A stretch of 64,000 nt of DNA from an uncultured Alistipes sp. (GTDB lineage Bacteria > Bacteroidota > Bacteroidia > Bacteroidales > Rikenellaceae). Where the stretch lies: positions 1 to 64,000 of the forward strand of contig CANASP010000007.1 in assembly GCA_947364365.1 (NCBI GenBank), written 5' to 3'. The notes beneath the pieces were generated by a model. It was not told where the DNA came from, ran no database searches, and saw nothing but the letters and a program-made list of their open reading frames with translations. Every line of letters starts with the position of its first letter. Position 1 is the stretch's first letter. Positions 1 through 64,000 of this stretch are shown piece by piece. Both the position numbers and the translations under genes were made by a program.

Positions 1-427
1 CCCGGTCGTCCAGCTCGCCCGACACGCAGGTGTTGAGGCTCGACGCACGACCGCACACGATGCGTGCGATCTGCCCGCGCGTGAGGTCCTGCTCGGCATC
101 ATGGTTGCCGAGCACCACGCAGAAGGGCACGCCGCACTCCTCCACCGCATCCAGCACGCGGCGCCACCCCTCGGCCGCGGGAGGTCCCGTCACCACGTCG
201 CCCGTGAAGACCGCCAGGTCGGGGCGCTCCGCCGCGAGCACGTCGCGCAGCTGCGTCAGCGTCTTCACAGCCTCGCCCTGACGGTAGGGGGTCGAAAGAT
301 CGAGGTGCACGTCGGTGAACTGCACGATCCTGAACCGCCCCTCGGCATCGAAGCGCAGCGCGGGCCGCTGCGCCTGCGCCGTGCACCACGCCAGTGCGGC
401 GCACAGCAGAAACATCGCTCTTTTCAT
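1..427 (-). CDS. Secreted metallophosphoesterase (calcineurin-like), C-terminus outside window
   Basis: Binuclear-metal phosphoesterase, 142 codons visible. The protein begins with a hydrophobic signal peptide of about 20 residues ending in AQAQ, so it probably acts in the periplasm or on the cell surface. Three metal-binding blocks of the family are readable: FTDVHLD near residue 38, FTGDVV near residue 73 and LGNHD near residue 104. It starts 13 bases after the broken hydrolase gene and is the last visible gene of the PUL strand, so it is probably co-transcribed with the other phosphatases. The substrate cannot be read from sequence. Mannose-phosphate or phosphodiester products are a guess from context. 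Confidence 0.85.
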   Translation of the reverse strand, partial: MKRAMFLLCAALAWCTAQAQRPALRFDAEGRFRIVQFTDVHLDLSTPYRQGEAVKTLTQLRDVLAAERPDLAVFTGDVVTGPPAAEGWRRVLDAVEECGVPFCVVLGNHDAEQDLTRGQIARIVCGRASSLNTCVSGELDDR

Positions 428-440
428 GGTTGTCTCCCGC

Positions 441-1888
441 TTACAGTTTCACTTCGCCGCTCGCGGTCACCCGCACCGTGCGGCTGCGGCCGTCGCCCCA
501 GTTCACCGTCAGGTCGAACGGCACGTCGGTCTCGACCGTGAGGCGCGGCGTTTCGCCGGCCGTGCGGCGCGCCGCGGCTTTTAGCGACACCGTGCCCTCC
601 GGACCGAACGGATAACGTTCGATGCCGTGCGCCTCCGTGCGGGCCACATCCCACACGATGCGCCCCTCCGAGAAGTCGGACTTCACGCCGAGGATGTACT
701 CGATGAATACGGCGATGGGCGGCAGTCCGGTCCACCCCACGAAGTCGCGCCGGGCCATACCCCGCCCTGCCAGTAACGGCCCCGCACGTTGTACTTGCGG
801 TGGTCGGCGGCGAGCGACGGCACCCGGTGGGGCCGTGCGAACTCGGCGGTGTCGCGCAGGTGGGCCACCAGGCGGTCGAGCCGCCCGCGGTCGAGCACGT
901 CGGTCTGCAAGGCCCAGTAGGCATAGATGCCCTTGGCCGTGCCGAGCGTGCCGTCGGCATAGCGGTCGAAGAGGAAACCCTCCGCCTCGTCCCACATCTT
1001 CTCGTTCACGTACTGCCGGAGAAAGCGGTTTTCGTCCTCCACCTCCTCGATCTCCTGCCAGCGCTCGATGTGGAAGCCGATCCGCAGCAGCGACTCATTG
1101 ACGAGCATCTGCTGGAGGCAGGCGTCGAGCCACGTCATGCGGCCGTTCGAGAAGATCGGGTTGCAGCCCTCGGGCACGCGGGGCATGTTGTCCATGCCCG
1201 TTCCCCAGCCGCTCGACCAGTAGGTGCCGTCGGGCCACGTGCGGTTGAGCCGCCACCAGCGGGCATAGCCGCACAGCGCCGGAAAGACCTTGTGGAGGCG
1301 CTCCGTGTCGCCGAACTGGCGGAAATACATCAGCTCGGTCCAGGGCAGCAGGTCGGGCCCCGTGGAGGTGGGGTCGTAGCGCTCGAAGCAGTCCGAGCCG
1401 TCGGCCCGGATTTCGCGGCAGATGAAGCCGTCGGGGTGCTGGTGCGCGTAGAAGTTGTCGAGCGTGCGCTGGAACGGGAAGAAGCGGTAGCCGTAGCGGG
1501 CGAACATCATCATGAACGAAGCGTCCCACATGAAGATGTTGCCGTTGTAGGCGATGTCGAGGTAGGGCGAGACGAAGCCCGACCCCTCCTGCGGCTGGCG
1601 GATGTTGCCCACGGCGATCTTCCACGCATGCCAGTACATCTCCACCTCGCGCTCGTGACCTTCCCAGAAGGGTGCGGGCAGGATCCGCCGCGCCTCGGAG
1701 AAGGGGCGCGGCTCGATCCGCTCGGGTTTCATGGTCCGGTATTCGTTCTCGGCGACGAAGACCTCCTTGACATAGGTGTTCTTGTAGGGCAGCTCGTAGG
1801 GCCCCGAGCGCAGATCCTGCGCCCGGAGCGCCCCTGCCGCACAAGCCAGGACGACGCATGCCGCGACGATTTTACGTAACATGGCCAT
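441..1888 (-). pseudogene. Trehalase-like (MGH1/GH37/GH63-type) glycoside hydrolase, broken by internal deletion and frameshift
   Basis: The N-terminal frame runs from 1888 (or ATG 1882) to about 750. It has a signal peptide and (alpha/alpha)6-barrel motifs of the trehalase-like clan, such as NIFMWDASFMMMF and WGTGMDNMPR. It reaches NVRGRYWQGGVWP and then leaves the family pattern. The conserved C-terminal part (DFVGWTGLPPIAVFIEYILG to a stop at 441) is in another frame and follows almost at once. Related enzymes usually have some 50-70 residues between these two blocks, so this is a deletion plus frameshift near 748-765, not just a one-base slip. The gene starts 4 bases after the phosphatase fusion. 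A sequencing or assembly error remains possible. Confidence 0.8.
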
Positions 1889-1892
1889 CGGT

Positions 1893-3833
1893 TTACTTGG
1901 TCAGCGCACGGATCCGACGTGCGATCTCGGTGTTGAAATAGACGCCCGTGAATCGATCGGCACCGGGACCGTAGGCGAAGACGGGCAGCATCGAGGGGGT
2001 GTGGTCGTCGGAGACGTAGCAACCCATGATGCGGCCGCTTTCGAGGTCGCCGTCGAGCAGCGTCAGACCTCCCGTCTCGTGGTCGGCCGTCACGACGACG
2101 AGCGTCTCGCCGTTCTCATCGGCGAACTTCAGCGCCTCGGCGACCGCCAGGTCGAAGCTCAACGTCTCGATGATCGAGCCGGGCAGGCAGCGCGAGTGGC
2201 CCGCATAGTCGATCTTGGCCCCCTCGACCATCAGGAAGAAGCCCTTCTTGTCGCCGCCCCGCTCGCGCAGCTTGGCAATCGACTCGCGCGTGGCCTCGGC
2301 CAGCAGGGTGAGGTTCTTCTCCTCGGCGGCGGCATCCATCTCGTCGTCGATGCAGATCACCTTGCCGGGCTTGGCGTTGATCTGGTCGACCTTGCGGACG
2401 AAGTTGTACTGCTTGGAGAGCTCGCGGATGATGTCGACGCCGTCGTGGCGGCGCTTGAACTCGCGGATGCCGCTGCCGCACAGCAGGTCGACATGCCCGT
2501 CGAGCAGGCAGCGCGTCAGCTCGTCCGAGTTGTCGCGCTCGACCGAGTGGCCGTAGAAGGCCGTCGGCGTGGCATCGACCGCGTTGCCCAGCGTCACGAC
2601 GCCCACCGGAAGTCCCTTGTCGTGGAACCAGTCGGCGAGCGACGGATAGGGCACGCCGTCGGCGCTCATGGCGATATGGCGGTTGTTGTGGCGCTCGCCC
2701 GTGGCCAGGGCGCTGCCGCCGGCGGCCGAGTCGGTCGTGAAGGCGTCGAGGGCGTTATTCTGCTGAATGCCGATGTAGTTGAAGTTCAGCAGCGAAAGGC
2801 CCTTGTTGGCATAGGCCGCCGCCGTGATCTGCGACAGGCCCATGCCGTCGCCGATCAGGTAGATGACGTTCTTCACCTTGCCCTTGCCGCCGTCGTTGCG
2901 GTGCGTGGGCTCGTAGACGTCGATCCCCTTCGAGAGCTGGAGCTTGTCGTTCTGGAAACCGCTGAAGTCGCGCGTGGTCTTGTCCAGACGCTTGGTTCCC
3001 GTCACGCCTGCGGCCGCTTCGCGGTGCTCGCCGATGCAGAAGTTCTTGTTGCCGAAGTCGGCGAAGAAGGCTGCGGCGGTCTCCGGACGGTCGGTGTTGA
3101 GGTAGTCGATACCCAGGTCGTAGAAGGTGTAGTAGACCGTGGCGCCCTCGGGGGCGTTCCAGAAGCGGACGGGCTTACCCATCGCATGGGCGCGGTCGAT
3201 CACCTCCTCGACGCGCACGAGCTCCGCGGGGATGATCGAACCCTTGCCGTTCCAGGTCGAGAAATTGCGGAAGTTGGTGCTGACGAGCGCCACGCGGCGC
3301 AGCTGCTCGGGCGTGTAGTCGGCATCCCATGCGCCGTCGAAGAGCACGTATTCGGGATACTTGGCGAAATCGGCCGGCGCCGGGACATTACCCGTGATGG
3401 CGATCCGCACGGCGTGGGGATTGACACGCACATCGAAGACCTCGGGCCAGCGGTCGAGCAGCGCGACGACGGCGCGGAGCGTGGGTTCGGTCTCGGACTT
3501 GAGCTCGATCATCAGCTGCAGCTCCTCGTCGCTGTCGCGCCAGGCGCGGCCGCCGTTGCGGCCGTAGAGGGTGACGAGCGGCTCGACGTACAACGCCTCG
3601 AAGGTCATCTTCGGGTCGAGATCCTCGATGTCGTGCCCCACCAGCAGCTGCCCGTCGCAGAGGAACAGGTCGGCCTCGATCGAGTAGACCTGCTGGGCAT
3701 AGGCTTGGTAGAAGGGGACGCGACGCGTGTAGTCGTTGTGCGAGTGGATCAGGATCGGACGCTGGGCCGCGGCCGCCGTCGCAAAGCAGAGAGCGGCCCC
3801 CAGCAGCAGGTTTTTCAGCAAACGCGTATTCAT
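1893..3833 (-). CDS. Secreted fusion of a PI-PLC/GDPD-like phosphodiesterase and an alkaline phosphatase
   Basis: 646 residues with a signal peptide (about 1-24). The N-terminal domain (about 25-280) has GDPD/PI-PLC-like signatures: HSHNDY, EADLFLCDG and LLVGHD. The C-terminal domain (about 320-646) is an alkaline phosphatase. It shows IGDGMG (metal), TDSAAGGSALATG (nucleophile serine), DYAGHS, VTADHETGG and DDHT (metal histidine). The arrangement suggests a phosphodiester is opened and the resulting monoester is cleaved by one protein, probably in the periplasm. The ATG at 3833 overlaps the preceding stop as TGATG, indicating translational coupling. GTG 3836 is an alternative start. Confidence 0.9.
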   Translation of the reverse strand: MNTRLLKNLLLGAALCFATAAAAQRPILIHSHNDYTRRVPFYQAYAQQVYSIEADLFLCDGQLLVGHDIEDLDPKMTFEALYVEPLVTLYGRNGGRAWRDSDEELQLMIELKSETEPTLRAVVALLDRWPEVFDVRVNPHAVRIAITGNVPAPADFAKYPEYVLFDGAWDADYTPEQLRRVALVSTNFRNFSTWNGKGSIIPAELVRVEEVIDRAHAMGKPVRFWNAPEGATVYYTFYDLGIDYLNTDRPETAAAFFADFGNKNFCIGEHREAAAGVTGTKRLDKTTRDFSGFQNDKLQLSKGIDVYEPTHRNDGGKGKVKNVIYLIGDGMGLSQITAAAYANKGLSLLNFNYIGIQQNNALDAFTTDSAAGGSALATGERHNNRHIAMSADGVPYPSLADWFHDKGLPVGVVTLGNAVDATPTAFYGHSVERDNSDELTRCLLDGHVDLLCGSGIREFKRRHDGVDIIRELSKQYNFVRKVDQINAKPGKVICIDDEMDAAAEEKNLTLLAEATRESIAKLRERGGDKKGFFLMVEGAKIDYAGHSRCLPGSIIETLSFDLAVAEALKFADENGETLVVVTADHETGGLTLLDGDLESGRIMGCYVSDDHTPSMLPVFAYGPGADRFTGVYFNTEIARRIRALTK

Positions 3834-4684
3834 CACTTGACCATTTTAAGCACGGCCGTCACGGGCGCGTGGTCCGAGACGTAACCGCCGTTGAAGGTAT
3901 CGGGAAGGATTTCGTAGAGGGGCACCTCGAAGGCGTCGCTCACGAAGATGTAGTCGATCAGCGGACGACGCTCCTCGGGAACCTGACCGAAATCGGCGAA
4001 GCTCCACGAGGTGCCGCGGCGCTCGGCGGCGATGTCGCGCGTGTGGCGCAGCGTACCGTCGGAGAGGACATGGGCGATCACCGACGACTCGGGGTCGGAG
4101 TTGAAGTCGCCCGTCATGATGACCGGCCGGCCGGCACCGAGCTCGGCGACGCGGGCGAAGAGCAGCTTCACGCCCTCGCTGCGGGCCACGCGGCCCACGT
4201 GGTCGAGGTGGGTGTTGATGAAGAAGAGTTCGCGGCCGCTCTTCTCACGCAGCACGGCCCAGGTGGCGATGCGCTCGCAAGCGCCGTCCCACCCCTTCGA
4301 ACCGGGCACTTCGGGGGTCTCGCTCAGCCAGAAGTCGCCCGAATCGAGCACCTCGAAGCGCTCCTTGAGGTAGAAGATCGCGCTGTGCTCGCCCTTCGAC
4401 TTGCCGTCGAGACGGCCCACGCCCACCGAACCGTAGGCGGGCAGCAGCTCCTTGAGCTGGGCGTACTGATGGCCCAGCAGCTCCTGCGTACCCATCAGGT
4501 CGACACCGGCGTCGACCACCATTTCGGCGATCCGCTCACGGCGGTACTGCCAGTTGTTCTCCCCGTCCTCGGGGTTGTCGTAGCGCATGTTCATGGACAT
4601 GACCTTCAGCTCGGGAGCCGAAGCGGGGGCCGATCCGCATGCAGAAAAGAGCACGGCGGCCAACAGATAAACCATTTTTTTCAT
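3833..4684 (-). CDS. Endonuclease/exonuclease/phosphatase family lipoprotein
   Basis: 283 residues. The N-terminus is a lipoprotein signal with lipobox FSAC (Cys16), so the protein is probably membrane-anchored outside the cytoplasm. The EEP fold is supported by MSMNMRYDN, GTQE, NTHLDH, TGDFNSDPES and the final SDHAPV block. This superfamily includes sphingomyelinases, inositol-phosphate phosphatases and nucleases. The lipoprotein signal and neighbours argue for a phosphoester on a glycan or lipid rather than nucleic acid (inference). Its stop overlaps the start of the GDPD-phosphatase gene. Confidence 0.88.
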   Translation of the reverse strand: MKKMVYLLAAVLFSACGSAPASAPELKVMSMNMRYDNPEDGENNWQYRRERIAEMVVDAGVDLMGTQELLGHQYAQLKELLPAYGSVGVGRLDGKSKGEHSAIFYLKERFEVLDSGDFWLSETPEVPGSKGWDGACERIATWAVLREKSGRELFFINTHLDHVGRVARSEGVKLLFARVAELGAGRPVIMTGDFNSDPESSVIAHVLSDGTLRHTRDIAAERRGTSWSFADFGQVPEERRPLIDYIFVSDAFEVPLYEILPDTFNGGYVSDHAPVTAVLKMVK

Positions 4685-4705
4685 ATCGTCATTGATTTTA
4701 ACGTG

Positions 4706-7591
4706 TTAATCTACGTAAAGAACATCGGCGGGAACGGGCTCGAAGCGGTCGCTGCCCGGGGCTCGCCACCCCCACTGGAGTTCCTGCCCCTCGTAATCCT
4801 CGAAGTAGAGCAGGCGGAAACGGTGCAGCCCGGCATCGAGCGCCACGCGGCCCGTGGCCACGACCGCGGCGTGCGAGGCGTCGTTGTCGACCACGCGGCG
4901 GCCGTCGATCTCGAGCACGCTGCCGTCGTCGCTGCGCGTCATGAACTCCCACACGCCCCGCTCGGGGATGCGGATCACCCCTTCGAACACATAGCCGTAG
5001 TGGTCCTCGTCGGGCGCCTGGGCGATCGACGGTTCGGGCATCGTGCCGCTGCCGGCAGCCTCGCCGCCCGCGATCTCGGCCACGCGCGAGAAGACGCCGC
5101 GGTAGTAGCGGTAGCGCACGCCCTCGTGCGCGGCCCGTGCGGACACGGCGGGCAGGAACACCGCCTTCTCGGCCTGCAAGGTCATCTCGGCGCTCGGCGC
5201 GGCACCCTCGCGGAAGGCGCGGGCGCGGATCGTGAGCGAGCGGTCGACCGTGAAGGGCCGCTCGTAGCAGGTCGACTGCTCGGTAGGCTCGCTGCCGTCG
5301 AGCGTATAGCGGATCACGGCGCCCGGGGTGAGCGAGGCCAGATCGACCGCCACCGGCTCGGTGAAAAGGCTCAGGTCGGCCGTCGTGTAGGGAATCGAGA
5401 CCGCCTCGCCCGCCGAGAGCGAATAGGGAGCCGCCTCGGGCGAAGCGCCGCGGTCGGCGACGGGCTGCGCCGCCATCTCGAAGCGGAGCTCACCGCCCGC
5501 CATCAGCTCGTCGTAGGTGATGAAGTTGCGATCGATCGGTTCGCCGTCGAGCGTCACGGCGGCGACATAGCGGTTGCGCCGCGGGTTGTCGGCCGTGACG
5601 TGCAGCACCCGGCCGTTGGCCAGGCGGATCGTAGCCTCGGGGAAGAGCGGCGCCGTGAGGGCGAACTCGTTGGAGCCGGGGCAGACGGGATAGAAGCCCA
5701 GCGACGAGAAGACGTACCAGGCCGACATCTGGCCGCAGTCCTCGTTGCCGATGATGCCGCCGGGCGTGGCGTCGTACATCTCGTCGAGCAGCCGGCGCGT
5801 GAGCTCCTGCGTGCGCCACGGCTGGCCGACGTAATCGTAGAGGTAGGCCATGTGGTGGCTCGGCTCGTTGCCGTGGGCGTACTGCCCCATGAGGCCCGTG
5901 ACGTCGACCAGGTCGATCTCGGTGTCGGACTCCAGCGTGAAGAGCCGGTCGAGCTGGGCGATGAAGGCCTCGCGGCCGCCCAGGAGCTGCACCAGCCCGT
6001 TGACGTCGTGCGGCGCGAAGAAGCGGTACTGCCACGGCGTGGCCTCGGTGTAGTCGCGTCCCGTGTCGAACTCCTCGAACGGCACGGTCCAGCCTCCGTC
6101 GGCGCGGCGGCCGCGGAAGAAGCCCGTCGAACCGTCGAAGACGTTGACGTAGTTGCGGGCGCGGGCGTAGTAGCGGTCGGCGACCTCCTGCCGCCCCATC
6201 GCCTCGGCCATGCGGGCGATACACCAGTCGTCGTAGGCATATTCGAGCGTGCACGACACCGACTCGCGGCGGATGTTGGAGGGGATGAAGCCCTGGGCCG
6301 TATAGAAATCCGAACCCTTCTCGTTGATATCCGACGAGCGCACCATGGCGTCGAGCGCCGCCTCGGCGTCGAAATCGCGGATCCCCTTCATCCAGGCATC
6401 GGCGATGACCGATGCGGCGTGGTAGCCGATCATGGTCTTCGTCTCGCCCGAGGCGAGGGGCCAGATCGGCAACTCGCCCGTCGAGGCGTACATATCCATC
6501 ATGCTGCGGACGATGTCGCCCACCAGCCGCGTGTCGACCATCGTCTGCAACGGATGCCAGGCGCGGAACGTATCCCAGAGCGAGAGGGTCGAATAGTAGT
6601 TGCGCCCCATCGCCACGCGGCCGATCTCGCCGTCGTGACGGCGGTACTGCCCGTTGACGTCGCTCTGGAGGTTGGGGGTCAGCTTGGTGTGGTACTGCGC
6701 CGTGTAGAAGATCGTGCGCTCCTCGCGCGTGCCGCCCTGCACGACGATGTCGCCCAGCGCCTCGCGCCAGCGGGCCACGGCCGCGGCATGCACGGCGTCG
6801 AAATCCAACGCGGGGACCTCCACGCCGCCGTTCATGCGGGCATTCTCCACACTCACCGACGAAAGCGCCACGGCGGCGGTCACCTGCCGCGTCGAGGGGG
6901 CGAAGGTCAGAACGGCCTGCCGGTCGTCGATGAGCTCGACCGACGCGAAGGGCTCGGAGAAGCGGGCCGAGAAGAAGACGTAGTGGTCGGGCACCCACCC
7001 CTGCGTGCGGCGCATGCCGCACAGCTCGTCGGGGGCCGTCTGCACCAGCTCGCGCAGGTCGACCTTTTCGTCGGTGATCGTGTGCATGAGGTCGACGACG
7101 ATGCGGCGCGGGCCCTCGCCCGTGAAGGTATAGCGGTGCACGCCCGTGCGGGGCGCGGCAGTCAGCTCGACGCGGATCCCCTCGTCGGGAAGCCCCACGG
7201 CGTAGTAACCGCACGAGGCCTCCTCGTCGCGGTGCGAGAAGCGGTAGGGACGGTGGTCGAAGGAGCCGTCGACGACCACGTCGTCGCGCGTCGAGGGATA
7301 GAAGAGGATGTCGGCCAGATCGGCGCAGCCCGTACCGCTGAGGTGGGTATGCGAGAATCCGTCGAGCGTCTCGTCGTCGTAGTAATAGCCGGCACAGGCA
7401 TCCCAGTTGCCCGAACGCGTGTCGGGGCTGAGCTGCACCATGCCGAAGGGGGTCGTGGCACCGGGATAGGTGTGGCCGTGGAAGCCCGTGCCGATCAGCG
7501 GATCGACATAGTCGACAGGCTCTCCGGGAGCGGCGGTGCAGGCCGCGGCGAGCAGACCGAGCACCGGAACAAGGGATTTGTAAAGGGTCAT
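4706..7591 (-). CDS. GH92 alpha-mannosidase lipoprotein with C-terminal accessory domains
   Basis: 961 residues from the ATG at 7591. This start gives a lipoprotein signal (lipobox AAAC), whereas an upstream in-frame ATG at 7645 would bury it. GH92 signatures are clear: VDYVDPLIGTG, THLSGTGCADL, GNEDCGQMSAWYVFSSLG and the HHMAYLY block. GH92 enzymes are calcium-dependent exo-alpha-mannosidases acting on host N-glycans or yeast mannan. After about residue 715 come a chitobiase-like segment (YTLDGSEPT) and a PA14-like segment (VFEGVIRIPERGVWEF, SDDGSVLEIDG) that may bind carbohydrate. A separate promoter lies upstream at 7643-7650. Confidence 0.95.
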   Translation of the reverse strand: MTLYKSLVPVLGLLAAACTAAPGEPVDYVDPLIGTGFHGHTYPGATTPFGMVQLSPDTRSGNWDACAGYYYDDETLDGFSHTHLSGTGCADLADILFYPSTRDDVVVDGSFDHRPYRFSHRDEEASCGYYAVGLPDEGIRVELTAAPRTGVHRYTFTGEGPRRIVVDLMHTITDEKVDLRELVQTAPDELCGMRRTQGWVPDHYVFFSARFSEPFASVELIDDRQAVLTFAPSTRQVTAAVALSSVSVENARMNGGVEVPALDFDAVHAAAVARWREALGDIVVQGGTREERTIFYTAQYHTKLTPNLQSDVNGQYRRHDGEIGRVAMGRNYYSTLSLWDTFRAWHPLQTMVDTRLVGDIVRSMMDMYASTGELPIWPLASGETKTMIGYHAASVIADAWMKGIRDFDAEAALDAMVRSSDINEKGSDFYTAQGFIPSNIRRESVSCTLEYAYDDWCIARMAEAMGRQEVADRYYARARNYVNVFDGSTGFFRGRRADGGWTVPFEEFDTGRDYTEATPWQYRFFAPHDVNGLVQLLGGREAFIAQLDRLFTLESDTEIDLVDVTGLMGQYAHGNEPSHHMAYLYDYVGQPWRTQELTRRLLDEMYDATPGGIIGNEDCGQMSAWYVFSSLGFYPVCPGSNEFALTAPLFPEATIRLANGRVLHVTADNPRRNRYVAAVTLDGEPIDRNFITYDELMAGGELRFEMAAQPVADRGASPEAAPYSLSAGEAVSIPYTTADLSLFTEPVAVDLASLTPGAVIRYTLDGSEPTEQSTCYERPFTVDRSLTIRARAFREGAAPSAEMTLQAEKAVFLPAVSARAAHEGVRYRYYRGVFSRVAEIAGGEAAGSGTMPEPSIAQAPDEDHYGYVFEGVIRIPERGVWEFMTRSDDGSVLEIDGRRVVDNDASHAAVVATGRVALDAGLHRFRLLYFEDYEGQELQWGWRAPGSDRFEPVPADVLYVD

Positions 7592-7624
7592 GTTTGAAAT
7601 CGGTTCTTGTGTCCAACGAAAGCC

Positions 7625-7643
7625 GATCGTCGTTCCGACGATC
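7625..7643 (-). other. 5' leader hairpin of the GH92 transcript
   Basis: Perfect 8-bp inverted repeat (GATCGTCG, 3-base loop, CGACGATC) immediately downstream of the GH92 -7 box, so it would lie at or very near the mRNA 5' end. It may stabilise the transcript or act as an operator. Neither is shown. Confidence 0.5.
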
Positions 7644-7650
7644 AAAGGTA
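7643..7650 (-). promoter_or_regulatory. -7 element of GH92 promoter
   Basis: TACCTTTG on the minus strand matches TAnnTTTG, about 50 bases upstream of the GH92 start. No clear -33 TTTG is seen. Together with the terminator at 7836-7877 it suggests that the enzyme genes form a transcription unit separate from susCD. The remaining 7651-7835 holds nothing else I recognise. Confidence 0.55.
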
Positions 7651-7835
7651 GCTATTTCGGCGGAATATCCGGCCGAAAGCGGCGAGGCGTTTTCGCACTA
7701 CCAACGATTCGCTCCGGGGAACGAATCGGTCGCAATCGAAACGGCAGAGGCCGCACGGAGCGGAAAATCAACAACAAAAAAGCATCGCTTCGAACAGAAC
7801 GGAACCCCGATCGCAGACGAAATCCGGGGAAGATG

Positions 7836-7877
7836 AAAAATTTTTGCGAAGCCGGATACCCTTGCGAGTATCCGGCT
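7836..7877 (-). terminator. Intrinsic terminator after susD
   Basis: Perfect 10-bp inverted repeat (AGCCGGATAC 7850-7859, GTATCCGGCT 7868-7877). On the minus strand it is followed by an A/T run ending in TTTTT at 7836-7845. It lies 23 bases beyond the susD stop. Confidence 0.85.
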
Positions 7878-7900
7878 CAGCAAAAATTCAGATCAGATCA

Positions 7901-9589
7901 TCAGTTGGGCTGCTTCCACATGCCGCCCGCCTTCACGATCTCCTGCGAAGGATAGGGGAACACCAGGCAGCTCTCCTTCCAGGTACGGGTGGCGCCGTCG
8001 CCGACGGGCCAGATCTCCTTGACCTCGCACTTGGAGTTCGAGTCGTTGATATCCGCGGGCACGTTACCCAGCGTACGCTTGCCGAGGATCTTGGAGGTGG
8101 TGTATTCGTCCGAAAGACCCGTCAGACGCGACCAGCGCTTGAGGTCCATGAAGCGGTCGGTGAACTCGAATGCCAGCTCGCAGCGGCGCTCGTGCATCAC
8201 ATCCTCCATCGTGACCGAACCCTCGGTGTAGAGGTCGCCCAGACCGGCACGGCTCGTCAGACGGTTGAGCTCCTTGGCGGCACCCGACTTGCCCATCATC
8301 ACGAGCGCCTCGGCCTTGAAGAGGACCATCTCGGCGTGACGCAGCAGCGATACGCAGAGGTCGGTCGTCGGATAGTCGCCGTTGGTCGAGATGTAGGGGT
8401 TCGTGGCGGCCGTGGCACCTGCATCGAGGACACCGTCCTTGTAGACCTCGTTGCCATAGGTGTAGGGCTCCATGTACTTGGCGATCGAATAGCCCGACAG
8501 CACGGCGTCACCGCCGTTCTCCGTGTAATGGAAGTTCTGGTTGCCGAAGAAGGTGAAGGTATTGATCTCGGGCTTGTAGCCGATCAGGTTGAGCTGCTTG
8601 CGCTTGTCGCCCGCGTTCTTCTCGTACTCCATGTAGAGGTTGTGCGTGGGCTTGATCGAACCCCAGCCGTTGTAGTAACCCCAACCGGTGTTGCGCAGGC
8701 AGATACCCACGAACTCGCTGCCGCTCGGATTCGAGCCGCCGGTCGAGTGCACCGAGAAGATATACTCCTTCGAATAGTTGTTGGCGATCTTGAAGGGATC
8801 GGCGCAGTCGGCGAGCAGGTCGCGGTGGCCTTCGGTCTCGATCTTGTCCACCAGCGCGGGGATCTCCTCCCACTTCGACGCATCCCAGAAGGCCCAGTAT
8901 GCGTAGACCTTCACCATCAGCGCCCAGGCGGCAGCCTTGTGCGTGCGGCCGTAGTCGGCCTGCGTGTAGGTCTCGAAGAAGGGCAGACGCTCGGCTGCGT
9001 TCTTCAGGTCGTCGATAATCAGCTCGTAGTTCTTCACTACGCTCTCCTGCTGCTTGTAGATCTGGTTGTTCCAGCCGCCCTCGAAGCTCTCCCAGGGCTC
9101 GAACGGCACACCCAGCTGATCCGTACCGTGACGGTAGGCCACGTGGAAGTGGTAGAAGGCGCGCATGAAGTAAGCCTCGCCCAACACGCGCTTCTCGATC
9201 GGGGAGAGGTTCTCCTCGCCCTTGTCGAGCAGCGACTGGATCACCCACTGTGCGTTGGCCATATAGGTATAGAGGTTGTTCCAGGCATCGCGGATCCAGC
9301 TGTGCTCGGCGTTGAAGTTGAGCGACTCGAGGTTGAAGTCGCGCGACTTGGTGAAGACGATATCGTCGGCGGCACCCTGCTCCCAGAAGAGGTCGCGGCC
9401 CCACATGGCGTCGGTCGGACGGGCGATGCCCCAGTAAACGGCGTCGATGGCGTCGAGCGCATCCTTATCCGTCGCGAAGAAACCGTTCTGCGTCGGATAT
9501 CCCTCGGGCACCACGTCGAGGAAATCGCCGCAGGACATCGTCAACGATGCCGAGACGAGCGCGACCAGTGCAAATATCTTTCTTTTCAT
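7901..9589 (-). CDS. SusD/RagB family outer-membrane glycan-binding lipoprotein
   Basis: 562 residues. The signal peptide ends in the lipobox LTMSC (Cys20) followed by GDFLDVVPEG, the usual SusD N-terminus. The middle contains SusD-type helical blocks (AYFMRAFYHFHVAYRHG, HERRCELAFEFTDRFMDLKRW). It forms the surface lid of the SusC barrel and binds the oligosaccharide. It lies 25 bases after susC and is followed by a strong terminator. Ligand specificity cannot be read from sequence. The downstream GH92 and phosphoesterases suggest a mannose-containing ligand. Confidence 0.95.
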   Translation of the reverse strand: MKRKIFALVALVSASLTMSCGDFLDVVPEGYPTQNGFFATDKDALDAIDAVYWGIARPTDAMWGRDLFWEQGAADDIVFTKSRDFNLESLNFNAEHSWIRDAWNNLYTYMANAQWVIQSLLDKGEENLSPIEKRVLGEAYFMRAFYHFHVAYRHGTDQLGVPFEPWESFEGGWNNQIYKQQESVVKNYELIIDDLKNAAERLPFFETYTQADYGRTHKAAAWALMVKVYAYWAFWDASKWEEIPALVDKIETEGHRDLLADCADPFKIANNYSKEYIFSVHSTGGSNPSGSEFVGICLRNTGWGYYNGWGSIKPTHNLYMEYEKNAGDKRKQLNLIGYKPEINTFTFFGNQNFHYTENGGDAVLSGYSIAKYMEPYTYGNEVYKDGVLDAGATAATNPYISTNGDYPTTDLCVSLLRHAEMVLFKAEALVMMGKSGAAKELNRLTSRAGLGDLYTEGSVTMEDVMHERRCELAFEFTDRFMDLKRWSRLTGLSDEYTTSKILGKRTLGNVPADINDSNSKCEVKEIWPVGDGATRTWKESCLVFPYPSQEIVKAGGMWKQPN

Positions 9590-9614
9590 TGCTTTCGTAA
9601 GTTTTAGGTAAGAA

Positions 9615-12600
9615 TTAGTAAGTCAGTTTCACACCGAACGAGTAGACGCGCGGAATGGGATACTTGCCGCCGTCGAAGCCCCAGCCGCCGACCTCGGGAT
9701 CGATACCCGAGTAGTTGGTGATCGTGTAGAGGTTCTCAGCGCTGAAGTAAACCGACAGCGAGCTGTTGCGCTTGTCGAAGTGACGCGCGCGACGCAGCAG
9801 ACGCGACAAGTCGTAGGCAACCGAAATATTCTTGATACGCAGGTAGGAAGCATCCTCGAGGTACCAGTCCGACGAAGTCATGAAGTTGTTGTTGGGATCG
9901 GCCGAGTTGATGCGGGGGATGTTCGAGCCGCGGTTCTCGGGCGTCCAGGCGTTGAGGATCTCCACCGAACGGTTGAAGGACTTGTTGGCCTCGTTCAGGT
10001 AGGCGAACTTGGTGGCGTTGAAAGCCTTCGAACGGGCTGCGCCCTGAAGCATCATGCTGAACGAAAGATCCTTCCAGGTGAAGCCGGCCGACAGGGCGAA
10101 GGTCACCTTCGGCATGTAGCTGCCCATGAACTGGCGGTCGTCGTCGTCGATGTCGCCGTCGCCGTCGAAGTCGACGAACTTCAGGTCGCCGGCCTTGGCG
10201 TTGGGCTGGATGCGGTTGCCGTTCTTATCGACGTAAGCGGCAGCCTCCTCGTCGCTCTGGAAGATACCGTCGGTCTTCACGAGCCAGAACGAGTAGAGCG
10301 GCTCGCCCTCGGCCGAGCGGTAGAAGTTCTGCAGCTGCTGGAAGCGGCTGTTGTAGGCCCATACGGCCTTCGTACCGTCCTCGTTGGTCACGCCGATGTC
10401 CGAAACCCAGTTCTTGATGATGGCGAAGTTACCGCTGACGAAGTAGCTCCAGTTCTTGTTGACCTGCTCCTTCCACGAAGCCGAGAACTCGACGCCGCGG
10501 TTGCGGATCTCACCGAGGTTGACCGTCGGAGCGCCCAGACCCATTGCATTGGGCCAGCCCGAGGTCTGCGACTGGATCAGGTCGTAGGTGCGCTTCATGA
10601 AGAAGTCGGCCGACATCGACAGACGTCCCTTGAACATGTCGATATCGAGACCCAGGTCGGTCTGCTCCGACGTCTCCCACGTAAGGTTCATGTTGCGGGC
10701 CACGGGGTAAACGCGGTTACCGTTGGTCGAGGCGTTGATCTGGCCCGGACGGTTGCCCTGGCTGTAAACGCCCAGCGTGGCGGCGCCATAGGCGTAACCG
10801 ATCGAACCGAGGTTGCCGATACGGCCCCACGATGCACGCAGCTTGAGCAGCGACACGACGTCGTTCTTGGGGAAGAAGGGCTCGCTCGAAATCTTCCAGC
10901 CACCGGTTACCGAGGGGAAGTCGGCGCTCTTGCGGTTCTTGGGCAGACGGCCGGCATAGTCGCGGCGCCACGAAGCGGTGACGAAGTAGCGGTCGTCGAA
11001 GCTGTACGACAGACGGGCGACGAGGGCCACGTTGTTGTCGGGGCTGTCATAGCTGTCGGTGGGGTCGATATACTCCGAAGCCTGGCTGAAGTACTGGTAC
11101 ATCTCGCTCTCGTTCTCGAAGCCGGTAGCCTCGGCGTGGAACGAGCGGCCGCGCTGCTTGCTGGCGGTGGTACCCATCAGGGCGCCCACGGTGTGCTTGC
11201 CGAAGGTGTTGTCGTAGGTCAGCACGTTCTCGGTCTCCCAGTACCAGAAGTCGGAGGTGCTGTACTGCAAACGGTTCGTCAGATCGGGCTTACCCGGCTC
11301 GGTACGCATCGGATCGAAACGCTTGTAGAAGAGATCCTCGTTACGGTAGGTGAAGCGGCTGTTGAACTTCAGACCCGGGAGGATGTTGGCGATGGTGAGG
11401 TTGGTCGTCGACGAAATCTTCTGACGCTTGTTCAGCTCGGTGTGGCCGTTGAGGATGCGCAGCGGGCTGATCAGGTCGCCGAAGATACCCGAGAGGTTGG
11501 GATCGAGCTCCGAAACACCGCCGAACGAACCGTCATCGTAGTAGGGACGGGCGCTGCGGGGGAACATCATGGCATTGAGGATCACACCGTTCTCGCCGCT
11601 GTCGGTGTTCGTGCCGCGCTGCTTGTTGTTGGTGTACATGAAATCCTCCGAAATGGTGATCCAGTCGTTGATCTTGTAGCTGCCGTTGTAGCGCACGCTC
11701 GTGGTCTTGTTGAAGGTGCTCTGGAGCGTACCCTCCTCGTTGTTGTAGTTGAACGACACGCGGTTGGCGAAGCGCTCCGTACCGCCCTGCACCGACACCT
11801 GGTGACGCTGGTAGAGCGCCGTGCGGAAGATCTCGCCGATCCAGTCGGTCTGGGTGTGCAGCTCGGGGAGGTTCCACTCCGACGAGAGCGTACCGCCGTT
11901 GACGGCCAGCGACTGGCGACGTACCTCGCGCTGCTGCTCGAAGGTCAGCGACTGGGGCAGATTGGCGGCCTTGCGCACACCGTAGTTGCCTTCGTAGGTG
12001 ATCGAGGGCTCGCCTGCCTTGGCCTTCTTCGTCGTCACGAGGATAACGCCGGCGGCACCCGACTGGGCACCGTAGATGGCGGCCGATGCGGCATCCTTCA
12101 GCACGACGATCGACTCGATGTCGTTCATGTTGAGCGGAGCGCCGGGAACACCGTCGACAACCCACAGCACGCTCTCACCCGACTGCGATCCGACACCGCG
12201 GACCGTCACCGAGGGAGTCGCCGTGGGGTCGCCGCCTTCGGCGACGATCGTCACGCCCGGCATCTGACCCTGGAGCATGCTCTCGGTCGAGGTTACCGGA
12301 CGGGCCTTGTTGGTCTCCACGTTGTCGAGCACGCCCACCGAGGTCGAAAGGTCGGCCTTGCGGGCGGCGGCACCGAAACCGAGGACTACGACGTCCTCGA
12401 GCATCGTGGCATCCTCCTCGAGTACCACGTCGACATGGGTCGTAGCGGACGATACGGGAATCGTCTGGCTCTTATAGCCGATGAACGACACCTCCAGCAC
12501 GCCCTGCTTGCCGGGAACGACGACCTGGAAAGCACCCGACGCATCGGTCGAAGCGCCCGAGGTGGTCCCCTGGACGATCACGCTGGCTCCGATCACCGCG

Positions 12601-12713
12601 CCGTTCTTGTCGGACACGGTACCCGAAACCTTGAAACTCTGTGCGAACAAGCTCACGGGCGCCAGGAGCAGCACGAAGAGCAGCACACTTAAAGTTTGGT
12701 TGATTCTTTTCAT
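9615..12713 (-). CDS. SusC/RagA family TonB-linked outer-membrane transporter
   Basis: 1032 residues, normal for SusC. Order of parts: signal peptide (1-25), carboxypeptidase-regulatory-like domain (VSGTVSDKNGAVIGASVIVQG onward, about 29-110), TonB-box-like stretch near MLEDVVVLGFG, plug domain (VTVRGVGSQSG, DAASAAIYGAQSGAAGVILVTTKK), and a long beta-barrel ending in an aromatic residue (KLTY). It imports oligosaccharides with TonB energy, paired with the adjacent SusD. Transcription probably starts from the candidate promoter at 12889-12896. Confidence 0.96.
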   Translation of the reverse strand: MKRINQTLSVLLFVLLLAPVSLFAQSFKVSGTVSDKNGAVIGASVIVQGTTSGASTDASGAFQVVVPGKQGVLEVSFIGYKSQTIPVSSATTHVDVVLEEDATMLEDVVVLGFGAAARKADLSTSVGVLDNVETNKARPVTSTESMLQGQMPGVTIVAEGGDPTATPSVTVRGVGSQSGESVLWVVDGVPGAPLNMNDIESIVVLKDAASAAIYGAQSGAAGVILVTTKKAKAGEPSITYEGNYGVRKAANLPQSLTFEQQREVRRQSLAVNGGTLSSEWNLPELHTQTDWIGEIFRTALYQRHQVSVQGGTERFANRVSFNYNNEEGTLQSTFNKTTSVRYNGSYKINDWITISEDFMYTNNKQRGTNTDSGENGVILNAMMFPRSARPYYDDGSFGGVSELDPNLSGIFGDLISPLRILNGHTELNKRQKISSTTNLTIANILPGLKFNSRFTYRNEDLFYKRFDPMRTEPGKPDLTNRLQYSTSDFWYWETENVLTYDNTFGKHTVGALMGTTASKQRGRSFHAEATGFENESEMYQYFSQASEYIDPTDSYDSPDNNVALVARLSYSFDDRYFVTASWRRDYAGRLPKNRKSADFPSVTGGWKISSEPFFPKNDVVSLLKLRASWGRIGNLGSIGYAYGAATLGVYSQGNRPGQINASTNGNRVYPVARNMNLTWETSEQTDLGLDIDMFKGRLSMSADFFMKRTYDLIQSQTSGWPNAMGLGAPTVNLGEIRNRGVEFSASWKEQVNKNWSYFVSGNFAIIKNWVSDIGVTNEDGTKAVWAYNSRFQQLQNFYRSAEGEPLYSFWLVKTDGIFQSDEEAAAYVDKNGNRIQPNAKAGDLKFVDFDGDGDIDDDDRQFMGSYMPKVTFALSAGFTWKDLSFSMMLQGAARSKAFNATKFAYLNEANKSFNRSVEILNAWTPENRGSNIPRINSADPNNNFMTSSDWYLEDASYLRIKNISVAYDLSRLLRRARHFDKRNSSLSVYFSAENLYTITNYSGIDPEVGGWGFDGGKYPIPRVYSFGVKLTY

Positions 12714-12888
12714 TGCATTTGTTTTTAATAATAAATAGGTGTGTTTGGGTTCTCTTCTCCGCAGGCGGCCGGCGGATCGCCGACCGGGCGGAATTCTTCA
12801 GGCAGTAGTTTTCTTCGAATAATGATATTATTTAATAATTTAAAAATATTTATAATATTTCATAAAATATACTCCCCTTCGGATTATA
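12714..12888 (-). other. Long AT-rich susC leader
   Basis: About 170 bases between the candidate -7 box and the susC start. The part at 12820-12880 is almost pure A/T with several short self-complementary stretches (AAATATT, ATAATATT). No open reading frame of note. A long untranslated leader is compatible with post-transcriptional control, but this is only suggestive. Confidence 0.35.
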
Positions 12889-12896
12889 CAAATTTA
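12889..12896 (-). promoter_or_regulatory. Candidate -7 element of susC promoter
   Basis: TAAATTTG on the minus strand fits TAnnTTTG. No good TTTG lies 19-21 bases further upstream, as expected for a promoter that needs an activator. Confidence 0.4.
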
Positions 12897-13142
12897 AACC
12901 TATCCCAGCAGCCGCGAGGGGCGATTTGCGTCTTTATATCCTCACATTACGCAAAGCAGCAGGATTTCAGACCAAAAAAGACCGAAATTGCGATAGATCG
13001 CCCACGACATCGAACCGCAGGATCGAAAAAAAAGATCATCCGGAAATCAAAAAAGAGTATCCTGCGCTGCATTTCGGGCAACCGGGCAGCTCCCTGGGCG
13101 GCGACGGACACGCCACGCCACAGCCCCGTGTGCGCGTACTGC

Positions 13143-13283
13143 GCCGAAGATACTCACGTTCGGCAAACTGCAAACAAGTTTGCGTTTGCCCTCACTTATT
13201 CGTATTTTGGCTTCGCCGAAGATACTCCGCCTCGGGAAACTCAAAACAAGTTTTGGTTTCCTCTCGGCTTATTCGTATCTTTG
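13143..13283 (+). repeat. Tandem pair of palindromic promoter-bearing repeats (locus 1)
   Basis: Two units of about 70 bases, each reading GCCGAAGATAC, a 27-29-bp palindrome centred on ACAAGT, CTCGGCTTATTCG and a -7-like box. Palindromes: 13162-13190 (outer arms GGCAAAC/GTTTGCC) and 13235-13261 (outer arms GGAAAC/GTTTCC). The arms differ between units but stay complementary. The same pair occurs in front of uvrA (32804-32959). Both pairs point toward their downstream gene. Confidence 0.8.
13252..13283 (+). promoter_or_regulatory. Promoter of the PUL regulator, inside the repeat
   Basis: TTTG (13252-13255), 20-base spacer, TATCTTTG (13276-13283). The -33 box is part of the palindrome's right arm. 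The ATG follows only 4 bases after the -7 box, so the transcript would be leaderless or nearly so. Confidence 0.65.
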
Positions 13284-13287
13284 TCTT

Positions 13288-14469
13288 ATGGCACGCGTCA
13301 TTTTTCTCACCGACTTTTCCGAAGCATACGCCCGCGGTCTGCTGACGGGCATGGCCCGTTATGCGCAGGAGAAACAGCAGCCCTGGAGCCTGATCCGGCT
13401 TCCGCTATCGATCCGCGACAAGTCGGGCATCGAGGCGGTGGTCGAATGGGCCAAGAAGATGCGCGCCGACGCCGTGATCGGCCAGTTCTACAACACCGAC
13501 AACGTCCGGCTCTTCCGCAAGAACGGCATCATCGCCGTGGCGCAGGACTTCAAGCGCCGTTTCCGCGACATCCCCAACATCACGGGGCCCCACTCCCTGG
13601 CGGGCAAGATGTGCGCGGAGTACTTTCTCAAGAAGGGTTTCCGCCACTTCGCCTTCTACGGCACGCGCGACATCGAATGGATGGACGAGCGGCGCGACGG
13701 ATTCCGCGACACGGTCGTGGCGGCCAACCCCGAGTTCTCCTTCTCGGAGCTGCGCAACGAGTCGAACAACGACCTGTGGTACTACGACTCGACGCAGCTG
13801 ACGCGCTGGCTCGAATCGCTGCCCAAGCCGGTGGCGATCATGGCCTGCGACGACAACCAGGCCTACCACATCGCCGAGGCGTGTCTGCAAGCGAAGGGGG
13901 GGGGTGAGGCGCGCCTGCGCATTCCCGACGACATCGCCGTCCTGGGCGTCGACAACGACGAGACGATCTGCTGCCTCTCGTCGCCCAACCTCTCGTCGCT
14001 CAACCAGGCCGTCGAGCAGGGCGGCTACGACGTGGCCCGGCTGATCGACCGGCTGCTGGAGGACCCCGACGCCGCATGGGAGGACGTGATGGTGATGCCC
14101 ACCCACATCACCACGCGCCAGTCGACCGACATCTACGCCCACAACGACGTCTACATCGCCGAGGTGCTCAAATACATCTACGAGAACATCAACCAGAAGA
14201 TCTCGGTCGACGACCTGGTGGCGCTGGTGCCGCTCTCGCGGCGGCTGCTCGAAACGCGGTTCAAGCGCGAAATGGGCACGCCGATCTACGACTACATCAT
14301 CCGCGTAAGGATCGAGAAGGTCATGCAGCAGCTCCGCGAGGGGGCGAGCGTCTCGGAGGCGGCCGCCGACCTGGGATTTTCCGACATCAAGAACCTCTCG
14401 CGCACGTTCCGCCAGCTGCAGGGCATCACCCCCACGGAGTACCGGCTCAAATACCTGCCTAAAAAATAG
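13288..14469 (+). CDS. XylR-like transcriptional regulator: sugar-binding domain plus AraC-type HTH
   Basis: 393 residues. The ATG at 13288 is chosen because family members start at this point (MARVIFLTDFSEAYARGLL). Residues about 1-270 resemble a periplasmic-binding/LacI-type sensor (DIAVLGVDNDETICCLSSPNLSSLNQ). Residues about 290-393 are an AraC helix-turn-helix (VLKYIYENINQKISVDDL, then EAAADLGFSDIKNLSRTFRQ). Divergent from susC, it probably binds a sugar in the cytoplasm and activates the locus. A run of nine G lies in frame near residue 203, between sensor subregions. Confidence 0.93.
   Translation: MARVIFLTDFSEAYARGLLTGMARYAQEKQQPWSLIRLPLSIRDKSGIEAVVEWAKKMRADAVIGQFYNTDNVRLFRKNGIIAVAQDFKRRFRDIPNITGPHSLAGKMCAEYFLKKGFRHFAFYGTRDIEWMDERRDGFRDTVVAANPEFSFSELRNESNNDLWYYDSTQLTRWLESLPKPVAIMACDDNQAYHIAEACLQAKGGGEARLRIPDDIAVLGVDNDETICCLSSPNLSSLNQAVEQGGYDVARLIDRLLEDPDAAWEDVMVMPTHITTRQSTDIYAHNDVYIAEVLKYIYENINQKISVDDLVALVPLSRRLLETRFKREMGTPIYDYIIRVRIEKVMQQLREGASVSEAAADLGFSDIKNLSRTFRQLQGITPTEYRLKYLPKK
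13896..13904 (+). repeat. G9 homopolymer inside the regulator gene
   Basis: Nine consecutive G encode part of KGGGEA, in frame as read here. Gain or loss of one G would truncate the protein before the HTH domain. See findings. Confidence 0.7.
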
Positions 14470-14489
14470 GCCGACGAACGAAAAATTCG

Positions 14490-14497
14490 TAACTTTG
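14490..14497 (+). promoter_or_regulatory. -7 element of the ychF-gltX operon
   Basis: TAACTTTG matches TAnnTTTG, 51 bases before the ychF ATG. A -33 box is not obvious. Confidence 0.55.
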
Positions 14498-14548
14498 CGG
14501 ACCCCGCGGCCCCGCGGCCGCCGAGCTGACATAACAAACCAACGATAC

Positions 14549-15649
14549 ATGGCACTTCAATGCGGCATCGTCGGACTGCCCAACGTAGGCAAGTCGACGC
14601 TTTTCAACTGCCTGTCCAACGCCAAGGCGCAGGCAGCCAACTTCCCCTTCTGCACCATCGAGCCCAACGTGGGCGTCATCACCGTCCCCGACCAGCGGCT
14701 CGTCCGCCTGGCCGAGATCGACAACCCCAAGCGCGTCGTCCCCACGACGATCGAGATCGTCGACATCGCCGGACTGGTCAAGGGGGCCTCGAAGGGCGAG
14801 GGCCTGGGCAACAAGTTCCTGGGCAACATACGCAACACCCACGCGATCATCCACGTGCTGCGCTGCTTCGACAACGGCAACATCACCCACGTCGACGGGT
14901 CGATCGACCCCGTGCGCGACAAGGGGATCATCGATACCGAGCTTCAGCTCAAGGACCTCGAAACGGTGGAGAACCGCCTCGCCAAGACGCAGAAGGCCGC
15001 CACGTCGGGCGGCGACAAGCAGGCCAAGCGCGCCGTCGAACTGCTGCTGCAATACAAGGCGCTGCTCGAGCAGGGCAAGAGCGCCCGCACGCTCGAGCTC
15101 GACAAGGAGGACCGCAAGCTGGTCGCCGACCTCAATCTGCTGACCGACAAGCCGGTGCTCTACGTCTGCAACGTCGACGAGAAGAGCGCCGCCACGGGCA
15201 ACGCCTACACCGAGGCCGTGCGCGCGGCGATCGCCGACGAGCGGGCCGAGATGCTGGTGATCGCCGCGGCCACCGAGGCCGACATCGCCGAGCTGGAGAG
15301 CTACGACGAGCGGCAGCTGTTCCTCGACGACCTGGGACTCGAGGAGTCGGGCGTGGCGCGCCTGATCAAGTCGGCCTACCGGCTGCTCAACCTCGAGACC
15401 TTCTTCACGACGGGCGCCGACGAGACGCGCGCCTGGACCTACGTGCGCGGCATGAAGGCGCCCCAGACGGCCGGCGTCATCCACACCGATTTCGAGCGGG
15501 GCTTCATCCGCGCCGAGGTCATCAAGTACGACGACTACGTGGCGCTCGGCTCGGAGAAGGCGTGCCGCGACGCGGGCAAGCTCGCGATCGAGGGCAAGGA
15601 GTATGTCGTCTGCGACGGCGACATCATGCACTTCCTCTTCAATGTCTGA
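14549..15649 (+). CDS. ychF: Redox-regulated ATPase YchF (Obg-family GTPase-like)
   Basis: 366 residues, the family's normal length. P-loop GLPNVGKST lies at the N-terminus, followed by the switch region (PNVGVITVPD) and DIAGLVKGASKGEGLGNKFL, typical of YchF. A helical insert follows, and a C-terminal TGS domain (about 283-366) ends in VCDGDIMHFLFNV. It is a ribosome-associated ATP-hydrolysing translation factor. The start at 14549 (MALQCGIVGLP) is chosen over an upstream in-frame ATG (14495) that overlaps the -7 box. First gene of a four-gene operon with gltX. Confidence 0.97.
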   Translation: MALQCGIVGLPNVGKSTLFNCLSNAKAQAANFPFCTIEPNVGVITVPDQRLVRLAEIDNPKRVVPTTIEIVDIAGLVKGASKGEGLGNKFLGNIRNTHAIIHVLRCFDNGNITHVDGSIDPVRDKGIIDTELQLKDLETVENRLAKTQKAATSGGDKQAKRAVELLLQYKALLEQGKSARTLELDKEDRKLVADLNLLTDKPVLYVCNVDEKSAATGNAYTEAVRAAIADERAEMLVIAAATEADIAELESYDERQLFLDDLGLEESGVARLIKSAYRLLNLETFFTTGADETRAWTYVRGMKAPQTAGVIHTDFERGFIRAEVIKYDDYVALGSEKACRDAGKLAIEGKEYVVCDGDIMHFLFNV

Positions 15650-15670
15650 AAACCGTAAAACCGCAGGAAT

Positions 15671-16399
15671 ATGAAAAACGCGAAATACCTCGCACTGGGC
15701 CTCGCAGCCATCGTCTGCGCCGTCGTTCTGGGCCGTGCCTACACCTACAAGTACCGCGTACAGGACACCGTCGTGGTGACGGGTCTGGGCGAGACGGAAT
15801 TCACGTCGGACCTGATCGTCTGGTCGGGCACGCTCACCGCCGAAGCCGACAACGCCGCCGCGGGCTACGCCCGGATCGAGGAGAGCAAGCGCAAGGTGCA
15901 GGAATATCTGGCATCGAAGGGCGTGGCCGCCGCGAACGTCGTCTTCGAGTTCGTCAACGTCGACAAGCAGTACACCCCCGTCTACAACGCCAACGGCAAC
16001 TGGGCCGGGCAGCGCTTCACGGGCTACCAGCTGCGCCAGCGCTTCACCGTCGAGTCGACCGACGTGGAGAAGGTCGAGACCGTCTCGCGCGAGATCTCGT
16101 CGCTGATCGCCCAGGGCGTGTCGATCGAGGCCTACGCCCCCGACTACTACTACACGAAGCTCGACGACGTGAAGATGGGCCTCATCGAGAAGGCCTCGGC
16201 CGACGCACGCACGCGCGCCGAGAAGATCGCCGTCAACGCCGGCACGAAGATCGGCAAGGTGGCTTCGGCCCGCATGGGCGTCTTCCAGATCACGGGCGCC
16301 AACTCCAACGAGGAGTTCTCGGCCGGCGGGTCGTTCAACACCTCGTCGCGCATGAAGAAGGCGCGCATCACCATGCGCATCGAGTACCGCGTGAAATAG
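15671..16399 (+). CDS. SIMPL domain (DUF541) exported protein
   Basis: 242 residues with one N-terminal hydrophobic segment (about 7-24), probably a signal anchor or signal peptide. The SIMPL/DUF541 region covers about 35-240 (VVVTGLGETEFTSDLIVWSG, QRFTGYQLRQRFTVES, RAEKIAVNAGTKIGKV). Role in bacteria is poorly defined; homologues are periplasmic. It lies 21 bases after ychF and 9 bases before the next small gene. Confidence 0.85.
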   Translation: MKNAKYLALGLAAIVCAVVLGRAYTYKYRVQDTVVVTGLGETEFTSDLIVWSGTLTAEADNAAAGYARIEESKRKVQEYLASKGVAAANVVFEFVNVDKQYTPVYNANGNWAGQRFTGYQLRQRFTVESTDVEKVETVSREISSLIAQGVSIEAYAPDYYYTKLDDVKMGLIEKASADARTRAEKIAVNAGTKIGKVASARMGVFQITGANSNEEFSAGGSFNTSSRMKKARITMRIEYRVK

Positions 16400-16408
16400 G
16401 CTGCGGCG

Positions 16409-16699
16409 ATGCGACTGAACGAACGCCTGCTGCTTTTGGCGACCTCGCGATGGACCGGGCGGATCTATCTCGTCGTCGTCGCCGGCTGTTGCGCCACGCA
16501 GACCCGCACGGGACGCGTCGCGGCGGCCGTCGTCTGCGGCCTGTGCTGCCTGACGCTGCTCGTCGCCGCCCTGCCCACCCTGCGGGAGCTGCGCCGCAAG
16601 TGGCGCGACTGGCCCGACACCGCGGAGGGGCGCGCGTATGCGCAGCAGCTGGCGCAACGGCTGAATGAAGAGAACAAAAACAAAATCGAACTGAAATAA
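16409..16699 (+). CDS. Small hypothetical membrane protein
   Basis: 96 residues. Two hydrophobic segments (about 18-33 and 36-56) are followed by a charged C-terminal helix (LRELRRKWRDW, EGRAYAQQLAQRLNEENKNK). No family recognised. It sits directly between the SIMPL gene and gltX; its TAA ends at 16699 and the gltX ATG starts at 16700, so it is read as part of the operon. Confidence 0.6.
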   Translation: MRLNERLLLLATSRWTGRIYLVVVAGCCATQTRTGRVAAAVVCGLCCLTLLVAALPTLRELRRKWRDWPDTAEGRAYAQQLAQRLNEENKNKIELK

Positions 16700-18235
16700 A
16701 TGGAAAGACCTGTTCGCGTGCGCTTCGCACCCAGCCCCACGGGGCCGCTGCACATCGGCGGCGTCCGCACGGCACTCTACAACTACCTCTTCGCCCGCCG
16801 GCACGGCGGCGCGATGATCCTCCGCATCGAGGACACCGACTCGCAGCGCTTCGTGCCCGGTGCCGAGCAGTATATCATGGATTCGCTCCGCTGGTGCGGC
16901 ATCGAGATCGACGAGGGTGTCGGCGTGGGCGGTCCCCACGCCCCCTACCGCCAGAGCGAGCGCCGCGCGATCTACCTCAAATACGCCACCGAGCTCGTCG
17001 AGGCGGGCTGGGCCTACTACGCCTTCGACACGGCCGAGGAGCTCGACGCCCTGCGCCGCGAGGCCGAGGCCCGGGGCGAGGCCTTCGCCTACAACTACGC
17101 CGTGCGCGGGCGGCTGGCCACCTCGCTGGCCCTGCCGGCCGAGGAGGTCAGGGCGCGCATCGAGCGCGGCGACCAGTGGGTCATCCGCTTCCGCATGCCC
17201 GAGAACGAGGTGGTGAAGATGGACGACCTGATCCGCGGCCACGTGGAGGTCAACACCTCGACGCTCGACGACAAGGTGCTCTACAAGTCGGCCGACGCGC
17301 TGCCCACCTACCACCTGGCCAACATCGTCGACGACCACCTGATGGAGATCTCGCACGTCATCCGCGGCGAGGAGTGGCTCCCCTCGCTACCGCTCCACTA
17401 CCTGCTCTACCGCGCCTTCGGCTGGGAGGCGTCTCGACCCGAGTTCGCCCACCTGCCGCTGCTGCTCAAGCCCACGGGGGGCGGCAAGCTGTCGAAGCGC
17501 GACGGCGACAAGATGGGCTTCCCCGTCTTCCCGCTCTTCTGGACCTCCCCCACCACCGGCGAGACGGCCCACGGCTACCGCGAGGACGGCTACCTGCCCC
17601 AGGCCTTCATCAACATGCTGGCGCTGCTGGGCTGGAACCCCGGCACGGAGCAGGAGCTCTTCACGATGCAGGAGCTCGTCGACAGCTTCTCACTGGATCG
17701 CGTCTCGAAATCGGGCGCCCGTTTCCAGCCCGACAAGGCTCGCTGGTTCAACGCCCAGTACCTCCACCGCATGAACGAACAGGAGCTGGCGGCGCTCTAC
17801 CAGCCCATCCTGCGCGCCCACGGCATCGAGGTCGCGGACGAAGTGGCGGGCAAGGCCGCAGGCATCATGAAGGAGCGCGCGCAGCTTCTGACCGAGCTGT
17901 GGGACCTCACGTCGTTCTTCTTCGTGGCACCCGACACCTACGAGGAGAAGCAGGCCCGGAAGTACTGGAAGGGGCAGAACCCCGCGATCCTCGCCGAGCT
18001 GCGCGGGGTGCTGGCCTCGATCGACGACTTCTCGCTGGAGAACACCGAGCGCATCGTCCGCGCCTGGATCGAGGAGCGGGGCTACGGCATGGGGCAGGTG
18101 ATGAACACACTGCGCCTGGCGCTCGTGGGCGCCGGCAAGGGCCCGGGCATGTACGACGTGACGGCCTTCATCGGCCGCGAGGAGTGCCTGCGCCGCATCG
18201 ACCGGCTCATCGCCACGTTACAGCCGGGAGAGTAA
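16700..18235 (+). CDS. gltX: Glutamyl-tRNA synthetase
   Basis: 511 residues. Class I signatures are present: [20 protein letters not shown] near the N-terminus (HIGH box) and KLSKRDGDK (KMSKS-type loop) near residue 257. The C-terminal anticodon-binding helical region is complete. It charges tRNA-Glu in the cytoplasm. The ATG directly follows the upstream stop. A REP-like element and three degenerate short repeats lie downstream. Confidence 0.98.
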
Positions 18236-18246
18236 GCCCTCCCGCG

Positions 18247-18414
18247 CGGGACGCAGATAGCCCAAGGAGGCTTTTCACGCAAGCTGCAGATAGCCAGAAG
18301 AGGCTTTTCGAGCAGACCGCAGCCAGCGGAGGCCGCTTTTCGAGCGAATGCGATGAGAGCGGCCCTCCGCCGGGGGTGGCTGCGGGCCGCTACGCTTCGG
18401 ACATGTCCGAAACG
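18247..18414 (+). repeat. REP-like element copy R1 with leading short repeats
   Basis: Core hairpin: CCGCAGCCAGCGGAGG (18317-18332) pairs with the 28-base block beginning GGCCCTCCGCC at 18361-18388. A second small hairpin (TTCGGA/TCCGAA) follows at 18393-18413. Before the core, a 32-base motif of form GCAGATAGCC..GAGGCTTTTC occurs twice and merges into the left arm as a third degenerate copy. No protein-coding content. Confidence 0.75.
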
Positions 18415-18512
18415 TGTCTACACTCACAACGGCGCGCACCCGGAGCCGTGCCGCCAGGCCGACGCCCCGTGCGCCGGCAACCCTCACGACAACCTTAAAA
18501 CTTACGCAAGAT

Positions 18513-19565
18513 ATGGTACAGATCGAACAACACGTCTGGGGCGCGACGCCCGAAGGCGAAGCCATCATCCTCTACACGCTGCGCAACGACCGCGGCGCCG
18601 AGGTCCAGATCACCAACTTCGGCGCGGCGATCGTCTCGGTGAAGATGCCCGACCGCGAGGGCCGCATGGCCGACGTGGTGCTGGGCTACGACCGCCCCGA
18701 GGGCTACTTCTTCGACGGCCCGGCCGCCGGCAAGAGCGTGGGCCGCTGCGCCAACCGCATCGCCCTGGGCCGCATGACCGTCGACGGCGAGCAATACTCG
18801 CTGGAGATCAACAACGGCCGGAACCACCTCCACGGCGGCACCAAGAACTTCGCCAACCGCGTGTGGGAGAGCCGCGTGGAGACCAACCGCGTGGTCATGG
18901 AGCTCCTCTCGGAGGACGGCGACCAAGGCTACCCCGGCGAACTCGCGGTCGAGGCGGTCTTCGACTTCGACGACGACAACGCGCTGGAACTCACCTACCG
19001 CGCCCGCACCGACCGCACGACGGTGGTCAACCTCACGAACCACGTCTACTTCAACCTCGCGGGCGAAGCGTCGGGCGACGTGCTCGACCACGAGCTGCGA
19101 CTCAACGCCTCGCAGGTTCCCGAGATGAACGAGTACCAGATCCCCACGGGCCGGATGCTCGACGTCGAGGGCACGCCGCAGGATTTCCGCACGTTCCGCC
19201 CGCTGCGCCCGGGTATCGGCTCGGAGTTCAACCACATCCGCGACTTCCGCGGCTACGACCACCCCTTCGCCATCGACGGCTGGAAGCCCGGCATCCTGGG
19301 CGAGGTCGGCACGCTGCGCGACCCGAAGTCGGGCCGCTGCGTCGAGGTGCTCAGCTCGCAGCCCAGCGTGATGATCTACACGGGCAACTGGCTCTCGGGA
19401 TCGCCCCAGACCAAGTCGGGCGGCCGCTACGCCGACTACGCGGGCGTGGCGATCGAGTGCCAGAACTTCCCCGACGCCGTCAACCGGCCCGAGTTCCCCT
19501 CGCCGCTGCTCCATCCGGGCGAGACCTACTGCCAGAAGATCGTCTTCCGCTTCGGGGTCTGCTGA
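18513..19565 (+). CDS. galM: Aldose 1-epimerase (mutarotase)
   Basis: 350 residues. Family motifs include NFGAAIVSVKMPDREG, GRCANRIALG, NNGRNHLHGG (catalytic-region histidine), NLTNHVYFNLAGE and the C-terminal VAIECQNFPDAVNRPEFPS containing the catalytic glutamate. It interconverts alpha and beta anomers of hexoses such as galactose, fitting the nearby beta-galactosidase. No signal peptide, so cytoplasmic. Start at 18513 (MVQIEQHVWG) is preferred; upstream in-frame sequence is the repeat element. Confidence 0.95.
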   Translation: MVQIEQHVWGATPEGEAIILYTLRNDRGAEVQITNFGAAIVSVKMPDREGRMADVVLGYDRPEGYFFDGPAAGKSVGRCANRIALGRMTVDGEQYSLEINNGRNHLHGGTKNFANRVWESRVETNRVVMELLSEDGDQGYPGELAVEAVFDFDDDNALELTYRARTDRTTVVNLTNHVYFNLAGEASGDVLDHELRLNASQVPEMNEYQIPTGRMLDVEGTPQDFRTFRPLRPGIGSEFNHIRDFRGYDHPFAIDGWKPGILGEVGTLRDPKSGRCVEVLSSQPSVMIYTGNWLSGSPQTKSGGRYADYAGVAIECQNFPDAVNRPEFPSPLLHPGETYCQKIVFRFGVC

Positions 19566-19585
19566 ACGCGCCTGACGTAGAGACA

Positions 19586-19624
19586 AAGAGAGGAGCGCCA
19601 TTCAACATGGCGCTCCTCTCTTTT
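19586..19624. terminator. Bidirectional terminator between galM and GH95
   Basis: 17-bp arms (19586-19602 and 19608-19624) around a 5-base loop, with A's on one side and TTTTT on the other. It serves the two converging genes. Confidence 0.88.
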
Positions 19625-19654
19625 TGCCCTGCGGCCTGCCCGGCAGGCCGGCGG

Positions 19655-22039
19655 TCAGAACCTGCGGGTCACGGCCTTTCCGGCCCGGCAGGCCACCTCG
19701 ATCGGCGCGTCGGCTCCCGGCACGCAGAGCTGCACGGTGCAGTCCCGGTCGGCACGCAGCGTCACCTCCACGACACGACCCGCCTTCCAGCGGCAGTCGA
19801 CCTCCACGCCGCCGCGGGCCCGCAGGCCGCGGTACGAACCTTCGGCCCACGCCGCGGGCAGCGCCGGCAGCACCTCGATGCAGCCGTCGTGGCTCTGCAA
19901 CAACATCTCGGCGATACCGGCCGCTCCGCCGAAGTTGCCGTCGATCTGAAAGGGCGGATGGGCGCAGAAGAGGTTGGGATAGGTCCCCGCCCCTTCGCCG
20001 TCGTAGGTCGTCCGGCCGTCGTCTCCGCGCTGCGCGACGTAGGCCGGGTGCAAGAGGCTCGCGAGCAGCTTGGCCGCGCGGTCGCCGTCGCCGATACGGG
20101 CCCAGAAGCAGATCTTCCACGCGCGCGACCACCCCGTGCCGTCGTCGCCGCGGCGGTCAAGCGTCGCGCGGCACGCATCGAGCAGCTCGGGGGTCGTGCG
20201 GCGCGTGAGCGTCGTGCCGGGATAGAGGCCGAACAGATGCGAGACGTGGCGGTGGTGGATGTCCATCTCGCGGTAATCCTTCAACCATTCGAGCAGATAG
20301 CCCCCGTCGCTCACCTCGTCGGGCGGCAGGCGGAGCGCCGCCTCGCGCAGCCGCGCGACGAAGGCCCCGTCGGTCCCGAGCGTCCGCGACGCCTCGTCGA
20401 CCGCGCCGAACAGCTCGCGCAGGATCTGGGCGTCCATCGTCGAGCCCATGCAGACGAAGGTGATCTCGCTATCGCTCTCGTCGTAGTAGCCGTTCTCGGG
20501 CGACGAGGTAGGCGCCGTCACCAGGTAGCCGTGGTCGGGCTCCTCGACGAGGTTCTCGAGGAAGAACTCCGCCGCCCCGCGCAGCACAGGGTAGACGCGC
20601 CGCAGATAGGCCGTATCGGGGTGGAAGCGGTACTGCTCCCACAGATGGAGCGCCAGCCAGGCACCGCCCGTGTTGGTCGCGCCCCACGAGGGATCCTCCG
20701 ACGGCGCGGTGAAGTTCCATCCGTTGGCCAGCACGTGGGCGCACCACCCCGAGGTGCCGTAGAAGTCGCGCGCCGTGCGCTCGCCCGAGGGAACCATCCG
20801 CTCGACGTAGTCGACCAGCGGCAGTTGCAGCTCGGCCAGGTTGCCCGGACCGGTGATCCAGTGGTTCATCTCGACGTTGATATTGGTGTGGTAGTCGCCC
20901 CGCCACGGCGTGCGGCAGTCGACCGTGTTGGCCCACAGTCCCTGAAGATTGGGCGGCAGCATCCCCTCGCGCGTGGAGGAGATCAGGAGGTAACGGCCGA
21001 ACTGCATGTAGAGCGCCGCGAAGGCGGGATCGTGCTCGCCCGAACCGTAGGCGGCCAGCCGTTCGTCGGTGGGCAGGTCGCAACCCGGGCCCAAATCGAG
21101 CGCCACGCGGTCGAACAGCCGGCGGTGGTCGGCCGTGTGTGCGCGGCGCAGGGCGTCGAAATCGCTCGCCAGCGCCGCCCGCAACGGCTCCTCGACCCGC
21201 TCGGAGAGCGGAGCCCCTTCAACCCCCGCCAGACGGTCGAAATAGTCGGTCGCCGAGGAGACGTAGACCACCGCCTCGTCGGCCCCTTCGACGGTCAGCG
21301 CCCCGTCGCGGGCCACGACCTCGCCGCCGCGCGTGCGCACCGTCGCCACGGAGCGGATCTTCACCCCTTCGACCCCTTCGCGGCCGCTCGGCAGCTGCCC
21401 CGCCATCACCAGACGGTCGCCCTCGGCCACGACCTCGGCACACGAGGGACGCGACAGCGACAGCGTGAAACCGAGCGCCCCGCGCTTCGAGGCGCGGAAC
21501 CGGATCGCCACCACGTCGGCCGTGCGCGAGACGAAATAGTCGCGCTCGTAGCGCACGCCGCCCGCCTCGAAGCGGGTGTAGGCCGTAGCGTCGGAGAGGC
21601 TCAGCCCGCGCCGGTAGGCGGCCAGACCCGCCGTATCGATCCGGAAGTCGAAGTCGAGCCGCCCCAGCATCTCGTAGCTGCCGTAGGCCTGCTCGCCCGA
21701 TCCGCCGCCGCTGCACACGAAATGGCGGTACATCATCCGCTGCGCCTCCAGATTGCGCCCGGCAAGGAGCAGCTCGCGGATGCGGGGCAGGTAGTCGAGC
21801 GCCTCGGGATTGGCCGTGGGCTGCTCCGATCCGCTCCAGCAGGTGATGTCGTTGAGAATCACGCGCTCGTGCACGACGCCGCCGTCGGGCATGGCGCCCA
21901 GACGGCCGTTGCCCAGCGGGAGCGTCTCCTCCCAGCGCGAGGCGGGACGGTCGTACCACAGCGCCAGCCCGTCGTCGGCCGGAGCCCCGCAGGCGGCGCA
22001 GAGAAGCGACACCGCCGCAAAAAGAATAGTTCGTTTCAT
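19655..22039 (-). CDS. GH95 family glycosidase lipoprotein (alpha-L-fucosidase or alpha-galactosidase type)
   Basis: 794 residues, normal for GH95. Start at 22039 gives a lipoprotein signal (LLCAAC, Cys20); the open frame further upstream is the leader. N-terminal beta domain: [19 protein letters not shown], then NDITCWSG. (alpha/alpha)6 barrel: [67 protein letters not shown]. It releases alpha-1,2-fucose (or L-galactose) outside the cytoplasm. It has its own promoter at 22063-22094 and follows the GH35 gene. Confidence 0.93.
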
Positions 22040-22062
22040 CGGGTAAAATCGGTTATTTGGGA

Positions 22063-22094
22063 TGAAGATACGAAAAAGCGAGCGAAAACCCAAA
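22063..22094 (-). promoter_or_regulatory. Promoter of the GH95 gene
   Basis: Minus strand: TTTG (22091-22094), 20-base spacer, TATCTTCA (22063-22070), ending 24 bases before the ATG. Confidence 0.65.
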
Positions 22095-22177
22095 CAGACA
22101 AGGTCAATAATACGGATAAAACCGGCTCCCCGGAGCCGTGCGGACCGCAGGCTGCTCCCCGAATTTGACGACAAAAA

Positions 22178-22224
22178 CGGCCTTTGGGCCGTGCGGCCCG
22201 CAGCCACCCGGCGCGGAGGGCCGC
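22178..22224 (-). repeat. REP-like element copy R4 (partial)
   Basis: Reading the minus strand, GGCCCTCCGC..GGGTGGCTGCGGGCC (22222-22195) matches the right arm of copies R1-R3. It is followed by a small hairpin CGGCC/GGCCG (22191-22178). The left arm is missing or degenerate. It lies downstream of GH35 in the same relative orientation as the other copies. Confidence 0.65.
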
Positions 22225-22298
22225 AAACAGGAAGTGCCGGCAGGAACTATTCCAGCCGGCACTTCGCAGGGGACAAGGCGGCCCGCCGGCCCCCGGCG

Positions 22299-24671
22299 TC
22301 AGAACCTGAACGGCTCGCGCTTCACGTAGATCCGGTATCTGCGGATGCTCTCCGGGGCCCCCTTCTCCACACGGGGAAGATACTGGAAGCCCGCGAGCCG
22401 CTGCACGCTGCCCAGGTCGAGGACGACGTGGTGCGGGAACTGCGCGCCGCGCACCGTGCTCCAGTAGGTCGACTCCTGAAGGTCGAACAGCTTGTCGGCG
22501 GCCTTGTTGCCCGTGGTCACATCCTCCGAATCGCAATAGGGCACCCGCCACGTCTCGCGGTCGATGCGCCTGCCGTCGGCGCCCAGCATATACCACTCGG
22601 CGATGCAGGCGTACTCGCGTTCGCTGTGCGAATCGAGCGCCTCGATACACACGTAACGGCCCTCGACAGGCGCATCGAAGAGCACCTCCTGCCAGCCGTT
22701 GCCCGGCGCGAAAACGCCCTCCCCGGTCGCGGTCTCGCCCGTCAGGTCCAGCACCTGCCCCTCCTTGCGGTGGGTGGCCGGCGTGCCGACGTTGAGCTTG
22801 TCGATGACGGGCACGGCAAGGCCCTCCACGACCGGCTCGGTCGGGCCGATGACATCCTGCACGATGATCTCGTTCTCGCCCTTGCGGAGCCAGCAGCCGG
22901 GCATGTAGAGCGTCTGCTGCGGGCCGATGAACCAGTGGCGGCCGATGGCGTGGCCGTTGACATAGACCTGCCCCTTACCCCACCTCTCCAGATCGAGGAA
23001 CGTATCGCCCACACGCTTGAGCGAGAAGGTGGCCCGGTAGCATCCGGGGCCGCGCTCGCCGGTCAGAGGCCGGTAGTTCATGTCGCGCTGCGTCTCATAG
23101 GCGTCGTCGAGGCCGAAGATCTCCCACCCCTTCATGTCGACGGTCACACGGCTACCGTTGGGCAGCGCATAGGCGAGGCAGACCCGCTCGGTGATACCCT
23201 TGTAGTCCTTGATGGCCTGGCCGAAGTTCACGCGGCCGAACGCCTCGACGAGGATGTCGAGCCGATCGCCCTCGCTGAGGGCAGGCAGCACCACGCTGCT
23301 CTCGTTCAGGCGGCGGTCGGCCGTGCCCACCCGCTTGCCGTTGACGAAGACCTGGGCGAAGTCGTGCACCTCCTGCATGTCCAGCACGCTCCTGACGGGC
23401 ACCGCGGGGGTCGTCGTCCGGTAGAGCACCGACCCCCATCCCTGGTCCAGCTCCTCCATCGTCAGGATCTCCAGCGAGCGGACCGGTTCGGGCAGGTTGT
23501 CGAACAGCGGCGCCACCTCGGTGAACGCGATGCACGGGACGGTGATCACGGGATAGGCCGCGGGGATCGCCGGCAGCTTCTTCCCGTCGTTGTAACGCGC
23601 CATCATCTCGCGCAGCTCCATGTATTTGGGCGTGGCCCAGCCGGCCTCGCTGATAGGGGCGTCGTAGTCGTAGGAGGTCACGTCGGGCGTGAAGGGGCCG
23701 TTGTTGGCTCCGGCCCAGTGGCCCCAGTTGGTGCCGCCGTGGGTCATGTAGAGCGAGAAGGAGATCCCCCGCTCGATCATCTCGCGCATGCCGTCGACCA
23801 TCACGCGGCTCTCGCGCGTCTCGTGGCGGCTCCCCCACTTGTCGAACCAGCCGCTCCAGAACTCCGAACACATCTTCGGCGAATCGGGGCGCAACTCGCC
23901 CAGGCGGCGGAACTCGTTTTCGATATTGGCTCCCGTGCCGAAGTTCATCGTCCAGAGCAGGTCGTCGAGCCCGTTGCGGGTGAAGTTGCTGCTCCAGTCG
24001 CACTGGAAGAGCGTCACCTCGCCGAAGCCCGAGCGGCGGATGATGTCGCGCACGGCCGCGACATACTCCTTGTCCTCGGCATAGGCGCCGTATTCGTTCT
24101 CGACCTGCACCATGATGATCGGTCCCCCCTTCTCGATGGTCAGGTCGCCGAGCTGCTCGCCCACCTTCCGCTCGAAGCGCTCCAGACGCTCCATGAAGTA
24201 GGGATCGCTGTGGCGCAGGGCGATATCCTTCTTCTTGAGCAGCCACCAGGGCAGACCGCCCATGTCCCACTCCGCACAGACGTAGGGGCCGGGACGCACG
24301 ATGACATACATGCCGTTGGCCTGCGCCAAACGGACGAAGGCCGCCAGGTCGTTGTTGCCCGAGAAGTCGAACTCGCCCTCGCGCTGCTCGTGGGCGTTCC
24401 AGAAGACGTAGACGCAGAGCGTATTCATGCCGAGCGCCTTGCACATTCGGATACGATGTTCCCAGTAGGGACGCGGAATGCGCGGATAGTGCACCTCGGC
24501 CGCCTTGATCACGAAGGGCTCTCCGTCGAGCAGGAACGTTCCTTTCCCCACCTCGAAGGTGTGGCGGGGAGCAGCCGGCGCGGCCAGCACCGGCATGGCG
24601 GCCGCCGACAGGAGCAGGGCCAGCGCCGCACCGGTGAGCAGACGTCGCGCCCGCTTTGACAATTGTTTCAT
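22299..24671 (-). CDS. GH35 beta-galactosidase with C-terminal discoidin-like domains
   Basis: 790 residues from ATG 24671, which yields a signal peptide (about 1-30). GH35 motifs: HYPRIPRPYWEHRIRMCKALG, NTLCVYVFWNAHE, WDMGGLPWWLL, QVENEYGAY (acid/base glutamate) and EFWSGWFDKWG (nucleophile glutamate). The C-terminal region from about 560 has jelly-roll segments (VNGHAIGRHWFIGPQQTLYMP) and a final F5/8 discoidin-like part (STYWSTVRGAQFPHHVVLDL). It removes terminal beta-galactose from exported substrates. It lies 46 bases after the BASS transporter gene. Confidence 0.95.
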   Translation of the reverse strand: MKQLSKRARRLLTGAALALLLSAAAMPVLAAPAAPRHTFEVGKGTFLLDGEPFVIKAAEVHYPRIPRPYWEHRIRMCKALGMNTLCVYVFWNAHEQREGEFDFSGNNDLAAFVRLAQANGMYVIVRPGPYVCAEWDMGGLPWWLLKKKDIALRHSDPYFMERLERFERKVGEQLGDLTIEKGGPIIMVQVENEYGAYAEDKEYVAAVRDIIRRSGFGEVTLFQCDWSSNFTRNGLDDLLWTMNFGTGANIENEFRRLGELRPDSPKMCSEFWSGWFDKWGSRHETRESRVMVDGMREMIERGISFSLYMTHGGTNWGHWAGANNGPFTPDVTSYDYDAPISEAGWATPKYMELREMMARYNDGKKLPAIPAAYPVITVPCIAFTEVAPLFDNLPEPVRSLEILTMEELDQGWGSVLYRTTTPAVPVRSVLDMQEVHDFAQVFVNGKRVGTADRRLNESSVVLPALSEGDRLDILVEAFGRVNFGQAIKDYKGITERVCLAYALPNGSRVTVDMKGWEIFGLDDAYETQRDMNYRPLTGERGPGCYRATFSLKRVGDTFLDLERWGKGQVYVNGHAIGRHWFIGPQQTLYMPGCWLRKGENEIIVQDVIGPTEPVVEGLAVPVIDKLNVGTPATHRKEGQVLDLTGETATGEGVFAPGNGWQEVLFDAPVEGRYVCIEALDSHSEREYACIAEWYMLGADGRRIDRETWRVPYCDSEDVTTGNKAADKLFDLQESTYWSTVRGAQFPHHVVLDLGSVQRLAGFQYLPRVEKGAPESIRRYRIYVKREPFRF

Positions 24672-24717
24672 AAACAGGGATATTTTAAGTGTATTCGACA
24701 AACTGCGGAACGACCGC

Positions 24718-25581
24718 TCACTGCGCCGGGAAACTGCGCCGCACATACCGCAGGTAACACAGCAGCACGACGTTCATCACCAGCGCGTAGACGATCGCCG
24801 GGATGGCCATCTCGTCTCTGGCGAAGACCAGGGGCGACGTGGCGACGGCGATCGCCTGGGCGGCGTTCTGCATCCCCACCTCGATGACGATCGTCCGGCG
24901 CACGGCCTCCCCGAGCCGGCAGATGCGGGCGAGCAGCGCCCCCGAGGCCGAGGCCAGCAGAATGAGCAGCCCCGAGGCGGCGCCCAGCAGGGCGATATGG
25001 TCGACGATCGTCCGGGCGTACTGCACGAAAAAGAGCGCCGCCAGCAGCATCAGCGCGGGAAAGGCCACGCGCCCCAGCAGGTCGTGCGCCCGCCATGCGG
25101 CATCGGGCCGCCAGCGGCGGAAGAGCGCCCCGCACGCCATCGGCAGGAAGAGCAGCACGATGTTCTGCACGAACAGCCGCCCCACCGGCAACACGATCGC
25201 CGCACCGGCGTGCAGCGCCACGTAGCGGGTCGCGAAGGCCATGACCGCGGGGAGCGTAATCAGCGTAATGAGGCTGCTCAGGGCCGTGAGCGTAACGGAG
25301 AGGGCCACGTCGCCCCGGGCCAGCATCGTGAAGACATTGGACGAGCTGCCCCCGGGGCAGCAGGCGACGAGCACCAGTCCCAGGAAGTAGACCGGCGGCA
25401 GGCAGAGCAGCCGCGCGACGCCGAACGCCACGAGCGGCAACACGACGAGCTGTCCGACGAGCCCCGCGAACAGCGCCGCAGGGTGCCGCGCGACACGCAC
25501 GAAGGCCCGGCCGTCGAGGCCGATGCCGAGCTGAAACATCAGCAGGATGAGGATGGGCAGTACGATCCAGACGGTATTCAT
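24718..25581 (-). CDS. Bile acid:sodium symporter (BASS) family membrane transporter
   Basis: 287 residues, about nine hydrophobic segments. BASS features: CCPGGSSSNVFTMLARGDVALSV and EVGMQNAAQAIAVA, the conserved EVGxQN block. Such carriers move organic anions (bile acids, steroids, pantothenate, keto acids) with sodium; the substrate here is unknown. Its ATG overlaps the antiporter stop as ATGA, so the two transporters are translationally coupled. Coupling a sodium symporter with a sodium/proton exchanger would be self-consistent. Confidence 0.88.
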   Translation of the reverse strand: MNTVWIVLPILILLMFQLGIGLDGRAFVRVARHPAALFAGLVGQLVVLPLVAFGVARLLCLPPVYFLGLVLVACCPGGSSSNVFTMLARGDVALSVTLTALSSLITLITLPAVMAFATRYVALHAGAAIVLPVGRLFVQNIVLLFLPMACGALFRRWRPDAAWRAHDLLGRVAFPALMLLAALFFVQYARTIVDHIALLGAASGLLILLASASGALLARICRLGEAVRRTIVIEVGMQNAAQAIAVATSPLVFARDEMAIPAIVYALVMNVVLLCYLRYVRRSFPAQ

Positions 25582-26885
25582 AAGCGATCGGTTCCTATGC
25601 GGCGGGGATAGCGGCAGAGAATGGCCAGCAGCGCACAACATCCCATCACCAGCGGATAGTAGAGATAACGCATGATCTCCAGCGGCGAGAGCCCCGTGAG
25701 CCCCGAGGCCATCAGCAGCTGGGCCCCGTAGGGCAGCAGCCCCTGCATGAAGCAGGAGAAGGTGTCGAGCAGGCTGGCGCTGCGCCGCGGATCGATGCCG
25801 AACCGGGCGGCGATGTCGCGGGCGATGGGGCCCACGGTGAGGATGGCGATCGTATTGTTGGCCGTGCAGAGGTCGGCAAGCGCCACGAGCCCGGCGATGA
25901 CCCCCTCGGCGCTGCGACGCCCGGGGATGCGGCGCGTCATGCGGTCGATCAGGAAGTCGATGCCGCCGTTCGTGCGGATCACCTCCAGCAAGCCGCCCGC
26001 CATCATCGTCACGATAATCAGCTCGCCCATGCCCGTGATACCGCGTCCCATGCCGCCGCACCACTCCAGCGCATCGAAACTTCCGGTGGCGACACCCACC
26101 CCGCCGGCGGCCAGAATACCCAGCAGAAGCACCTTCATCACATTCATGCCGCCGGCGGCCGCCGCGAGCACGAGCAGATAGGGCACCACCTTCACCCAGG
26201 CGACCGCCCCCGCCGGTTCGGGAGCGACCAGCGCACGACCCGTCAGGAGGTAGATCCCCAGCGTCACGAGGGCCGCGGGAGCCACGATGCGGATGTTCAC
26301 GCGGAACTTGTCGCGCAGGTCGCACCCCTGGGTGCGCGTCGCGGCGATGGTCGTGTCGGAGATGAACGAGAGGTTGTCGCCGAACAGGGCGCCGCCGACC
26401 ACGATACCCGCCAGCCAGGCGGCATCGGCTCCCGTCTGCCCGGCCAGTCCCGCCGCGACGGGCGCCAGCGCCACGATGGTCCCCACGGAGGTGCCCACCG
26501 ACAGCGAGATGAAACAGGCGGCGAGGAAGAGCCCCGCAGGCAGCAGCGACGCCGGCAGCAGCCGCATCGCCAGGTCGACCGTGGCATCCACGGCCCCCAT
26601 GCTGCGGGCCGTCTCGGCGAAGGCGCCGGCCAGCACGAAGATCCAGATCATCAGCAGCACGTTGGGATGCGATGCCCCGGCCGAAAAGCGGGCGACCCGT
26701 TCGGCGAAGGGAAGATGCCGCATCTGCGCCAGCGCACACACCGCAGCGGCCAGAAACGCCACCGAGACGGGCATACGGTAGAAATCGCCCGCCGCGAGCG
26801 AAACGGCCAGGTAGCTGACCAGAAACACCCCCAGCGGAGCGAGTGCCGCAAAACGACCGCGACAGGAACGGGGTTCGGTATTCAT
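25578..26885 (-). CDS. NhaC-like Na+/H+ antiporter family protein
   Basis: 435 residues with about ten transmembrane segments. The block SVGTSVGTIVALAPVAAGLAG followed by GGALFGDNLSFISDTTIAA is characteristic of NhaC-type antiporters. Start at 26885 is chosen because upstream sequence is the tRNA terminator. It probably exchanges sodium for protons, or a related ion-coupled metabolite, across the inner membrane. First gene of a likely nhaC-BASS-GH35 unit. Confidence 0.85.
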   Translation of the reverse strand: MNTEPRSCRGRFAALAPLGVFLVSYLAVSLAAGDFYRMPVSVAFLAAAVCALAQMRHLPFAERVARFSAGASHPNVLLMIWIFVLAGAFAETARSMGAVDATVDLAMRLLPASLLPAGLFLAACFISLSVGTSVGTIVALAPVAAGLAGQTGADAAWLAGIVVGGALFGDNLSFISDTTIAATRTQGCDLRDKFRVNIRIVAPAALVTLGIYLLTGRALVAPEPAGAVAWVKVVPYLLVLAAAAGGMNVMKVLLLGILAAGGVGVATGSFDALEWCGGMGRGITGMGELIIVTMMAGGLLEVIRTNGGIDFLIDRMTRRIPGRRSAEGVIAGLVALADLCTANNTIAILTVGPIARDIAARFGIDPRRSASLLDTFSCFMQGLLPYGAQLLMASGLTGLSPLEIMRYLYYPLVMGCCALLAILCRYPRRIGTDRL

Positions 26886-26900
26886 AGGCGATCGGATACG

Positions 26901-26934
26901 AAAAAAGGCGAGCCTCCTTTTTCGGAGGCTCGCC
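26901..26934 (-). terminator. Terminator of the tRNA-Met gene
   Basis: Perfect 11-bp stem (GGCGAGCCTCC / GGAGGCTCGCC) followed on the minus strand by six T. It lies just after the tRNA and before the antiporter gene. Confidence 0.88.
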
Positions 26935-26941
26935 ATCGATG

Positions 26942-27015
26942 TAGCGGGAGAGAGACTTGAACTCTCGACCTCATGATTATGAATCATGCGCTCTAACCAG
27001 CTGAGCTATCCCGCC
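26942..27015 (-). tRNA. tRNA-Met (anticodon CAT)
   Basis: 74-base cloverleaf on the minus strand. It has acceptor arms GGCGGGA/TCCCGCT, D-arm GCTCAGCTGGTTAGAGC, anticodon stem CATGA/TCATG with loop TTCATAA (anticodon complement at 26979-26981), and T-arm with GTTCAAGTC. The discriminator is A and CCA is not encoded. Elongator Met is most likely. A CAT anticodon modified for Ile cannot be excluded by sequence alone. Confidence 0.9.
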
Positions 27016-27032
27016 ATTGCTGAAAGCGAGTG

Positions 27033-27063
27033 CAAAGATAAGCGAAATTTTCGACGATGCAAA
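27033..27063 (-). promoter_or_regulatory. tRNA-Met promoter
   Basis: Minus strand: TTTG (27060-27063), 19-base spacer, TATCTTTG (27033-27040). This is a full consensus match, ending 17 bases before the mature tRNA. Confidence 0.8.
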
Positions 27064-27148
27064 ATATTTCGCAAAAAAATCATCGGAAAAGCGAACAGGC
27101 GGGGCTTGGCATCGATTTTGACCCGGCGAAAAACAAACCTTCATCCGC

Positions 27149-27829
27149 ATGCACCTGAAAAAAATCACGCGCGAACGGATCACCGGGATCCTCGGATCGC
27201 TCAACGTCGCCGGCGGCATGGTGCTGCTGGCCGCCATCTCGCAGGAGATCCTCGGCGGCAACCGCGCCCACTTCTCCGCCACCTACATGAACGTCCAGCT
27301 GGTCGTCTGCTCGCTGTTTCTGGCCGACTTCTTCGTCCGCTGGGCCGCCGACGAACACCGCGGACGGTTCATCCTCCGTAACGGGCTGTTCCTGCTGCTC
27401 TCCATCCCCTATCTCAACCTGATCGGCTGGAGCGGCATCGAGCTCCCGCGCGAAGCGGCTATGCTCATCGGACTCATGCCGCTCGCCCGGCTCTTCCTGG
27501 CGCTCTACATCGTCATCCGCTGGCTCACGGGCGACCGCGTGGGCAAGCTGCTCACGGCCTATGTGCTCACCGTCGCGCTCTTCACCTACATCTCGGCGCT
27601 GGTCTTCTACGACTACGAGCTGGGCGTCAACCCCAAGCTCCACGGCTTCGGCGACGCGCTGTGGTGGGCCTGGATGAACGTCACCACGGTCGGCGCCGCG
27701 ATCTTCCCCGTGACGACCGTGGGCAAGATCTTCAGCGTGCTGCTCCCGTCGCTGGGCATGCTCTTCTTCCCGATCTTCACCACCTACGTGCTCCAGGAGT
27801 ACGCCCCGACGAAAAAATCCGGCCAATGA
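27149..27829 (+). CDS. Six-helix ion-channel-like membrane protein with non-canonical pore loop
   Basis: 226 residues with about six hydrophobic segments, resembling voltage-gated potassium channel subunits. The pore region reads ALWWAWMNVTTVGAAIFP: the usual TVGYGD filter is replaced after TVG. The S4-like segment (PLARLFLALYIVIRW) has few positive charges. It could be a channel of altered selectivity, or a family member that no longer conducts potassium. A terminator hairpin overlaps its stop codon and a REP-like element follows. Confidence 0.7.
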   Translation: MHLKKITRERITGILGSLNVAGGMVLLAAISQEILGGNRAHFSATYMNVQLVVCSLFLADFFVRWAADEHRGRFILRNGLFLLLSIPYLNLIGWSGIELPREAAMLIGLMPLARLFLALYIVIRWLTGDRVGKLLTAYVLTVALFTYISALVFYDYELGVNPKLHGFGDALWWAWMNVTTVGAAIFPVTTVGKIFSVLLPSLGMLFFPIFTTYVLQEYAPTKKSGQ

Positions 27830-27839
27830 CCGGATTTTT
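27812..27839 (+). terminator. Terminator overlapping the channel gene stop
   Basis: AAAAATCCGG / CCGGATTTTT stem around a 7-base loop. The TGA stop is inside the hairpin. Confidence 0.85.
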
Positions 27840-27871
27840 CGGGATAATGCCTTTATGTATCAATACCGTCC

Positions 27872-27974
27872 CGGACCGCAGCCAGCGGAGGACGCCGGCA
27901 AGCCCCATGCGAGCCGAGCGGCCCTCCGCCGGGGGTGGCTGCGGGCCGCAACGCTTCGGATAAATCCGAAGCGG
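27872..27974 (+). repeat. REP-like element copy R2
   Basis: Left arm CCGCAGCCAGCGGAGG at 27876-27891. The right arm begins GGCCCTCCGCC and ends GGCTGCGGGCC at 27920-27947. A perfect 9-bp hairpin CGCTTCGGA/TCCGAAGCG follows at 27952-27973. This is the best-preserved copy. No gene content in 27840-28047. Confidence 0.8.
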
Positions 27975-28047
27975 ACCTGCATTCGTAACGAAAACCGAAC
28001 AGCTCCGTTTCCGAAGCCGACGGCAGCCGCGCGACCGCACGGAAGCG

Positions 28048-28545
28048 CTACTTCTCCTGCGCGTTGCGCTGCTCGCGCAGCAGGTCGCGGATCTCGGCGA
28101 GCAGCTGCTCCTCCTTCGACGGAGCGGGCGCCGGAGCCGGAGCGGCGGGCGCCTCGGCCTTTTTCTTCGCCACGCGGTTCATCAGTTTGACCATCAGGAA
28201 AACGCAGAAGGCCAGGATCGTAAAGTCGATGCACTGCTGGATGAAGGCGCCGTAGTTCCAGTAGACCGGCTCGGTCGCCGCATCGGCGATCACGGCATCG
28301 GCGCCGCCCACGATATCGCCCACCTTCTGCACCGCGCTCGACGAAAGGTCGCGCACACGGCTCAGGTCGATCTTCAGATTGGAGAAATCGGTGTTGCCCA
28401 GCAGCGCGCCGATCGGCGGCATGATGATGTCGTTGACCAGCGACGAGACGATCTTGCCGAAAGCCCCGCCGATGATGACGCCGACGGCCATGTCCATCAC
28501 ATTGCCCTTGAGGGCGAACTCCTTGAATTCCTTGAGAAATGCCAT
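28048..28545 (-). CDS. mscL: Large-conductance mechanosensitive channel
   Basis: 165 residues. MscL signature near the start: [37 protein letters not shown], with the glycine-rich pore helix TM1. TM2 lies around [25 protein letters not shown], and a cytoplasmic helix with an Ala/Pro-rich linker ([12 protein letters not shown]) ends the protein. It opens under membrane tension during osmotic downshock. Divergent from ispF, with interlocked promoters. Confidence 0.97.
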
Positions 28546-28573
28546 AATTGAAACGGGATGCGTGTTGATATTT

Positions 28574-28604
28574 TTTGCAAAAATAGGGATTTTTCCTAAT
28601 TTTG
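28574..28604 (+). promoter_or_regulatory. ispF promoter
   Basis: TTTG (28574-28577), 19-base spacer, TAATTTTG (28597-28604), 22 bases before the ispF ATG. It interlocks with the mscL promoter on the other strand. Confidence 0.75.
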
Positions 28605-28609
28605 GCAAA
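28578..28609 (-). promoter_or_regulatory. mscL promoter
   Basis: Minus strand: TTTG (28606-28609), 20-base spacer, TATTTTTG (28578-28585), 32 bases before the mscL ATG. Confidence 0.72.
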
Positions 28610-28626
28610 AACAATACCGTATCTGC

Positions 28627-29106
28627 ATGGATTTCAGAATAGGACACGGCTACGACGTACATGCGCTGGCCGAAGGGCTGCCCCTCGTGCTGGGCGGCGT
28701 CACGATCCCCCACTCCCGCGGCCCTGTCGCCCACTCCGACGGCGACGTGGCGATCCACGCCCTCTGCGACGCCCTGCTGGGCGCCGCGGCGCTGGGCGAC
28801 ATCGGGCTCCACTTCCCCGACACGTCGGCCGACTTCGCGGGCATCGACTCGAAAATCCTGCTGCGCCGCGTCACGGCGCTGCTCGGCGAGCACGGCTACC
28901 GCATCGGCAACGTCGACTGCACCATCCGCATGCAGCGGCCCAAGCTGCGGCCCCACATCGACGCCATGCGTGCGGCGCTGGCCGAGGCGATGGCGATCGA
29001 CGTCGACCGCGTTTCGGTCAAGGCGACCACCACCGAACACCTTGGGTTCGAGGGCCGCGAGGAGGGCGTCTCCGTGTCGGCCGTGGCTCTGATCTACCGA
29101 CCGTAG
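28627..29106 (+). CDS. ispF: 2-C-methyl-D-erythritol 2,4-cyclodiphosphate synthase
   Basis: 159 residues, full length. Metal ligands lie in [11 protein letters not shown] (Asp and His near residues 8-10), and [18 protein letters not shown] is the IspF signature. [19 protein letters not shown] near the C-terminus completes the active site. It makes the cyclic diphosphate of the MEP isoprenoid pathway in the cytoplasm. Confidence 0.98.
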
Positions 29107-29294
29107 GGACGCCCGCCCGAGACCGAGGCCCGGCCGGCGGATCCGATCCCCTGCCCCGAACTCCGGTTCCCGCCCACAGTTGCCGCCGATCGCGGCCGGC
29201 CGAAGCGGGCCTGCGAACCCCTCCGCAACCCGCGACAGTCCGCAGCTCCGTCCCACGGCAATCTGGGCAGTCCGCAGGCCCCGCCCGCCCGCAC

Positions 29295-29331
29295 GAAAAA
29301 AGCCCCGCCGGAGTGGCGGGGCCCGTTTTTT
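29295..29331. terminator. Bidirectional terminator between ispF and the DUF4251 gene
   Basis: GCCCCGCC / GGCGGGGC stem (29302-29309 / 29315-29322) with six A before and six T after. The stretch 29107-29294 holds no recognisable gene. Confidence 0.85.
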
Positions 29332-29346
29332 GCGCGGATCGATCGA

Positions 29347-29889
29347 CTAATAGATGCGCGTGATGCTTCCGTTATACTGCACGGGGCTGTACCAGGGGTT
29401 GTTGATCGTCAGCACGGCACCGCCCGTCCGCGAGTGGATCTCCAGGGTGAAGGTATAGTCCGAACCCGAGTAGAGATTGCTCTTGAAGGTGACGATCCAC
29501 CCCTCGCTGGTCTGTTCGGTGACATAGTTCTCCACGCTCGGCAGCGTATAGTTGAGCATCGTCACGTGGTAGGGCGGCACGTAGCCCTTGATATAGGGAA
29601 GGCAGACTTCGACGGTGCCGTCCCACACCTGAAGATCGAACTGCGGATTGAGAATCTGGCGCATCTGACCCGCCGGCTGACGCTGCATGGTCTGGGGCGT
29701 GAACTTGAAGTTGCGCGACAGGATGGTCGAATCCATCGCCTGCTCGTACTCGGCGATACGCTGCGCACGACGCTTCTCGCGCACTTCGCGGCGCTCCTGC
29801 TTGGGGCTCAGATTCTGCTTCTGACCGATCACGGTAGCGGCCGCCAGACACACCAGCAGGCCGGCAAGGATAATGGTAATTTTTTTCAT
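29347..29889 (-). CDS. DUF4251 family exported protein
   Basis: 180 residues. Signal peptide about 1-22, followed by a charged segment (SPKQERREVREKRRAQRIAEYEQAM) and a beta-rich DUF4251 domain (about 55-180: FKFTPQTMQRQPAG, YIKGYVPPYHVTMLNYT, LEIHSRTGGAVLTINN). The family is common in Bacteroidetes and of unknown role. It follows uvrA on the same strand by 67 bases. Confidence 0.8.
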   Translation of the reverse strand: MKKITIILAGLLVCLAAATVIGQKQNLSPKQERREVREKRRAQRIAEYEQAMDSTILSRNFKFTPQTMQRQPAGQMRQILNPQFDLQVWDGTVEVCLPYIKGYVPPYHVTMLNYTLPSVENYVTEQTSEGWIVTFKSNLYSGSDYTFTLEIHSRTGGAVLTINNPWYSPVQYNGSITRIY

Positions 29890-29956
29890 GGCTCGAAATT
29901 GAATTGGTTTCGACCATGAAAAAGCAAAACCGGTGCCGAATCCCCCGCCCGACGCG

Positions 29957-32782
29957 TCAAAGGCCCATTTGTGCCAGAAAAGCGCCCGTATGGCTCTCGG
30001 CGCAGCGGGCGACCTCGCGCGGCGTCCCCTCGGCGACGATCCGTCCGCCCGCTGCACCGCCCTCGGGACCGATGTCGATGAGATGGTCGGCGACCTTCAC
30101 CACATCGAGGTTGTGCTCGATGACTACCACCGTATTGCCCCTGTCCACCAGCTTGTTCAGCACTTCAAGCAACATACGGATGTCCTCGAAATGGAGTCCC
30201 GTCGTCGGCTCGTCGAGCAGGTAGAGCGTCCGCCCCGTGTCGCGTTTCGACAGCTCCGCGGCGAGCTTGATGCGCTGGCTCTCGCCGCCCGAGAGGGTCG
30301 TGCAGGGCTGGCCGAGGGTCAGGTAGCCCAACCCCACCTCCTGGATCGCCCGCAGCTTCTGGGCGATCGCGGGAATGGCGTCGAAAAACTCCACGGCCGC
30401 ATTGACCGTCATGTTCAGCACCTCGTCGATGTTGCGCCCCTTGTAGCGCACCTCGAGCGTCTCGCGGTTGTAGCGGTGGCCGCCGCACGCCTTGCAGCGC
30501 ACGTAGACGTCGGGCAGGAAGTTCATCTCGATGGTCTGCACGCCGGCGCCGCGGCACTCCTCGCAGCGGCCCCCCTTGACGTTGAACGAGAAGCGCCCCG
30601 CCTTGAACCCGCGGATCTGGGCGTCGGGGGTCATCTCGAAGAGCTTGCGTATGTCGGCGAAGACGTTGGAGTAGGTCGCCGGATTGGATCGCGGCGAGCG
30701 GCCGATGGGCGACTGGTCGACCACCACCAGCTTGTCGATATGCTCGATCCCCTCCACGGCGTCGTACTCCAGCGGGCGGTCGAGCGAACGGTAGAGCGCC
30801 CGGCTCAGGATGGGCCGCAGCGTGGCGTTGACGAGCGTCGACTTGCCCGAGCCGCTCACGCCCGTCACGCAGATGAGCTTGCCGAGCGGGAATTCCGCCG
30901 TCACGTTCTTGAGGTTGTTGCCCCGTGCGCCGCGGATCACCAGCTTCTCGCCCGAACCTGCGCGCAGCTGCGCCGGGATCTCGATCCGGCGGCGCCCCGT
31001 CAGGTAGTCAGCCGTGATCGTGTCGGCCTGCCGGATCGCATCGAACGGCCCGGCGGCGACGACCCGCCCGCCGCGACGCCCGGCCAGCGGCCCCACGTCG
31101 ACGATGAAATCGGCCGCGCGCATCATCTCCTCGTCGTGCTCGACCACGATCACCGAGTTGCCCGCGTCGCGCAGCTCCTCCAGACTGCGGATCAGCCGCC
31201 GGTTGTCGCGCTGGTGCAGGCCGATCGACGGTTCGTCAAGGATGTAGAGGACGTTGACCAGCTTCGAGCCGATCTGCGTGGCGAGGCGGATGCGCTGGCT
31301 CTCGCCGCCCGAGAGGGTGCGCGAGGCGCGGGCGAGCGTCAGATAGCCCAGCCCCACGTCGACCAGGAAGCCCACCCGCTCGCGGATCTCCTTCAGGATC
31401 TCCTGCGCGATGCGCCGCTCCTTGTCGTTCATCGTCTCGTCGGCATGCTCCGCCCAGCGGGCGAACTCCTCGATCGAGAGGGCCGAGACGTCGGCGATGC
31501 TCCGCCCGCCGATGCGGAACTGCAACGCCTCCTTCTTCAGGCGCGTGCCGCCGCACACCGAGCAGGTGCGGTAGACGAGGAACTGCTCGCGCCACTTGCG
31601 CCCCTTCGCCGAATCGTCGTCCTCCTCGCCGCGGCCGATCCACTCGGCCACGCCCTCCCACGAGATCAGCTGGTTGCCGCCCGACGAGGCGAACTCCGAG
31701 AGGTTGACCGTGAGCGGCTCGGCATCGCCGTAGAGCAGCGCGTGGAGCGCCGCCTCCGAAAAGCTCTCCAGCGGATCGTCCAACGTGAAGTCGTGACGGC
31801 GTCCCAGCGTCTCCAGAATGGCGAACAGCAGGTTGTTGCGGTACTTGCCCAACGGCTCAACGGCCCCCTCGCGCAGCGAAAGCCGGCTGTCGGGGATGAT
31901 CCGCGCGATGTCGAATACGGCCTCCTCCCCCAACCCGTTGCAATGGGGGCAGGCCCCCTTGGGCGAGTTGAACGAGAAGGTGTGGGGCGCGGGATCCTCG
32001 AACGCCACGCCCGTCGAGGGGCACATCAGGTGGCGCGAGTAGAAGCGCTGCTGTTCGGTGCCGTAGTCGTAGACGGCCATCGTCCCCTTGCCCTGGCGCA
32101 TCGCCTCCTTGAGCGAGGTCATGATCCGCTCGTCGGCATCGGGCGTCACCTGCACGCGGTCGACGACCAGGTCGATCGTGTGGATCTTGTAGCGGTCGAG
32201 CCGCATGCCCGCCGCTATTTCGCGGATCTCGCCGTCGATGCGGGCGTAGATGTAGCCCTTCTTGGCCAGCGACTCGAACAGTTCGCGGTAGTGGCCCTTG
32301 CGCCCCTTGACGACGGGAGCCATCAGCGCGATGCGCCGTCCGGCAAACCCCTCGGCGATGAGGCGGACGATCCGCTCGTCGGTGTAGTGGACCATCTCCT
32401 CGCCCGTGACGGGCGAATAGGCGCGCGAGGCCCGGGCGTAGAGCAGACGCAGGAAGTCGTTGATCTCCGTCACGGTCCCCACCGTCGAACGGGGGTTCTT
32501 GTTGGTGGTCTTCTGCTCGATGGCCACCACGGGGCTGAGGCCCGTGATCTTGTCGACGTCGGGACGCTCCATCGCCCCCACGAACTGGCGGGCGTAGGTC
32601 GACAGGGTCTCCATGTAGCGGCGCTGCCCCTCGGCATAGATCGTATCGAAGGCCAGCGACGACTTGCCCGACCCCGACAGGCCCGTTATGACCACCAGCT
32701 TGCGGCGCGGAATCTCCAGATCGACGTTCTTGAGGTTGTGGACCCGCGCGCCGAATATCTTGATCGTATCTTCTTTCTTCAT
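29957..32782 (-). CDS. uvrA: Excinuclease ABC subunit A
   Basis: 941 residues. Two ABC ATPase modules: Walker [21 protein letters not shown] near residue 34 and [12 protein letters not shown] near residue 640. Two LSGGESQR signatures occur, the second followed by [16 protein letters not shown]. Zinc modules CSVCGG and [14 protein letters not shown] are intact. It recognises bulky DNA lesions and loads UvrB in nucleotide excision repair. Its promoter lies inside the tandem palindromic repeat. Confidence 0.98.
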
Positions 32783-32803
32783 CGTCGGAGAAATATCGGG
32801 CCG

Positions 32804-32835
32804 TAAAGATACGATTAAGCCGAGAGGAAACCAAA
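32804..32835 (-). promoter_or_regulatory. uvrA promoter, inside the repeat
   Basis: Minus strand: TTTG (32832-32835) in the palindrome arm, 20-base spacer, TATCTTTA (32804-32811), 21 bases before the uvrA ATG. Confidence 0.6.
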
Positions 32836-32959
32836 ACTTGTTTTGAGTTTCCCGAGGCGCAGTATCTTCGGCGAAGCCAAAGTACGATTAAGCCGAGAGC
32901 AAACCAAAACTTGTTTCGAGTTTGCCGAGGCGAAGTATCTTCGGCGAAGCCAAAGATAC
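32804..32959 (-). repeat. Tandem pair of palindromic promoter-bearing repeats (locus 2)
   Basis: Two units on the minus strand pointing at uvrA. Palindromes lie at 32826-32852 (outer arms GGAAAC/GTTTCC) and 32899-32925 (outer arms GCAAAC/GTTTGC). Each unit also carries the small hairpin GGCTTCGCC flanked by GTATCTT/AAGATAC. Sequence and layout match locus 1 in front of the PUL regulator. Confidence 0.8.
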
Positions 32960-33001
32960 GACAAATTCGCCTTCCGGCCGACTGTTTCCGATCCGCAAAC
33001 G

Positions 33002-33763
33002 CTATCGCAGCTCGAAATCGTCGGCATCCATCCAGGCGGGAAACCGCTCGCGGAAGGCGTCGAGCGCCGCACGGTCCAGCCCGGCGACGAGCGTGCGTTC
33101 GCCGCGGCCCGCCTTAGCGAGCGTCGCACCGCGGAAATCGACCGCCGCCGAGTCGCCGGCATAGCCGATCCCCGGGTCTTCGCCCGCGCGGTTCACCGCC
33201 ACGACGTAACACTGGTTCTCGATCGCCCGGGCCCGCACGAGCGTCCGCCACGCATCGCGCCGCACGGCGGGCCAGGCGGCGCAGCAGACGATGGCGTCGT
33301 AGTCGCCCCGGCAGCGGCTCCATACCGGGAAGCGCAGGTCGTAGCAGACGGCCAGCAGCAGGCGCCAGCCGCGATACTCTACCACCACGCGCCGGTCGCC
33401 CGGCGCATAGGCCGCCGCCTCGCCGCCCGGACGGAACAGGTGGCGCTTGTCGTAGCGGGCGACCTCGCCCGACGGGGCGACGAAATACATGCGGTTGCGG
33501 AAGGCTCCGTCCTCGGCCACGGCGACGCTGCCCGCCACCGCCCGGCCGTAGCGCGCGGCCCAGCGGCGCATAGCGGCGAGGATCGGCCCGTCGGACGGCT
33601 CGGCGATCGCCGCGGCCTCGGGGTCGAACCCCGTGGCGAAGAGTTCGGGCAAAACGACCACGTCGGCATCGGCCGCCGCGACGAGCGGCTCGATGCGGCG
33701 GAGGTTTTCCGACACGGAGCGCCACACGGCCCCGGTCTGACAAAGGGCTATTCGCAGATTCAT
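33002..33763 (-). CDS. Nitrilase-superfamily (omega-amidase-like) amidohydrolase
   Basis: 253 residues. The catalytic triad of carbon-nitrogen hydrolases is visible: Glu in VVLPELFATGF (about 40), Lys in YDKRHLF (about 106) and Cys in LLAVCYDLRFPVW (about 139). It resembles YafV/Nit2 omega-amidases that hydrolyse alpha-ketoglutaramate-like compounds. No signal peptide, so cytoplasmic. The -7 box ends 4 bases from the ATG. Confidence 0.9.
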   Translation of the reverse strand: MNLRIALCQTGAVWRSVSENLRRIEPLVAAADADVVVLPELFATGFDPEAAAIAEPSDGPILAAMRRWAARYGRAVAGSVAVAEDGAFRNRMYFVAPSGEVARYDKRHLFRPGGEAAAYAPGDRRVVVEYRGWRLLLAVCYDLRFPVWSRCRGDYDAIVCCAAWPAVRRDAWRTLVRARAIENQCYVVAVNRAGEDPGIGYAGDSAAVDFRGATLAKAGRGERTLVAGLDRAALDAFRERFPAWMDADDFELR

Positions 33764-33767
33764 GCCC

Positions 33768-33775
33768 TAAAGATA
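33768..33775 (-). promoter_or_regulatory. -7 element of the nitrilase gene
   Basis: TATCTTTA on the minus strand, 4 bases upstream of the ATG. It predicts a leaderless transcript. Confidence 0.5.
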
Positions 33776-33797
33776 GCGCGAATTCGCCGAAAATAGC

Positions 33798-33805
33798 TAT
33801 CTTTA
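33798..33805 (+). promoter_or_regulatory. -7 element of the GH20 gene
   Basis: TATCTTTA, 25 bases before the GH20 ATG. It is divergent from the nitrilase -7 box 22 bases away. Confidence 0.5.
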
Positions 33806-33830
33806 CTCAATCAAACCTCAAACACCGACC

Positions 33831-35861
33831 ATGCGACGACTCCACACCCTCTGCTGCGCGGCGCTGCTCGCAGGAGCTGCGGCATGCAACGACCCCGCAC
33901 CCCGCACGACGGGAATCATTCCCGCACCGCTCGAAGTCACCTGGCACCGCGGCACCTTCACGGTTCCCGAGACCTTCGCCTATGTCGCCGACCTTTCGCC
34001 GGCCGACCGGGCCGACCTCGAAGCGGCGCTGCCCCTCGTGGCCGCATCGGACGGCGACCGCGCCGACCTGCTCATCGCGACCGACACGACCCTCGCGCCG
34101 GAGGGCTACCGGCTGGAGGTAGGCCGCCGCGGGGCGACGATCGCCGCGCGCGACGCCGCGGGCGTCTTCTACGCCATGCAGTCGCTGCTGGAGATGGCCG
34201 ACCGCTTCGACGGCCGCATTCCGGCCGTCAGCATCGCCGACGCCCCCCGCTTCGCCTATCGCGGACTGATGTTCGACGTCTCGCGCCACTTCCGATCCAA
34301 GGAGTTCGTCTTCAAGCAGATCGACCGCATGGCCCGCCACAAGCTCAACCGCCTGCACTGGCACCTGACCGATGCCGCGGGCTGGCGCATCGCCATCGAC
34401 CGCTACCCCGAACTCACCGACATCGCCGCCTGGCGCCCCTATGCCGACTGGGCCGCATGGAGCGAGGGCGGCGCCCGCTACTGCCGCCGCGACGACCCCG
34501 AGGCCCGGGGCGGCTACTACACCAAGGAGGACATCCGCGAGGTGGTCGAATACGCCCGCCTGCGCCACATCACCGTCATCCCCGAGATCGAGATGCCGAG
34601 CCACAGCGAGGAGGTGCTGGCCGTCTACCCCGCCCTCTCGTGCACGGGCAAGCCCTATACGTCGTCGGACTTCTGCGTGGGCAACGAGGCGACGTTCGAG
34701 TTTCTGGAGAACGTGCTCGACGAGGTCATCGCCCTCTTCCCCTCGGAATACATCCACATCGGCGGCGACGAGGCGCCCAAGACCCACTGGCGCACCTGCC
34801 CCCGCTGCCGCGAGCGCATGCGCCGCGAGGGGCTCAAGGATGTCGACGAGCTGCAAAGCTACCTCGTGCGCCGCATCGAGCGCTACCTCAACGCCCGCGG
34901 CCGGCGGCTGATCGGCTGGGACGAGATTCTCGAAGGGGGCTTGGCGCCCGACGCCACCGTGATGTCGTGGCGCGGCGTCGAGGGGGGCATCGCCGCGGCC
35001 CGCAGCGGCCACCACGCCGTCATGACGCCGGGCGCCCACTGCTACCTCGACCACTGCCAGGACGACCCCACGATCGAACCGCCCTCGGCCGCCTCGTTCG
35101 TCTCGCTCGCCGACGTCTACGGCTACGACCCGGCGCCCGATTCGCTGGGCCGCGACGTACAACGCATGATCCTCGGCGTGCAGGGCAACCTCTGGTGCGA
35201 GCACATCCCCACCGACGAGCACTTCGAGCACATGCTCTGGCCCCGCGGCCTGGCCATCGCCGAGGTGGGCTGGAGCGCCCCCGGGCGAATGGACTACGAC
35301 GACTTCCACGCCCGCGTGCTGGAGGTCACCGACCGCATGCAGGCCGAAGGGTACCACCCCTTCGACCAGAAAAACGCCGTGGGCAGCCGCCCCGAGGCGC
35401 GCGAGGCGGTCGCGTGCCTCTCCACGGGCAAACCCATCCGGTACAACACCCCCTACCACTCGGGCTATCCCGCCGCGGGCGACGCCACGATGACCGACGG
35501 ACTGCGCGGCGGCTGGAAATTCGGCGACGGCCGCTGGCAGGGGTGGCTCAACAGCGACGTCGACCTGACCCTCGACCTGGGCGCGACGCAGCCGATCGCC
35601 TACGCCGGCATCGGCTTCATGCAGGCCCCCGCGGCCGAGATCCGCATGCCGCACGAGGTGACCATCTCGCTCTCCGACGACAACGAGCACTTCACCGAGC
35701 TGGCCACCGTCGCAGTCGACACCGCGCTCGATCCGCGCAAGACGGCCTTCCAGACCTTCGCGTGGTCGGGCGAGGCCCGGGGACGCTATGTCCGGATCGT
35801 CGGGCGGCTCGACAAGTCGAAAGGCGGCTGGCTCTTCGCCGACGAGGTGATCGTGCGGTAA
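33831..35861 (+). CDS. GH20 beta-N-acetylhexosaminidase lipoprotein with discoidin-like C-terminus
   Basis: 676 residues. Lipoprotein signal with lipobox GAAAC (Cys22). N-terminal GH20b domain (about 28-135), then the catalytic barrel: FAYRGLMFDVSRHF, LNRLHWHLTDAAGW, VIPEIEMPSHSEE, IHIGGDEAPKTHW (catalytic Asp-Glu pair, about residue 312) and WDEILEGGLAPDATVMSWRG. From about residue 540 a discoidin-like domain (DLGATQPIAYAGIGFMQAP) follows. It releases terminal GlcNAc or GalNAc from host or bacterial glycans outside the cytoplasm. Confidence 0.96.
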   Translation: MRRLHTLCCAALLAGAAACNDPAPRTTGIIPAPLEVTWHRGTFTVPETFAYVADLSPADRADLEAALPLVAASDGDRADLLIATDTTLAPEGYRLEVGRRGATIAARDAAGVFYAMQSLLEMADRFDGRIPAVSIADAPRFAYRGLMFDVSRHFRSKEFVFKQIDRMARHKLNRLHWHLTDAAGWRIAIDRYPELTDIAAWRPYADWAAWSEGGARYCRRDDPEARGGYYTKEDIREVVEYARLRHITVIPEIEMPSHSEEVLAVYPALSCTGKPYTSSDFCVGNEATFEFLENVLDEVIALFPSEYIHIGGDEAPKTHWRTCPRCRERMRREGLKDVDELQSYLVRRIERYLNARGRRLIGWDEILEGGLAPDATVMSWRGVEGGIAAARSGHHAVMTPGAHCYLDHCQDDPTIEPPSAASFVSLADVYGYDPAPDSLGRDVQRMILGVQGNLWCEHIPTDEHFEHMLWPRGLAIAEVGWSAPGRMDYDDFHARVLEVTDRMQAEGYHPFDQKNAVGSRPEAREAVACLSTGKPIRYNTPYHSGYPAAGDATMTDGLRGGWKFGDGRWQGWLNSDVDLTLDLGATQPIAYAGIGFMQAPAAEIRMPHEVTISLSDDNEHFTELATVAVDTALDPRKTAFQTFAWSGEARGRYVRIVGRLDKSKGGWLFADEVIVR

Positions 35862-35896
35862 GCATCTGCGCCGCTATTGTAACGCGGGTCTGCGTT

Positions 35897-35998
35897 TCGG
35901 CCCGCAGCCAGCGGAGGCTGTTTTCGAGCGGAAGCGAGAAGAGCGGCCCTCCGCCCGGGGTGGCTGCGGGCCGCCACGCTTCGGATGCCCGAAGCGCG
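35897..35998 (+). repeat. REP-like element copy R3
   Basis: Left arm GGCCCGCAGCCAGCGGAGG (35899-35917). Right arm from 35945 to 35972, ending GTGGCTGCGGGCC. A second hairpin GCTTCGG/CCCGAAGC follows at about 35978-35997. It lies downstream of GH20 in the same orientation as R1 and R2 relative to their upstream genes. Confidence 0.78.
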
Positions 35999-36064
35999 CC
36001 CGTTTTGAAGGTGGCGCGAAACAGGATTATCCCGAAACAATACATAGTTGCCAAAATAAATTCG

Positions 36065-36072
36065 TATCTTCG
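36065..36072 (+). promoter_or_regulatory. -7-like element of the S1-protein gene
   Basis: TATCTTCG, one mismatch to TAnnTTTG, 28 bases before the ATG. Confidence 0.45.
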
Positions 36073-36100
36073 CCCTCTCAAACCCCGCAACCCCGCACGC

Positions 36101-36937
36101 ATGCTCAAAGCAGGACGCATTCAGCAACTCACCGTCAGCCGCATTTCCGACTACGGACTCTACCTCGCCGACGAGGAACAACAGGAAGTGCTGCTTCCCA
36201 ACCGCTATACGTCGCTCACCGACAAGGTGGGCGACCGGAAGGAGGTCTTCGTCTACCACGACTCGGAAAACCGCCTGGTCGCCACCACCGAAACCCCGCT
36301 GCTGAAGGCGGGCGAGGCGGGCTACCTGCGCGTCGTCGACAAGACGGCCCACGGGGCCTTTCTCGACTGGGGGCTCCACGGCAAGGACCTCTTCCTGCCC
36401 AACCGCAACCAGCAGGGCGGCATCTTCGTCGGCCACAGCTACGTGGTCTACCTCTACGAGGACAGCGTCACGGGCCGCTGCGTGGCTACGTGCAAGCTCA
36501 AGAGCTTCATCGACAACGAGATCATCACCGTGCAGCCGCGCCAGGAGGTCGACCTGCTCGTCGCATCCGAGAGCCCGATCGGCTACCGCGTGGTGGTCGA
36601 CAACCGCCACTGGGGCATGATCTACCGCAACCAGATCTTCCGTCCGGTGGCCGTGGGCGACCGCCTGCGGGGCTACGTGAGCCGCATCACCGAGGATCAC
36701 CGCATCGACATCAGCCTCCGGCAGCAAGGCTACGCCCAGGTGAAGGACGCAGCCGACGAGCTGCTGCAACTGCTGCGCGACAACGGCGGCGAGCTGCCCC
36801 TGGGCGACGGAAGCGACCCGGCGGAGGTCGCGCGCCTGACGCAGATGAGCAAAAAAGGATTCAAGCGGGCCCTGGGCGTACTGCTCAAGCGGGGCGCCGT
36901 GGAGACGGACGGCATCCGCACCCGCATCAAGGAGTAA
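36101..36937 (+). CDS. S1-like RNA-binding protein (CvfB/YitL family)
   Basis: 278 residues. Repeated OB-fold/S1 segments: residues about 5-65 (SRISDYGLYLADEEQQEVLLP), 70-130 (DKTAHGAFLDWGLHGKDLFLP) and 145-215 (GYVSRITEDHRIDISLRQ near the end). A C-terminal winged-helix-like part (LTQMSKKGFKRALGVLLKRG) follows. CvfB proteins bind RNA and affect virulence or stress regulons in Gram-positives; the role in Bacteroidetes is undefined. The stop is followed 4 bases later by the methyltransferase gene. Confidence 0.88.
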   Translation: MLKAGRIQQLTVSRISDYGLYLADEEQQEVLLPNRYTSLTDKVGDRKEVFVYHDSENRLVATTETPLLKAGEAGYLRVVDKTAHGAFLDWGLHGKDLFLPNRNQQGGIFVGHSYVVYLYEDSVTGRCVATCKLKSFIDNEIITVQPRQEVDLLVASESPIGYRVVVDNRHWGMIYRNQIFRPVAVGDRLRGYVSRITEDHRIDISLRQQGYAQVKDAADELLQLLRDNGGELPLGDGSDPAEVARLTQMSKKGFKRALGVLLKRGAVETDGIRTRIKE

Positions 36938-36941
36938 CGGC

Positions 36942-37718
36942 ATGGCAAAGATCGCAACGGCCGAGCGCGTCTCGCGCGAGGTCTCCGACAATTTCGTCTT
37001 CCAGCGCTCGCTGCTGGCCTACCACGCGGCCGCCGGGCTGATCGCCGGCGACGTGCTCGAAATCGGCACCGGCTCGGGCTACGGCATCGAAGTCATCGCG
37101 CCGCACGCCGCGCGCTTCGTCACCGTCGACAAACACGCCCCCTCGGCCGAGCTCGTCGACCGCCCCGGCGTGGAGTTCCGCCGGGCGACGGTACCGCCGC
37201 TGCCCTTCGACGACGCGAGCTTCGACTCCGTTATCTCGTTCCAGGTCATCGAGCACATCGAGCGCGACGCGGCCTTCGTCGCCGAGATCGGGCGCGTGCT
37301 GCGCCCTGGAGGTCTTTTCATCGTCTCGACCCCCAACGCCCCCCTCTCGCTCACGCGCAACCCGTGGCACGTGCGCGAATACACGGCCGACGGGCTCTCG
37401 GCGCTGCTCCTCCGCGGCGGCTTCGCTCAGGTCGACATGCAGGGCGTCTTCGGCAACGAACGGGTGATGGCCTACTACGAGCAAAACCGGCAGAGCGTCG
37501 CGCGCATCGCCCGGCTCGACATCTTCGACCTCCAGCACCGCCTGCCGCGCCGCCTGCTGCAACTCCCCTACGACCTGCTCAACCGCCTCAACCGGCGCAA
37601 GCTCCTGCGTGAAAATACGGCGCTCACCGCCTCGATCCGCATGGACGACTACCGCCTCGCCCCCGTCACCTCGCCCGACGACGCCTGTTTCGACCTGTTC
37701 GCCGTCGCGCGCAAATAA
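36942..37718 (+). CDS. Class I SAM-dependent methyltransferase
   Basis: 258 residues. SAM motif I is VLEIGTGSGYGIEVIAPHA (about 32-50). Motif-IV-like region SFDSVISFQVIEHIERDAAFVAEIGRVLRPGG is followed by LFIVSTPNAPLS, as in UbiE/Methyltransf_11 enzymes. The substrate is unknown. Possibly co-transcribed with the S1 gene (4-base gap). It is the last backbone gene before the integrated element. Confidence 0.88.
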   Translation: MAKIATAERVSREVSDNFVFQRSLLAYHAAAGLIAGDVLEIGTGSGYGIEVIAPHAARFVTVDKHAPSAELVDRPGVEFRRATVPPLPFDDASFDSVISFQVIEHIERDAAFVAEIGRVLRPGGLFIVSTPNAPLSLTRNPWHVREYTADGLSALLLRGGFAQVDMQGVFGNERVMAYYEQNRQSVARIARLDIFDLQHRLPRRLLQLPYDLLNRLNRRKLLRENTALTASIRMDDYRLAPVTSPDDACFDLFAVARK

Positions 37719-37767
37719 CCGGCCCGGCACCGGACCTGCCGCCGCAACGGCTCCGCAGCCCCATATG

Positions 37768-37803
37768 AAAAAAGGCGCGACCCTATTCAGGTCGCGCCTT
37801 TTC
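37768..37803. terminator. Bidirectional terminator at the left edge of the integrated element
   Basis: AAAAGGCGCGACC / GGTCGCGCCTTTT stem with a 7-base loop. It ends the methyltransferase transcript. Before integration it would also have faced the DUF2795-like gene. Confidence 0.85.
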
Positions 37804-37828
37804 ATTCTTGCACCGCCCGGGCGGCAAT

Positions 37829-37856
37829 CGCGTCAATACTCCTCCTCGTTGAAGAA
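37829..37856. other. Left attachment site (direct repeat copy 1)
   Basis: 28 bases identical to 56341-56368, starting CGCGTCAATACTCC and ending GTTGAAGAA. Left copy lacks an attached gene. The stretch 37857-38042 that follows is AT-rich with one small inverted repeat (CATCG..CGATG) and no gene I can support. Confidence 0.88.
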
Positions 37857-38042
37857 ACGATTTACAATTGAATATCAGTGCATTATATCTCAGTCGATGA
37901 AATTTGTGCAAACAAACCGCATCGTCTGAGACAGACTGAGGCGATGGAGGAGGTGGTGGTGGACGAACAAATTAAAATACACCTTTATTTATCTTAATTT
38001 TAGTTTTTCTCCATAAAATTCGTTATTGAAATAATTATTGGC

Positions 38043-38050
38043 TAACTTTA
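38043..38050 (+). promoter_or_regulatory. -7-like element of the DUF262 operon
   Basis: TAACTTTA, 41 bases before the ATG. No clear -33 box. Confidence 0.4.
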
Positions 38051-38091
38051 AACTATGATTACAACCCCAAATACAATATTAACAAATAATT

Positions 38092-39297
38092 ATGAAGGCT
38101 AAAATCTATTACGGGGAATATACCCTTAGACATTGGATTGAGTTAATGCTGAAAGGTAATATAGTCCTTCCGCCGTATCAACGGAATTTTGTATGGACAG
38201 AAACAAAGGTTTTGGGTTTAATTAATGCATTCAACAATAAAGAATTTGTACCACCAATTACTATTGGCCTTTTTAAAAAAGATGGCGTTACACAAAATCT
38301 AATCTTAGATGGACAACAGCGCTTAACGACACTGTTGTTAGCATATTTAGACTTAATGCCAAACGCTGCAACATTTAAAGCAAAAAATGAAGAACTAACT
38401 ATGGGACATCTGGCTGAAGGTGATGAAATTGACGAATATGGTCGAGAATTAGATGATATACTGGATTGGACTTTTCAAAAATTGACCGAGAAAGGGAAAA
38501 GCAAATCTGAAATCGAATTAAAATTAATCCCGGGGAATTATAAGAATTTGGATAAAAAGTTGCCCGATAAATTTTTTGAAGAGCGATATTTAGGATTCTC
38601 ATACATTGTTCCTCAAGAGGACGAAACAATACAACAACAAAAATTTTATTCAACCGCCTTTCGAAATATCAATATTGGAGGACAAACATTATTGGCACAG
38701 GAAAGCCGGGAAGCACTCTATTATTTTAACAGTGAAATGCCGGATTTTTTCAATCCCAGTTTTTCCAAAGAAATCAAATTGAAAACAATGAGCTCTAATA
38801 TAGAAATACCTCTCGATTTCGTAAGGTACATGTCTATTCTTTCACAATACCGGCAAGATGGCAATGAAACTAAATTAGCTAAGGGATATCGTTCCAATAT
38901 GGAAGACTATTACGAACAATATATTTACTCCGTATTAGGCGAACTGACAATATCCATTTTCAAAGATTTCAATACCATTTTCCCTGATAAAAACTACCAA
39001 CCAAAATTGGAAAAACTTTCTGAAAGCATTAGATTATTAGACCTGTCAGCAAAATCTCCATTTTCATCAATAATTGATATGGATGTCTATTTGTTTGGAC
39101 TAATCTATCAAATTGTATTCGAATCAAAGAAGTTAAATCCAGAACATATTGATGATTTAAAAAGGGAACTATCTACACAAATAAGCGATTATAAGTCAGA
39201 TGATTCCCATAAAAGATCACCCAATGCTTTTAAATATATGCGTCCGCGTGTTGTCAATTCCATAAATATATATTCGCGTTATGTCATTGCAGAATAA
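38092..39297 (+). CDS. DUF262 (GmrSD N-terminal/ParB-like nuclease fold) protein
   Basis: 401 residues. Diagnostic DUF262 motifs: LPPYQRNFVW (about 26-35) and LILDGQQRLTTLLL (about 70-83), typical of the ParB/Srx-like nucleotide-binding fold found in GmrS and other phage-defence proteins. No HNH/DUF1524 nuclease domain is seen at the C-terminus, so it is not a full GmrSD. It overlaps the next gene by 17 bases, implying a two-gene unit. AT-rich, unlike the backbone. Likely role: NTP-dependent sensor or regulator for the HEPN partner (inference). Confidence 0.85.
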   Translation: MKAKIYYGEYTLRHWIELMLKGNIVLPPYQRNFVWTETKVLGLINAFNNKEFVPPITIGLFKKDGVTQNLILDGQQRLTTLLLAYLDLMPNAATFKAKNEELTMGHLAEGDEIDEYGRELDDILDWTFQKLTEKGKSKSEIELKLIPGNYKNLDKKLPDKFFEERYLGFSYIVPQEDETIQQQKFYSTAFRNINIGGQTLLAQESREALYYFNSEMPDFFNPSFSKEIKLKTMSSNIEIPLDFVRYMSILSQYRQDGNETKLAKGYRSNMEDYYEQYIYSVLGELTISIFKDFNTIFPDKNYQPKLEKLSESIRLLDLSAKSPFSSIIDMDVYLFGLIYQIVFESKKLNPEHIDDLKRELSTQISDYKSDDSHKRSPNAFKYMRPRVVNSINIYSRYVIAE

Positions 39298-40096
39298 CCA
39301 ATTGAAATTTATAGAAACCCCTATATCTATAATATTAAGAGAGGCTGTTGTTGCCAGTACTGCTATAGGAAACGGAATTGAAACCTATCCCGTTAACGAT
39401 TACATTTTGCATTCAATTTTTCTAAAAATGACTGGAGCTCAAGAACAAAAAATGAAATGCATCGTATGGGAATTGGCTTCTAACGATTACAACTATCGCT
39501 ATCTTCGATATAATCAGAAACCATATGGAGAATGCTCTTACTACGATGAAAAAAACAAGATTTACAGAGATTTATTAGACCAAATAACTAAAATCGATCC
39601 GGCCTTTCTTGTTGATACTTTTTTCGATAAAAATGCTATTTTGTCGGATATAGCCGCAGATCTTGACGATATATTCGAAAAAAGTAGTTTATCTCAAATT
39701 AGGTCGCGTGAGTATAACGAGTATAAGCGCATTTTTAAATCCTTGACTCCAGATTGTTTCATTGTTGGATCATTATCTGCAAACAATAAAAACGATGGAC
39801 GCAGAATATTTTCAACATGTGATAAATGCCATAAGTTTGATAAGAAAAGTAATGTTCGCAAATGTGATAATTTATTAAATCTACATGAAATATATGGTTT
39901 GCTCTATCGGCATCGAAATCGATGTGCCCATAACTCAACATCATATCAACAGAATTTACCCACATTCACGATGATGTCAAATTTGAAATATTGTTATGAA
40001 AACTATTTTATATATTTCGCTATTCTAGTATTGATAGACACTATATTTATAAATCTATTCAAACAACACCAGAACCTCATAGATCTAACTATTTAA
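39281..40096 (+). CDS. HEPN-motif protein paired with DUF262 (putative RNase effector)
   Basis: 271 residues, mostly helical. RNRCAHN at about 212-218 fits the catalytic HEPN R-x4-H motif, here with the frequent Asn after Arg. It is preceded by a helix, LHEIYGLLYRH. A CDKCHKF..RKC stretch (about 180-195) could bind metal. A hydrophobic stretch (about 242-260) follows the motif. HEPN proteins beside regulators are often toxin-like RNases. Family-level assignment beyond HEPN is uncertain. The gene ends 97 bases before the converging restriction operon. Confidence 0.6.
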   Translation: MSLQNNQLKFIETPISIILREAVVASTAIGNGIETYPVNDYILHSIFLKMTGAQEQKMKCIVWELASNDYNYRYLRYNQKPYGECSYYDEKNKIYRDLLDQITKIDPAFLVDTFFDKNAILSDIAADLDDIFEKSSLSQIRSREYNEYKRIFKSLTPDCFIVGSLSANNKNDGRRIFSTCDKCHKFDKKSNVRKCDNLLNLHEIYGLLYRHRNRCAHNSTSYQQNLPTFTMMSNLKYCYENYFIYFAILVLIDTIFINLFKQHQNLIDLTI

Positions 40097-40192
40097 TAAT
40101 CAGATGAAAATACAGCAAATAAGATCTCCGCTTATTATAAAACACGATGATATGGACTTCTTAAATTACCATTAATAAAAAAATTGATTGAA

Positions 40193-40888
40193 TTACATCA
40201 TGAATCGCTCTAACTTGTCTTTCCAACGCCGCCAGTCGGGCATTTCGGTTTCGAGCAGGGAAAAGAAGGCTGCGGTATGGTCGGGATGCAGCAGATGACA
40301 CATCTCATGCGTAATAACATACTCAATGCAGGGCCGAGGCACCTTGATGAGTTCCGTATTCAGAATAATTTTCCCTTTGGGAGTACAGCTGCCCCAGCGA
40401 TTTTCCATCTCCTGAACATAGAGTGAGGTTGGTGCAACTCCGTACCGTGCAAATCGAGAAATAATAGGCTCCGCATATTCGGCGAACTTGAGTTTGGCAT
40501 GTTCGCGGTACCAGGATTTCATCAATTCCCGGGCCTTGTCCGGAGAGGTACATACCACTTCGAAGCAGCGCCCTTTGTAACGGACGCTGTTGACCTTGCC
40601 AGCGGATACCCGGAGCAGAAACTGTTTTCCCAGGTAGTAATGCGACTCTCCGCAGACATACCGTTTTTCCGGACTCCGAACCCCAAAATCCTTGAAATAG
40701 GACTGCTGCCGAAGAATCCACGGCGCCCGTTTGTGGAGTTTCTGTTCGATAACCTCTTCCGGCGTCCCTTCCGGAGCCAGCAGGACAGCCTCACCGGATG
40801 GATATACCTTGATTCCGAGTGTTCGGCGGGCGGAAAAGAGCACGCTGTAGAGAATCGTCTCTTTCCCGTAGACGAATACCTGCTGCAT
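40193..40888 (-). CDS. YgjP-like (DUF45/M48-type) zinc metallopeptidase, restriction-operon companion
   Basis: 231 residues. Zinc motif THEMCHLLHPDHT (HExxH plus third His) lies near the C-terminus, preceded by ENRWGSCTPKGKIILN, the hallmark of YgjP/DUF45. The ATG at 40888 overlaps the hsdR stop as TGATG, so translation is coupled; an in-frame start 12 bases upstream is possible. YgjP-like proteins are recurrent neighbours of type I restriction genes; their task is unknown, but protease control of HsdR is plausible. Confidence 0.87.
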   Translation of the reverse strand: MQQVFVYGKETILYSVLFSARRTLGIKVYPSGEAVLLAPEGTPEEVIEQKLHKRAPWILRQQSYFKDFGVRSPEKRYVCGESHYYLGKQFLLRVSAGKVNSVRYKGRCFEVVCTSPDKARELMKSWYREHAKLKFAEYAEPIISRFARYGVAPTSLYVQEMENRWGSCTPKGKIILNTELIKVPRPCIEYVITHEMCHLLHPDHTAAFFSLLETEMPDWRRWKDKLERFMM

Positions 40889-43800
40889 CACCGAAACCAT
40901 TTTTGAGCCACATCGACCGCCCGGTCAATGATGGCATCCATATCATCGAAGGTCATCGACAGGTCATACTTGCGTTTGACCTCGTCAATCAGATAGTCCT
41001 CGATATCGAGCTTCATCATGCCGACCAACCTGTCCTTGAGCGGCCAGTCGACAATGAGCCTCCCATTCTCGAAGATGTGCTGACGAATGATAGCGTCAAT
41101 CCTGTTGGCCGTGTCAAGCGCAATTTGCGTCAGATTGAGCCCCTGTTCGGGCTTTATGACCACCTTGTAGACCTCCAGACTCAATCCGAAGTAGGCTCGC
41201 GCAGCGTTGTTGTCCGTCAGCACTTCGGGGATCTCGCTGTCGGTATGATTCAGCACCTTGTTCATCAGATCCATAGCCTGTGCCAGATACTCCGCTTCGT
41301 CAATTCTACCCTGTTCGTACTGCGAAATAGTCTCCTTAAGCATCTGCGAGAACTTTTTGTAGAAAGCAGGATCGGTATCCATATTCTCGGTAATGTACCT
41401 AGCTGTTCGCGAAGCAATTGTATCGGCCTTGGCCGCTTTCCCTGAGATCTTCTCCACCTCTTCGGCGAACCGCTCCTTATCGAAGATGTTCACCAGATCG
41501 GTGATGATCTGCACCTCACCACTCTCAATGTGCGCGTCAATTAGTTTCTGAATCTGCCCTTCGTATTGCTTGTAGTCCACTATGTCGGAGTAGCGCTCCT
41601 GCACGGCATTACGAAGCTTCATGAAGAGGGCCAAATCATTCTTGTACTGCTCGATAAGCTCCTGACATGTATTCTTATGAAAATCAATCGACGAAAGCGC
41701 TACCTTCAGCGTCCGGGCAAAGGCCCGCAGCTTTTCGTAGTAGAGCGTGCGCCGGTCCTCCTCGCGCAGGACATTGCCGAAGGCCTCGAAGTCGGTCGTG
41801 TTGCGCACCTCCTTGAAGAGGTCCCACAACTCGGCATGCTTCTGGGGCAGCTTGGCCACCTCCTCCGAGATGTCCGTATAGATTCCCTCCAAATCCTCCT
41901 TGTCGAAATCGGTGTAGAGCTCCAGCGCCGAATTGAGCGACCCCAATACGCCGTAATAGTCGATGATATACCCGAACTCCTTGTCTTCGCAGACGCGGTT
42001 GACGCGGGCAATGGCCTGCAGCAGCGTGTGGTCCTTCAACTTGCGGTCGAGATAGAGCACCGTGTTGCGGGGTTCGTCGAATCCCGTTAGGAGTTTGTCC
42101 ACGACGATGATAATCTCCGGCTTGTCGCTGTTCTTGAAGCGGTTGATGATGCTCGCCTCGTACTTTTTGGCCGTGCCATATTCATCCATCATGCGCTTCC
42201 AGAAGGCCACCTCCACGTTCGAGGTCTCGCCGAATGCTTCGTCTTCCCCCTCCCGAGTGTCGGGCGAGGTGATGAGCACCTCCGACGAGACGATGCCGAT
42301 TTCGTCGAGATACTGCTTGTAGAGAATTGCGATGCGCTTACGCGGAGCCACCAGCTGCGCCTTGAACTTCGGTCCCTGCCAGTTCTCCCGGAAATGCTGC
42401 GAAATGTCCCACGCAATGGCGTAGATGCGCTGCTGCGTCTGGTTGAGCTGGTCCGCACGGCTGAATTTCTTCTTCATGTCGGCCCGCTGGGCATCGCTCA
42501 TCCATCCGCAGATCTTGTCGAAATAGCGGTCGATCGTCTCCTCGTGTACTACCTGCGGCACCATACGCCCCTCGTACAACAGCGGTACGACGGCCTTGTC
42601 CGCCACGGCCTGATCCACCATGTAGACCGGCTGGATGATGCCGCCGAACTTCCGGGCCGTGTTCTTCTCCTTCTTCATCAACGGCGTGCCGGTCGTGGCG
42701 ATGAAGCAGGCATTCGGAAGCGTCTTCTCCATCTTGATGCCCATCTCGCCGTACTGGCTGCGGTGCCCCTCGTCAATCAGCACGAAGATGTTGGGGTCCG
42801 TCAACGGAGTGCGGATCCCGCGCACTGCCGTCTCGAACTTGTTGATGATCGTCGTGATGACGGCATCGCTCTTGCTGTTGAGCAGCTCGACGAGCTTACA
42901 CCCCGTCGTGGCGTTCTCGACGCGAATCTGACATTTGCGGAACGTCCCAGTAATCTGCCGGTCGAGATCCGTGCGGTCGGTCACGAGGATGATTTTCGGG
43001 TTGCTGATCCTCCTGTCGAGGATGATCGCCTGCGCCAACATTACCATTGTCAGCGACTTGCCACTTCCCTGCGTGTGCCAGATAACGCCGCCGCGCCGCC
43101 GCCCGTCCTCAATGCGGCAGATGCGTTGCATCGTCTGCCGTACGGCAAAATATTGCTGGTAACGCGCCACCTTCTTGATGCCGTCGTCGTAGAGCGTGAA
43201 ACCGTACATCAACTGCAACAACCGTTCGGGCCGACAGAGATTGTAAAGGTATTCGTCCTGTACCGACGGGGTAGCTGACTGCTTGTAGAGCTCCTCAAAG
43301 CTACGGCGCGCATAGCCAAACCGCTCCCCGAAGAGCTTGTCGTCCTGCAGCGGCTCGTTGACCACCCGCTCCAGCTCTTGTCGGTAGCGACATTCTTCAT
43401 CGCGGTCAGCAAACTGCTCGCGCCACCGCGCCCAGAACTTCTTGGGTGTGGCCGTCGTAGCATAACTGCCCTCCTGGCGGTTGATGGTCAACAGCAGCGT
43501 TGAGTAGAGGTATAACCAGCGGATACCGTCGGACTTCTGGTTACGGAGGTGCTGCGAAATGGCCTGTTCGATGGAGCCCTTCACGTCGGGACGCTTGCAC
43601 TCGATGACGCAGAGCGGGATGCCGTTCACGAAGAGAACGATGTCGGGCCGGTAGGTCTCAGTCATCCCCGTACGGCTGACGGCAAACTCCTCGGTGACGT
43701 GGAAGATGTTATTGCGAATGTCCTTCCAGTCGATGTACTGCATCACGAAACTCTTGCGATCGCCGTCGATGATCTGCTCAAGGGTCTTTCCGAAAGTAAG

Positions 43801-44100
43801 CAGGTCGTAGACCGTCTGCGAAGCCTCCATAAATCCTTCGTCCATCGGGATGTTGCGCAGAGCCTCGATTCCAGCTGTAATGTTCTGCTCGGAAAATACG
43901 GTGGTCCGCGTCGAGCTGACTTGCACGACATTGATTGAGGCAATCCGCTCACGCAAAATGGGTTCGAGCAGCACATTAGCGATACTCCCGCCACGCAGGG
44001 CCAGCGCCTCATCAGGTGTAAGGTATGTGTACCCCAGCTTTTCAAGCATCAATAGAGCAGGAATTTGGCTGATATGGTCTTCTTTGAAGGAAATAGACAT
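40888..44100 (-). CDS. hsdR: Type I restriction enzyme R subunit
   Basis: 1070 residues. N-terminal nuclease domain with RPDIVLFVNGIPLCVIECKRP (PD-ExK core, about 157-177). Superfamily 2 helicase motor: HTQGSGKSLTMVMLAQA (Walker A), FVLIDEGHRSQYG (DEAD-type box), ATTGTP and KLLTGFDEPRNTVLYLD. The C-terminal helical region contacts HsdM/HsdS. It translocates DNA and cleaves unmethylated targets. It seems intact and is moderately GC-rich, unlike the three AT-rich genes upstream. Confidence 0.96.
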   Translation of the reverse strand: MSISFKEDHISQIPALLMLEKLGYTYLTPDEALALRGGSIANVLLEPILRERIASINVVQVSSTRTTVFSEQNITAGIEALRNIPMDEGFMEASQTVYDLLTFGKTLEQIIDGDRKSFVMQYIDWKDIRNNIFHVTEEFAVSRTGMTETYRPDIVLFVNGIPLCVIECKRPDVKGSIEQAISQHLRNQKSDGIRWLYLYSTLLLTINRQEGSYATTATPKKFWARWREQFADRDEECRYRQELERVVNEPLQDDKLFGERFGYARRSFEELYKQSATPSVQDEYLYNLCRPERLLQLMYGFTLYDDGIKKVARYQQYFAVRQTMQRICRIEDGRRRGGVIWHTQGSGKSLTMVMLAQAIILDRRISNPKIILVTDRTDLDRQITGTFRKCQIRVENATTGCKLVELLNSKSDAVITTIINKFETAVRGIRTPLTDPNIFVLIDEGHRSQYGEMGIKMEKTLPNACFIATTGTPLMKKEKNTARKFGGIIQPVYMVDQAVADKAVVPLLYEGRMVPQVVHEETIDRYFDKICGWMSDAQRADMKKKFSRADQLNQTQQRIYAIAWDISQHFRENWQGPKFKAQLVAPRKRIAILYKQYLDEIGIVSSEVLITSPDTREGEDEAFGETSNVEVAFWKRMMDEYGTAKKYEASIINRFKNSDKPEIIIVVDKLLTGFDEPRNTVLYLDRKLKDHTLLQAIARVNRVCEDKEFGYIIDYYGVLGSLNSALELYTDFDKEDLEGIYTDISEEVAKLPQKHAELWDLFKEVRNTTDFEAFGNVLREEDRRTLYYEKLRAFARTLKVALSSIDFHKNTCQELIEQYKNDLALFMKLRNAVQERYSDIVDYKQYEGQIQKLIDAHIESGEVQIITDLVNIFDKERFAEEVEKISGKAAKADTIASRTARYITENMDTDPAFYKKFSQMLKETISQYEQGRIDEAEYLAQAMDLMNKVLNHTDSEIPEVLTDNNAARAYFGLSLEVYKVVIKPEQGLNLTQIALDTANRIDAIIRQHIFENGRLIVDWPLKDRLVGMMKLDIEDYLIDEVKRKYDLSMTFDDMDAIIDRAVDVAQKWFR

Positions 44101-44109
44101 AGTTAATTC

Positions 44110-44826
44110 TTAAAATATCCACAACAATGGTATCCAAATAGATAACAATGCGATAGCAACTGATAATTTATTGATCCATGTCCCCTTTTGGCATATTGTG
44201 ATAATAGCGCCCAGAGTTAGAATCCCTCCAAATATAAAATATATGATCTTAATAGTTTGAACCAACCATCTTGGTAAGTAGTCTATAATTTTTGCATTTT
44301 CATTTATAATCTCTGGAGTATATTTCTGATAAATGATTTCTGAATCTTTTATATCCCTATCACTAATAATCAATTGTGGCAGTTCTTTACTCTCGACAAA
44401 AGCGATAAGTTCTATAAATTCTCCGGAACGCCATTGTTTGAAGCAAATCTGATTATTTAGAAGAAATGCTTCATTATTTGATTGAGTAATTGCTATGGAA
44501 TATATATGTTCTTGATTTTTGATAGTCAATGGAAGATTTTCACTCAATAGCTGTTTATTTTCGCCCATGCCTACAAGAGTCGCATCTCCAATGTTGCGAA
44601 TCACATATTGAATTTGCCAAAGATTTTGTACCGGAATAGTGTCCTTGTAAAAATATTGAATACGTAAATCATCCGTAGATGTCGATTCCGTTAATAATTG
44701 TTCCGACATCGTCTTGACTTCGAGAATAACATGCTCTTTATGAATATAAAAATATATAGTTACTATTCCTGCTGCAATCGCAACTAAAGTACCGATAGTT
44801 TTAATATATCTTATAAGAATCTCCAT
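44110..44826 (-). CDS. Hypothetical membrane protein inside the restriction operon
   Basis: 238 residues. One hydrophobic segment near the N-terminus (about 9-27) and two near the C-terminus (about 190-210 and 217-237) enclose a predicted soluble domain of about 160 residues with mixed alpha/beta character. No family recognised. Very AT-rich. It lies 4 bases after hsdS and 9 bases before hsdR, so it must be co-transcribed. Confidence 0.72.
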   Translation of the reverse strand: MEILIRYIKTIGTLVAIAAGIVTIYFYIHKEHVILEVKTMSEQLLTESTSTDDLRIQYFYKDTIPVQNLWQIQYVIRNIGDATLVGMGENKQLLSENLPLTIKNQEHIYSIAITQSNNEAFLLNNQICFKQWRSGEFIELIAFVESKELPQLIISDRDIKDSEIIYQKYTPEIINENAKIIDYLPRWLVQTIKIIYFIFGGILTLGAIITICQKGTWINKLSVAIALLSIWIPLLWIF

Positions 44827-44830
44827 AAAT

Positions 44831-46018
44831 CTAAATTATTACACGTTTCTTACCTGTTGGAAGTTGTTGCATCAGGCCGTGTTTCTGGCGGCGCAACTGT
44901 TTGATTTTCCCTTTTGCTAAATCAATCTCGCGGTCAGCTACAGTCAATACCTCCGCAATAGCGGTTTGCTCTTGATAGGCGGGAATCATGAATTTGAGAT
45001 TCCCAAGATCTTTAATTTGGATATTGGGCAATCCTGATCCTACTCGTAAGGACATGATATATTTCTCATTGTTTTTGAGTGCCTGATAGATGAATAGCTT
45101 GTTTATTCCATTCTTTGCTTCAATCGTATAACAATGTCCTCCACTCCAAAATGGTGTAGTCATAAAGTTTACGTAGCCACATGAATTACCGCCTTCGCTT
45201 ATAGTGATAGTATTTGCCTCTGCATTATATATGTCTAAATACCCGGAAGGAGTAACACCTCCATTTATGACAGGATATTTTGCGTTAGAGAACAATATGT
45301 CTTTGTTGACCTGCTCGCCTTTCTTTATTTTTGCTATTTTATTTATTTTTAGTTCTTCCCATGGTTTGGAAAATCCAGAGAGACGGAGTTTAGCGGCGAG
45401 GAGTCGCTGCATCAAGCCGCGTTTGCGCAGGACGAGTTTTTCAATCAGCCGCGCCTGCTTTTCAATCGCCTCATCCCACACGCCCAACACCTCCGCAATC
45501 TTCCTCTGCTCCACCAGGGGCGGAACCGCAATTTTTACTCTTTTCAAATCGCTGGTGCTAATACTGGCCTGATTGACAGCGGGCTTCGCTATTACTTGAG
45601 CCATATGCCGTATATATTCAGTTAGCAACGTATAATATAAATATTGCTTATCAAGGCAATCGTTGGCTCTAAGCAAAAGCAGGTTCATACCATGATAAAT
45701 TTCTTTATCACCTTTGTAATAAGCAACCTTCCCGATTTGAGAAAGACTATTTATGTGGCTATACAGGATGTCGCCTTTTTGCATTCTGAAGGTTTCATAT
45801 CCACTTTTATTGGGAATATATCCGACCTTCGCATAATTTATTTCTCCCGTAGAAATGGTTTCGATACGAGTAACAGGGGTTCCCTTGGTGATAGAGACAT
45901 CATATGTAAGACCATTAGCACATCTCGAAAGGAGATCGCCTAAAAATTTCACTTCCCACTCCTGCGGAATAATCCCCAGCGCCGTCACCTTATAGCCTTT
46001 CGGTATGTTATTCTTCAT
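44831..46018 (-). CDS. hsdS: Type I restriction enzyme specificity subunit (full-length)
   Basis: 395 residues from ATG 46018. Two target-recognition domains (about 10-160 and 210-345) are each followed by the conserved helical spacer: PLVEQRKIAEVLGVWDEAIE then KRGLMQRLLA, and YQEQTAIAEVLTVADREID then KHGLMQQL. It reads a bipartite DNA site for HsdM/HsdR. The start overlaps the TPR gene by 11 bases. The recognition-domain sequence is AT-rich while the central spacer is less so, suggesting domain replacement. Confidence 0.93.
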   Translation of the reverse strand: MKNNIPKGYKVTALGIIPQEWEVKFLGDLLSRCANGLTYDVSITKGTPVTRIETISTGEINYAKVGYIPNKSGYETFRMQKGDILYSHINSLSQIGKVAYYKGDKEIYHGMNLLLLRANDCLDKQYLYYTLLTEYIRHMAQVIAKPAVNQASISTSDLKRVKIAVPPLVEQRKIAEVLGVWDEAIEKQARLIEKLVLRKRGLMQRLLAAKLRLSGFSKPWEELKINKIAKIKKGEQVNKDILFSNAKYPVINGGVTPSGYLDIYNAEANTITISEGGNSCGYVNFMTTPFWSGGHCYTIEAKNGINKLFIYQALKNNEKYIMSLRVGSGLPNIQIKDLGNLKFMIPAYQEQTAIAEVLTVADREIDLAKGKIKQLRRQKHGLMQQLPTGKKRVII

Positions 46019-47360
46019 CTGTGAATTCATTAGATTTGCAGGTATTTTGCTTGCGGAATGTCTCCAAATCGGCAAAACGAAGTCGTTTATAATGCTCTTT
46101 GTGTTCAGAGTCGGACGTATTTTCTATTATTTTTTGATAAAGCGTGGCTCTATTCTCATATAACACCCAAAGATTGGGATCTAAAGCTATAGCTTTATTT
46201 AAATCATTTAATGCAGATTTGTAATAATCTGACCCCATTGCCATATATATACAAGCTCGCGTATCAAGTGCACTAGCTTTGGCCGAATTATTATCATTGT
46301 CCATGGATAAAGACTCATTTGCATCTGCCAATGCTATTTCAAGTTTGCCTAATTTATAATATGCGTAAGCTCTATTGTTATAATTTATAGCCGTTAGTTG
46401 ATCATTTTTTGCTATGATATTAAATATATCTATCAAATTCTGCCATTGTTCACTTTCTAAATACACAGAAGACAAGGTGCAATACCCTCGTATATCTTGA
46501 GGATCTTTATGTATCGCTTCCTTACAATATTTGATAGCTTTTGCGTAATCCTTTTGTTCTAAATAGATTAATCCGATTATAGCGTAACCATTGGGAGAGT
46601 CCGGTTTTAATTTTATATATTGTTCTGCATCTTGCATGGCAAGCTGATATTGTTTAGTATCGGAATATGCAATACTTCGATTGTTTAGGGCATCTATATC
46701 TTGTGGATCTAATTTTAAAATTCTAGAGTATAGCTCAATAGCTCTATTGCTATCTTTTTCTTTTAAAGCTTCAGAGAAGAGTCTACTAATCATCGCACTA
46801 AGCTGAGATTTACGAGCATTATTTTCGGAAGCTTCGCTCCTTTTCTGAAGAGTGGTAACTTGTTTCTTGATATTAGTTATGTCTGACAATTGTGAATCTA
46901 TTATTTCTCGATCTTTATTGATTTGTTTGGCTACATCGTCAATTCTATTTTGGGTACTCATTATTCCAGTGTTGATATTATCAATATTATGGTTTAGATC
47001 CCTAACGGCATCTAATGCTTTTTCCGACTTTTTCTTTGCTTGGTGATTTAATAAAATAGGAGTGGCAACGCCAAAAGCTCCCACAATTAAGGATATAATT
47101 CCAAGGGCCCAGTTGCGGGTCTCGTGCGAATCTGTCAAAAAGATCATGTAATCTTCGCGGGTCTCTGCCATGCGAGCGGAGAGCATCTCCTGCGTCTCTG
47201 TAATTGTTTGGATATTACGAGATAAGGCATCAATTACAGAGGCCAATGAATCCACTTCCTCAGAGAGTTTCGTAGTCTCACCGGGTCGAGTCTTTGTTGT
47301 AGCAGCTTCCGATACCATTGTGATACACAGAGCCAATATAAGAATTAAAATGTTCTTCAT
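46008..47360 (-). CDS. TPR-repeat membrane protein inserted in the restriction operon
   Basis: 450 residues. N-terminal signal-like segment (1-19), short coiled region, transmembrane segment (about 83-104, WALGIISLIVGAFGVATPILL), long coiled coil (about 110-195), then at least five tetratricopeptide-like repeats (about 195-425, e.g. NRAIELYSRILKLDPQDIDA and YAKAIKYCKEAIHKDPQDIRG). It would present a cytoplasmic or periplasmic TPR scaffold at the membrane. It is not a normal restriction component. Strongly AT-rich, 10 bases after hsdM and overlapping hsdS. Confidence 0.82.
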   Translation of the reverse strand: MKNILILILALCITMVSEAATTKTRPGETTKLSEEVDSLASVIDALSRNIQTITETQEMLSARMAETREDYMIFLTDSHETRNWALGIISLIVGAFGVATPILLNHQAKKKSEKALDAVRDLNHNIDNINTGIMSTQNRIDDVAKQINKDREIIDSQLSDITNIKKQVTTLQKRSEASENNARKSQLSAMISRLFSEALKEKDSNRAIELYSRILKLDPQDIDALNNRSIAYSDTKQYQLAMQDAEQYIKLKPDSPNGYAIIGLIYLEQKDYAKAIKYCKEAIHKDPQDIRGYCTLSSVYLESEQWQNLIDIFNIIAKNDQLTAINYNNRAYAYYKLGKLEIALADANESLSMDNDNNSAKASALDTRACIYMAMGSDYYKSALNDLNKAIALDPNLWVLYENRATLYQKIIENTSDSEHKEHYKRLRFADLETFRKQNTCKSNEFTDEE

Positions 47361-47370
47361 TTTTACCTTT

Positions 47371-48897
47371 TTAATATCCCAACTCCTTCAGATAACCTTC
47401 CATTTTGACGTGCACCTCGGCAAGCTCCTTTTCCAGTGCATCAATCTCCTGCTGCACGGCCGCGATGTCGATCTCGGGCTCCTCCTCGAAGGTGTCCACA
47501 TAGCGAGGGATGTTAAGGTTGTAGTCGTTGTCGGCAATTTCCTCGCGCCGGGCCACGTAGGCGTAGCGCTCCTCGACGACACCCTGTGCGAGTTCGCCCT
47601 TCGCAAAGCAGCGGTAGGTCGTAACGATATGGTTGATATCCTCATCGCGCAGCCGGTTCTGGTTCTTGCCGTTCTCGAATTCGCGGCTGGCGTCAATGAA
47701 AAGCACGTTGGTCGTCGTCTTGGCCTTATTGAAGATGGCGATGGCGGCCGGAATACCGGTTCCATAGAAGAGGTTGGCCGGAAGTCCGATGATGGCTTCG
47801 ACGAGGTTCTCCTCGACGGTCTGCTGACGAATTTTCCTCTCGCTGCCTCCGCGGAACAGCACGCCATGAGGAACGACGACGCCAACCTTGCCGTGTTCGT
47901 TGGCCACTTCGAGCATGTGGCAGATGAAGGCCCAGTCGCCCTTGCTCTTGGGCGGAATGCCGCGCCAGAAACGATTATAGGGGTCGTCGGCCGCCTCGTC
48001 GGCGCCCCACTTTTCGAGCGAGAAGGGCGGATTGGCCACGACGGTGTCGAACTTCATCAGTGCGTCACCCTCCTTAAACTTCGGATTGCGCAGCGTATCG
48101 CCCCAGCGGATGGTGGCACTGTCGAAGCTGTGGAGCAGCATGTTCATCATGGCCAGCGCCCAGGTGCTACCGTTGAGCTCCTGACCATAGAGCGAGAAGT
48201 TGTCGGAGCCTACTTCGCGGCCCGCCTTGATGAGCAGCGAACCCGAACCGCACGTCGGGTCGCAGATACGCGAACCGGGGGCGCTCTTGGTCAGCCGCGC
48301 CAACAGGGTAGAGACCTCCTTCGGCGTGAAGAACTCTCCGGCTTTCTTTCCGGCATCGCTGGCGAATTTCTCGATAAGGAACATGTAGGCATCGCCGATG
48401 ACGTCGTTGTTCGCAAGGTGCGACTCGTCGAACTGCAGCCGCTCGTCCGAGAAGTCGATAAGCAGCTGTTTCAGTCGGGTGTTGCGCTCTTTTGTTTCGC
48501 CGAGGTTGCTGATATTGAAGCTGATGTTGCGGAAGATGCCACTGCCGTCCTCGCTGCTTAGCTTTTCGCGGTTGACAAATTCGAGGTCAGCCAGCGCAAT
48601 ATCAATCAGTTCGCCGATATTAGACTCGTTGCGGTGCTCGAAGAGGTAGTCGAACGAACTCTTCTCGGGAACCTGGAACCGTTCGCGGCGCATGGCCCGC
48701 TGTGCACGCTCCGTGTCGCCATCGTAGCGCTGGAGGTACTCCATGTATTTCGCCTTGCTGACGTCGCTGACGTACTTCAGAAACAGCATTGTAAGGATGT
48801 AGTCCTTGTACTGGTTGGGGTCGATAACACCCCGGAATGTATCGCAGGCTTGCCATACGACTTTGTTGATCTCTTCCTGTGTAACTTTACCATTCAT
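47371..48897 (-). CDS. hsdM: Type I restriction enzyme methyltransferase subunit
   Basis: 508 residues. N-terminal HsdM helical domain (YKDYILTMLFLKYVSDVSK). N6-adenine methyltransferase core with motif I DPTCGSGSLLI and catalytic motif NPPF near residue 280. C-terminal coiled coil (IDIAAVQQEIDALEKELAEV). It methylates the host site as HsdM2S. It overlaps the preceding half-size S gene by 11 bases. Confidence 0.97.
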   Translation of the reverse strand: MNGKVTQEEINKVVWQACDTFRGVIDPNQYKDYILTMLFLKYVSDVSKAKYMEYLQRYDGDTERAQRAMRRERFQVPEKSSFDYLFEHRNESNIGELIDIALADLEFVNREKLSSEDGSGIFRNISFNISNLGETKERNTRLKQLLIDFSDERLQFDESHLANNDVIGDAYMFLIEKFASDAGKKAGEFFTPKEVSTLLARLTKSAPGSRICDPTCGSGSLLIKAGREVGSDNFSLYGQELNGSTWALAMMNMLLHSFDSATIRWGDTLRNPKFKEGDALMKFDTVVANPPFSLEKWGADEAADDPYNRFWRGIPPKSKGDWAFICHMLEVANEHGKVGVVVPHGVLFRGGSERKIRQQTVEENLVEAIIGLPANLFYGTGIPAAIAIFNKAKTTTNVLFIDASREFENGKNQNRLRDEDINHIVTTYRCFAKGELAQGVVEERYAYVARREEIADNDYNLNIPRYVDTFEEEPEIDIAAVQQEIDALEKELAEVHVKMEGYLKELGY

Positions 48898-49453
48898 TTT
48901 TATATGCTTTTTTTAGTTTATAATCGATGAGTTGTCTGCGACGTTCGGCAATAGCCTTGTAGAGCGCCTGCTCCCGGTGTTGAAGACGGACAAGGGCAAT
49001 GCAGGTTTGCTGTTGCCCCAGTGGGAGAAATGGGATCTCAAGTTCCCCGATATCCGTTTTGCTGAGCGATGCAATGGCCGAACCTTTAGCCTGTGCCGTA
49101 AGTAGTTGTCGTGTTGCCGGTATATTGAGGAATCCGCAAAGGTATTCGGGCAGGATGCGGGTCAAGTCGTTGATTCGGATAATCAGAAACGAGGGTGAGG
49201 CCACGCACGGCCCGAGTTGCGTCGGGGCGATGGCGCAGAAATTCTTGCCACCCTTGGCGGCGAGCAGCAGGTTACTTTCTGTCAACAGGTGGCGGGCAGC
49301 CTTGGAACTGACGGTGGTTGTTGGCCGGACGGTCGGACGAATGTTCCCTTCCTCGTCGAAATCGTTCACCTGAAGGTAGCAGGTGTCAGGCAAAGGGGCG
49401 CTTTTCAAGAATACTCCCGTCTGAATGGTGGCAATATCTTTCAGTTTTACCAT
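48887..49453 (-). CDS. Half-size type I specificity-like subunit (single recognition domain)
   Basis: 188 residues, about half of a normal HsdS. One target-recognition domain (MVKLKDIATIQTGVFLKSA, later LLAAKGGKNFCAIAP and AKGSAIASLSKTDIGELEIP) and one conserved helix (LGQQQTCIALVRLQHREQAL) ending in RRRQLIDYKLK. It starts the operon and overlaps hsdM. It could work as a homodimer that mimics a full HsdS, or modify complex assembly. It is intact, not a visible fragment. Confidence 0.82.
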   Translation of the reverse strand: MVKLKDIATIQTGVFLKSAPLPDTCYLQVNDFDEEGNIRPTVRPTTTVSSKAARHLLTESNLLLAAKGGKNFCAIAPTQLGPCVASPSFLIIRINDLTRILPEYLCGFLNIPATRQLLTAQAKGSAIASLSKTDIGELEIPFLPLGQQQTCIALVRLQHREQALYKAIAERRRQLIDYKLKKAYKNEW

Positions 49454-49475
49454 TTTTCCTTCAATAGCTTCGCTA

Positions 49476-49506
49476 CAAAGGTATGTATTTTCACTGATTC
49501 GCCAAA
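49476..49506 (-). promoter_or_regulatory. Promoter of the restriction operon
   Basis: Minus strand: TTTG (49503-49506), 19-base spacer, TACCTTTG (49476-49483), 22 bases before the first ATG. Full consensus. Confidence 0.78.
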
Positions 49507-49647
49507 TAATTCAAGAAAATTTCACAATAGATTTTCTACAAAATTATCCTGTGGCCATTTTTTTCACATAGTGAAGAAGATTATTTACATCAGGTAAATT
49601 GAAACCGGCTCTTTACCTATGTATTGACTTCTTGTGTGTTCTATTGA

Positions 49648-50072
49648 CTATTCGAATAGCATAAAGCAGACACCTTCTCCGATACGCCTCTTCCTCCTCA
49701 TCTGGTCTTCGACCGTCCCAGCAAAGATCGGAGTCGGAGTTACCACCTCCGCCGCCGGATGACACTGCAACAGGATTTCCGCCAATTAGTTATCCGCGAT
49801 AGAGAAGATCCGCTCCCGGACAGACGGATCCGCCATCTGGTCGAGAAACTCCTGCATCAGTGCAGTCTGGTTCCCGCTGAAATCCATAACTGCACATTCT
49901 CCTGCTGCAGCCGTTTAAGTTCCTGATAATACACCAACGAATTTCGCTACACAGCCTGCTCCTGCTACTCGGTATCCTTTCGATACAATGCTTCAATCTG
50001 GCGGACAATCTTCACGAATCGGCTGGCGATAGACCGGCTCTGCTCGTCGAGCCATTTATCCACACTGAACAT
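49648..50072 (-). pseudogene. Decayed mobilization accessory gene
   Basis: Begins MFSVDKWLDEQSRSIASRFV, with its ATG overlapping the relaxase stop (TGATG). It then meets two in-frame TAG (after KDTE and after QEQAV), a frameshift near 49890 and a TAA before LAEILLQCHPAAEV, ending at 49648. The reconstructed product is a small coiled-coil protein of about 140 residues. It is downstream of and coupled to the MobV gene, as accessory mob genes usually are. Function unknown. Confidence 0.6.
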
Positions 50073-51151
50073 CAGAGGCTTGGTAATGATTCTCGCGGTT
50101 CGAAGTCTATCTGGTGGTTGCGGAACGGTTGAACAATCCGACCTGTCCGCTCCATATCCCGTGTCATTCTGTCTAGCGCCTGCTCTTTCGCTTGAAGTTT
50201 ACCGGCCTTGTCTTCCAGCTTCGTCTGGTACTCGGAAATAAGTTTCAGAAGATCGGCTTTCCGAGCGTCGTATTTGTCGAGTGTTATTTTTCCGGATGCC
50301 AGTTTCTCTTCGACTTCATCGAGTTGCGATTTATAGTTTAAGATCTGTACTTCCAGCCTCCGTATCATAGACTGAAGCCCTTTGACTGCTTTCTCGGCCT
50401 GTCTTGCCTCGTGAGTCAATCTGCGGATGTAGTCGCGTTTATTCAAATGGCTGACGTGCTGTCCCTCGATGCTGCCGCCGCGTTCCAGTCCGAATTTACT
50501 GCCGGCCTCCTCGTAGAGCGAGGTATGCATCTCCCGAAGGATCCAGCCGTACTCATCGCAGTTCGTCCCGAACTTCGCCGATCACATGACGCATTCGCGT
50601 CCGCTTTTTGCACGTTGTCCGACCGGAACGATCAAGGCATGAATATGCGGACTGCGCTCGTCGAGATGAACCTGAAAGCCGATGATATTCTCCTGCCCGT
50701 ATCGTCGGATGCACCAGTCATAGACGTCTTCCATTGTCCGATTTCCTGGCACTGCTGGAGGTGGCAGTTGTCCGCCCCTGTCCAGATTGACGGTCTGATC
50801 TCCGAATGCCATTTCGAGAGTGCAGTCTTGGTTGCCACCGAAGATAAATCTGGCACAACAGTTCGGCTGTATCTTGCTGTCGGCTTTGAACGGATGCCAA
50901 CCCAGCTATGCGAGTCTGTCCATAAGCCGCACCTCAAGCGACTTTTGCTGATAGCCTAACAGATGAATCTTCCCGTCGGGCCCGATCTAGAAATTCAATC
51001 CCATCCGGCTCATGTCCTAATGGTTGGTCGGGGCCTGATTCTTTCGCTCGGTCTTATCATCATCCCAGCGTCGTTCATTTTCATTGGCCTCCGCCGTGCC
51101 GAGTGACGTCCCGGCTTCGACGTGCATAGCCTGCTTTATATCTGTATTCAT
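50072..51151 (-). pseudogene. MobV/Pre-type relaxase with four in-frame stop codons
   Basis: One continuous frame encodes about 360 residues from ATG 51151, but it is interrupted by TAG at 51017-51019, TAG at 50987-50989, TAG at 50906-50908 and TGA at 50582-50584. The relaxase motif HLDERSPHIHALIVPV (metal-binding histidines) and a long C-terminal coiled coil (LTHEARQAEKAVKGLQ) identify the MobV family of Bacteroides mobilizable elements. It would nick oriT and pilot DNA transfer. No frameshift is present, so decay is by point mutations. Nonfunctional unless stops are suppressed. Confidence 0.85.
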
Positions 51152-51225
51152 AATCGTTGGTCTTTTGATAAATGGCTCTTGTTTGAGCTTGCTCACTACA
51201 GGTCGAAGTCTGCCGAATCCCGACG

Positions 51226-51273
51226 GGACTTTCTTGCCACCTGGCAAAAAGTCCATATTATGTTATGGACTTT
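51226..51273. other. Candidate oriT hairpin cluster upstream of the relaxase
   Basis: Three inverted-repeat elements: TTGCCA/TGGCAA (51234-51239/51242-51247), and AAAGTCCATA/TATGGACTTT (51248-51257/51264-51273) with a 6-base loop. An extra GGACTTT at 51226-51232 can pair with the same AAAGTCC. Such hairpins just upstream of a MobV gene are typical of its origin of transfer. No nick site has been identified. Confidence 0.5.
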
Positions 51274-51302
51274 CCCTGTAAACTCCCGAAACCTCCCTTA
51301 GA

Positions 51303-52327
51303 TTATTCAACCAGTTCCAGATCCAGCTCGTCAATGAACAGTTGCAGAGCTGGATTGCGCCGTATCATCTGCTGGAGTACCTGACGTTGTGCCAGAACAG
51401 TCAAAAAAAGTCCGTTATGTCCAGACCGCAGCTGCGCCGTTCGTCGTTGACCAGACGCTCCAGCATATCGGATACAACCACCCGTTTGCTGATGTCGGCC
51501 AGCAGGGCAGATTTCTCCCGCCATCGCTCCGTTGCCCCAGATCGGGAATGAGAGTTACCTCTCTGTCCCGAAGAACAGACATCGCCTCCCGATTGAAGCT
51601 GCCATTCTTCCCGCCCATTGCTAGCCTAATGTAATCCGGCATGAAGTGGCACATGACGACGGCGGTCTTCTCGCTCTCAACCAGCATCACCGGTGCCGAG
51701 GTAGGGCGGTTCAGCAGGTGTTCGCCAAAGAGGCATTGCTGGAGACAGAAGTCCGGCAGATGCAATTCCGAATGTACCCAACCGACATATGCATGAGGCT
51801 CCTTTATCCGATGCCCGGCAACGGGATCGTACAGCATGATTTTCCGGTCCGCACCTGTCCCTGCCGGTCCGTCTGCCAGAAGATGGACGCGCCGCCCCAT
51901 TTGGACGAGGTGCCGATACGGTATAATCTGAACAGTCGCAGGTCTCCTCCTCGCCGAATGTCTGGCAGAGGTAATGATACAAAGGATTAAACTCAGAGTG
52001 CGACAAACTCTACCCGACCATATCAGCCGAGATAAAAGAGAGACCGGGATGGGACGTTTTACGCTCGGCAGACCTTGGCAAGATGCGACGATCGGCTCTG
52101 CCGCTGTCCGGTTGAGATAGCACATCGGGATTGTCCCGGAAATACCCCCGCGGCGTATAATGATACCCGCTGGAGTTCTCGTGGTCGCATTTGCCCACCG
52201 TGTCCGGAAACCGGATGATGTCCTCTTCATCGACATAGCGGACGAAGCAGCGGTTTTTACTGCAATTGGGGCAACTGATCTTGCTCCCGTAACGGTATTT
52301 CTGGAGATGGAATCTGTACTCACTCAT
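51303..52327 (-). pseudogene. DUF6371-like (zinc finger plus toprim-type) replication protein, broken
   Basis: N-terminal frame from ATG 52327: MSEYRFHLQKYRYGSKISCP with a CxxC zinc-binding core (CPNCSKNRC), then an in-frame TAG at 52010. A frameshift near 51945 moves the reading to a second frame with a toprim-like part (TSAPVMLVESEKTAVVMCHF, REVTLIPDLG). A further shift near 51520 leads to the end LQLFIDELDLELVE. Likely a primase-like protein of the element. Decayed. Confidence 0.65.
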
Positions 52328-52502
52328 GGCCGCGCAGATTATCGTCGTTTGCACGCTGCACTTTTGCACTTTGACACATTGCCTCCCCTGTTTCTCCGTC
52401 CGAAAGTGCAATAGCGCAATGTGCGGCCGGTTTGCCCGAACAGCGTTTGCGATACGTTCCGTGGTCGATCTTCTCCAAGAGGGGATTCGGCTGGCTGCAC
52501 AA
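52328..52502. other. Spacer between the two broken replication genes
   Basis: No coding potential supported. It contains facing short motifs (TTTTGCACTTTG and GAAAGTGCAATAGCG) that could form a weak hairpin. It may include a former origin or promoter, but nothing decisive is visible. Confidence 0.25.
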
Positions 52503-53393
52503 CTACTTCAGCGCATAATAGGCCGAACACCTCGACAACTCGACCCGCTTCCCCGCGACGATCGCGTCGCCTGCCGTGAAGGTATCACCCAGCAGCGACA
52601 GCCTCGCCTCTTTGGACTCGCCGATATTGCTTGCGACAATCAGCTCCTGAATCCTTCGGTAGGTCTCCTCATAATAGCCGATCATCCGAATGGCCGCCTG
52701 TACGGATTCGATGTCTACGCATTGCATACCGCCTCCGCGTCGGCCATATTCAGCACAGCACCCGCCGGATACAGGAGGTTCACTATCCTGTTCAACATCT
52801 CCCGCCACTGTCCGACCAGATCCGGTTGCGCAATGGTGCCGTCGTTGCGTTTCCTGCCAGAAATCCTCCGGTCTTTCGGATAGACGAACAGAAAGCGGTC
52901 GAGCAGTCCGTTTGCCATGTATTCGGCCCGGAAGATCTCCGGCAGCAGATTGGCCTACACCGAACCGATGACGTTGATGCACGGATTCTTGATAAGGATT
53001 AGCCGAGCTTCCGACTTGCAGATCACCTTCAACGGCTGGCCACACCTCGTTATACTTCTCGTACGTCCGGTCGTCGTGCTCGCGGATCGGTTTGTAAAGG
53101 AAACCCAGCAGCGGTGTCTTGCCGAGCCCCAGTCTGCCGACCAGCATCATGTAGATGGAGGGGCTGGTTTTCCATTCTCCCTTTATTCGAATCCTGCAGT
53201 AGTTTCCGATGGCCGTTGCCACCGCCGACAGCAGGATCAAGGCTGTATATTCGACATTGAAGTTCTCGTAACGGGCTAAATTCAGAATGAGCACCCGAAT
53301 CCTCGCCGGAAAGACCTCCAGCGGCAGGCCCGTTTCGGGAATACGCTCCACCTCCGAGCGAAGCATATTGGTCAGTTGCAGCCGGTCATACAT
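52503..53393 (-). pseudogene. DUF3987-like primase/helicase-type protein, frameshifted
   Basis: Begins MYDRLQLTNMLRSEVERIPE (ATG 53393, overlapping the upstream gene). It shows a P-loop-like GRLGLGKTPLLGFLYKPIREHDD near residue 100. Around 52970 the frame is lost. The middle part (NGLLDRFLFVYPKDRRISGR to about 52715) is in another frame, and the end (AAIRMIGYYEETYRRIQELI to 52503) is back in the first frame. DUF3987 proteins serve replication of mobilizable elements. At least two frameshifts; nonfunctional. Confidence 0.7.
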
Positions 53394-53577
53394 GAGAACC
53401 TCCTTCCTGATCGGACAGCATAATGCCGGAGGCAAATGCCTCGTAGTGGAAACGGCGCAGGAAGCGGTCGACACCCGCCTGCGTGTACCAGTATTTGTCG
53501 CCTTCGCGCGAGTAGCCGAGATAGCCGTTGTCGCGCAGTTTTTTCAGATACTTCTCCTTGATATTTCGTTTTTTCAT
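53386..53577 (-). CDS. Small winged-helix-like DNA-binding protein
   Basis: 63 residues from ATG 53577, which overlaps the preceding stop (TGATG). Basic N-terminus (MKKRNIKEKYLKKLRDNGYL) and YWYTQAGVDRFLRRF suggest a compact HTH, perhaps an excisionase or replication regulator. The 3' end overlaps the DUF3987 start by 8 bases. It appears intact although its neighbours are broken. Function inferred only from context. Confidence 0.5.
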   Translation of the reverse strand: MKKRNIKEKYLKKLRDNGYLGYSREGDKYWYTQAGVDRFLRRFHYEAFASGIMLSDQEGGSHV

Positions 53578-53711
53578 CAAAGACTTGTTATCATAGAGAC
53601 AGTGCCTTCCTGTGTCGGAGGCGACAGTTTCTCCTGTCTCTCTACTATGCTGAGGATCTTTTCAAGCAGTTTCCGGTCGCATAGTTTCTCTACATTCGTG
53701 TTCTTTGCCAT
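53577..53711 (-). CDS. Small ORF upstream of the HTH gene
   Basis: 44 residues: MAKNTNVEKLCDRKLLEKIL, then a Gln/Glu-rich helix and a C-terminal Met-Ile-Thr-Ser-Leu. Its TGA overlaps the next ATG, which supports real translation. It may be the truncated remnant of a longer DNA-binding protein. No family recognised. Confidence 0.4.
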   Translation of the reverse strand: MAKNTNVEKLCDRKLLEKILSIVERQEKLSPPTQEGTVSMITSL

Positions 53712-54048
53712 ATATATCTCGGATTATGGCCGAACAGTCCTGATGCACACTCAGACTTTCAGCCTGGTTATGCGACATGGTGCGATTGTGCACATCGTAT
53801 CAGAATCACAACACGAATGTACAAAAAATTACAACTTATTTAGTTACAATATGTTATCCGATGCCATAAAGGGTGTCATGGAAAGTTATGATTCTGTCAC
53901 AACTTCGTATGTAATCATCTGATTACTAACAATAAAAAGAGAAAATAAAATTGAAAAAAAACGAAGATTGCCAGATTGCACAGCAAAAATGCATGACAAG
54001 CCGGATGTAAAACTCGCCAAGCTCGAAGATCATACCCCTCGTTTTTTG
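53712..54048. other. AT-rich stretch without supported genes
   Basis: Low-complexity AT-rich DNA (for example AATAAAAAGAGAAAATAAAA near 53930). Only short unsupported open frames. It could contain the promoter of the replication module, but no clear TAnnTTTG/TTTG pair is seen. Confidence 0.4.
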
Positions 54049-54379
54049 TCAATCCTGAAATAACCTATCGATTTCTCCGGCATTGGTAGGTACTGGCATA
54101 CCCCTTCTGTTCTGCCGGAACTGTCCGATACCGGTCTATTCAACAGAGCTTTAAGCTCGGCATCTGGAAAGAGTCCGTTGCCGAACTCTCAGAAAGTCTT
54201 CTGTTCGTATTTGGAATATTCAGGAACATCGCCACAATATATTCGGCCACACATATAGGCAAGAAAAGCCTTTGTACCTTTCCAGCTATAATGGGAACCA
54301 ACATCCTCCATATATCCGTCCTCAATGGCTTGGGCAAAGATCCTTCTTGCCAATTCCGTGTCAAGGCGAGGGGGGGGGT
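54049..54379 (-). pseudogene. Fragment of a conserved mobilizable-element protein (possibly DUF6043)
   Basis: In one minus-strand frame: LDTELARRIFAQAIEDGYME, then DVGSHYSWKGTKAFLAYMCG and YSKYEQKTF. This is followed by TGA where a tryptophan is likely, then FGNGLFPDAELKALLN. A frameshift near 54100 restores QNRRGMPVPTNAGEIDRLFQ, ending at 54049. It abuts a G9 run (54370-54378) beyond which the frame is unclear. I recognise it as a recurrent neighbour of integrases in Bacteroides elements; the family name is from memory. Confidence 0.45.
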
Positions 54380-54503
54380 GAAGCTACTTTGTTGTGTTCA
54401 GAATTTGGAACTCCTTGTGCAAACTCAAACCCAATTGCCGCAATGTCTTGTCCCTTAATTCGCTTCTTTTTTTGATGCAAGTCCTCGGCTGCGTATATCA
54501 GCG

Positions 54504-54737
54504 TTATTGCAATCCTATGGCTGTACTGATTCCTACAATGACTGCCATACTGGTTTCTGTTCTCCAAGATGGACGGAGTATCCCTAAACCAAGAAGGATA
54601 AGGATACTTATAATGATGGTGAGCTCTACACCCCAGAACACTTTGCGATTATTGAGTTTGTATGTATAGGTTACGACCAACACTATGAAGAATCCTGCAA
54701 TCAGGATGCATACGACTCTAAAAAGTAATAATATCAT
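54504..54737 (-). CDS. Small putative membrane protein
   Basis: 77 residues with three hydrophobic stretches (about 1-24, 36-55 and 63-76). It starts 23 bases downstream of the integrase stop on the same strand. Unrecognised, and it could be chance, but the hydrophobicity pattern is protein-like. Confidence 0.35.
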   Translation of the reverse strand: MILLLFRVVCILIAGFFIVLVVTYTYKLNNRKVFWGVELTIIISILILLGLGILRPSWRTETSMAVIVGISTAIGLQ

Positions 54738-54760
54738 ATTTCTTTATCTTTTCGTGGGGA

Positions 54761-56115
54761 TTATATAGTCAGGTTACTTAATTCTCCGCTCAGTTTTGCA
54801 ATCTCCGCCGACAGCGTTTCAGGTAAGAACCTGTCATAGACCTTTTCAGTAACCTCCGTACTTCCATGACCGAGCAGACGGCTGACCACAGACATAGACA
54901 AGCCTTTATTCAACGCGAAGACGGCAAATGTATGCCGCACCACATGCATTGACAGATTGAATGGCAATCCGACCTGTTCTCCTACAACCGCCAGCGACTG
55001 ATTGATGCATTTTGTTGCATTATTGCGGGACTTGTACAGTGCCTTTGCATCGTCAAGATCCAGATCATTCTTTACTAAGTTGAATACATATCAGGATCCT
55101 GCCCGTTCCTTCTGCCACCGGTGCAGAATATTCAAGGCAGGTTTTGTAAGAGGTATCACATGCCGCTTGTTCGTCTTAATCATGATCTTCCTCAGTTCCT
55201 TCTTCTCGAAATTGACATGGCCCCACTGCAATGTCATCACATCGACAACACGGAGTCCGCAGGCATGGAAGGCAAAGAAAAACATTTCCAAAAACTCCTT
55301 GCGGCGCGATTCGGTGCAGGCATGGTAATATTCCAGTAACGCAGACATTTGTCCCTTTGAAAGGTACTTGCCGTCAAATTCGTTGTCCTCGTCCGCAAAA
55401 GATATCTTTGAGGCTATACGCATATCCTGAATCCGCGCATTGACGGGCATGGTCTATCATTTTCATTTCGGAAGCATAAGCACATGCCTTCAAAATCGGA
55501 GTCAAAGCATGGTTAATTGTTGCATCGCTGTTCTGTTTTATCTCGCGGCGCCACTTGATGTATTCGTCAATCAGTTCAATCGATATTTCACCTACATAGA
55601 TACTGTCCGGCTTGTATGTGCCGTTCTTCGTTGCACGGAGAAAAATACGGAAGATATTCATGCCGCTCTTTCCGTTCTCATAGCAGCTACGGCCAATCCT
55701 GTTTCGGGAATAGTCCGATTCGAGCCGATCTAAAACAAACTCAATAAAATCCTTCCCTTTGTCCTCCCGCGTAAGTGGTTTGTTGGCCAAAAAGTCAACG
55801 ATTACCTATACTGTAATCTGATCGGGATGCTTCTCCTGATATTCGGCCAGCAGGCCATCAATCTTGTCTGCACGGGCAATCAGCAGGCTGTTAATGCGGT
55901 TGACCTCCGAACCATAGCTCGCCCTCACGCCTCCGCGTCCCTTGTTGGCTTCTCGTTCCAGTCGCCCAGCCGGACAAAGATATCCAGCCCTTGCGTATCA
56001 CCTGTCGGATCCAGGTATATTCAAGTTGGACAAGATACTGTTTGGCAGGATCGATCTCACCCCGGATATGCAGGCGATAGCGTCCCAATGGATATAGTCG
56101 TTTAGGCCTTCCCAT
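54761..56115 (-). pseudogene. Tyrosine recombinase (integrase) of the element, broken by stops and frameshifts
   Basis: Reassembled from ATG 56115 (MGRPKRLYPLGRYRLHIRGE). Frameshifts occur near 56000 and 55940, TAG near 55810 (before VIVDFLANKPLTRED), a frameshift near 55450 and TGA at 55091-55093. Catalytic parts are still readable: CGLRVVDVMTLQW (first Arg), MHVVRHTFAVFAL (HxxR), LLGHGSTEVTEKVYDRFLP (His and Tyr). It would have integrated the element at the 28-bp site, 225 bases away. At least five lesions make it inactive. Confidence 0.85.
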
Positions 56116-56281
56116 AGTGGAGGATATTTGAATTGGGAATACAGCTTGCGGCAATACTCACAAACCTCTGTAAAAGTAATAAATTGGGTCCAAACAGATC
56201 CCGATTTTTCCTCCAAAAAACGTATTTTGTCCAAATAAACCGCGCCATTTGAAGCGGTCAAACGCCACTATCCAAACAAAC

Positions 56282-56318
56282 TAAATCCCTGCTAATCTAT
56301 ATGATTAACAGGGATTTA
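56282..56318 (-). terminator. Hairpin beyond the DUF2795-like gene
   Basis: TAAATCCCTG / CAGGGATTTA 10-bp arms with a 17-base loop, T-rich on the minus-strand side. It is carried by the element and may replace the terminator lost to integration. Confidence 0.5.
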
Positions 56319-56340
56319 ATAATTATTTCGCGCTTAAAAA

Positions 56341-56368
56341 CGCGTCAATACTCCTCCTCGTTGAAGAA
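56341..56368. other. Right attachment site (direct repeat copy 2)
   Basis: Identical to 37829-37856. On the minus strand it encodes the last residues FNEEEY and stop of the small acidic protein, so integration preserved the gene. Confidence 0.88.
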
Positions 56369-56566
56369 GAAATCGTCCTTGGAGGGGTAGTCGGGCCAGA
56401 TATCTTCGATCGACTCGTAGATGTCGCCTTCGTCTTCGATCTCCTGCAGGTTTTCGAGCACTTCGAGCGGCGCACCCGAGCGTACCGCATAATCGATCAG
56501 CTCATCTTTGGTCGCAGGCCAGGGAGCGTCTTCGAGCTTCGAGGCCAATTCAAGTGTCCAGTACAT
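56345..56566 (-). CDS. Small acidic DUF2795-like protein; integration target
   Basis: 73 residues, strongly acidic (C-terminus KDDFFFNEEEY). The N-terminal half, ELASKLEDAPWPATKDELIDYAVRSGAP, resembles DUF2795 (a short helical domain of unknown function). Its 3' end doubles as the attachment site of the element. The promoter at 56636-56665 is well formed, so the gene is probably expressed. Confidence 0.8.
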   Translation of the reverse strand: MYWTLELASKLEDAPWPATKDELIDYAVRSGAPLEVLENLQEIEDEGDIYESIEDIWPDYPSKDDFFFNEEEY

Positions 56567-56635
56567 AACGTCAAAATATTAAGGTCCAAATTCTCAGCGG
56601 ACAGGACGCATCGCCGATCGCCCCGTACCGAGTTG

Positions 56636-56665
56636 CAAATGTATAAAAAAAACGATAATTCCAAA
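56636..56665 (-). promoter_or_regulatory. Promoter of the DUF2795-like gene
   Basis: Minus strand: TTTG (56662-56665), 18-base spacer, TACATTTG (56636-56643), 69 bases before the ATG. Confidence 0.55.
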
Positions 56666-56736
56666 CAAAAACGGCTGAAACATCGCCTTTACCCGGCAAA
56701 GCGCACAACCCCGGCCGCCGCAACCCGCGCCTCGCC

Positions 56737-56808
56737 CGCACAAAGCCCCGCACAAAGCCCCGCATAGAGCCTCGCATAGAGCCTCGCATAGAGCCTCGCA
56801 TAGAGCCT
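56737..56808. repeat. 12-bp tandem repeat, six units
   Basis: Two units of CGCACAAAGCCC followed by four identical units of CGCATAGAGCCT. They lie in the spacer between the adenosyltransferase stop and the DUF2795-like promoter. The rest of 56666-56869 holds no gene. Confidence 0.9.
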
Positions 56809-56869
56809 CGCAGCCTCGTCCGCGCAACGCCCCGCGACAATCGCGCCGCACACCGACGCCCGGTCGCGG

Positions 56870-57421
56870 TCAGGGGATCCACAACGTCTCCTCGACCCCC
56901 AAACGGAAGGTCAGCAGCCGCCCGAGCAGATAGAAGTAGTCGGAGAGGCGGTTGAGATAGCGCAGCACCTCCGCGTCGACGCCGTGCGCCTGGTCGGCAC
57001 GCAGCGCGGCACGCTCGGCACGGCGGCACACCGTGCGGCAGACATGGCACAACGACACGGCCTCGTGCCCGCCCGGGAGGGTGAACTTGTCGATGGGGGG
57101 CACCTCGGCCTGCATCGCGTCGATCCGCTCCTCGAGCCATGCGACGGCATCGTCGGGCAGCGGGGCGACCTTGTCGGCGCCTCCCTCCCCCACGGCCAGC
57201 AGCGCCTCGACGGTCATCAGGCGCGAGAGGATCCGCCGGAGCGCCCCGACTTCGGCCTCGGCACCGCCTTCGGCGCAGAGCCTGTCGCAGAGCAGCGCCG
57301 CGAAAGCGGTCAGTTCGTCGACCGAGCCGTAGGCCTCGACCCGTTCGTCGGTCTTGAAGACCCGTTCGCCCCCGATGAGCGAAGTCGTCCCCCGGTCGCC
57401 GGTTTTGGTGTAGACGTTCAT
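56870..57421 (-). CDS. Cob(I)alamin adenosyltransferase, PduO type
   Basis: 183 residues. The ATP-binding N-terminus YTKTGDRGTTSLIGGERVFK and the later RAERAALRADQ..YLNRLSDYFYLLGRL block are typical of PduO/MMAB enzymes. It makes adenosylcobalamin, the cofactor of radical mutases and class II ribonucleotide reductase. The ATG overlaps the upstream stop (ATGA). Third gene of the flavoprotein-unknown-adenosyltransferase operon. Confidence 0.95.
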   Translation of the reverse strand: MNVYTKTGDRGTTSLIGGERVFKTDERVEAYGSVDELTAFAALLCDRLCAEGGAEAEVGALRRILSRLMTVEALLAVGEGGADKVAPLPDDAVAWLEERIDAMQAEVPPIDKFTLPGGHEAVSLCHVCRTVCRRAERAALRADQAHGVDAEVLRYLNRLSDYFYLLGRLLTFRLGVEETLWIP

Positions 57422-57915
57422 AGGCGGAAATGTTGTTTAGGCAGATAGTTGTTGAACAGCAGCAGATACCCGCGGTTGTCGACCGACGTCGAGCGGTGCG
57501 CGGCCACGATCCTGCGGCAGAGCGCCTGCCGCTCGTCGTTGGCATAGGGGGCGAGCACCGCCACCGTGCTTCCCGACGCCGCGGCGTCGCGCACGAGCGC
57601 CGAGAGCCCCTCGCCCGACAGATCGCAGGTCGCAACGTACAGATCGCCCTCCGCACGATTCATGCCGAACGTCGCATAGCCGCAGCGGATCGCCGCGTTC
57701 TGCAACTGGACGGCCCTTCGCTGCGGCACGCCCGCCCGGAGCAGCGCCTCGTAGAGGCCTCTGTCGCCCGGCAGCAGCTCGCGGCGCATGAAGACCTCGC
57801 GCACCAGATCGTAGACGAAGGGCGAGTGGACCCCGTGGCCGCGGAAATAGCGGGCCCGCGCGAGCCGGTTGCGCAGCAGTTCGACGCCTCGGGGTATGCG
57901 ACTGCGGAGGGGCAT
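57418..57915 (-). CDS. Conserved hypothetical protein in the adenosyltransferase operon
   Basis: 165 residues, no signal or membrane segment. The N-terminal part contains RYFRGHGVHSPFVYDLVREVF, seen in Bacteroidetes proteins that sometimes carry a methyltransferase domain. The rest (LVRDAAASGSTVAVLAPYAN, NRGYLLLFNNYLPKQHF) looks like a shortened Rossmann-type domain. I cannot assign a function. It sits 4 bases after the flavoprotein gene and overlaps the adenosyltransferase gene. Confidence 0.75.
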   Translation of the reverse strand: MPLRSRIPRGVELLRNRLARARYFRGHGVHSPFVYDLVREVFMRRELLPGDRGLYEALLRAGVPQRRAVQLQNAAIRCGYATFGMNRAEGDLYVATCDLSGEGLSALVRDAAASGSTVAVLAPYANDERQALCRRIVAAHRSTSVDNRGYLLLFNNYLPKQHFRL

Positions 57916-57919
57916 GGCG

Positions 57920-59206
57920 TTATTTCTTGAGCATTCCGGCCAGGCGCCCCGTCGAAAAGGCGATCTGGAGGTTGTAACCGCCCGTGTCGGCGTCGAGATC
58001 GAGCACCTCGCCCGCGAAGTAGAGCCCCGCGACCTTGCGCGACTCCATCGTATAGGGGTTGACCTCGTCGCAGCTTACGCCCCCGGCCGTCACCACGGCG
58101 TACTCGAACGGCGCGTAATCCGTAACGGGCAGCGTGAAGCCCTTGAGCGTGCGGATCAGCCGGTCGGTCTGCGCATCGGTCAGGCGCGAAATATAGTCCT
58201 TGGAGTGGATGTCCATCTCGCGGCACAGCGGCATGACCAGCGGCTTGGGCACGAGCTTGCGCAACAGCTCGGCGAAGAACTCCTTCGAATCCATCTCGGC
58301 CACCTCGCGGGCGATGCGCTCGCGCAGCACCTCCTCCGTGAGGGCCGGCTTGAGGTCGAGGACCAGCTTCACGCGCCGCTCGTCGATGAGCGCATCGACC
58401 GCCAGGCGGCTCAGGCGCAGCGCCACGGCCCCCTCGACGCCGCGCTCCGAGAAACCGATCTCGCCGAACTCCTCGCGAACGGGTTCGTTGTCGACGAAGA
58501 GCGTCGCCCGCACGTTGCGCAGCAGCAGCCCGTGGAGGAACTTCATCTGGGGATGCGACGTCACGAGCGGCGTGAGCGACGGGCGCAGCGGCTCGACCGA
58601 GTGGCCCAGGTCGGCGGCGAACGCATAGCCGTCGCCCGTCGAGCCGGTCGCCGGATAGGAGACGCCGCCCGTGGCGACGATCACCTGCGCGCACTCCTCC
58701 TTGCGCTCGAAGCCGCGTTTGTTGATGTAGCGCACGCCGAAGACCTTCCCGCCCAGGGTCATGATCTCCGTCACGCGCGTCTCGTAGAGGATCTTCACGC
58801 CGTTCTCCACGCAGAAGTCGAGCAGCCCGTTGGCGATGTCCCACGCCTTGCCGCTCGCCGGGAAGACGCGCTCGCCGCGCTCTACGGAGAGCTTCACGCC
58901 CTGCCGCTCGAAGAACCGGATCGTAGCGCGGTTGTTGAACTCGGCGAAGGCCTGCGTGAAAAACGCGGCATTGGCCCGCACGTGCTCGGCGAACTCCTCG
59001 GCCGGACGCGCGTTGGTGACGTTGCAACGTCCCTTGCCCGTAATGCGGACCTTGCGGCCCGACTTCTCCATCTTTTCGAGCAACAGCACGCGCTTGCCGT
59101 TGCGGGCCGCGGTACCCGCAGCCATCATGCCCGCAGCGCCGGCGCCGACGACGACAACGTCGTAGGGCAGCCGCTCCACAGGACGGATCTCTTCAGTTTG
59201 TTCCAT
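57920..59206 (-). CDS. BaiN/HI0933-family FAD-dependent oxidoreductase
   Basis: 428 residues. FAD-binding N-terminus VVVVGAGAAGMMAAGTAARN followed by LLEKMEKSGRKVRITGKGRCN, diagnostic of the HI0933 family. C-terminal YAVVTAGGVSCDEVNPYTMES and GLYFAGEVLDLDADTGGYNLQIAFSTG complete the flavin site. In Clostridia BaiN reduces bile-acid intermediates; most homologues have unknown substrates. Cytoplasmic, first gene of a three-gene operon. Confidence 0.93.
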   Translation of the reverse strand: MEQTEEIRPVERLPYDVVVVGAGAAGMMAAGTAARNGKRVLLLEKMEKSGRKVRITGKGRCNVTNARPAEEFAEHVRANAAFFTQAFAEFNNRATIRFFERQGVKLSVERGERVFPASGKAWDIANGLLDFCVENGVKILYETRVTEIMTLGGKVFGVRYINKRGFERKEECAQVIVATGGVSYPATGSTGDGYAFAADLGHSVEPLRPSLTPLVTSHPQMKFLHGLLLRNVRATLFVDNEPVREEFGEIGFSERGVEGAVALRLSRLAVDALIDERRVKLVLDLKPALTEEVLRERIAREVAEMDSKEFFAELLRKLVPKPLVMPLCREMDIHSKDYISRLTDAQTDRLIRTLKGFTLPVTDYAPFEYAVVTAGGVSCDEVNPYTMESRKVAGLYFAGEVLDLDADTGGYNLQIAFSTGRLAGMLKK

Positions 59207-59214
59207 AAGTGGGA

Positions 59215-59222
59215 CAAAGGTA
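59215..59222 (-). promoter_or_regulatory. -7 element of the flavoprotein operon
   Basis: TACCTTTG on the minus strand, 8 bases upstream of the ATG, giving a very short leader. No clear -33 box. Confidence 0.45.
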
Positions 59223-59312
59223 ACATTTTAAATCCATAGCCGAGCGAAAACCCTCCATTTTTCGGCTCCGGCCGCGAAATGAAGCCCGGAGATCCGTCGC
59301 ACGGGCCTCCCG

Positions 59313-59351
59313 GAAAAAGCCAACGCCGCACCCCCGTCCGGGGATGCGGCG
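59313..59351 (-). terminator. Terminator after yajC
   Basis: CGCCGCA..CCCG / GGGG..TGCGGCG stem (59324-59351) followed on the minus strand by TTGGCTTTTTC. Confidence 0.75.
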
Positions 59352-59375
59352 CCGAAAATCGACAGAAGCGGGCGA

Positions 59376-59693
59376 TCAGCGCTGCTGCAGGTCCGACGTG
59401 TCGGCCACGACCATGTTCTTGTCGATGCGCAGCGTCACGTTGCCGTCGACCTCGATCAGGAGCGTCGTCTCCTTGACCTCCTTCACCACGCCGTAGATAC
59501 CGCCGGCGGTGATGATCTTGTCGCCCTTCTTGAGCCCTTCGCGGAAGGCCTGCATCTGCTTGCGGCGCTTGGCCTCGGGACGCCACATGAGCAGCCACAT
59601 GGCCAGAACCATCAGCGCGATCATGATAATGAAGCTGTACTGCTGCATGAAGCCCGGCTGGGGCTGCACGGGAGCCTGAAGAAATTGAATCAT
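59376..59693 (-). CDS. yajC: Sec translocon accessory subunit YajC
   Basis: 105 residues. One transmembrane segment (about 20-40), then the YajC signature MWRPEAKRRKQMQAFREGLK and GDKIITAGGIYGVVKEV. It is part of the SecDF-YajC complex aiding protein export at the inner membrane. It follows the DUF1573 gene on the same strand, after nusB. Confidence 0.96.
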   Translation of the reverse strand: MIQFLQAPVQPQPGFMQQYSFIIMIALMVLAMWLLMWRPEAKRRKQMQAFREGLKKGDKIITAGGIYGVVKEVKETTLLIEVDGNVTLRIDKNMVVADTSDLQQR

Positions 59694-59765
59694 CTCGTTA
59701 TGCGTTTTAGAGTTTGTATTCGGTTCGAGCCGACAAGATACGAATTATTGCCGGAAAAGCAAGCG

Positions 59766-60212
59766 TCAGTCGACATCCGCTTCGACATACAGACGCAAAT
59801 TCCGCGCCACGCCGGCCAGGCTGAGCTCCACCAGCTTGAGCTGCCACCCCCGCTCGCCGCGCGAGTCGAACGCGAGTTCGAGCCTCCGGGCGGCACCCGG
59901 AGCGATCGGCTCGGCCGAGTAGTCGAGCGTCGTGCAGCCGCAACTGCGCGTATAGGAGACGATGACGAGAGGCTGCGGCGTGCGGTTCTCGATCCACAGC
60001 CGCTTGACGGCGATTTCGCCCGGACGCATCCGGCCGAAACGCAACGTGTCGCACCCGCCCGCCGCGAGCAGCGAATCGGTGAGCGCCACCACACGGGCAC
60101 CTGCGGGAGGCGTCGCATCGGCCCCGGCAGAGGTCTTCCGGCCGCCGCAGGCAACCCAGGCGAGACAGAGCGCGAGGCCCGCCGCCACGAAGAATCCCCT
60201 CCGCACGGACAT
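59766..60212 (-). CDS. DUF1573 family lipoprotein
   Basis: 148 residues. Lipoprotein signal (AWVAC, Cys22). The DUF1573 Ig-like domain (about 55-140) has LWIENRTPQPLVIVSYTRS and CGCTT, the family hallmark. Probably exported; function unknown. It starts 4 bases after nusB, so it is co-transcribed in a nusB-DUF1573-yajC unit. Confidence 0.87.
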   Translation of the reverse strand: MSVRRGFFVAAGLALCLAWVACGGRKTSAGADATPPAGARVVALTDSLLAAGGCDTLRFGRMRPGEIAVKRLWIENRTPQPLVIVSYTRSCGCTTLDYSAEPIAPGAARRLELAFDSRGERGWQLKLVELSLAGVARNLRLYVEADVD

Positions 60213-60216
60213 CGCC

Positions 60217-61152
60217 TCAGATCAGGCCGCGCCCGGCCTTCTTGATACGCCCCTCGGCCGTCAGCGCCTCGACGATCTTGTCGAGCACGCCGTTGATGAA
60301 GGTGCTGCTGCCGGGGGTGGAGTAATATTTCGAGATCTCGATGTATTCGTCCATCGTCACCTTGACGGGGATCGACGGGAAGGCCACCAGCTCGGTCATC
60401 GCCGTCGAGAGGATCAGGTTGTCCATGAAGACGATGCGCTCGACATCCCAGTTGGCCGTGAAGCGCTCGACATACTCCTGGTTGGCGTCGTAGTTGACGA
60501 GCGACTTCTCGAAGAGCGTCTTGAGGAACGCGGGGTCCTCCTCGCTCTTGAACTTGGGGGGCACGCGCAGCTCGGTGTGCGAGGGGCGCAGGTTGGAGAG
60601 CGTGCGCAGGATCATCACCACGATGTAGGGCATATCGTCGGTCCACAGGAGCGACATCGCCTCCAGCTCGTCGTCCAACGCCTCGCACTGCTGCAACTGC
60701 GTGAAGAGGGTTTCGAGCAGCTTGCGGTCCTCGTCGAACGAGCGCCCGGGGTTCTGCATGTACTCCTTGTACCACGCGCTCTCGACCATCCAGCCGTAGA
60801 GCGTGCGGATGAGATCCGCCGACTGGGCCCACCCCAGCTTGCGGGCGGCCGTCTGGTCGTTCACCGCATCGCTCTGGGTGATGAGGCGGATGACGGCGTT
60901 GTCGACGAACTTGGTGTTGGGATTGAGGTCCTCGAACGTGGGCAGTTTCTTCCGACGGGCCAGCTCCTGGCGCTGTTCGGCATAGCGGGCCAATTCGACC
61001 GGGAGGGTCATCAACTGAAAATAGAGATCGTAGGCCTTGTCCACCGAACTCAACAGCGTCTTTTCCGAGGCGATCATGTTGTCGGCACCCGACTTGATGT
61101 GGGCGAACAACGCCTTGACGACCTTCACGCGGAGTAATCTTCTGCTCAACAT
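60217..61152 (-). CDS. nusB: Transcription antitermination factor NusB (extended)
   Basis: 311 residues, about twice the E. coli protein. The N-terminal half is a helical extension seen in Bacteroidetes NusB. The C-terminal NusB fold (about 160-305) contains DVERIVFMDNLILSTAMTEL and VKVTMDEYIEISKYYSTPGS, then STFINGVLDKIVEAL. It works with NusE in rRNA antitermination. Promoter at 61181-61212. Confidence 0.95.
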   Translation of the reverse strand: MLSRRLLRVKVVKALFAHIKSGADNMIASEKTLLSSVDKAYDLYFQLMTLPVELARYAEQRQELARRKKLPTFEDLNPNTKFVDNAVIRLITQSDAVNDQTAARKLGWAQSADLIRTLYGWMVESAWYKEYMQNPGRSFDEDRKLLETLFTQLQQCEALDDELEAMSLLWTDDMPYIVVMILRTLSNLRPSHTELRVPPKFKSEEDPAFLKTLFEKSLVNYDANQEYVERFTANWDVERIVFMDNLILSTAMTELVAFPSIPVKVTMDEYIEISKYYSTPGSSTFINGVLDKIVEALTAEGRIKKAGRGLI

Positions 61153-61180
61153 ATCTTATAGAACCGTTTGAATCGAGGCG

Positions 61181-61212
61181 CAAAGATAGTGCAACGCACC
61201 GGCAAAAGCAAA
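61181..61212 (-). promoter_or_regulatory. nusB promoter
   Basis: Minus strand: TTTG (61209-61212), 20-base spacer, TATCTTTG (61181-61188), 28 bases before the ATG. Confidence 0.7.
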
Positions 61213-61264
61213 TTTTTCGTCCGCCGCCTCGCGACAAAAAAACAACGGACGGCGCCCGAACGAA

Positions 61265-61293
61265 GACGGGGAGGCCATCGCGGCCTCCCCGTC
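61265..61293 (-). terminator. Terminator-like hairpin after the coiled-coil gene
   Basis: GACGGGGAGGCC / GGCCTCCCCGTC 12-bp stem, 5-base loop. Only a weak T-tract follows on the minus strand. Confidence 0.6.
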
Positions 61294-61310
61294 CCCGGAA
61301 CGGAATACCC

Positions 61311-61622
61311 CTATCGGGTCATCTTTTCGCGGATCTTTCCGGCAGCGGTCGCGACCGCCTCCTCGACCTTGTCGGTCGCCTTGAGCACCCCCTCGCGGGT
61401 CGACTCCTTGATCCGGGCGCCCGTCTGGCGGAGCTTCTCGCCCGCCTTGCGCGCCTCGCAGCCCACCTTGTCGGCAGCCTCGTCGGCCTTCTCGCGGAGC
61501 TTGTCGCCCGTCTTTTCGGCACGCTCTTTGGCGTTTTCCATCTTGTCGGCCAGTTTGTCCACGACCTGCTTGGTCTTGTCGGCCGCCTTGTCGATCGTCT
61601 TGTCGATTTTCTTCGTATCCAT
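61311..61622 (-). CDS. YtxH/apolipoprotein-like amphipathic helical protein
   Basis: 103 residues, almost entirely charged heptad-like helix (DKAADKTKQVVDKLADKMEN, then EKTGDKLREKADEAADKVG). No signal or membrane segment. Such proteins resemble LEA or YtxH-type stress proteins. It lies one base after the GlsB-like gene, so the two form a likely stress operon. Confidence 0.75.
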   Translation of the reverse strand: MDTKKIDKTIDKAADKTKQVVDKLADKMENAKERAEKTGDKLREKADEAADKVGCEARKAGEKLRQTGARIKESTREGVLKATDKVEEAVATAAGKIREKMTR

Positions 61623-61623
61623 A

Positions 61624-61884
61624 CTACTTTCTGATTTTACGGTTACGCGACGAGACCAACGATACGACCCACAGCAGCACGATGGCGCCGATGACCGAGG
61701 TGAGCAGGCTGCCCACGGTGCCCACGGCGACGACGCCGAACAGCGAGAAGATCCAGCCGCCCAGCAGACCGCCGATCAATCCCACGATGAGATTGACGAC
61801 CAGCCCCGAGCCGTTGCCCTTGACGATCAGGTTGGCGATCCATCCGGCCGCCAGACCGATAAGAAGATACCATAAGAAATACAT
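61624..61884 (-). CDS. GlsB/YeaQ/YmgE family stress-associated membrane protein
   Basis: 86 residues with three hydrophobic segments. Family signature: YLLIGLAAGWIANLIVKGNG, NLIVGLIGGLLGGWIFSLFG and a third helix before RNRKIRK. Transglycosylase-associated-type small membrane proteins are stress induced; the molecular role is unclear. Confidence 0.9.
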   Translation of the reverse strand: MYFLWYLLIGLAAGWIANLIVKGNGSGLVVNLIVGLIGGLLGGWIFSLFGVVAVGTVGSLLTSVIGAIVLLWVVSLVSSRNRKIRK

Positions 61885-61987
61885 AGCTTTTCGTTTTTGA
61901 GGTTTGACGAAAAGCCCTGTGCAAGATTCGTTCCGAAGCGCCGCGCGGGGCCCGATACCGGCATCTTTACGTCCGAACGGAGCCGCG

Positions 61988-62239
61988 TCAGAGCGCCCCG
62001 CGGAGCGCCCGGGCCAGCTGGTCGGGGCACGAGGTGCCCTTGCCGCGGCAGTCGACCCCCTCCAGACGGTCGGCGGCCTCCTCGGCGCGCATGCCGCGCA
62101 CGAGCGCCGCGATGCCCTGCGTGTTGCCGTGGCAGCCTCCGGTGAAACATACGTCGAGGATCACGCCGTCGGCGTCGAGCTCGATATCGATCTGCCGCGA
62201 GCAGGTGCCCTGGCAGGCGTGGGTGATGTGTCGTGTCAT
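61988..62239 (-). CDS. TSCPD domain protein (TIGR03905 type)
   Basis: 83 residues from ATG 62239. TSCPD features: ITHACQGTCSRQIDIELDAD and CFTGGCHGNTQGIAALVRGM, with four conserved Cys, then the C-terminal CRGKGTSCPDQLA. TSCPD domains occur at the end of class II ribonucleotide reductases and as free small proteins. It is divergent from nrdD and its cobalamin riboswitch, which makes a ribonucleotide-reduction link attractive. Confidence 0.9.
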   Translation of the reverse strand: MTRHITHACQGTCSRQIDIELDADGVILDVCFTGGCHGNTQGIAALVRGMRAEEAADRLEGVDCRGKGTSCPDQLARALRGAL

Positions 62240-62261
62240 GGTGTGCGAAATTTCAACGGGA

Positions 62262-62269
62262 CAAAGATA
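62262..62269 (-). promoter_or_regulatory. -7 element of the TSCPD gene
   Basis: TATCTTTG on the minus strand, 22 bases before the ATG. Confidence 0.55.
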
Positions 62270-62358
62270 CGACATTCACGGCGAAGCCGTTTCGCCGGGC
62301 GGTGATAAATTGTTGAAAACTTCGTCCCCGCAGACTTGTTTTGTCGGCCGAAAAAGAG

Positions 62359-62366
62359 AATCTTTG
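62359..62366 (+). promoter_or_regulatory. Candidate -7 element of nrdD
   Basis: AATCTTTG (one mismatch to TAnnTTTG) just upstream of the riboswitch. Candidate upstream TTTG is at 62339-62342, so spacing is short. Confidence 0.35.
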
Positions 62367-62379
62367 CAATCGCAAAGGT

Positions 62380-62580
62380 ATCCGCGCTCCGTCCGGAGCC
62401 GCCGATAAAAGGGAATCGGGTGAGAATCCCGGACAGTTCCCGCTGCTGTAAGCACTTCCATGCCGCAGACCCTCCGCGCCACTGCCCCGCCGCCGGGGCG
62501 GGAAGGCCGTCCGCGGATCGGTGCGAGTCAGAAGACCTGCCTTTGCCGAAGCAAGGAAGGCCCGCGGGGAAACGGGCCGA
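62380..62580 (+). promoter_or_regulatory. Cobalamin riboswitch controlling nrdD
   Basis: Conserved aptamer core blocks: AAAGGGAATCGGGTGAGAAT near 62408, GGACAGTTCCCGCTGCTGTA near 62434, and the B12 box AGTCAGAAGACCTGCC at 62527-62541. Downstream, GGCCCG/CGGGCC (62559-62564/62573-62578) forms a hairpin without a T-tract, so control may be at translation or by another route. It binds adenosylcobalamin or a relative and represses the downstream gene. Confidence 0.9.
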
Positions 62581-62608
62581 TTGTAGAACCTTTACATATA
62601 AATAATCC

Positions 62609-64000
62609 ATGGATTACGCACGGATTTCAATCATCAAGCGCGACGGCAAACGCGAAGCCTTCTCGCTCGACAAGATCGTCGGCGCCATCACCAAGGCCTA
62701 CCGGGCCGGCGGCATCGACAACGAAGAGCGGACGATCGCCCGCATCGCCGAGGACGTGGCCGCCGCCATCACGACCGACGAGATCTCGGTCGAGCAGATA
62801 CAGGACATGGTCGAGGAGCGGCTCATGCAGCACAACGCGTCGATCGCCAAGCGCTATATCATCTACCGCGAATGGCGCAACGTCGAGCGCGACCGCCGCT
62901 CGCAGATCAAGGGGGTGATGGACGGCATCGTCACCGTGGAGAAGAACGACATCAACCTCTCCAATGCCAACATGTCGTCGCACACGCCCGCCGGCCAGAT
63001 GATGACCTTCGCCTCGGAGATCACCAAAGACTACGCGCTGAAGTATCTGGTGGGCGTCCGCCACGGCCGGGCCCACCGCGACGGCACGATCCACATCCAC
63101 GACCTGGACTACTACCCCACCAAGACCACGACCTGCATCCAGTACGACCTGGAGGATATCTACGAGCGCGGCTTCACCACCAAGAACGGATCGGTGCGCA
63201 CGCCCCAGTCGATCCAGAGCTACGCCACGCTGGCCACGATCGTCTTCCAGACCAACCAGAACGAGCAGCACGGTGGACAGTCGATCCCGGCCTTCGACCG
63301 CTTCATGGCCCCGGGCGTGCTGAAGACCTTCCGCAAGCACGTCGCCGACATGACGCTCTTCCTGTGCAGCCTGCGCGGCATCGCGGGTCCCGACCGCGCC
63401 GAGCTCAAGCGCCTGGTCGCCGAGCACGTGCCCTCGATCGAGCCGTGCGAGCGGGCCGTGGGCGCGCTGTTCGAGGCGCTGCGCGCCGCGGGCGTCGAGA
63501 TCGCCGACAGCGACATCCGCGGCATCTGGCAGCAGGCCTACGACACCACGCGCCGCGAGACCCACCAGGCGATGGAGGGTTTCATCCACAACCTCAACAC
63601 CATGCACTCGCGCGGCGGCAACCAGGTGGTCTTCAGCTCGGTGAACTACGGCACCGACCACTCGCCCGAGGGGCGCATGGTCATCCGCGAGCTGCTCTCG
63701 GCCACGGTCGAGGGGCTGGGCCACGGCGAGGTGCCGGTCTTCCCCATCCAGATCTTCAAGATCAAGGAGGGCATCTCGTGGTCGGAGCGCGACTACGAGC
63801 TGGCCGTCAAGGATTTCGACCGGGCCCTCGCCGGCGAGCTGGAGTTCGAGGCCCCCAACTTCGACCTGCTCGTCGAGGCGTGCCGCACCACCTCGGTGGC
63901 GCTCTTCCCCAACTTCATGTTCCTCGACGCCCCCTTCAACCGCAACGACAAGTGGCGGGCCGACGATCCCGACCGCTTCCGCTACGAGGTGGCGACGATG
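62609..64000 (+). CDS. nrdD: Anaerobic (class III) ribonucleoside-triphosphate reductase, C-terminus outside window
   Basis: 464 codons visible. N-terminal ATP-cone (about 1-95: ISIIKRDGKREAFSLDKIVG) for allosteric control. Then the NrdD catalytic barrel: SHTPAGQMMTFASEI, HIHDLDYYPTKTTTCIQYDL, HNLNTMHSRGGNQVVFSSVN. The glycyl-radical loop lies beyond the window. It reduces NTPs to dNTPs under anoxia, needing an NrdG activase and no cobalamin. Placement under a cobalamin riboswitch indicates it is used when B12, and hence a class II enzyme, is unavailable. Confidence 0.95.
   Translation, partial: MDYARISIIKRDGKREAFSLDKIVGAITKAYRAGGIDNEERTIARIAEDVAAAITTDEISVEQIQDMVEERLMQHNASIAKRYIIYREWRNVERDRRSQIKGVMDGIVTVEKNDINLSNANMSSHTPAGQMMTFASEITKDYALKYLVGVRHGRAHRDGTIHIHDLDYYPTKTTTCIQYDLEDIYERGFTTKNGSVRTPQSIQSYATLATIVFQTNQNEQHGGQSIPAFDRFMAPGVLKTFRKHVADMTLFLCSLRGIAGPDRAELKRLVAEHVPSIEPCERAVGALFEALRAAGVEIADSDIRGIWQQAYDTTRRETHQAMEGFIHNLNTMHSRGGNQVVFSSVNYGTDHSPEGRMVIRELLSATVEGLGHGEVPVFPIQIFKIKEGISWSERDYELAVKDFDRALAGELEFEAPNFDLLVEACRTTSVALFPNFMFLDAPFNRNDKWRADDPDRFRYEVATM

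Follow-up and report, generated by a model that had tools for sequence, protein, structure and literature searches.

A DUF262 gene overlapping a HEPN-like gene in an Alistipes genomic island: a candidate two-gene anti-phage system

According to the available portions of PMC10952713, GmrSD, BrxU and SspE carry a DUF262 domain with a DGQQR motif, which makes up the NTP pocket in GmrSD and SspE, together with a DUF1524 domain, and Menshen consists of a DUF262 protein without DUF1524 and a separate OLD nuclease gene. The anti-phage system PD-T4-2 is listed in the same source under both DUF262 and the HEPN family PF18735, and it confers protection against T4 on E. coli, both in its native strain and in K-12 (PMC9519451, Vassallo et al. 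2022). PD-T4-2 appears to comprise two genes, judging from the PADLOC model name PD-T4-2_A, and the available text of PMC10952713 and PMC9519451 gives no mechanism for it. In the accessible part of a survey of the HEPN superfamily (PMC3710099, Anantharaman et al. 2013), the MAE_28990 family is described as being 'in operon with a ParB nuclease and DNA methylase genes', and RiboL-PSP-HEPN as being in 'operon with ParB'. This 'ParB' is read here as DUF262, on the basis of the entry 'ParB (DUF262)' in that source and of the loci described below. The combination of DUF262 with HEPN is thus already known as a kind, both from PD-T4-2 and from the 'ParB' operons tabulated in 2013 (PMC10952713, PMC9519451, PMC3710099).

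The pair described here lies in a stretch of 64,000 nucleotides from an uncultured Alistipes sp. (contig CANASP010000007.1), hereafter the window. The DUF262 (GmrSD_N) gene (38092..39297) encodes a protein of 401 aa, and the HEPN-like gene (39281..40096), also on the plus strand, one of 271 aa, the two open reading frames sharing 17 bases (39281..39297). The GmrSD_N domain (DUF262, PF03235) was matched by Pfam over residues 22-210 of the first protein with an E-value of 9.4e-20, and this protein contains PPYQR at residues 27-31 (38170..38184, plus strand) and DGQQR at residues 73-77 (38308..38322, plus strand), with no Pfam match to DUF1524. The second protein contains R212-N-R-C-A-H217 (39914..39931, plus strand), an R-x4-H motif of the HEPN type, and four cysteines, C159, C180, C183 and C195 (39755..39865, plus strand). 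The preliminary description, made from the sequence alone, had read the locus as a DUF262 protein with PPYQR and DGQQR but without DUF1524, overlapping by 17 bases a second protein that bears RNRCAH, and this gene anatomy proved correct.

The 271-aa protein has zero matches in Pfam at an E-value of 1 and zero in PADLOC, and neither protein of the pair has a match among NCBIfam families or PDB sequences. For the DUF262 protein, the best PADLOC match is NsnA (39.5 bits), which is presumably the DUF262 protein of Menshen, and PD-T4-2_A is found among several lower ones. The window pair resembles Menshen in that a DUF262 protein without DUF1524 is accompanied by a separate gene, here a proposed one for the effector (PMC10952713), but no OLD/AAA gene adjoins it (Pfam). 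Likewise, PD-T4-2 and the window pair both unite a DUF262 without DUF1524 with a HEPN or HEPN-like protein (PMC10952713), but the window DUF262 reaches only 23.4 bits over positions 54-109 of the 363 in the PD-T4-2_A model.

The pair has a G+C content of 32-33 percent, as against 61-71 percent in the chromosome to the left and 59-69 percent to the right of the island in which it lies. A perfect, attachment-like direct repeat of 28 bases was found at the left end of this island (37829..37856), with its second copy at the right end (56341..56368). The DNA that the window has in common with two related Bacteroidales genomes, L033 and L034 (L numbers denote loci outside the window), starts at 37835-37837, by the left repeat. 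In L034 it covers window positions 37837-44094 at 92 percent, through the restriction gene, and in L033 positions 37835-40925 at 94 percent, through the YgjP-like gene, the genes differing beyond. Since the shared DNA starts by the left repeat, the pair is the leftmost cargo of an island of 18.5 kb. The genes next to it in the window encode a methyltransferase, a YgjP-like protein and components of type I restriction (Pfam). Pfam, G+C content and the repeats confirm the earlier placement of the pair among the cargo of an integrated element, next to a type I restriction system. Two minus-strand open reading frames in two frames (55094-55790), near the right copy of the repeat and with no library match, resemble a tyrosine recombinase in pieces when read by eye. 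In the type I system, R and S are separated by the gene of a small protein with a weak match to a 2TM effector (44110-44826, E 0.022), and S and M by that of a TPR protein (46008-47360).

A genome collection (described as covering 84,980 species) was scanned with a two-row alignment (A1); 89 stretches matched, 26 of which encode a relative, and a viral collection added one more (L002). In all 27 relatives (26 genome contigs and one viral contig), the gene immediately upstream, in the same orientation, has a DUF262 match, and the two genes overlap or sit within 2 bases of each other when the nearest ATG is taken as the start, so the predicted conservation of the pairing was borne out and goes beyond what chance would give. 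At two contig ends, the last 58 (L041) and 28 (L057) residues of DUF262 are what is visible. In L058, an intact DUF262 gene stands beside a HEPN open reading frame that ends at 92 aa, before the motif, and in L002 the DUF262 open reading frame lacks its first residues and follows the end of an IS1-type transposase, as read by eye.

Judged by the titles of their records, the relatives belong mostly to Bacteroidota, and some were found in Lentisphaerae (L036), a cyanobacterium (L042), Clostridia (L049) and Haemophilus (L053). The family is rare, because the window's own genome is the only one with the HEPN protein among the genomes sampled, both in the class (1 of 395) and, by profile search, in the phylum (1 of 247). 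Viral contigs hold one window-type pair on a single contig (L002, which is the same as L059) and three weak DUF262 relatives (L060-L062). In the plasmid collection, no relative was found with the window protein as query, and the L035 protein matched a single remnant from Fusobacterium (L091); the same query gave no match in the phage collection at an E-value of 0.001. This remnant (L091:4001-4207, Fusobacterium vincentii) spans 69 residues of HEPN-like sequence and is probably a decayed copy; no DUF262 gene was recognised by eye among the six open reading frames of at least 120 aa around it. A further DUF262 protein, in L004, is 53 percent identical over its first 135 residues, and there the contig end cuts off the position of the partner.

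Conservation was assessed in an alignment of the HEPN-like proteins (A3, 25 rows from 28 sequences, leaving out the near copies L033 and L056 as well as the truncated L058) and in one of the DUF262 proteins (A4, 23 rows, leaving out the near copies L033, L051 and L056 and the contig ends L041 and L057). R212, N213, A216, H217 and N218 are invariant in all 25 rows of A3, as are Q54-E55-Q56-K57, and every row contains the R-x4-6-H pattern by which the HEPN superfamily is defined. On the DUF262 side, PxYQR, DGQ[QK]R and a match to GmrSD_N are each found in 23 of 23 rows. The cysteines behave differently: the CxxC..C stretch singled out in the preliminary description is present in the window (C180-x2-C183...C195, plus C159), but CxxC is missing from 18 of the 25 rows and all four cysteines occur together in seven. 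A defining zinc site is thus ruled out, and the four-cysteine insert looks, from the alignment, like an optional feature, likely a zinc knuckle. Compared with the two nearest copies (L033 and L034), dN/dS is 0.25-0.27 for the DUF262 gene and 0.31-0.33 for the HEPN-like gene, and both genes are under purifying selection. The distances in the two proteins correlate as well (Mantel r 0.67 over 21 loci, a value reached in 0 of 20000 permutations), a correlation that common descent alone would also yield.

The two genes probably make up an anti-phage system on an integrated island, in which a DUF262 sensor holds back and then releases a HEPN RNase. The DUF262 protein, as sensor and NTPase, would bind an NTP in the DGQQR pocket, recognise phage DNA (perhaps with modified bases), a nucleotide state or another sign of infection, and keep the HEPN protein in check within a complex made by translational coupling. 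On triggering, the effector would act as a HEPN dimer and cut RNA (tRNA, mRNA or rRNA) by means of R212 and H217, which would stop the infected cell or the phage. What goes beyond gene anatomy here, namely the HEPN fold, the RNA target, the sensing step, the restraint of one protein by the other and the abortive outcome, is inferred by analogy with GmrSD, SspE and PD-T4-2. Of the original idea of a sensor/effector pair acting by RNA cleavage, the conserved association of a sensor-like with an effector-like protein stands (27 of 27), and RNA cleavage is retained as a presumed activity. The anti-phage reading draws on the strict pairing, the correlated divergence of the two proteins, the invariant R and H, the weak HEPN matches, the other DUF262-HEPN pairs and the precedent of PD-T4-2, and it is weakened by the low hhalign probabilities given below, the fact that the window HEPN-like protein itself matches none of the libraries scanned, the truncation in L058, the unpaired remnant in L091 and the housekeeping neighbours of some relatives.

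The overlap of the genes, with the DUF262 gene first, and the location of the pair right at one end of a mobile island would also suit a simple toxin-antitoxin module serving to stabilise that island, with HEPN as a growth-stopping RNase, DUF262 as its antitoxin and no dedicated sensing of phages. Antitoxins are usually small and often DNA-binding, unlike a DUF262 protein of 401 aa with a putative NTP pocket conserved in 23 of 23 sequences, and such a module is considered unlikely. HEPN toxins are indeed known in two-gene toxin-antitoxin systems (PMC3710099, in its accessible part), but PD-T4-2, which combines the same two domains and has been tested, serves in defence (PMC10952713, PMC9519451). 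The toxin-antitoxin and defence readings overlap in any case, as some toxin-antitoxin systems also defend.

The relationships of the DUF262 proteins bear on a second alternative, a split DNA-restriction system of the kind of GmrS with GmrD, whose second protein would be DNA-acting or structural and no RNase. A tree was built from 49 domains (49 of 57 rows used), with the window clade thinned from 19 to 11 rows; 13 of the 69 hits were left out for want of a PxYQ anchor, most of them long GmrSD-like proteins, and also L049, L052 and L081. The window-type DUF262 proteins form one clade (100/100) on a long stem, and this clade joins the long GmrSD-like proteins, at 87/96, which is below the mark for firm support, and not the other HEPN partners. 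A single clade for all HEPN-partnered DUF262 proteins is weakly rejected (p-AU 0.043), the group having been named after the tree was seen, and a group made of the window type and the MAE_28990 partners is compatible with the data (p-AU 0.33); the profiles of these two types align with 98 percent probability over 171 columns. A split restriction system would be in keeping with this placement and with the fact that DUF262 is the N-terminal domain of GmrSD. However, the window family resembles GmrSD, BrxU and SspE in its DGQQR-bearing DUF262 domain and lacks the DUF1524 that these carry (PMC10952713, in the portions available): no HNH/DUF1524 is present, GmrSD_C matches 0 of the 23 rows of A4 at an E-value of 0.1, and a DHxxP-type motif is absent from all 23. 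Moreover, the second protein has the invariant R-x4-H and no match to a nuclease family in Pfam, PADLOC or NCBIfam, and a split restriction system is accordingly regarded as improbable.

The anti-phage reading given above supposes that the second protein is a HEPN RNase. Its family was scanned, as the 25 members of A3, against Pfam and PADLOC at an E-value limit of 10. PADLOC AbiD matches 11 of the 25 (best 2.8e-5) and, at an E-value of 1, three of ten rescanned members (L046, L050 and L055), each time over the motif region. In Pfam, HEPN_MAE_28990 (PF18737) weakly matches two members (best 0.0011) and Abi_2 three (best 0.096), in both cases below the Pfam cut-off, and HEPN_RiboL-PSP (PF18735) one at 0.066. 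The window protein itself has no PF18735 match, which is a difference from PD-T4-2. Sixteen further Pfam families each match one or two of the 25 members and are mostly unrelated.

Profile comparison with hhalign, controlled by 30 column-shuffled copies of the HEPN-like profile, scored the family at 33.7 against Abi_2 (probability 30 percent, shuffled maximum 21.0), 29.8 against MAE_28990 (13 percent, 18.0) and 20.6 against RiboL-PSP (1.1 percent, 18.8). On the same scale, Abi_2 scores 31.5 against MAE_28990 and RiboL-PSP 26.2 against Abi_2, so that the distance of the window family from Abi_2 and from MAE_28990 is similar to that between those two. RiboL-PSP and MAE_28990 score 158.6 against one another (99.5 percent), and by these profiles the window family falls outside their close group. 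Abi_2 (AbiD/AbiF) is the best HEPN profile match, and RNxCAH is found in most of the ten Abi_2 sequences used, but the window-type members stay below its curated cut-off and a DUF262 neighbour was found at 0 of 12 Abi_2 loci. The invariant motif and the weak profile matches thus lend support to the HEPN assignment, short of proof. In a third alternative, the HEPN-like protein would bind without catalysis, like the members of inactive HEPN families, and DUF262 would be the effector, acting for instance by burning NTP. This is highly improbable, since the catalytic R and H are invariant in 25 of 25 rows, which is not expected after loss of catalysis, even though NTP hydrolysis or a response to NTPs is described for the DUF262 domains of SspE and BrxU (PMC10952713, available portions).

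Other DUF262-HEPN pairs were found in the same phylum. The family PF18737 matches 6 of 247 genomes at seven loci, with 0 matches in the window's own genome, and a DUF262 open reading frame lies upstream at 7 of 7, a count that is partly circular, as the DUF262 profile used for it holds six of the seven partners, although six of the seven are also found by PD-T4-2_A. In four of these pairs the genes share 4-8 bases, in two they lie no more than 2 bases apart, and in one (L067) a gap of about 280 separates them. Of 16 RiboL-PSP loci, nine of them over the Pfam cut-off, three have a DUF262 neighbour, L104 and L107 being the same places as the MAE_28990 loci L064 and L068. Downstream of 8 out of 13 DUF262 genes chosen from the DUF262 searches and L039, there is a gene with an R-x4-H motif, and six DUF262 partners reach the cut-off of PF18735 (L006, L007, L008, L014, L021 and the second pair of L039). 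Five of these loci (L006, L007, L008, L014 and L021) consist of a DUF262 gene and a RiboL-PSP-HEPN of 150-190 aa, and are compact pairs of the PD-T4-2 kind. The PADLOC PD-T4-2_A model matches 35 of 198 genomes of the phylum and nothing in the window's own genome at an E-value of 0.001; the HEPN partners of the PD-T4-2_A-like DUF262 proteins match PADLOC PD-T4-2 models in 0 of 7 cases at an E-value of 0.01, a count that may reflect the lack of a partner model in PADLOC. The MAE_28990 and RiboL-PSP operons thus share with the window the order DUF262 then HEPN, but they contain other HEPN families, for which the window HEPN-like protein is below the cut-off or without match, and their DUF262 proteins form clades separate from that of the window.

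The genes around the relatives were surveyed in 193 open reading frames of at least 90 aa, 111 of which, each of at least 105 aa, are no more than 2.5 kb away. These 111 matched 308 PADLOC models at 1e-10, and among the 25 of the 308 that were listed are GajA, GajB, PtuA, a type I specificity subunit, AriA, Old and NsnB, as well as the candidate families PDC-S13 and PDC-S05, each of those named here being found in 2 to 4 members. PtuA is encoded by the gene next to the L002 pair. In two Prevotella records that are near copies (L054 and L056), the pair adjoins GajA and GajB, most likely a Gabija system, on the basis of these PADLOC matches and of a Pfam AAA_15 match with an OLD-like TOPRIM in L054. 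Pfam searches of ten selected flanks also found a TIR protein (L046), an SMC-type ATPase (L038) and an N6-methylase/specificity fusion (L039). On the other hand, some pairs sit among housekeeping genes, for example L053, as read by eye. The expectation that such pairs lie in defence islands therefore holds in part: some relatives are near Gabija, Septu, TIR or restriction genes and others are among housekeeping genes, in a survey of the flanks of the relatives alone, with no matched control set.

In 4 of the 27 loci, a Bro-N protein is encoded next downstream on the same strand as the pair, by Pfam in L035:6931-7848, L044:2628-3497 and L047:7027-7896, and by 89 percent identity to the L047 protein over 105 residues in L057:1368-1694. 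These proteins are presumably DinD-like, and they are possibly a third component or a habitual neighbour. Two loci combine different forms of DUF262 systems. L039 contains a second, different DUF262-HEPN pair (L039:5591-7058, GmrSD_N 2.6e-30 and HEPN_RiboL-PSP 2e-17), on the opposite strand some 370 bases past the window-type pair and beside a methylase/specificity protein (7249-10416). In L034, a GmrSD with both domains (L034:2462-4270, GmrSD_N 1e-34 and GmrSD_C 3e-13) lies on the opposite strand, some 540 bases upstream of the pair, and thus the DNase and HEPN forms of DUF262 systems are adjacent there.

Within the known kind of DUF262-HEPN combination, this branch appears to be new. It is set apart because its HEPN-like protein is unnamed in Pfam, PADLOC and NCBIfam, its matches point to Abi_2/AbiD and MAE_28990, and its DUF262 proteins form a clade of their own; no description of it was found in the accessible text of the literature on DUF262 with HEPN. 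Such libraries would miss the pair, as its HEPN protein is unnamed in them, and yet it occurs in Bacteroidota, Lentisphaerae, cyanobacteria, Clostridia and Haemophilus. The pair enlarges the range of effectors associated with DUF262. With two genes in 2 kb, it also offers a compact case for asking what DUF262 senses and by what route a domain of DNA restriction was joined by a likely RNase. A natural comparison is provided by the four-cysteine insert, which only some members have. More tentatively, the pair may be an unnamed defence system that was assembled apart from PD-T4-2, from a GmrSD-derived DUF262 sensor and an Abi_2-like HEPN RNase effector. If this is true, DUF262 would be a general infection sensor that has repeatedly been fitted with DUF1524 DNases, OLD nucleases and several families of HEPN RNases.
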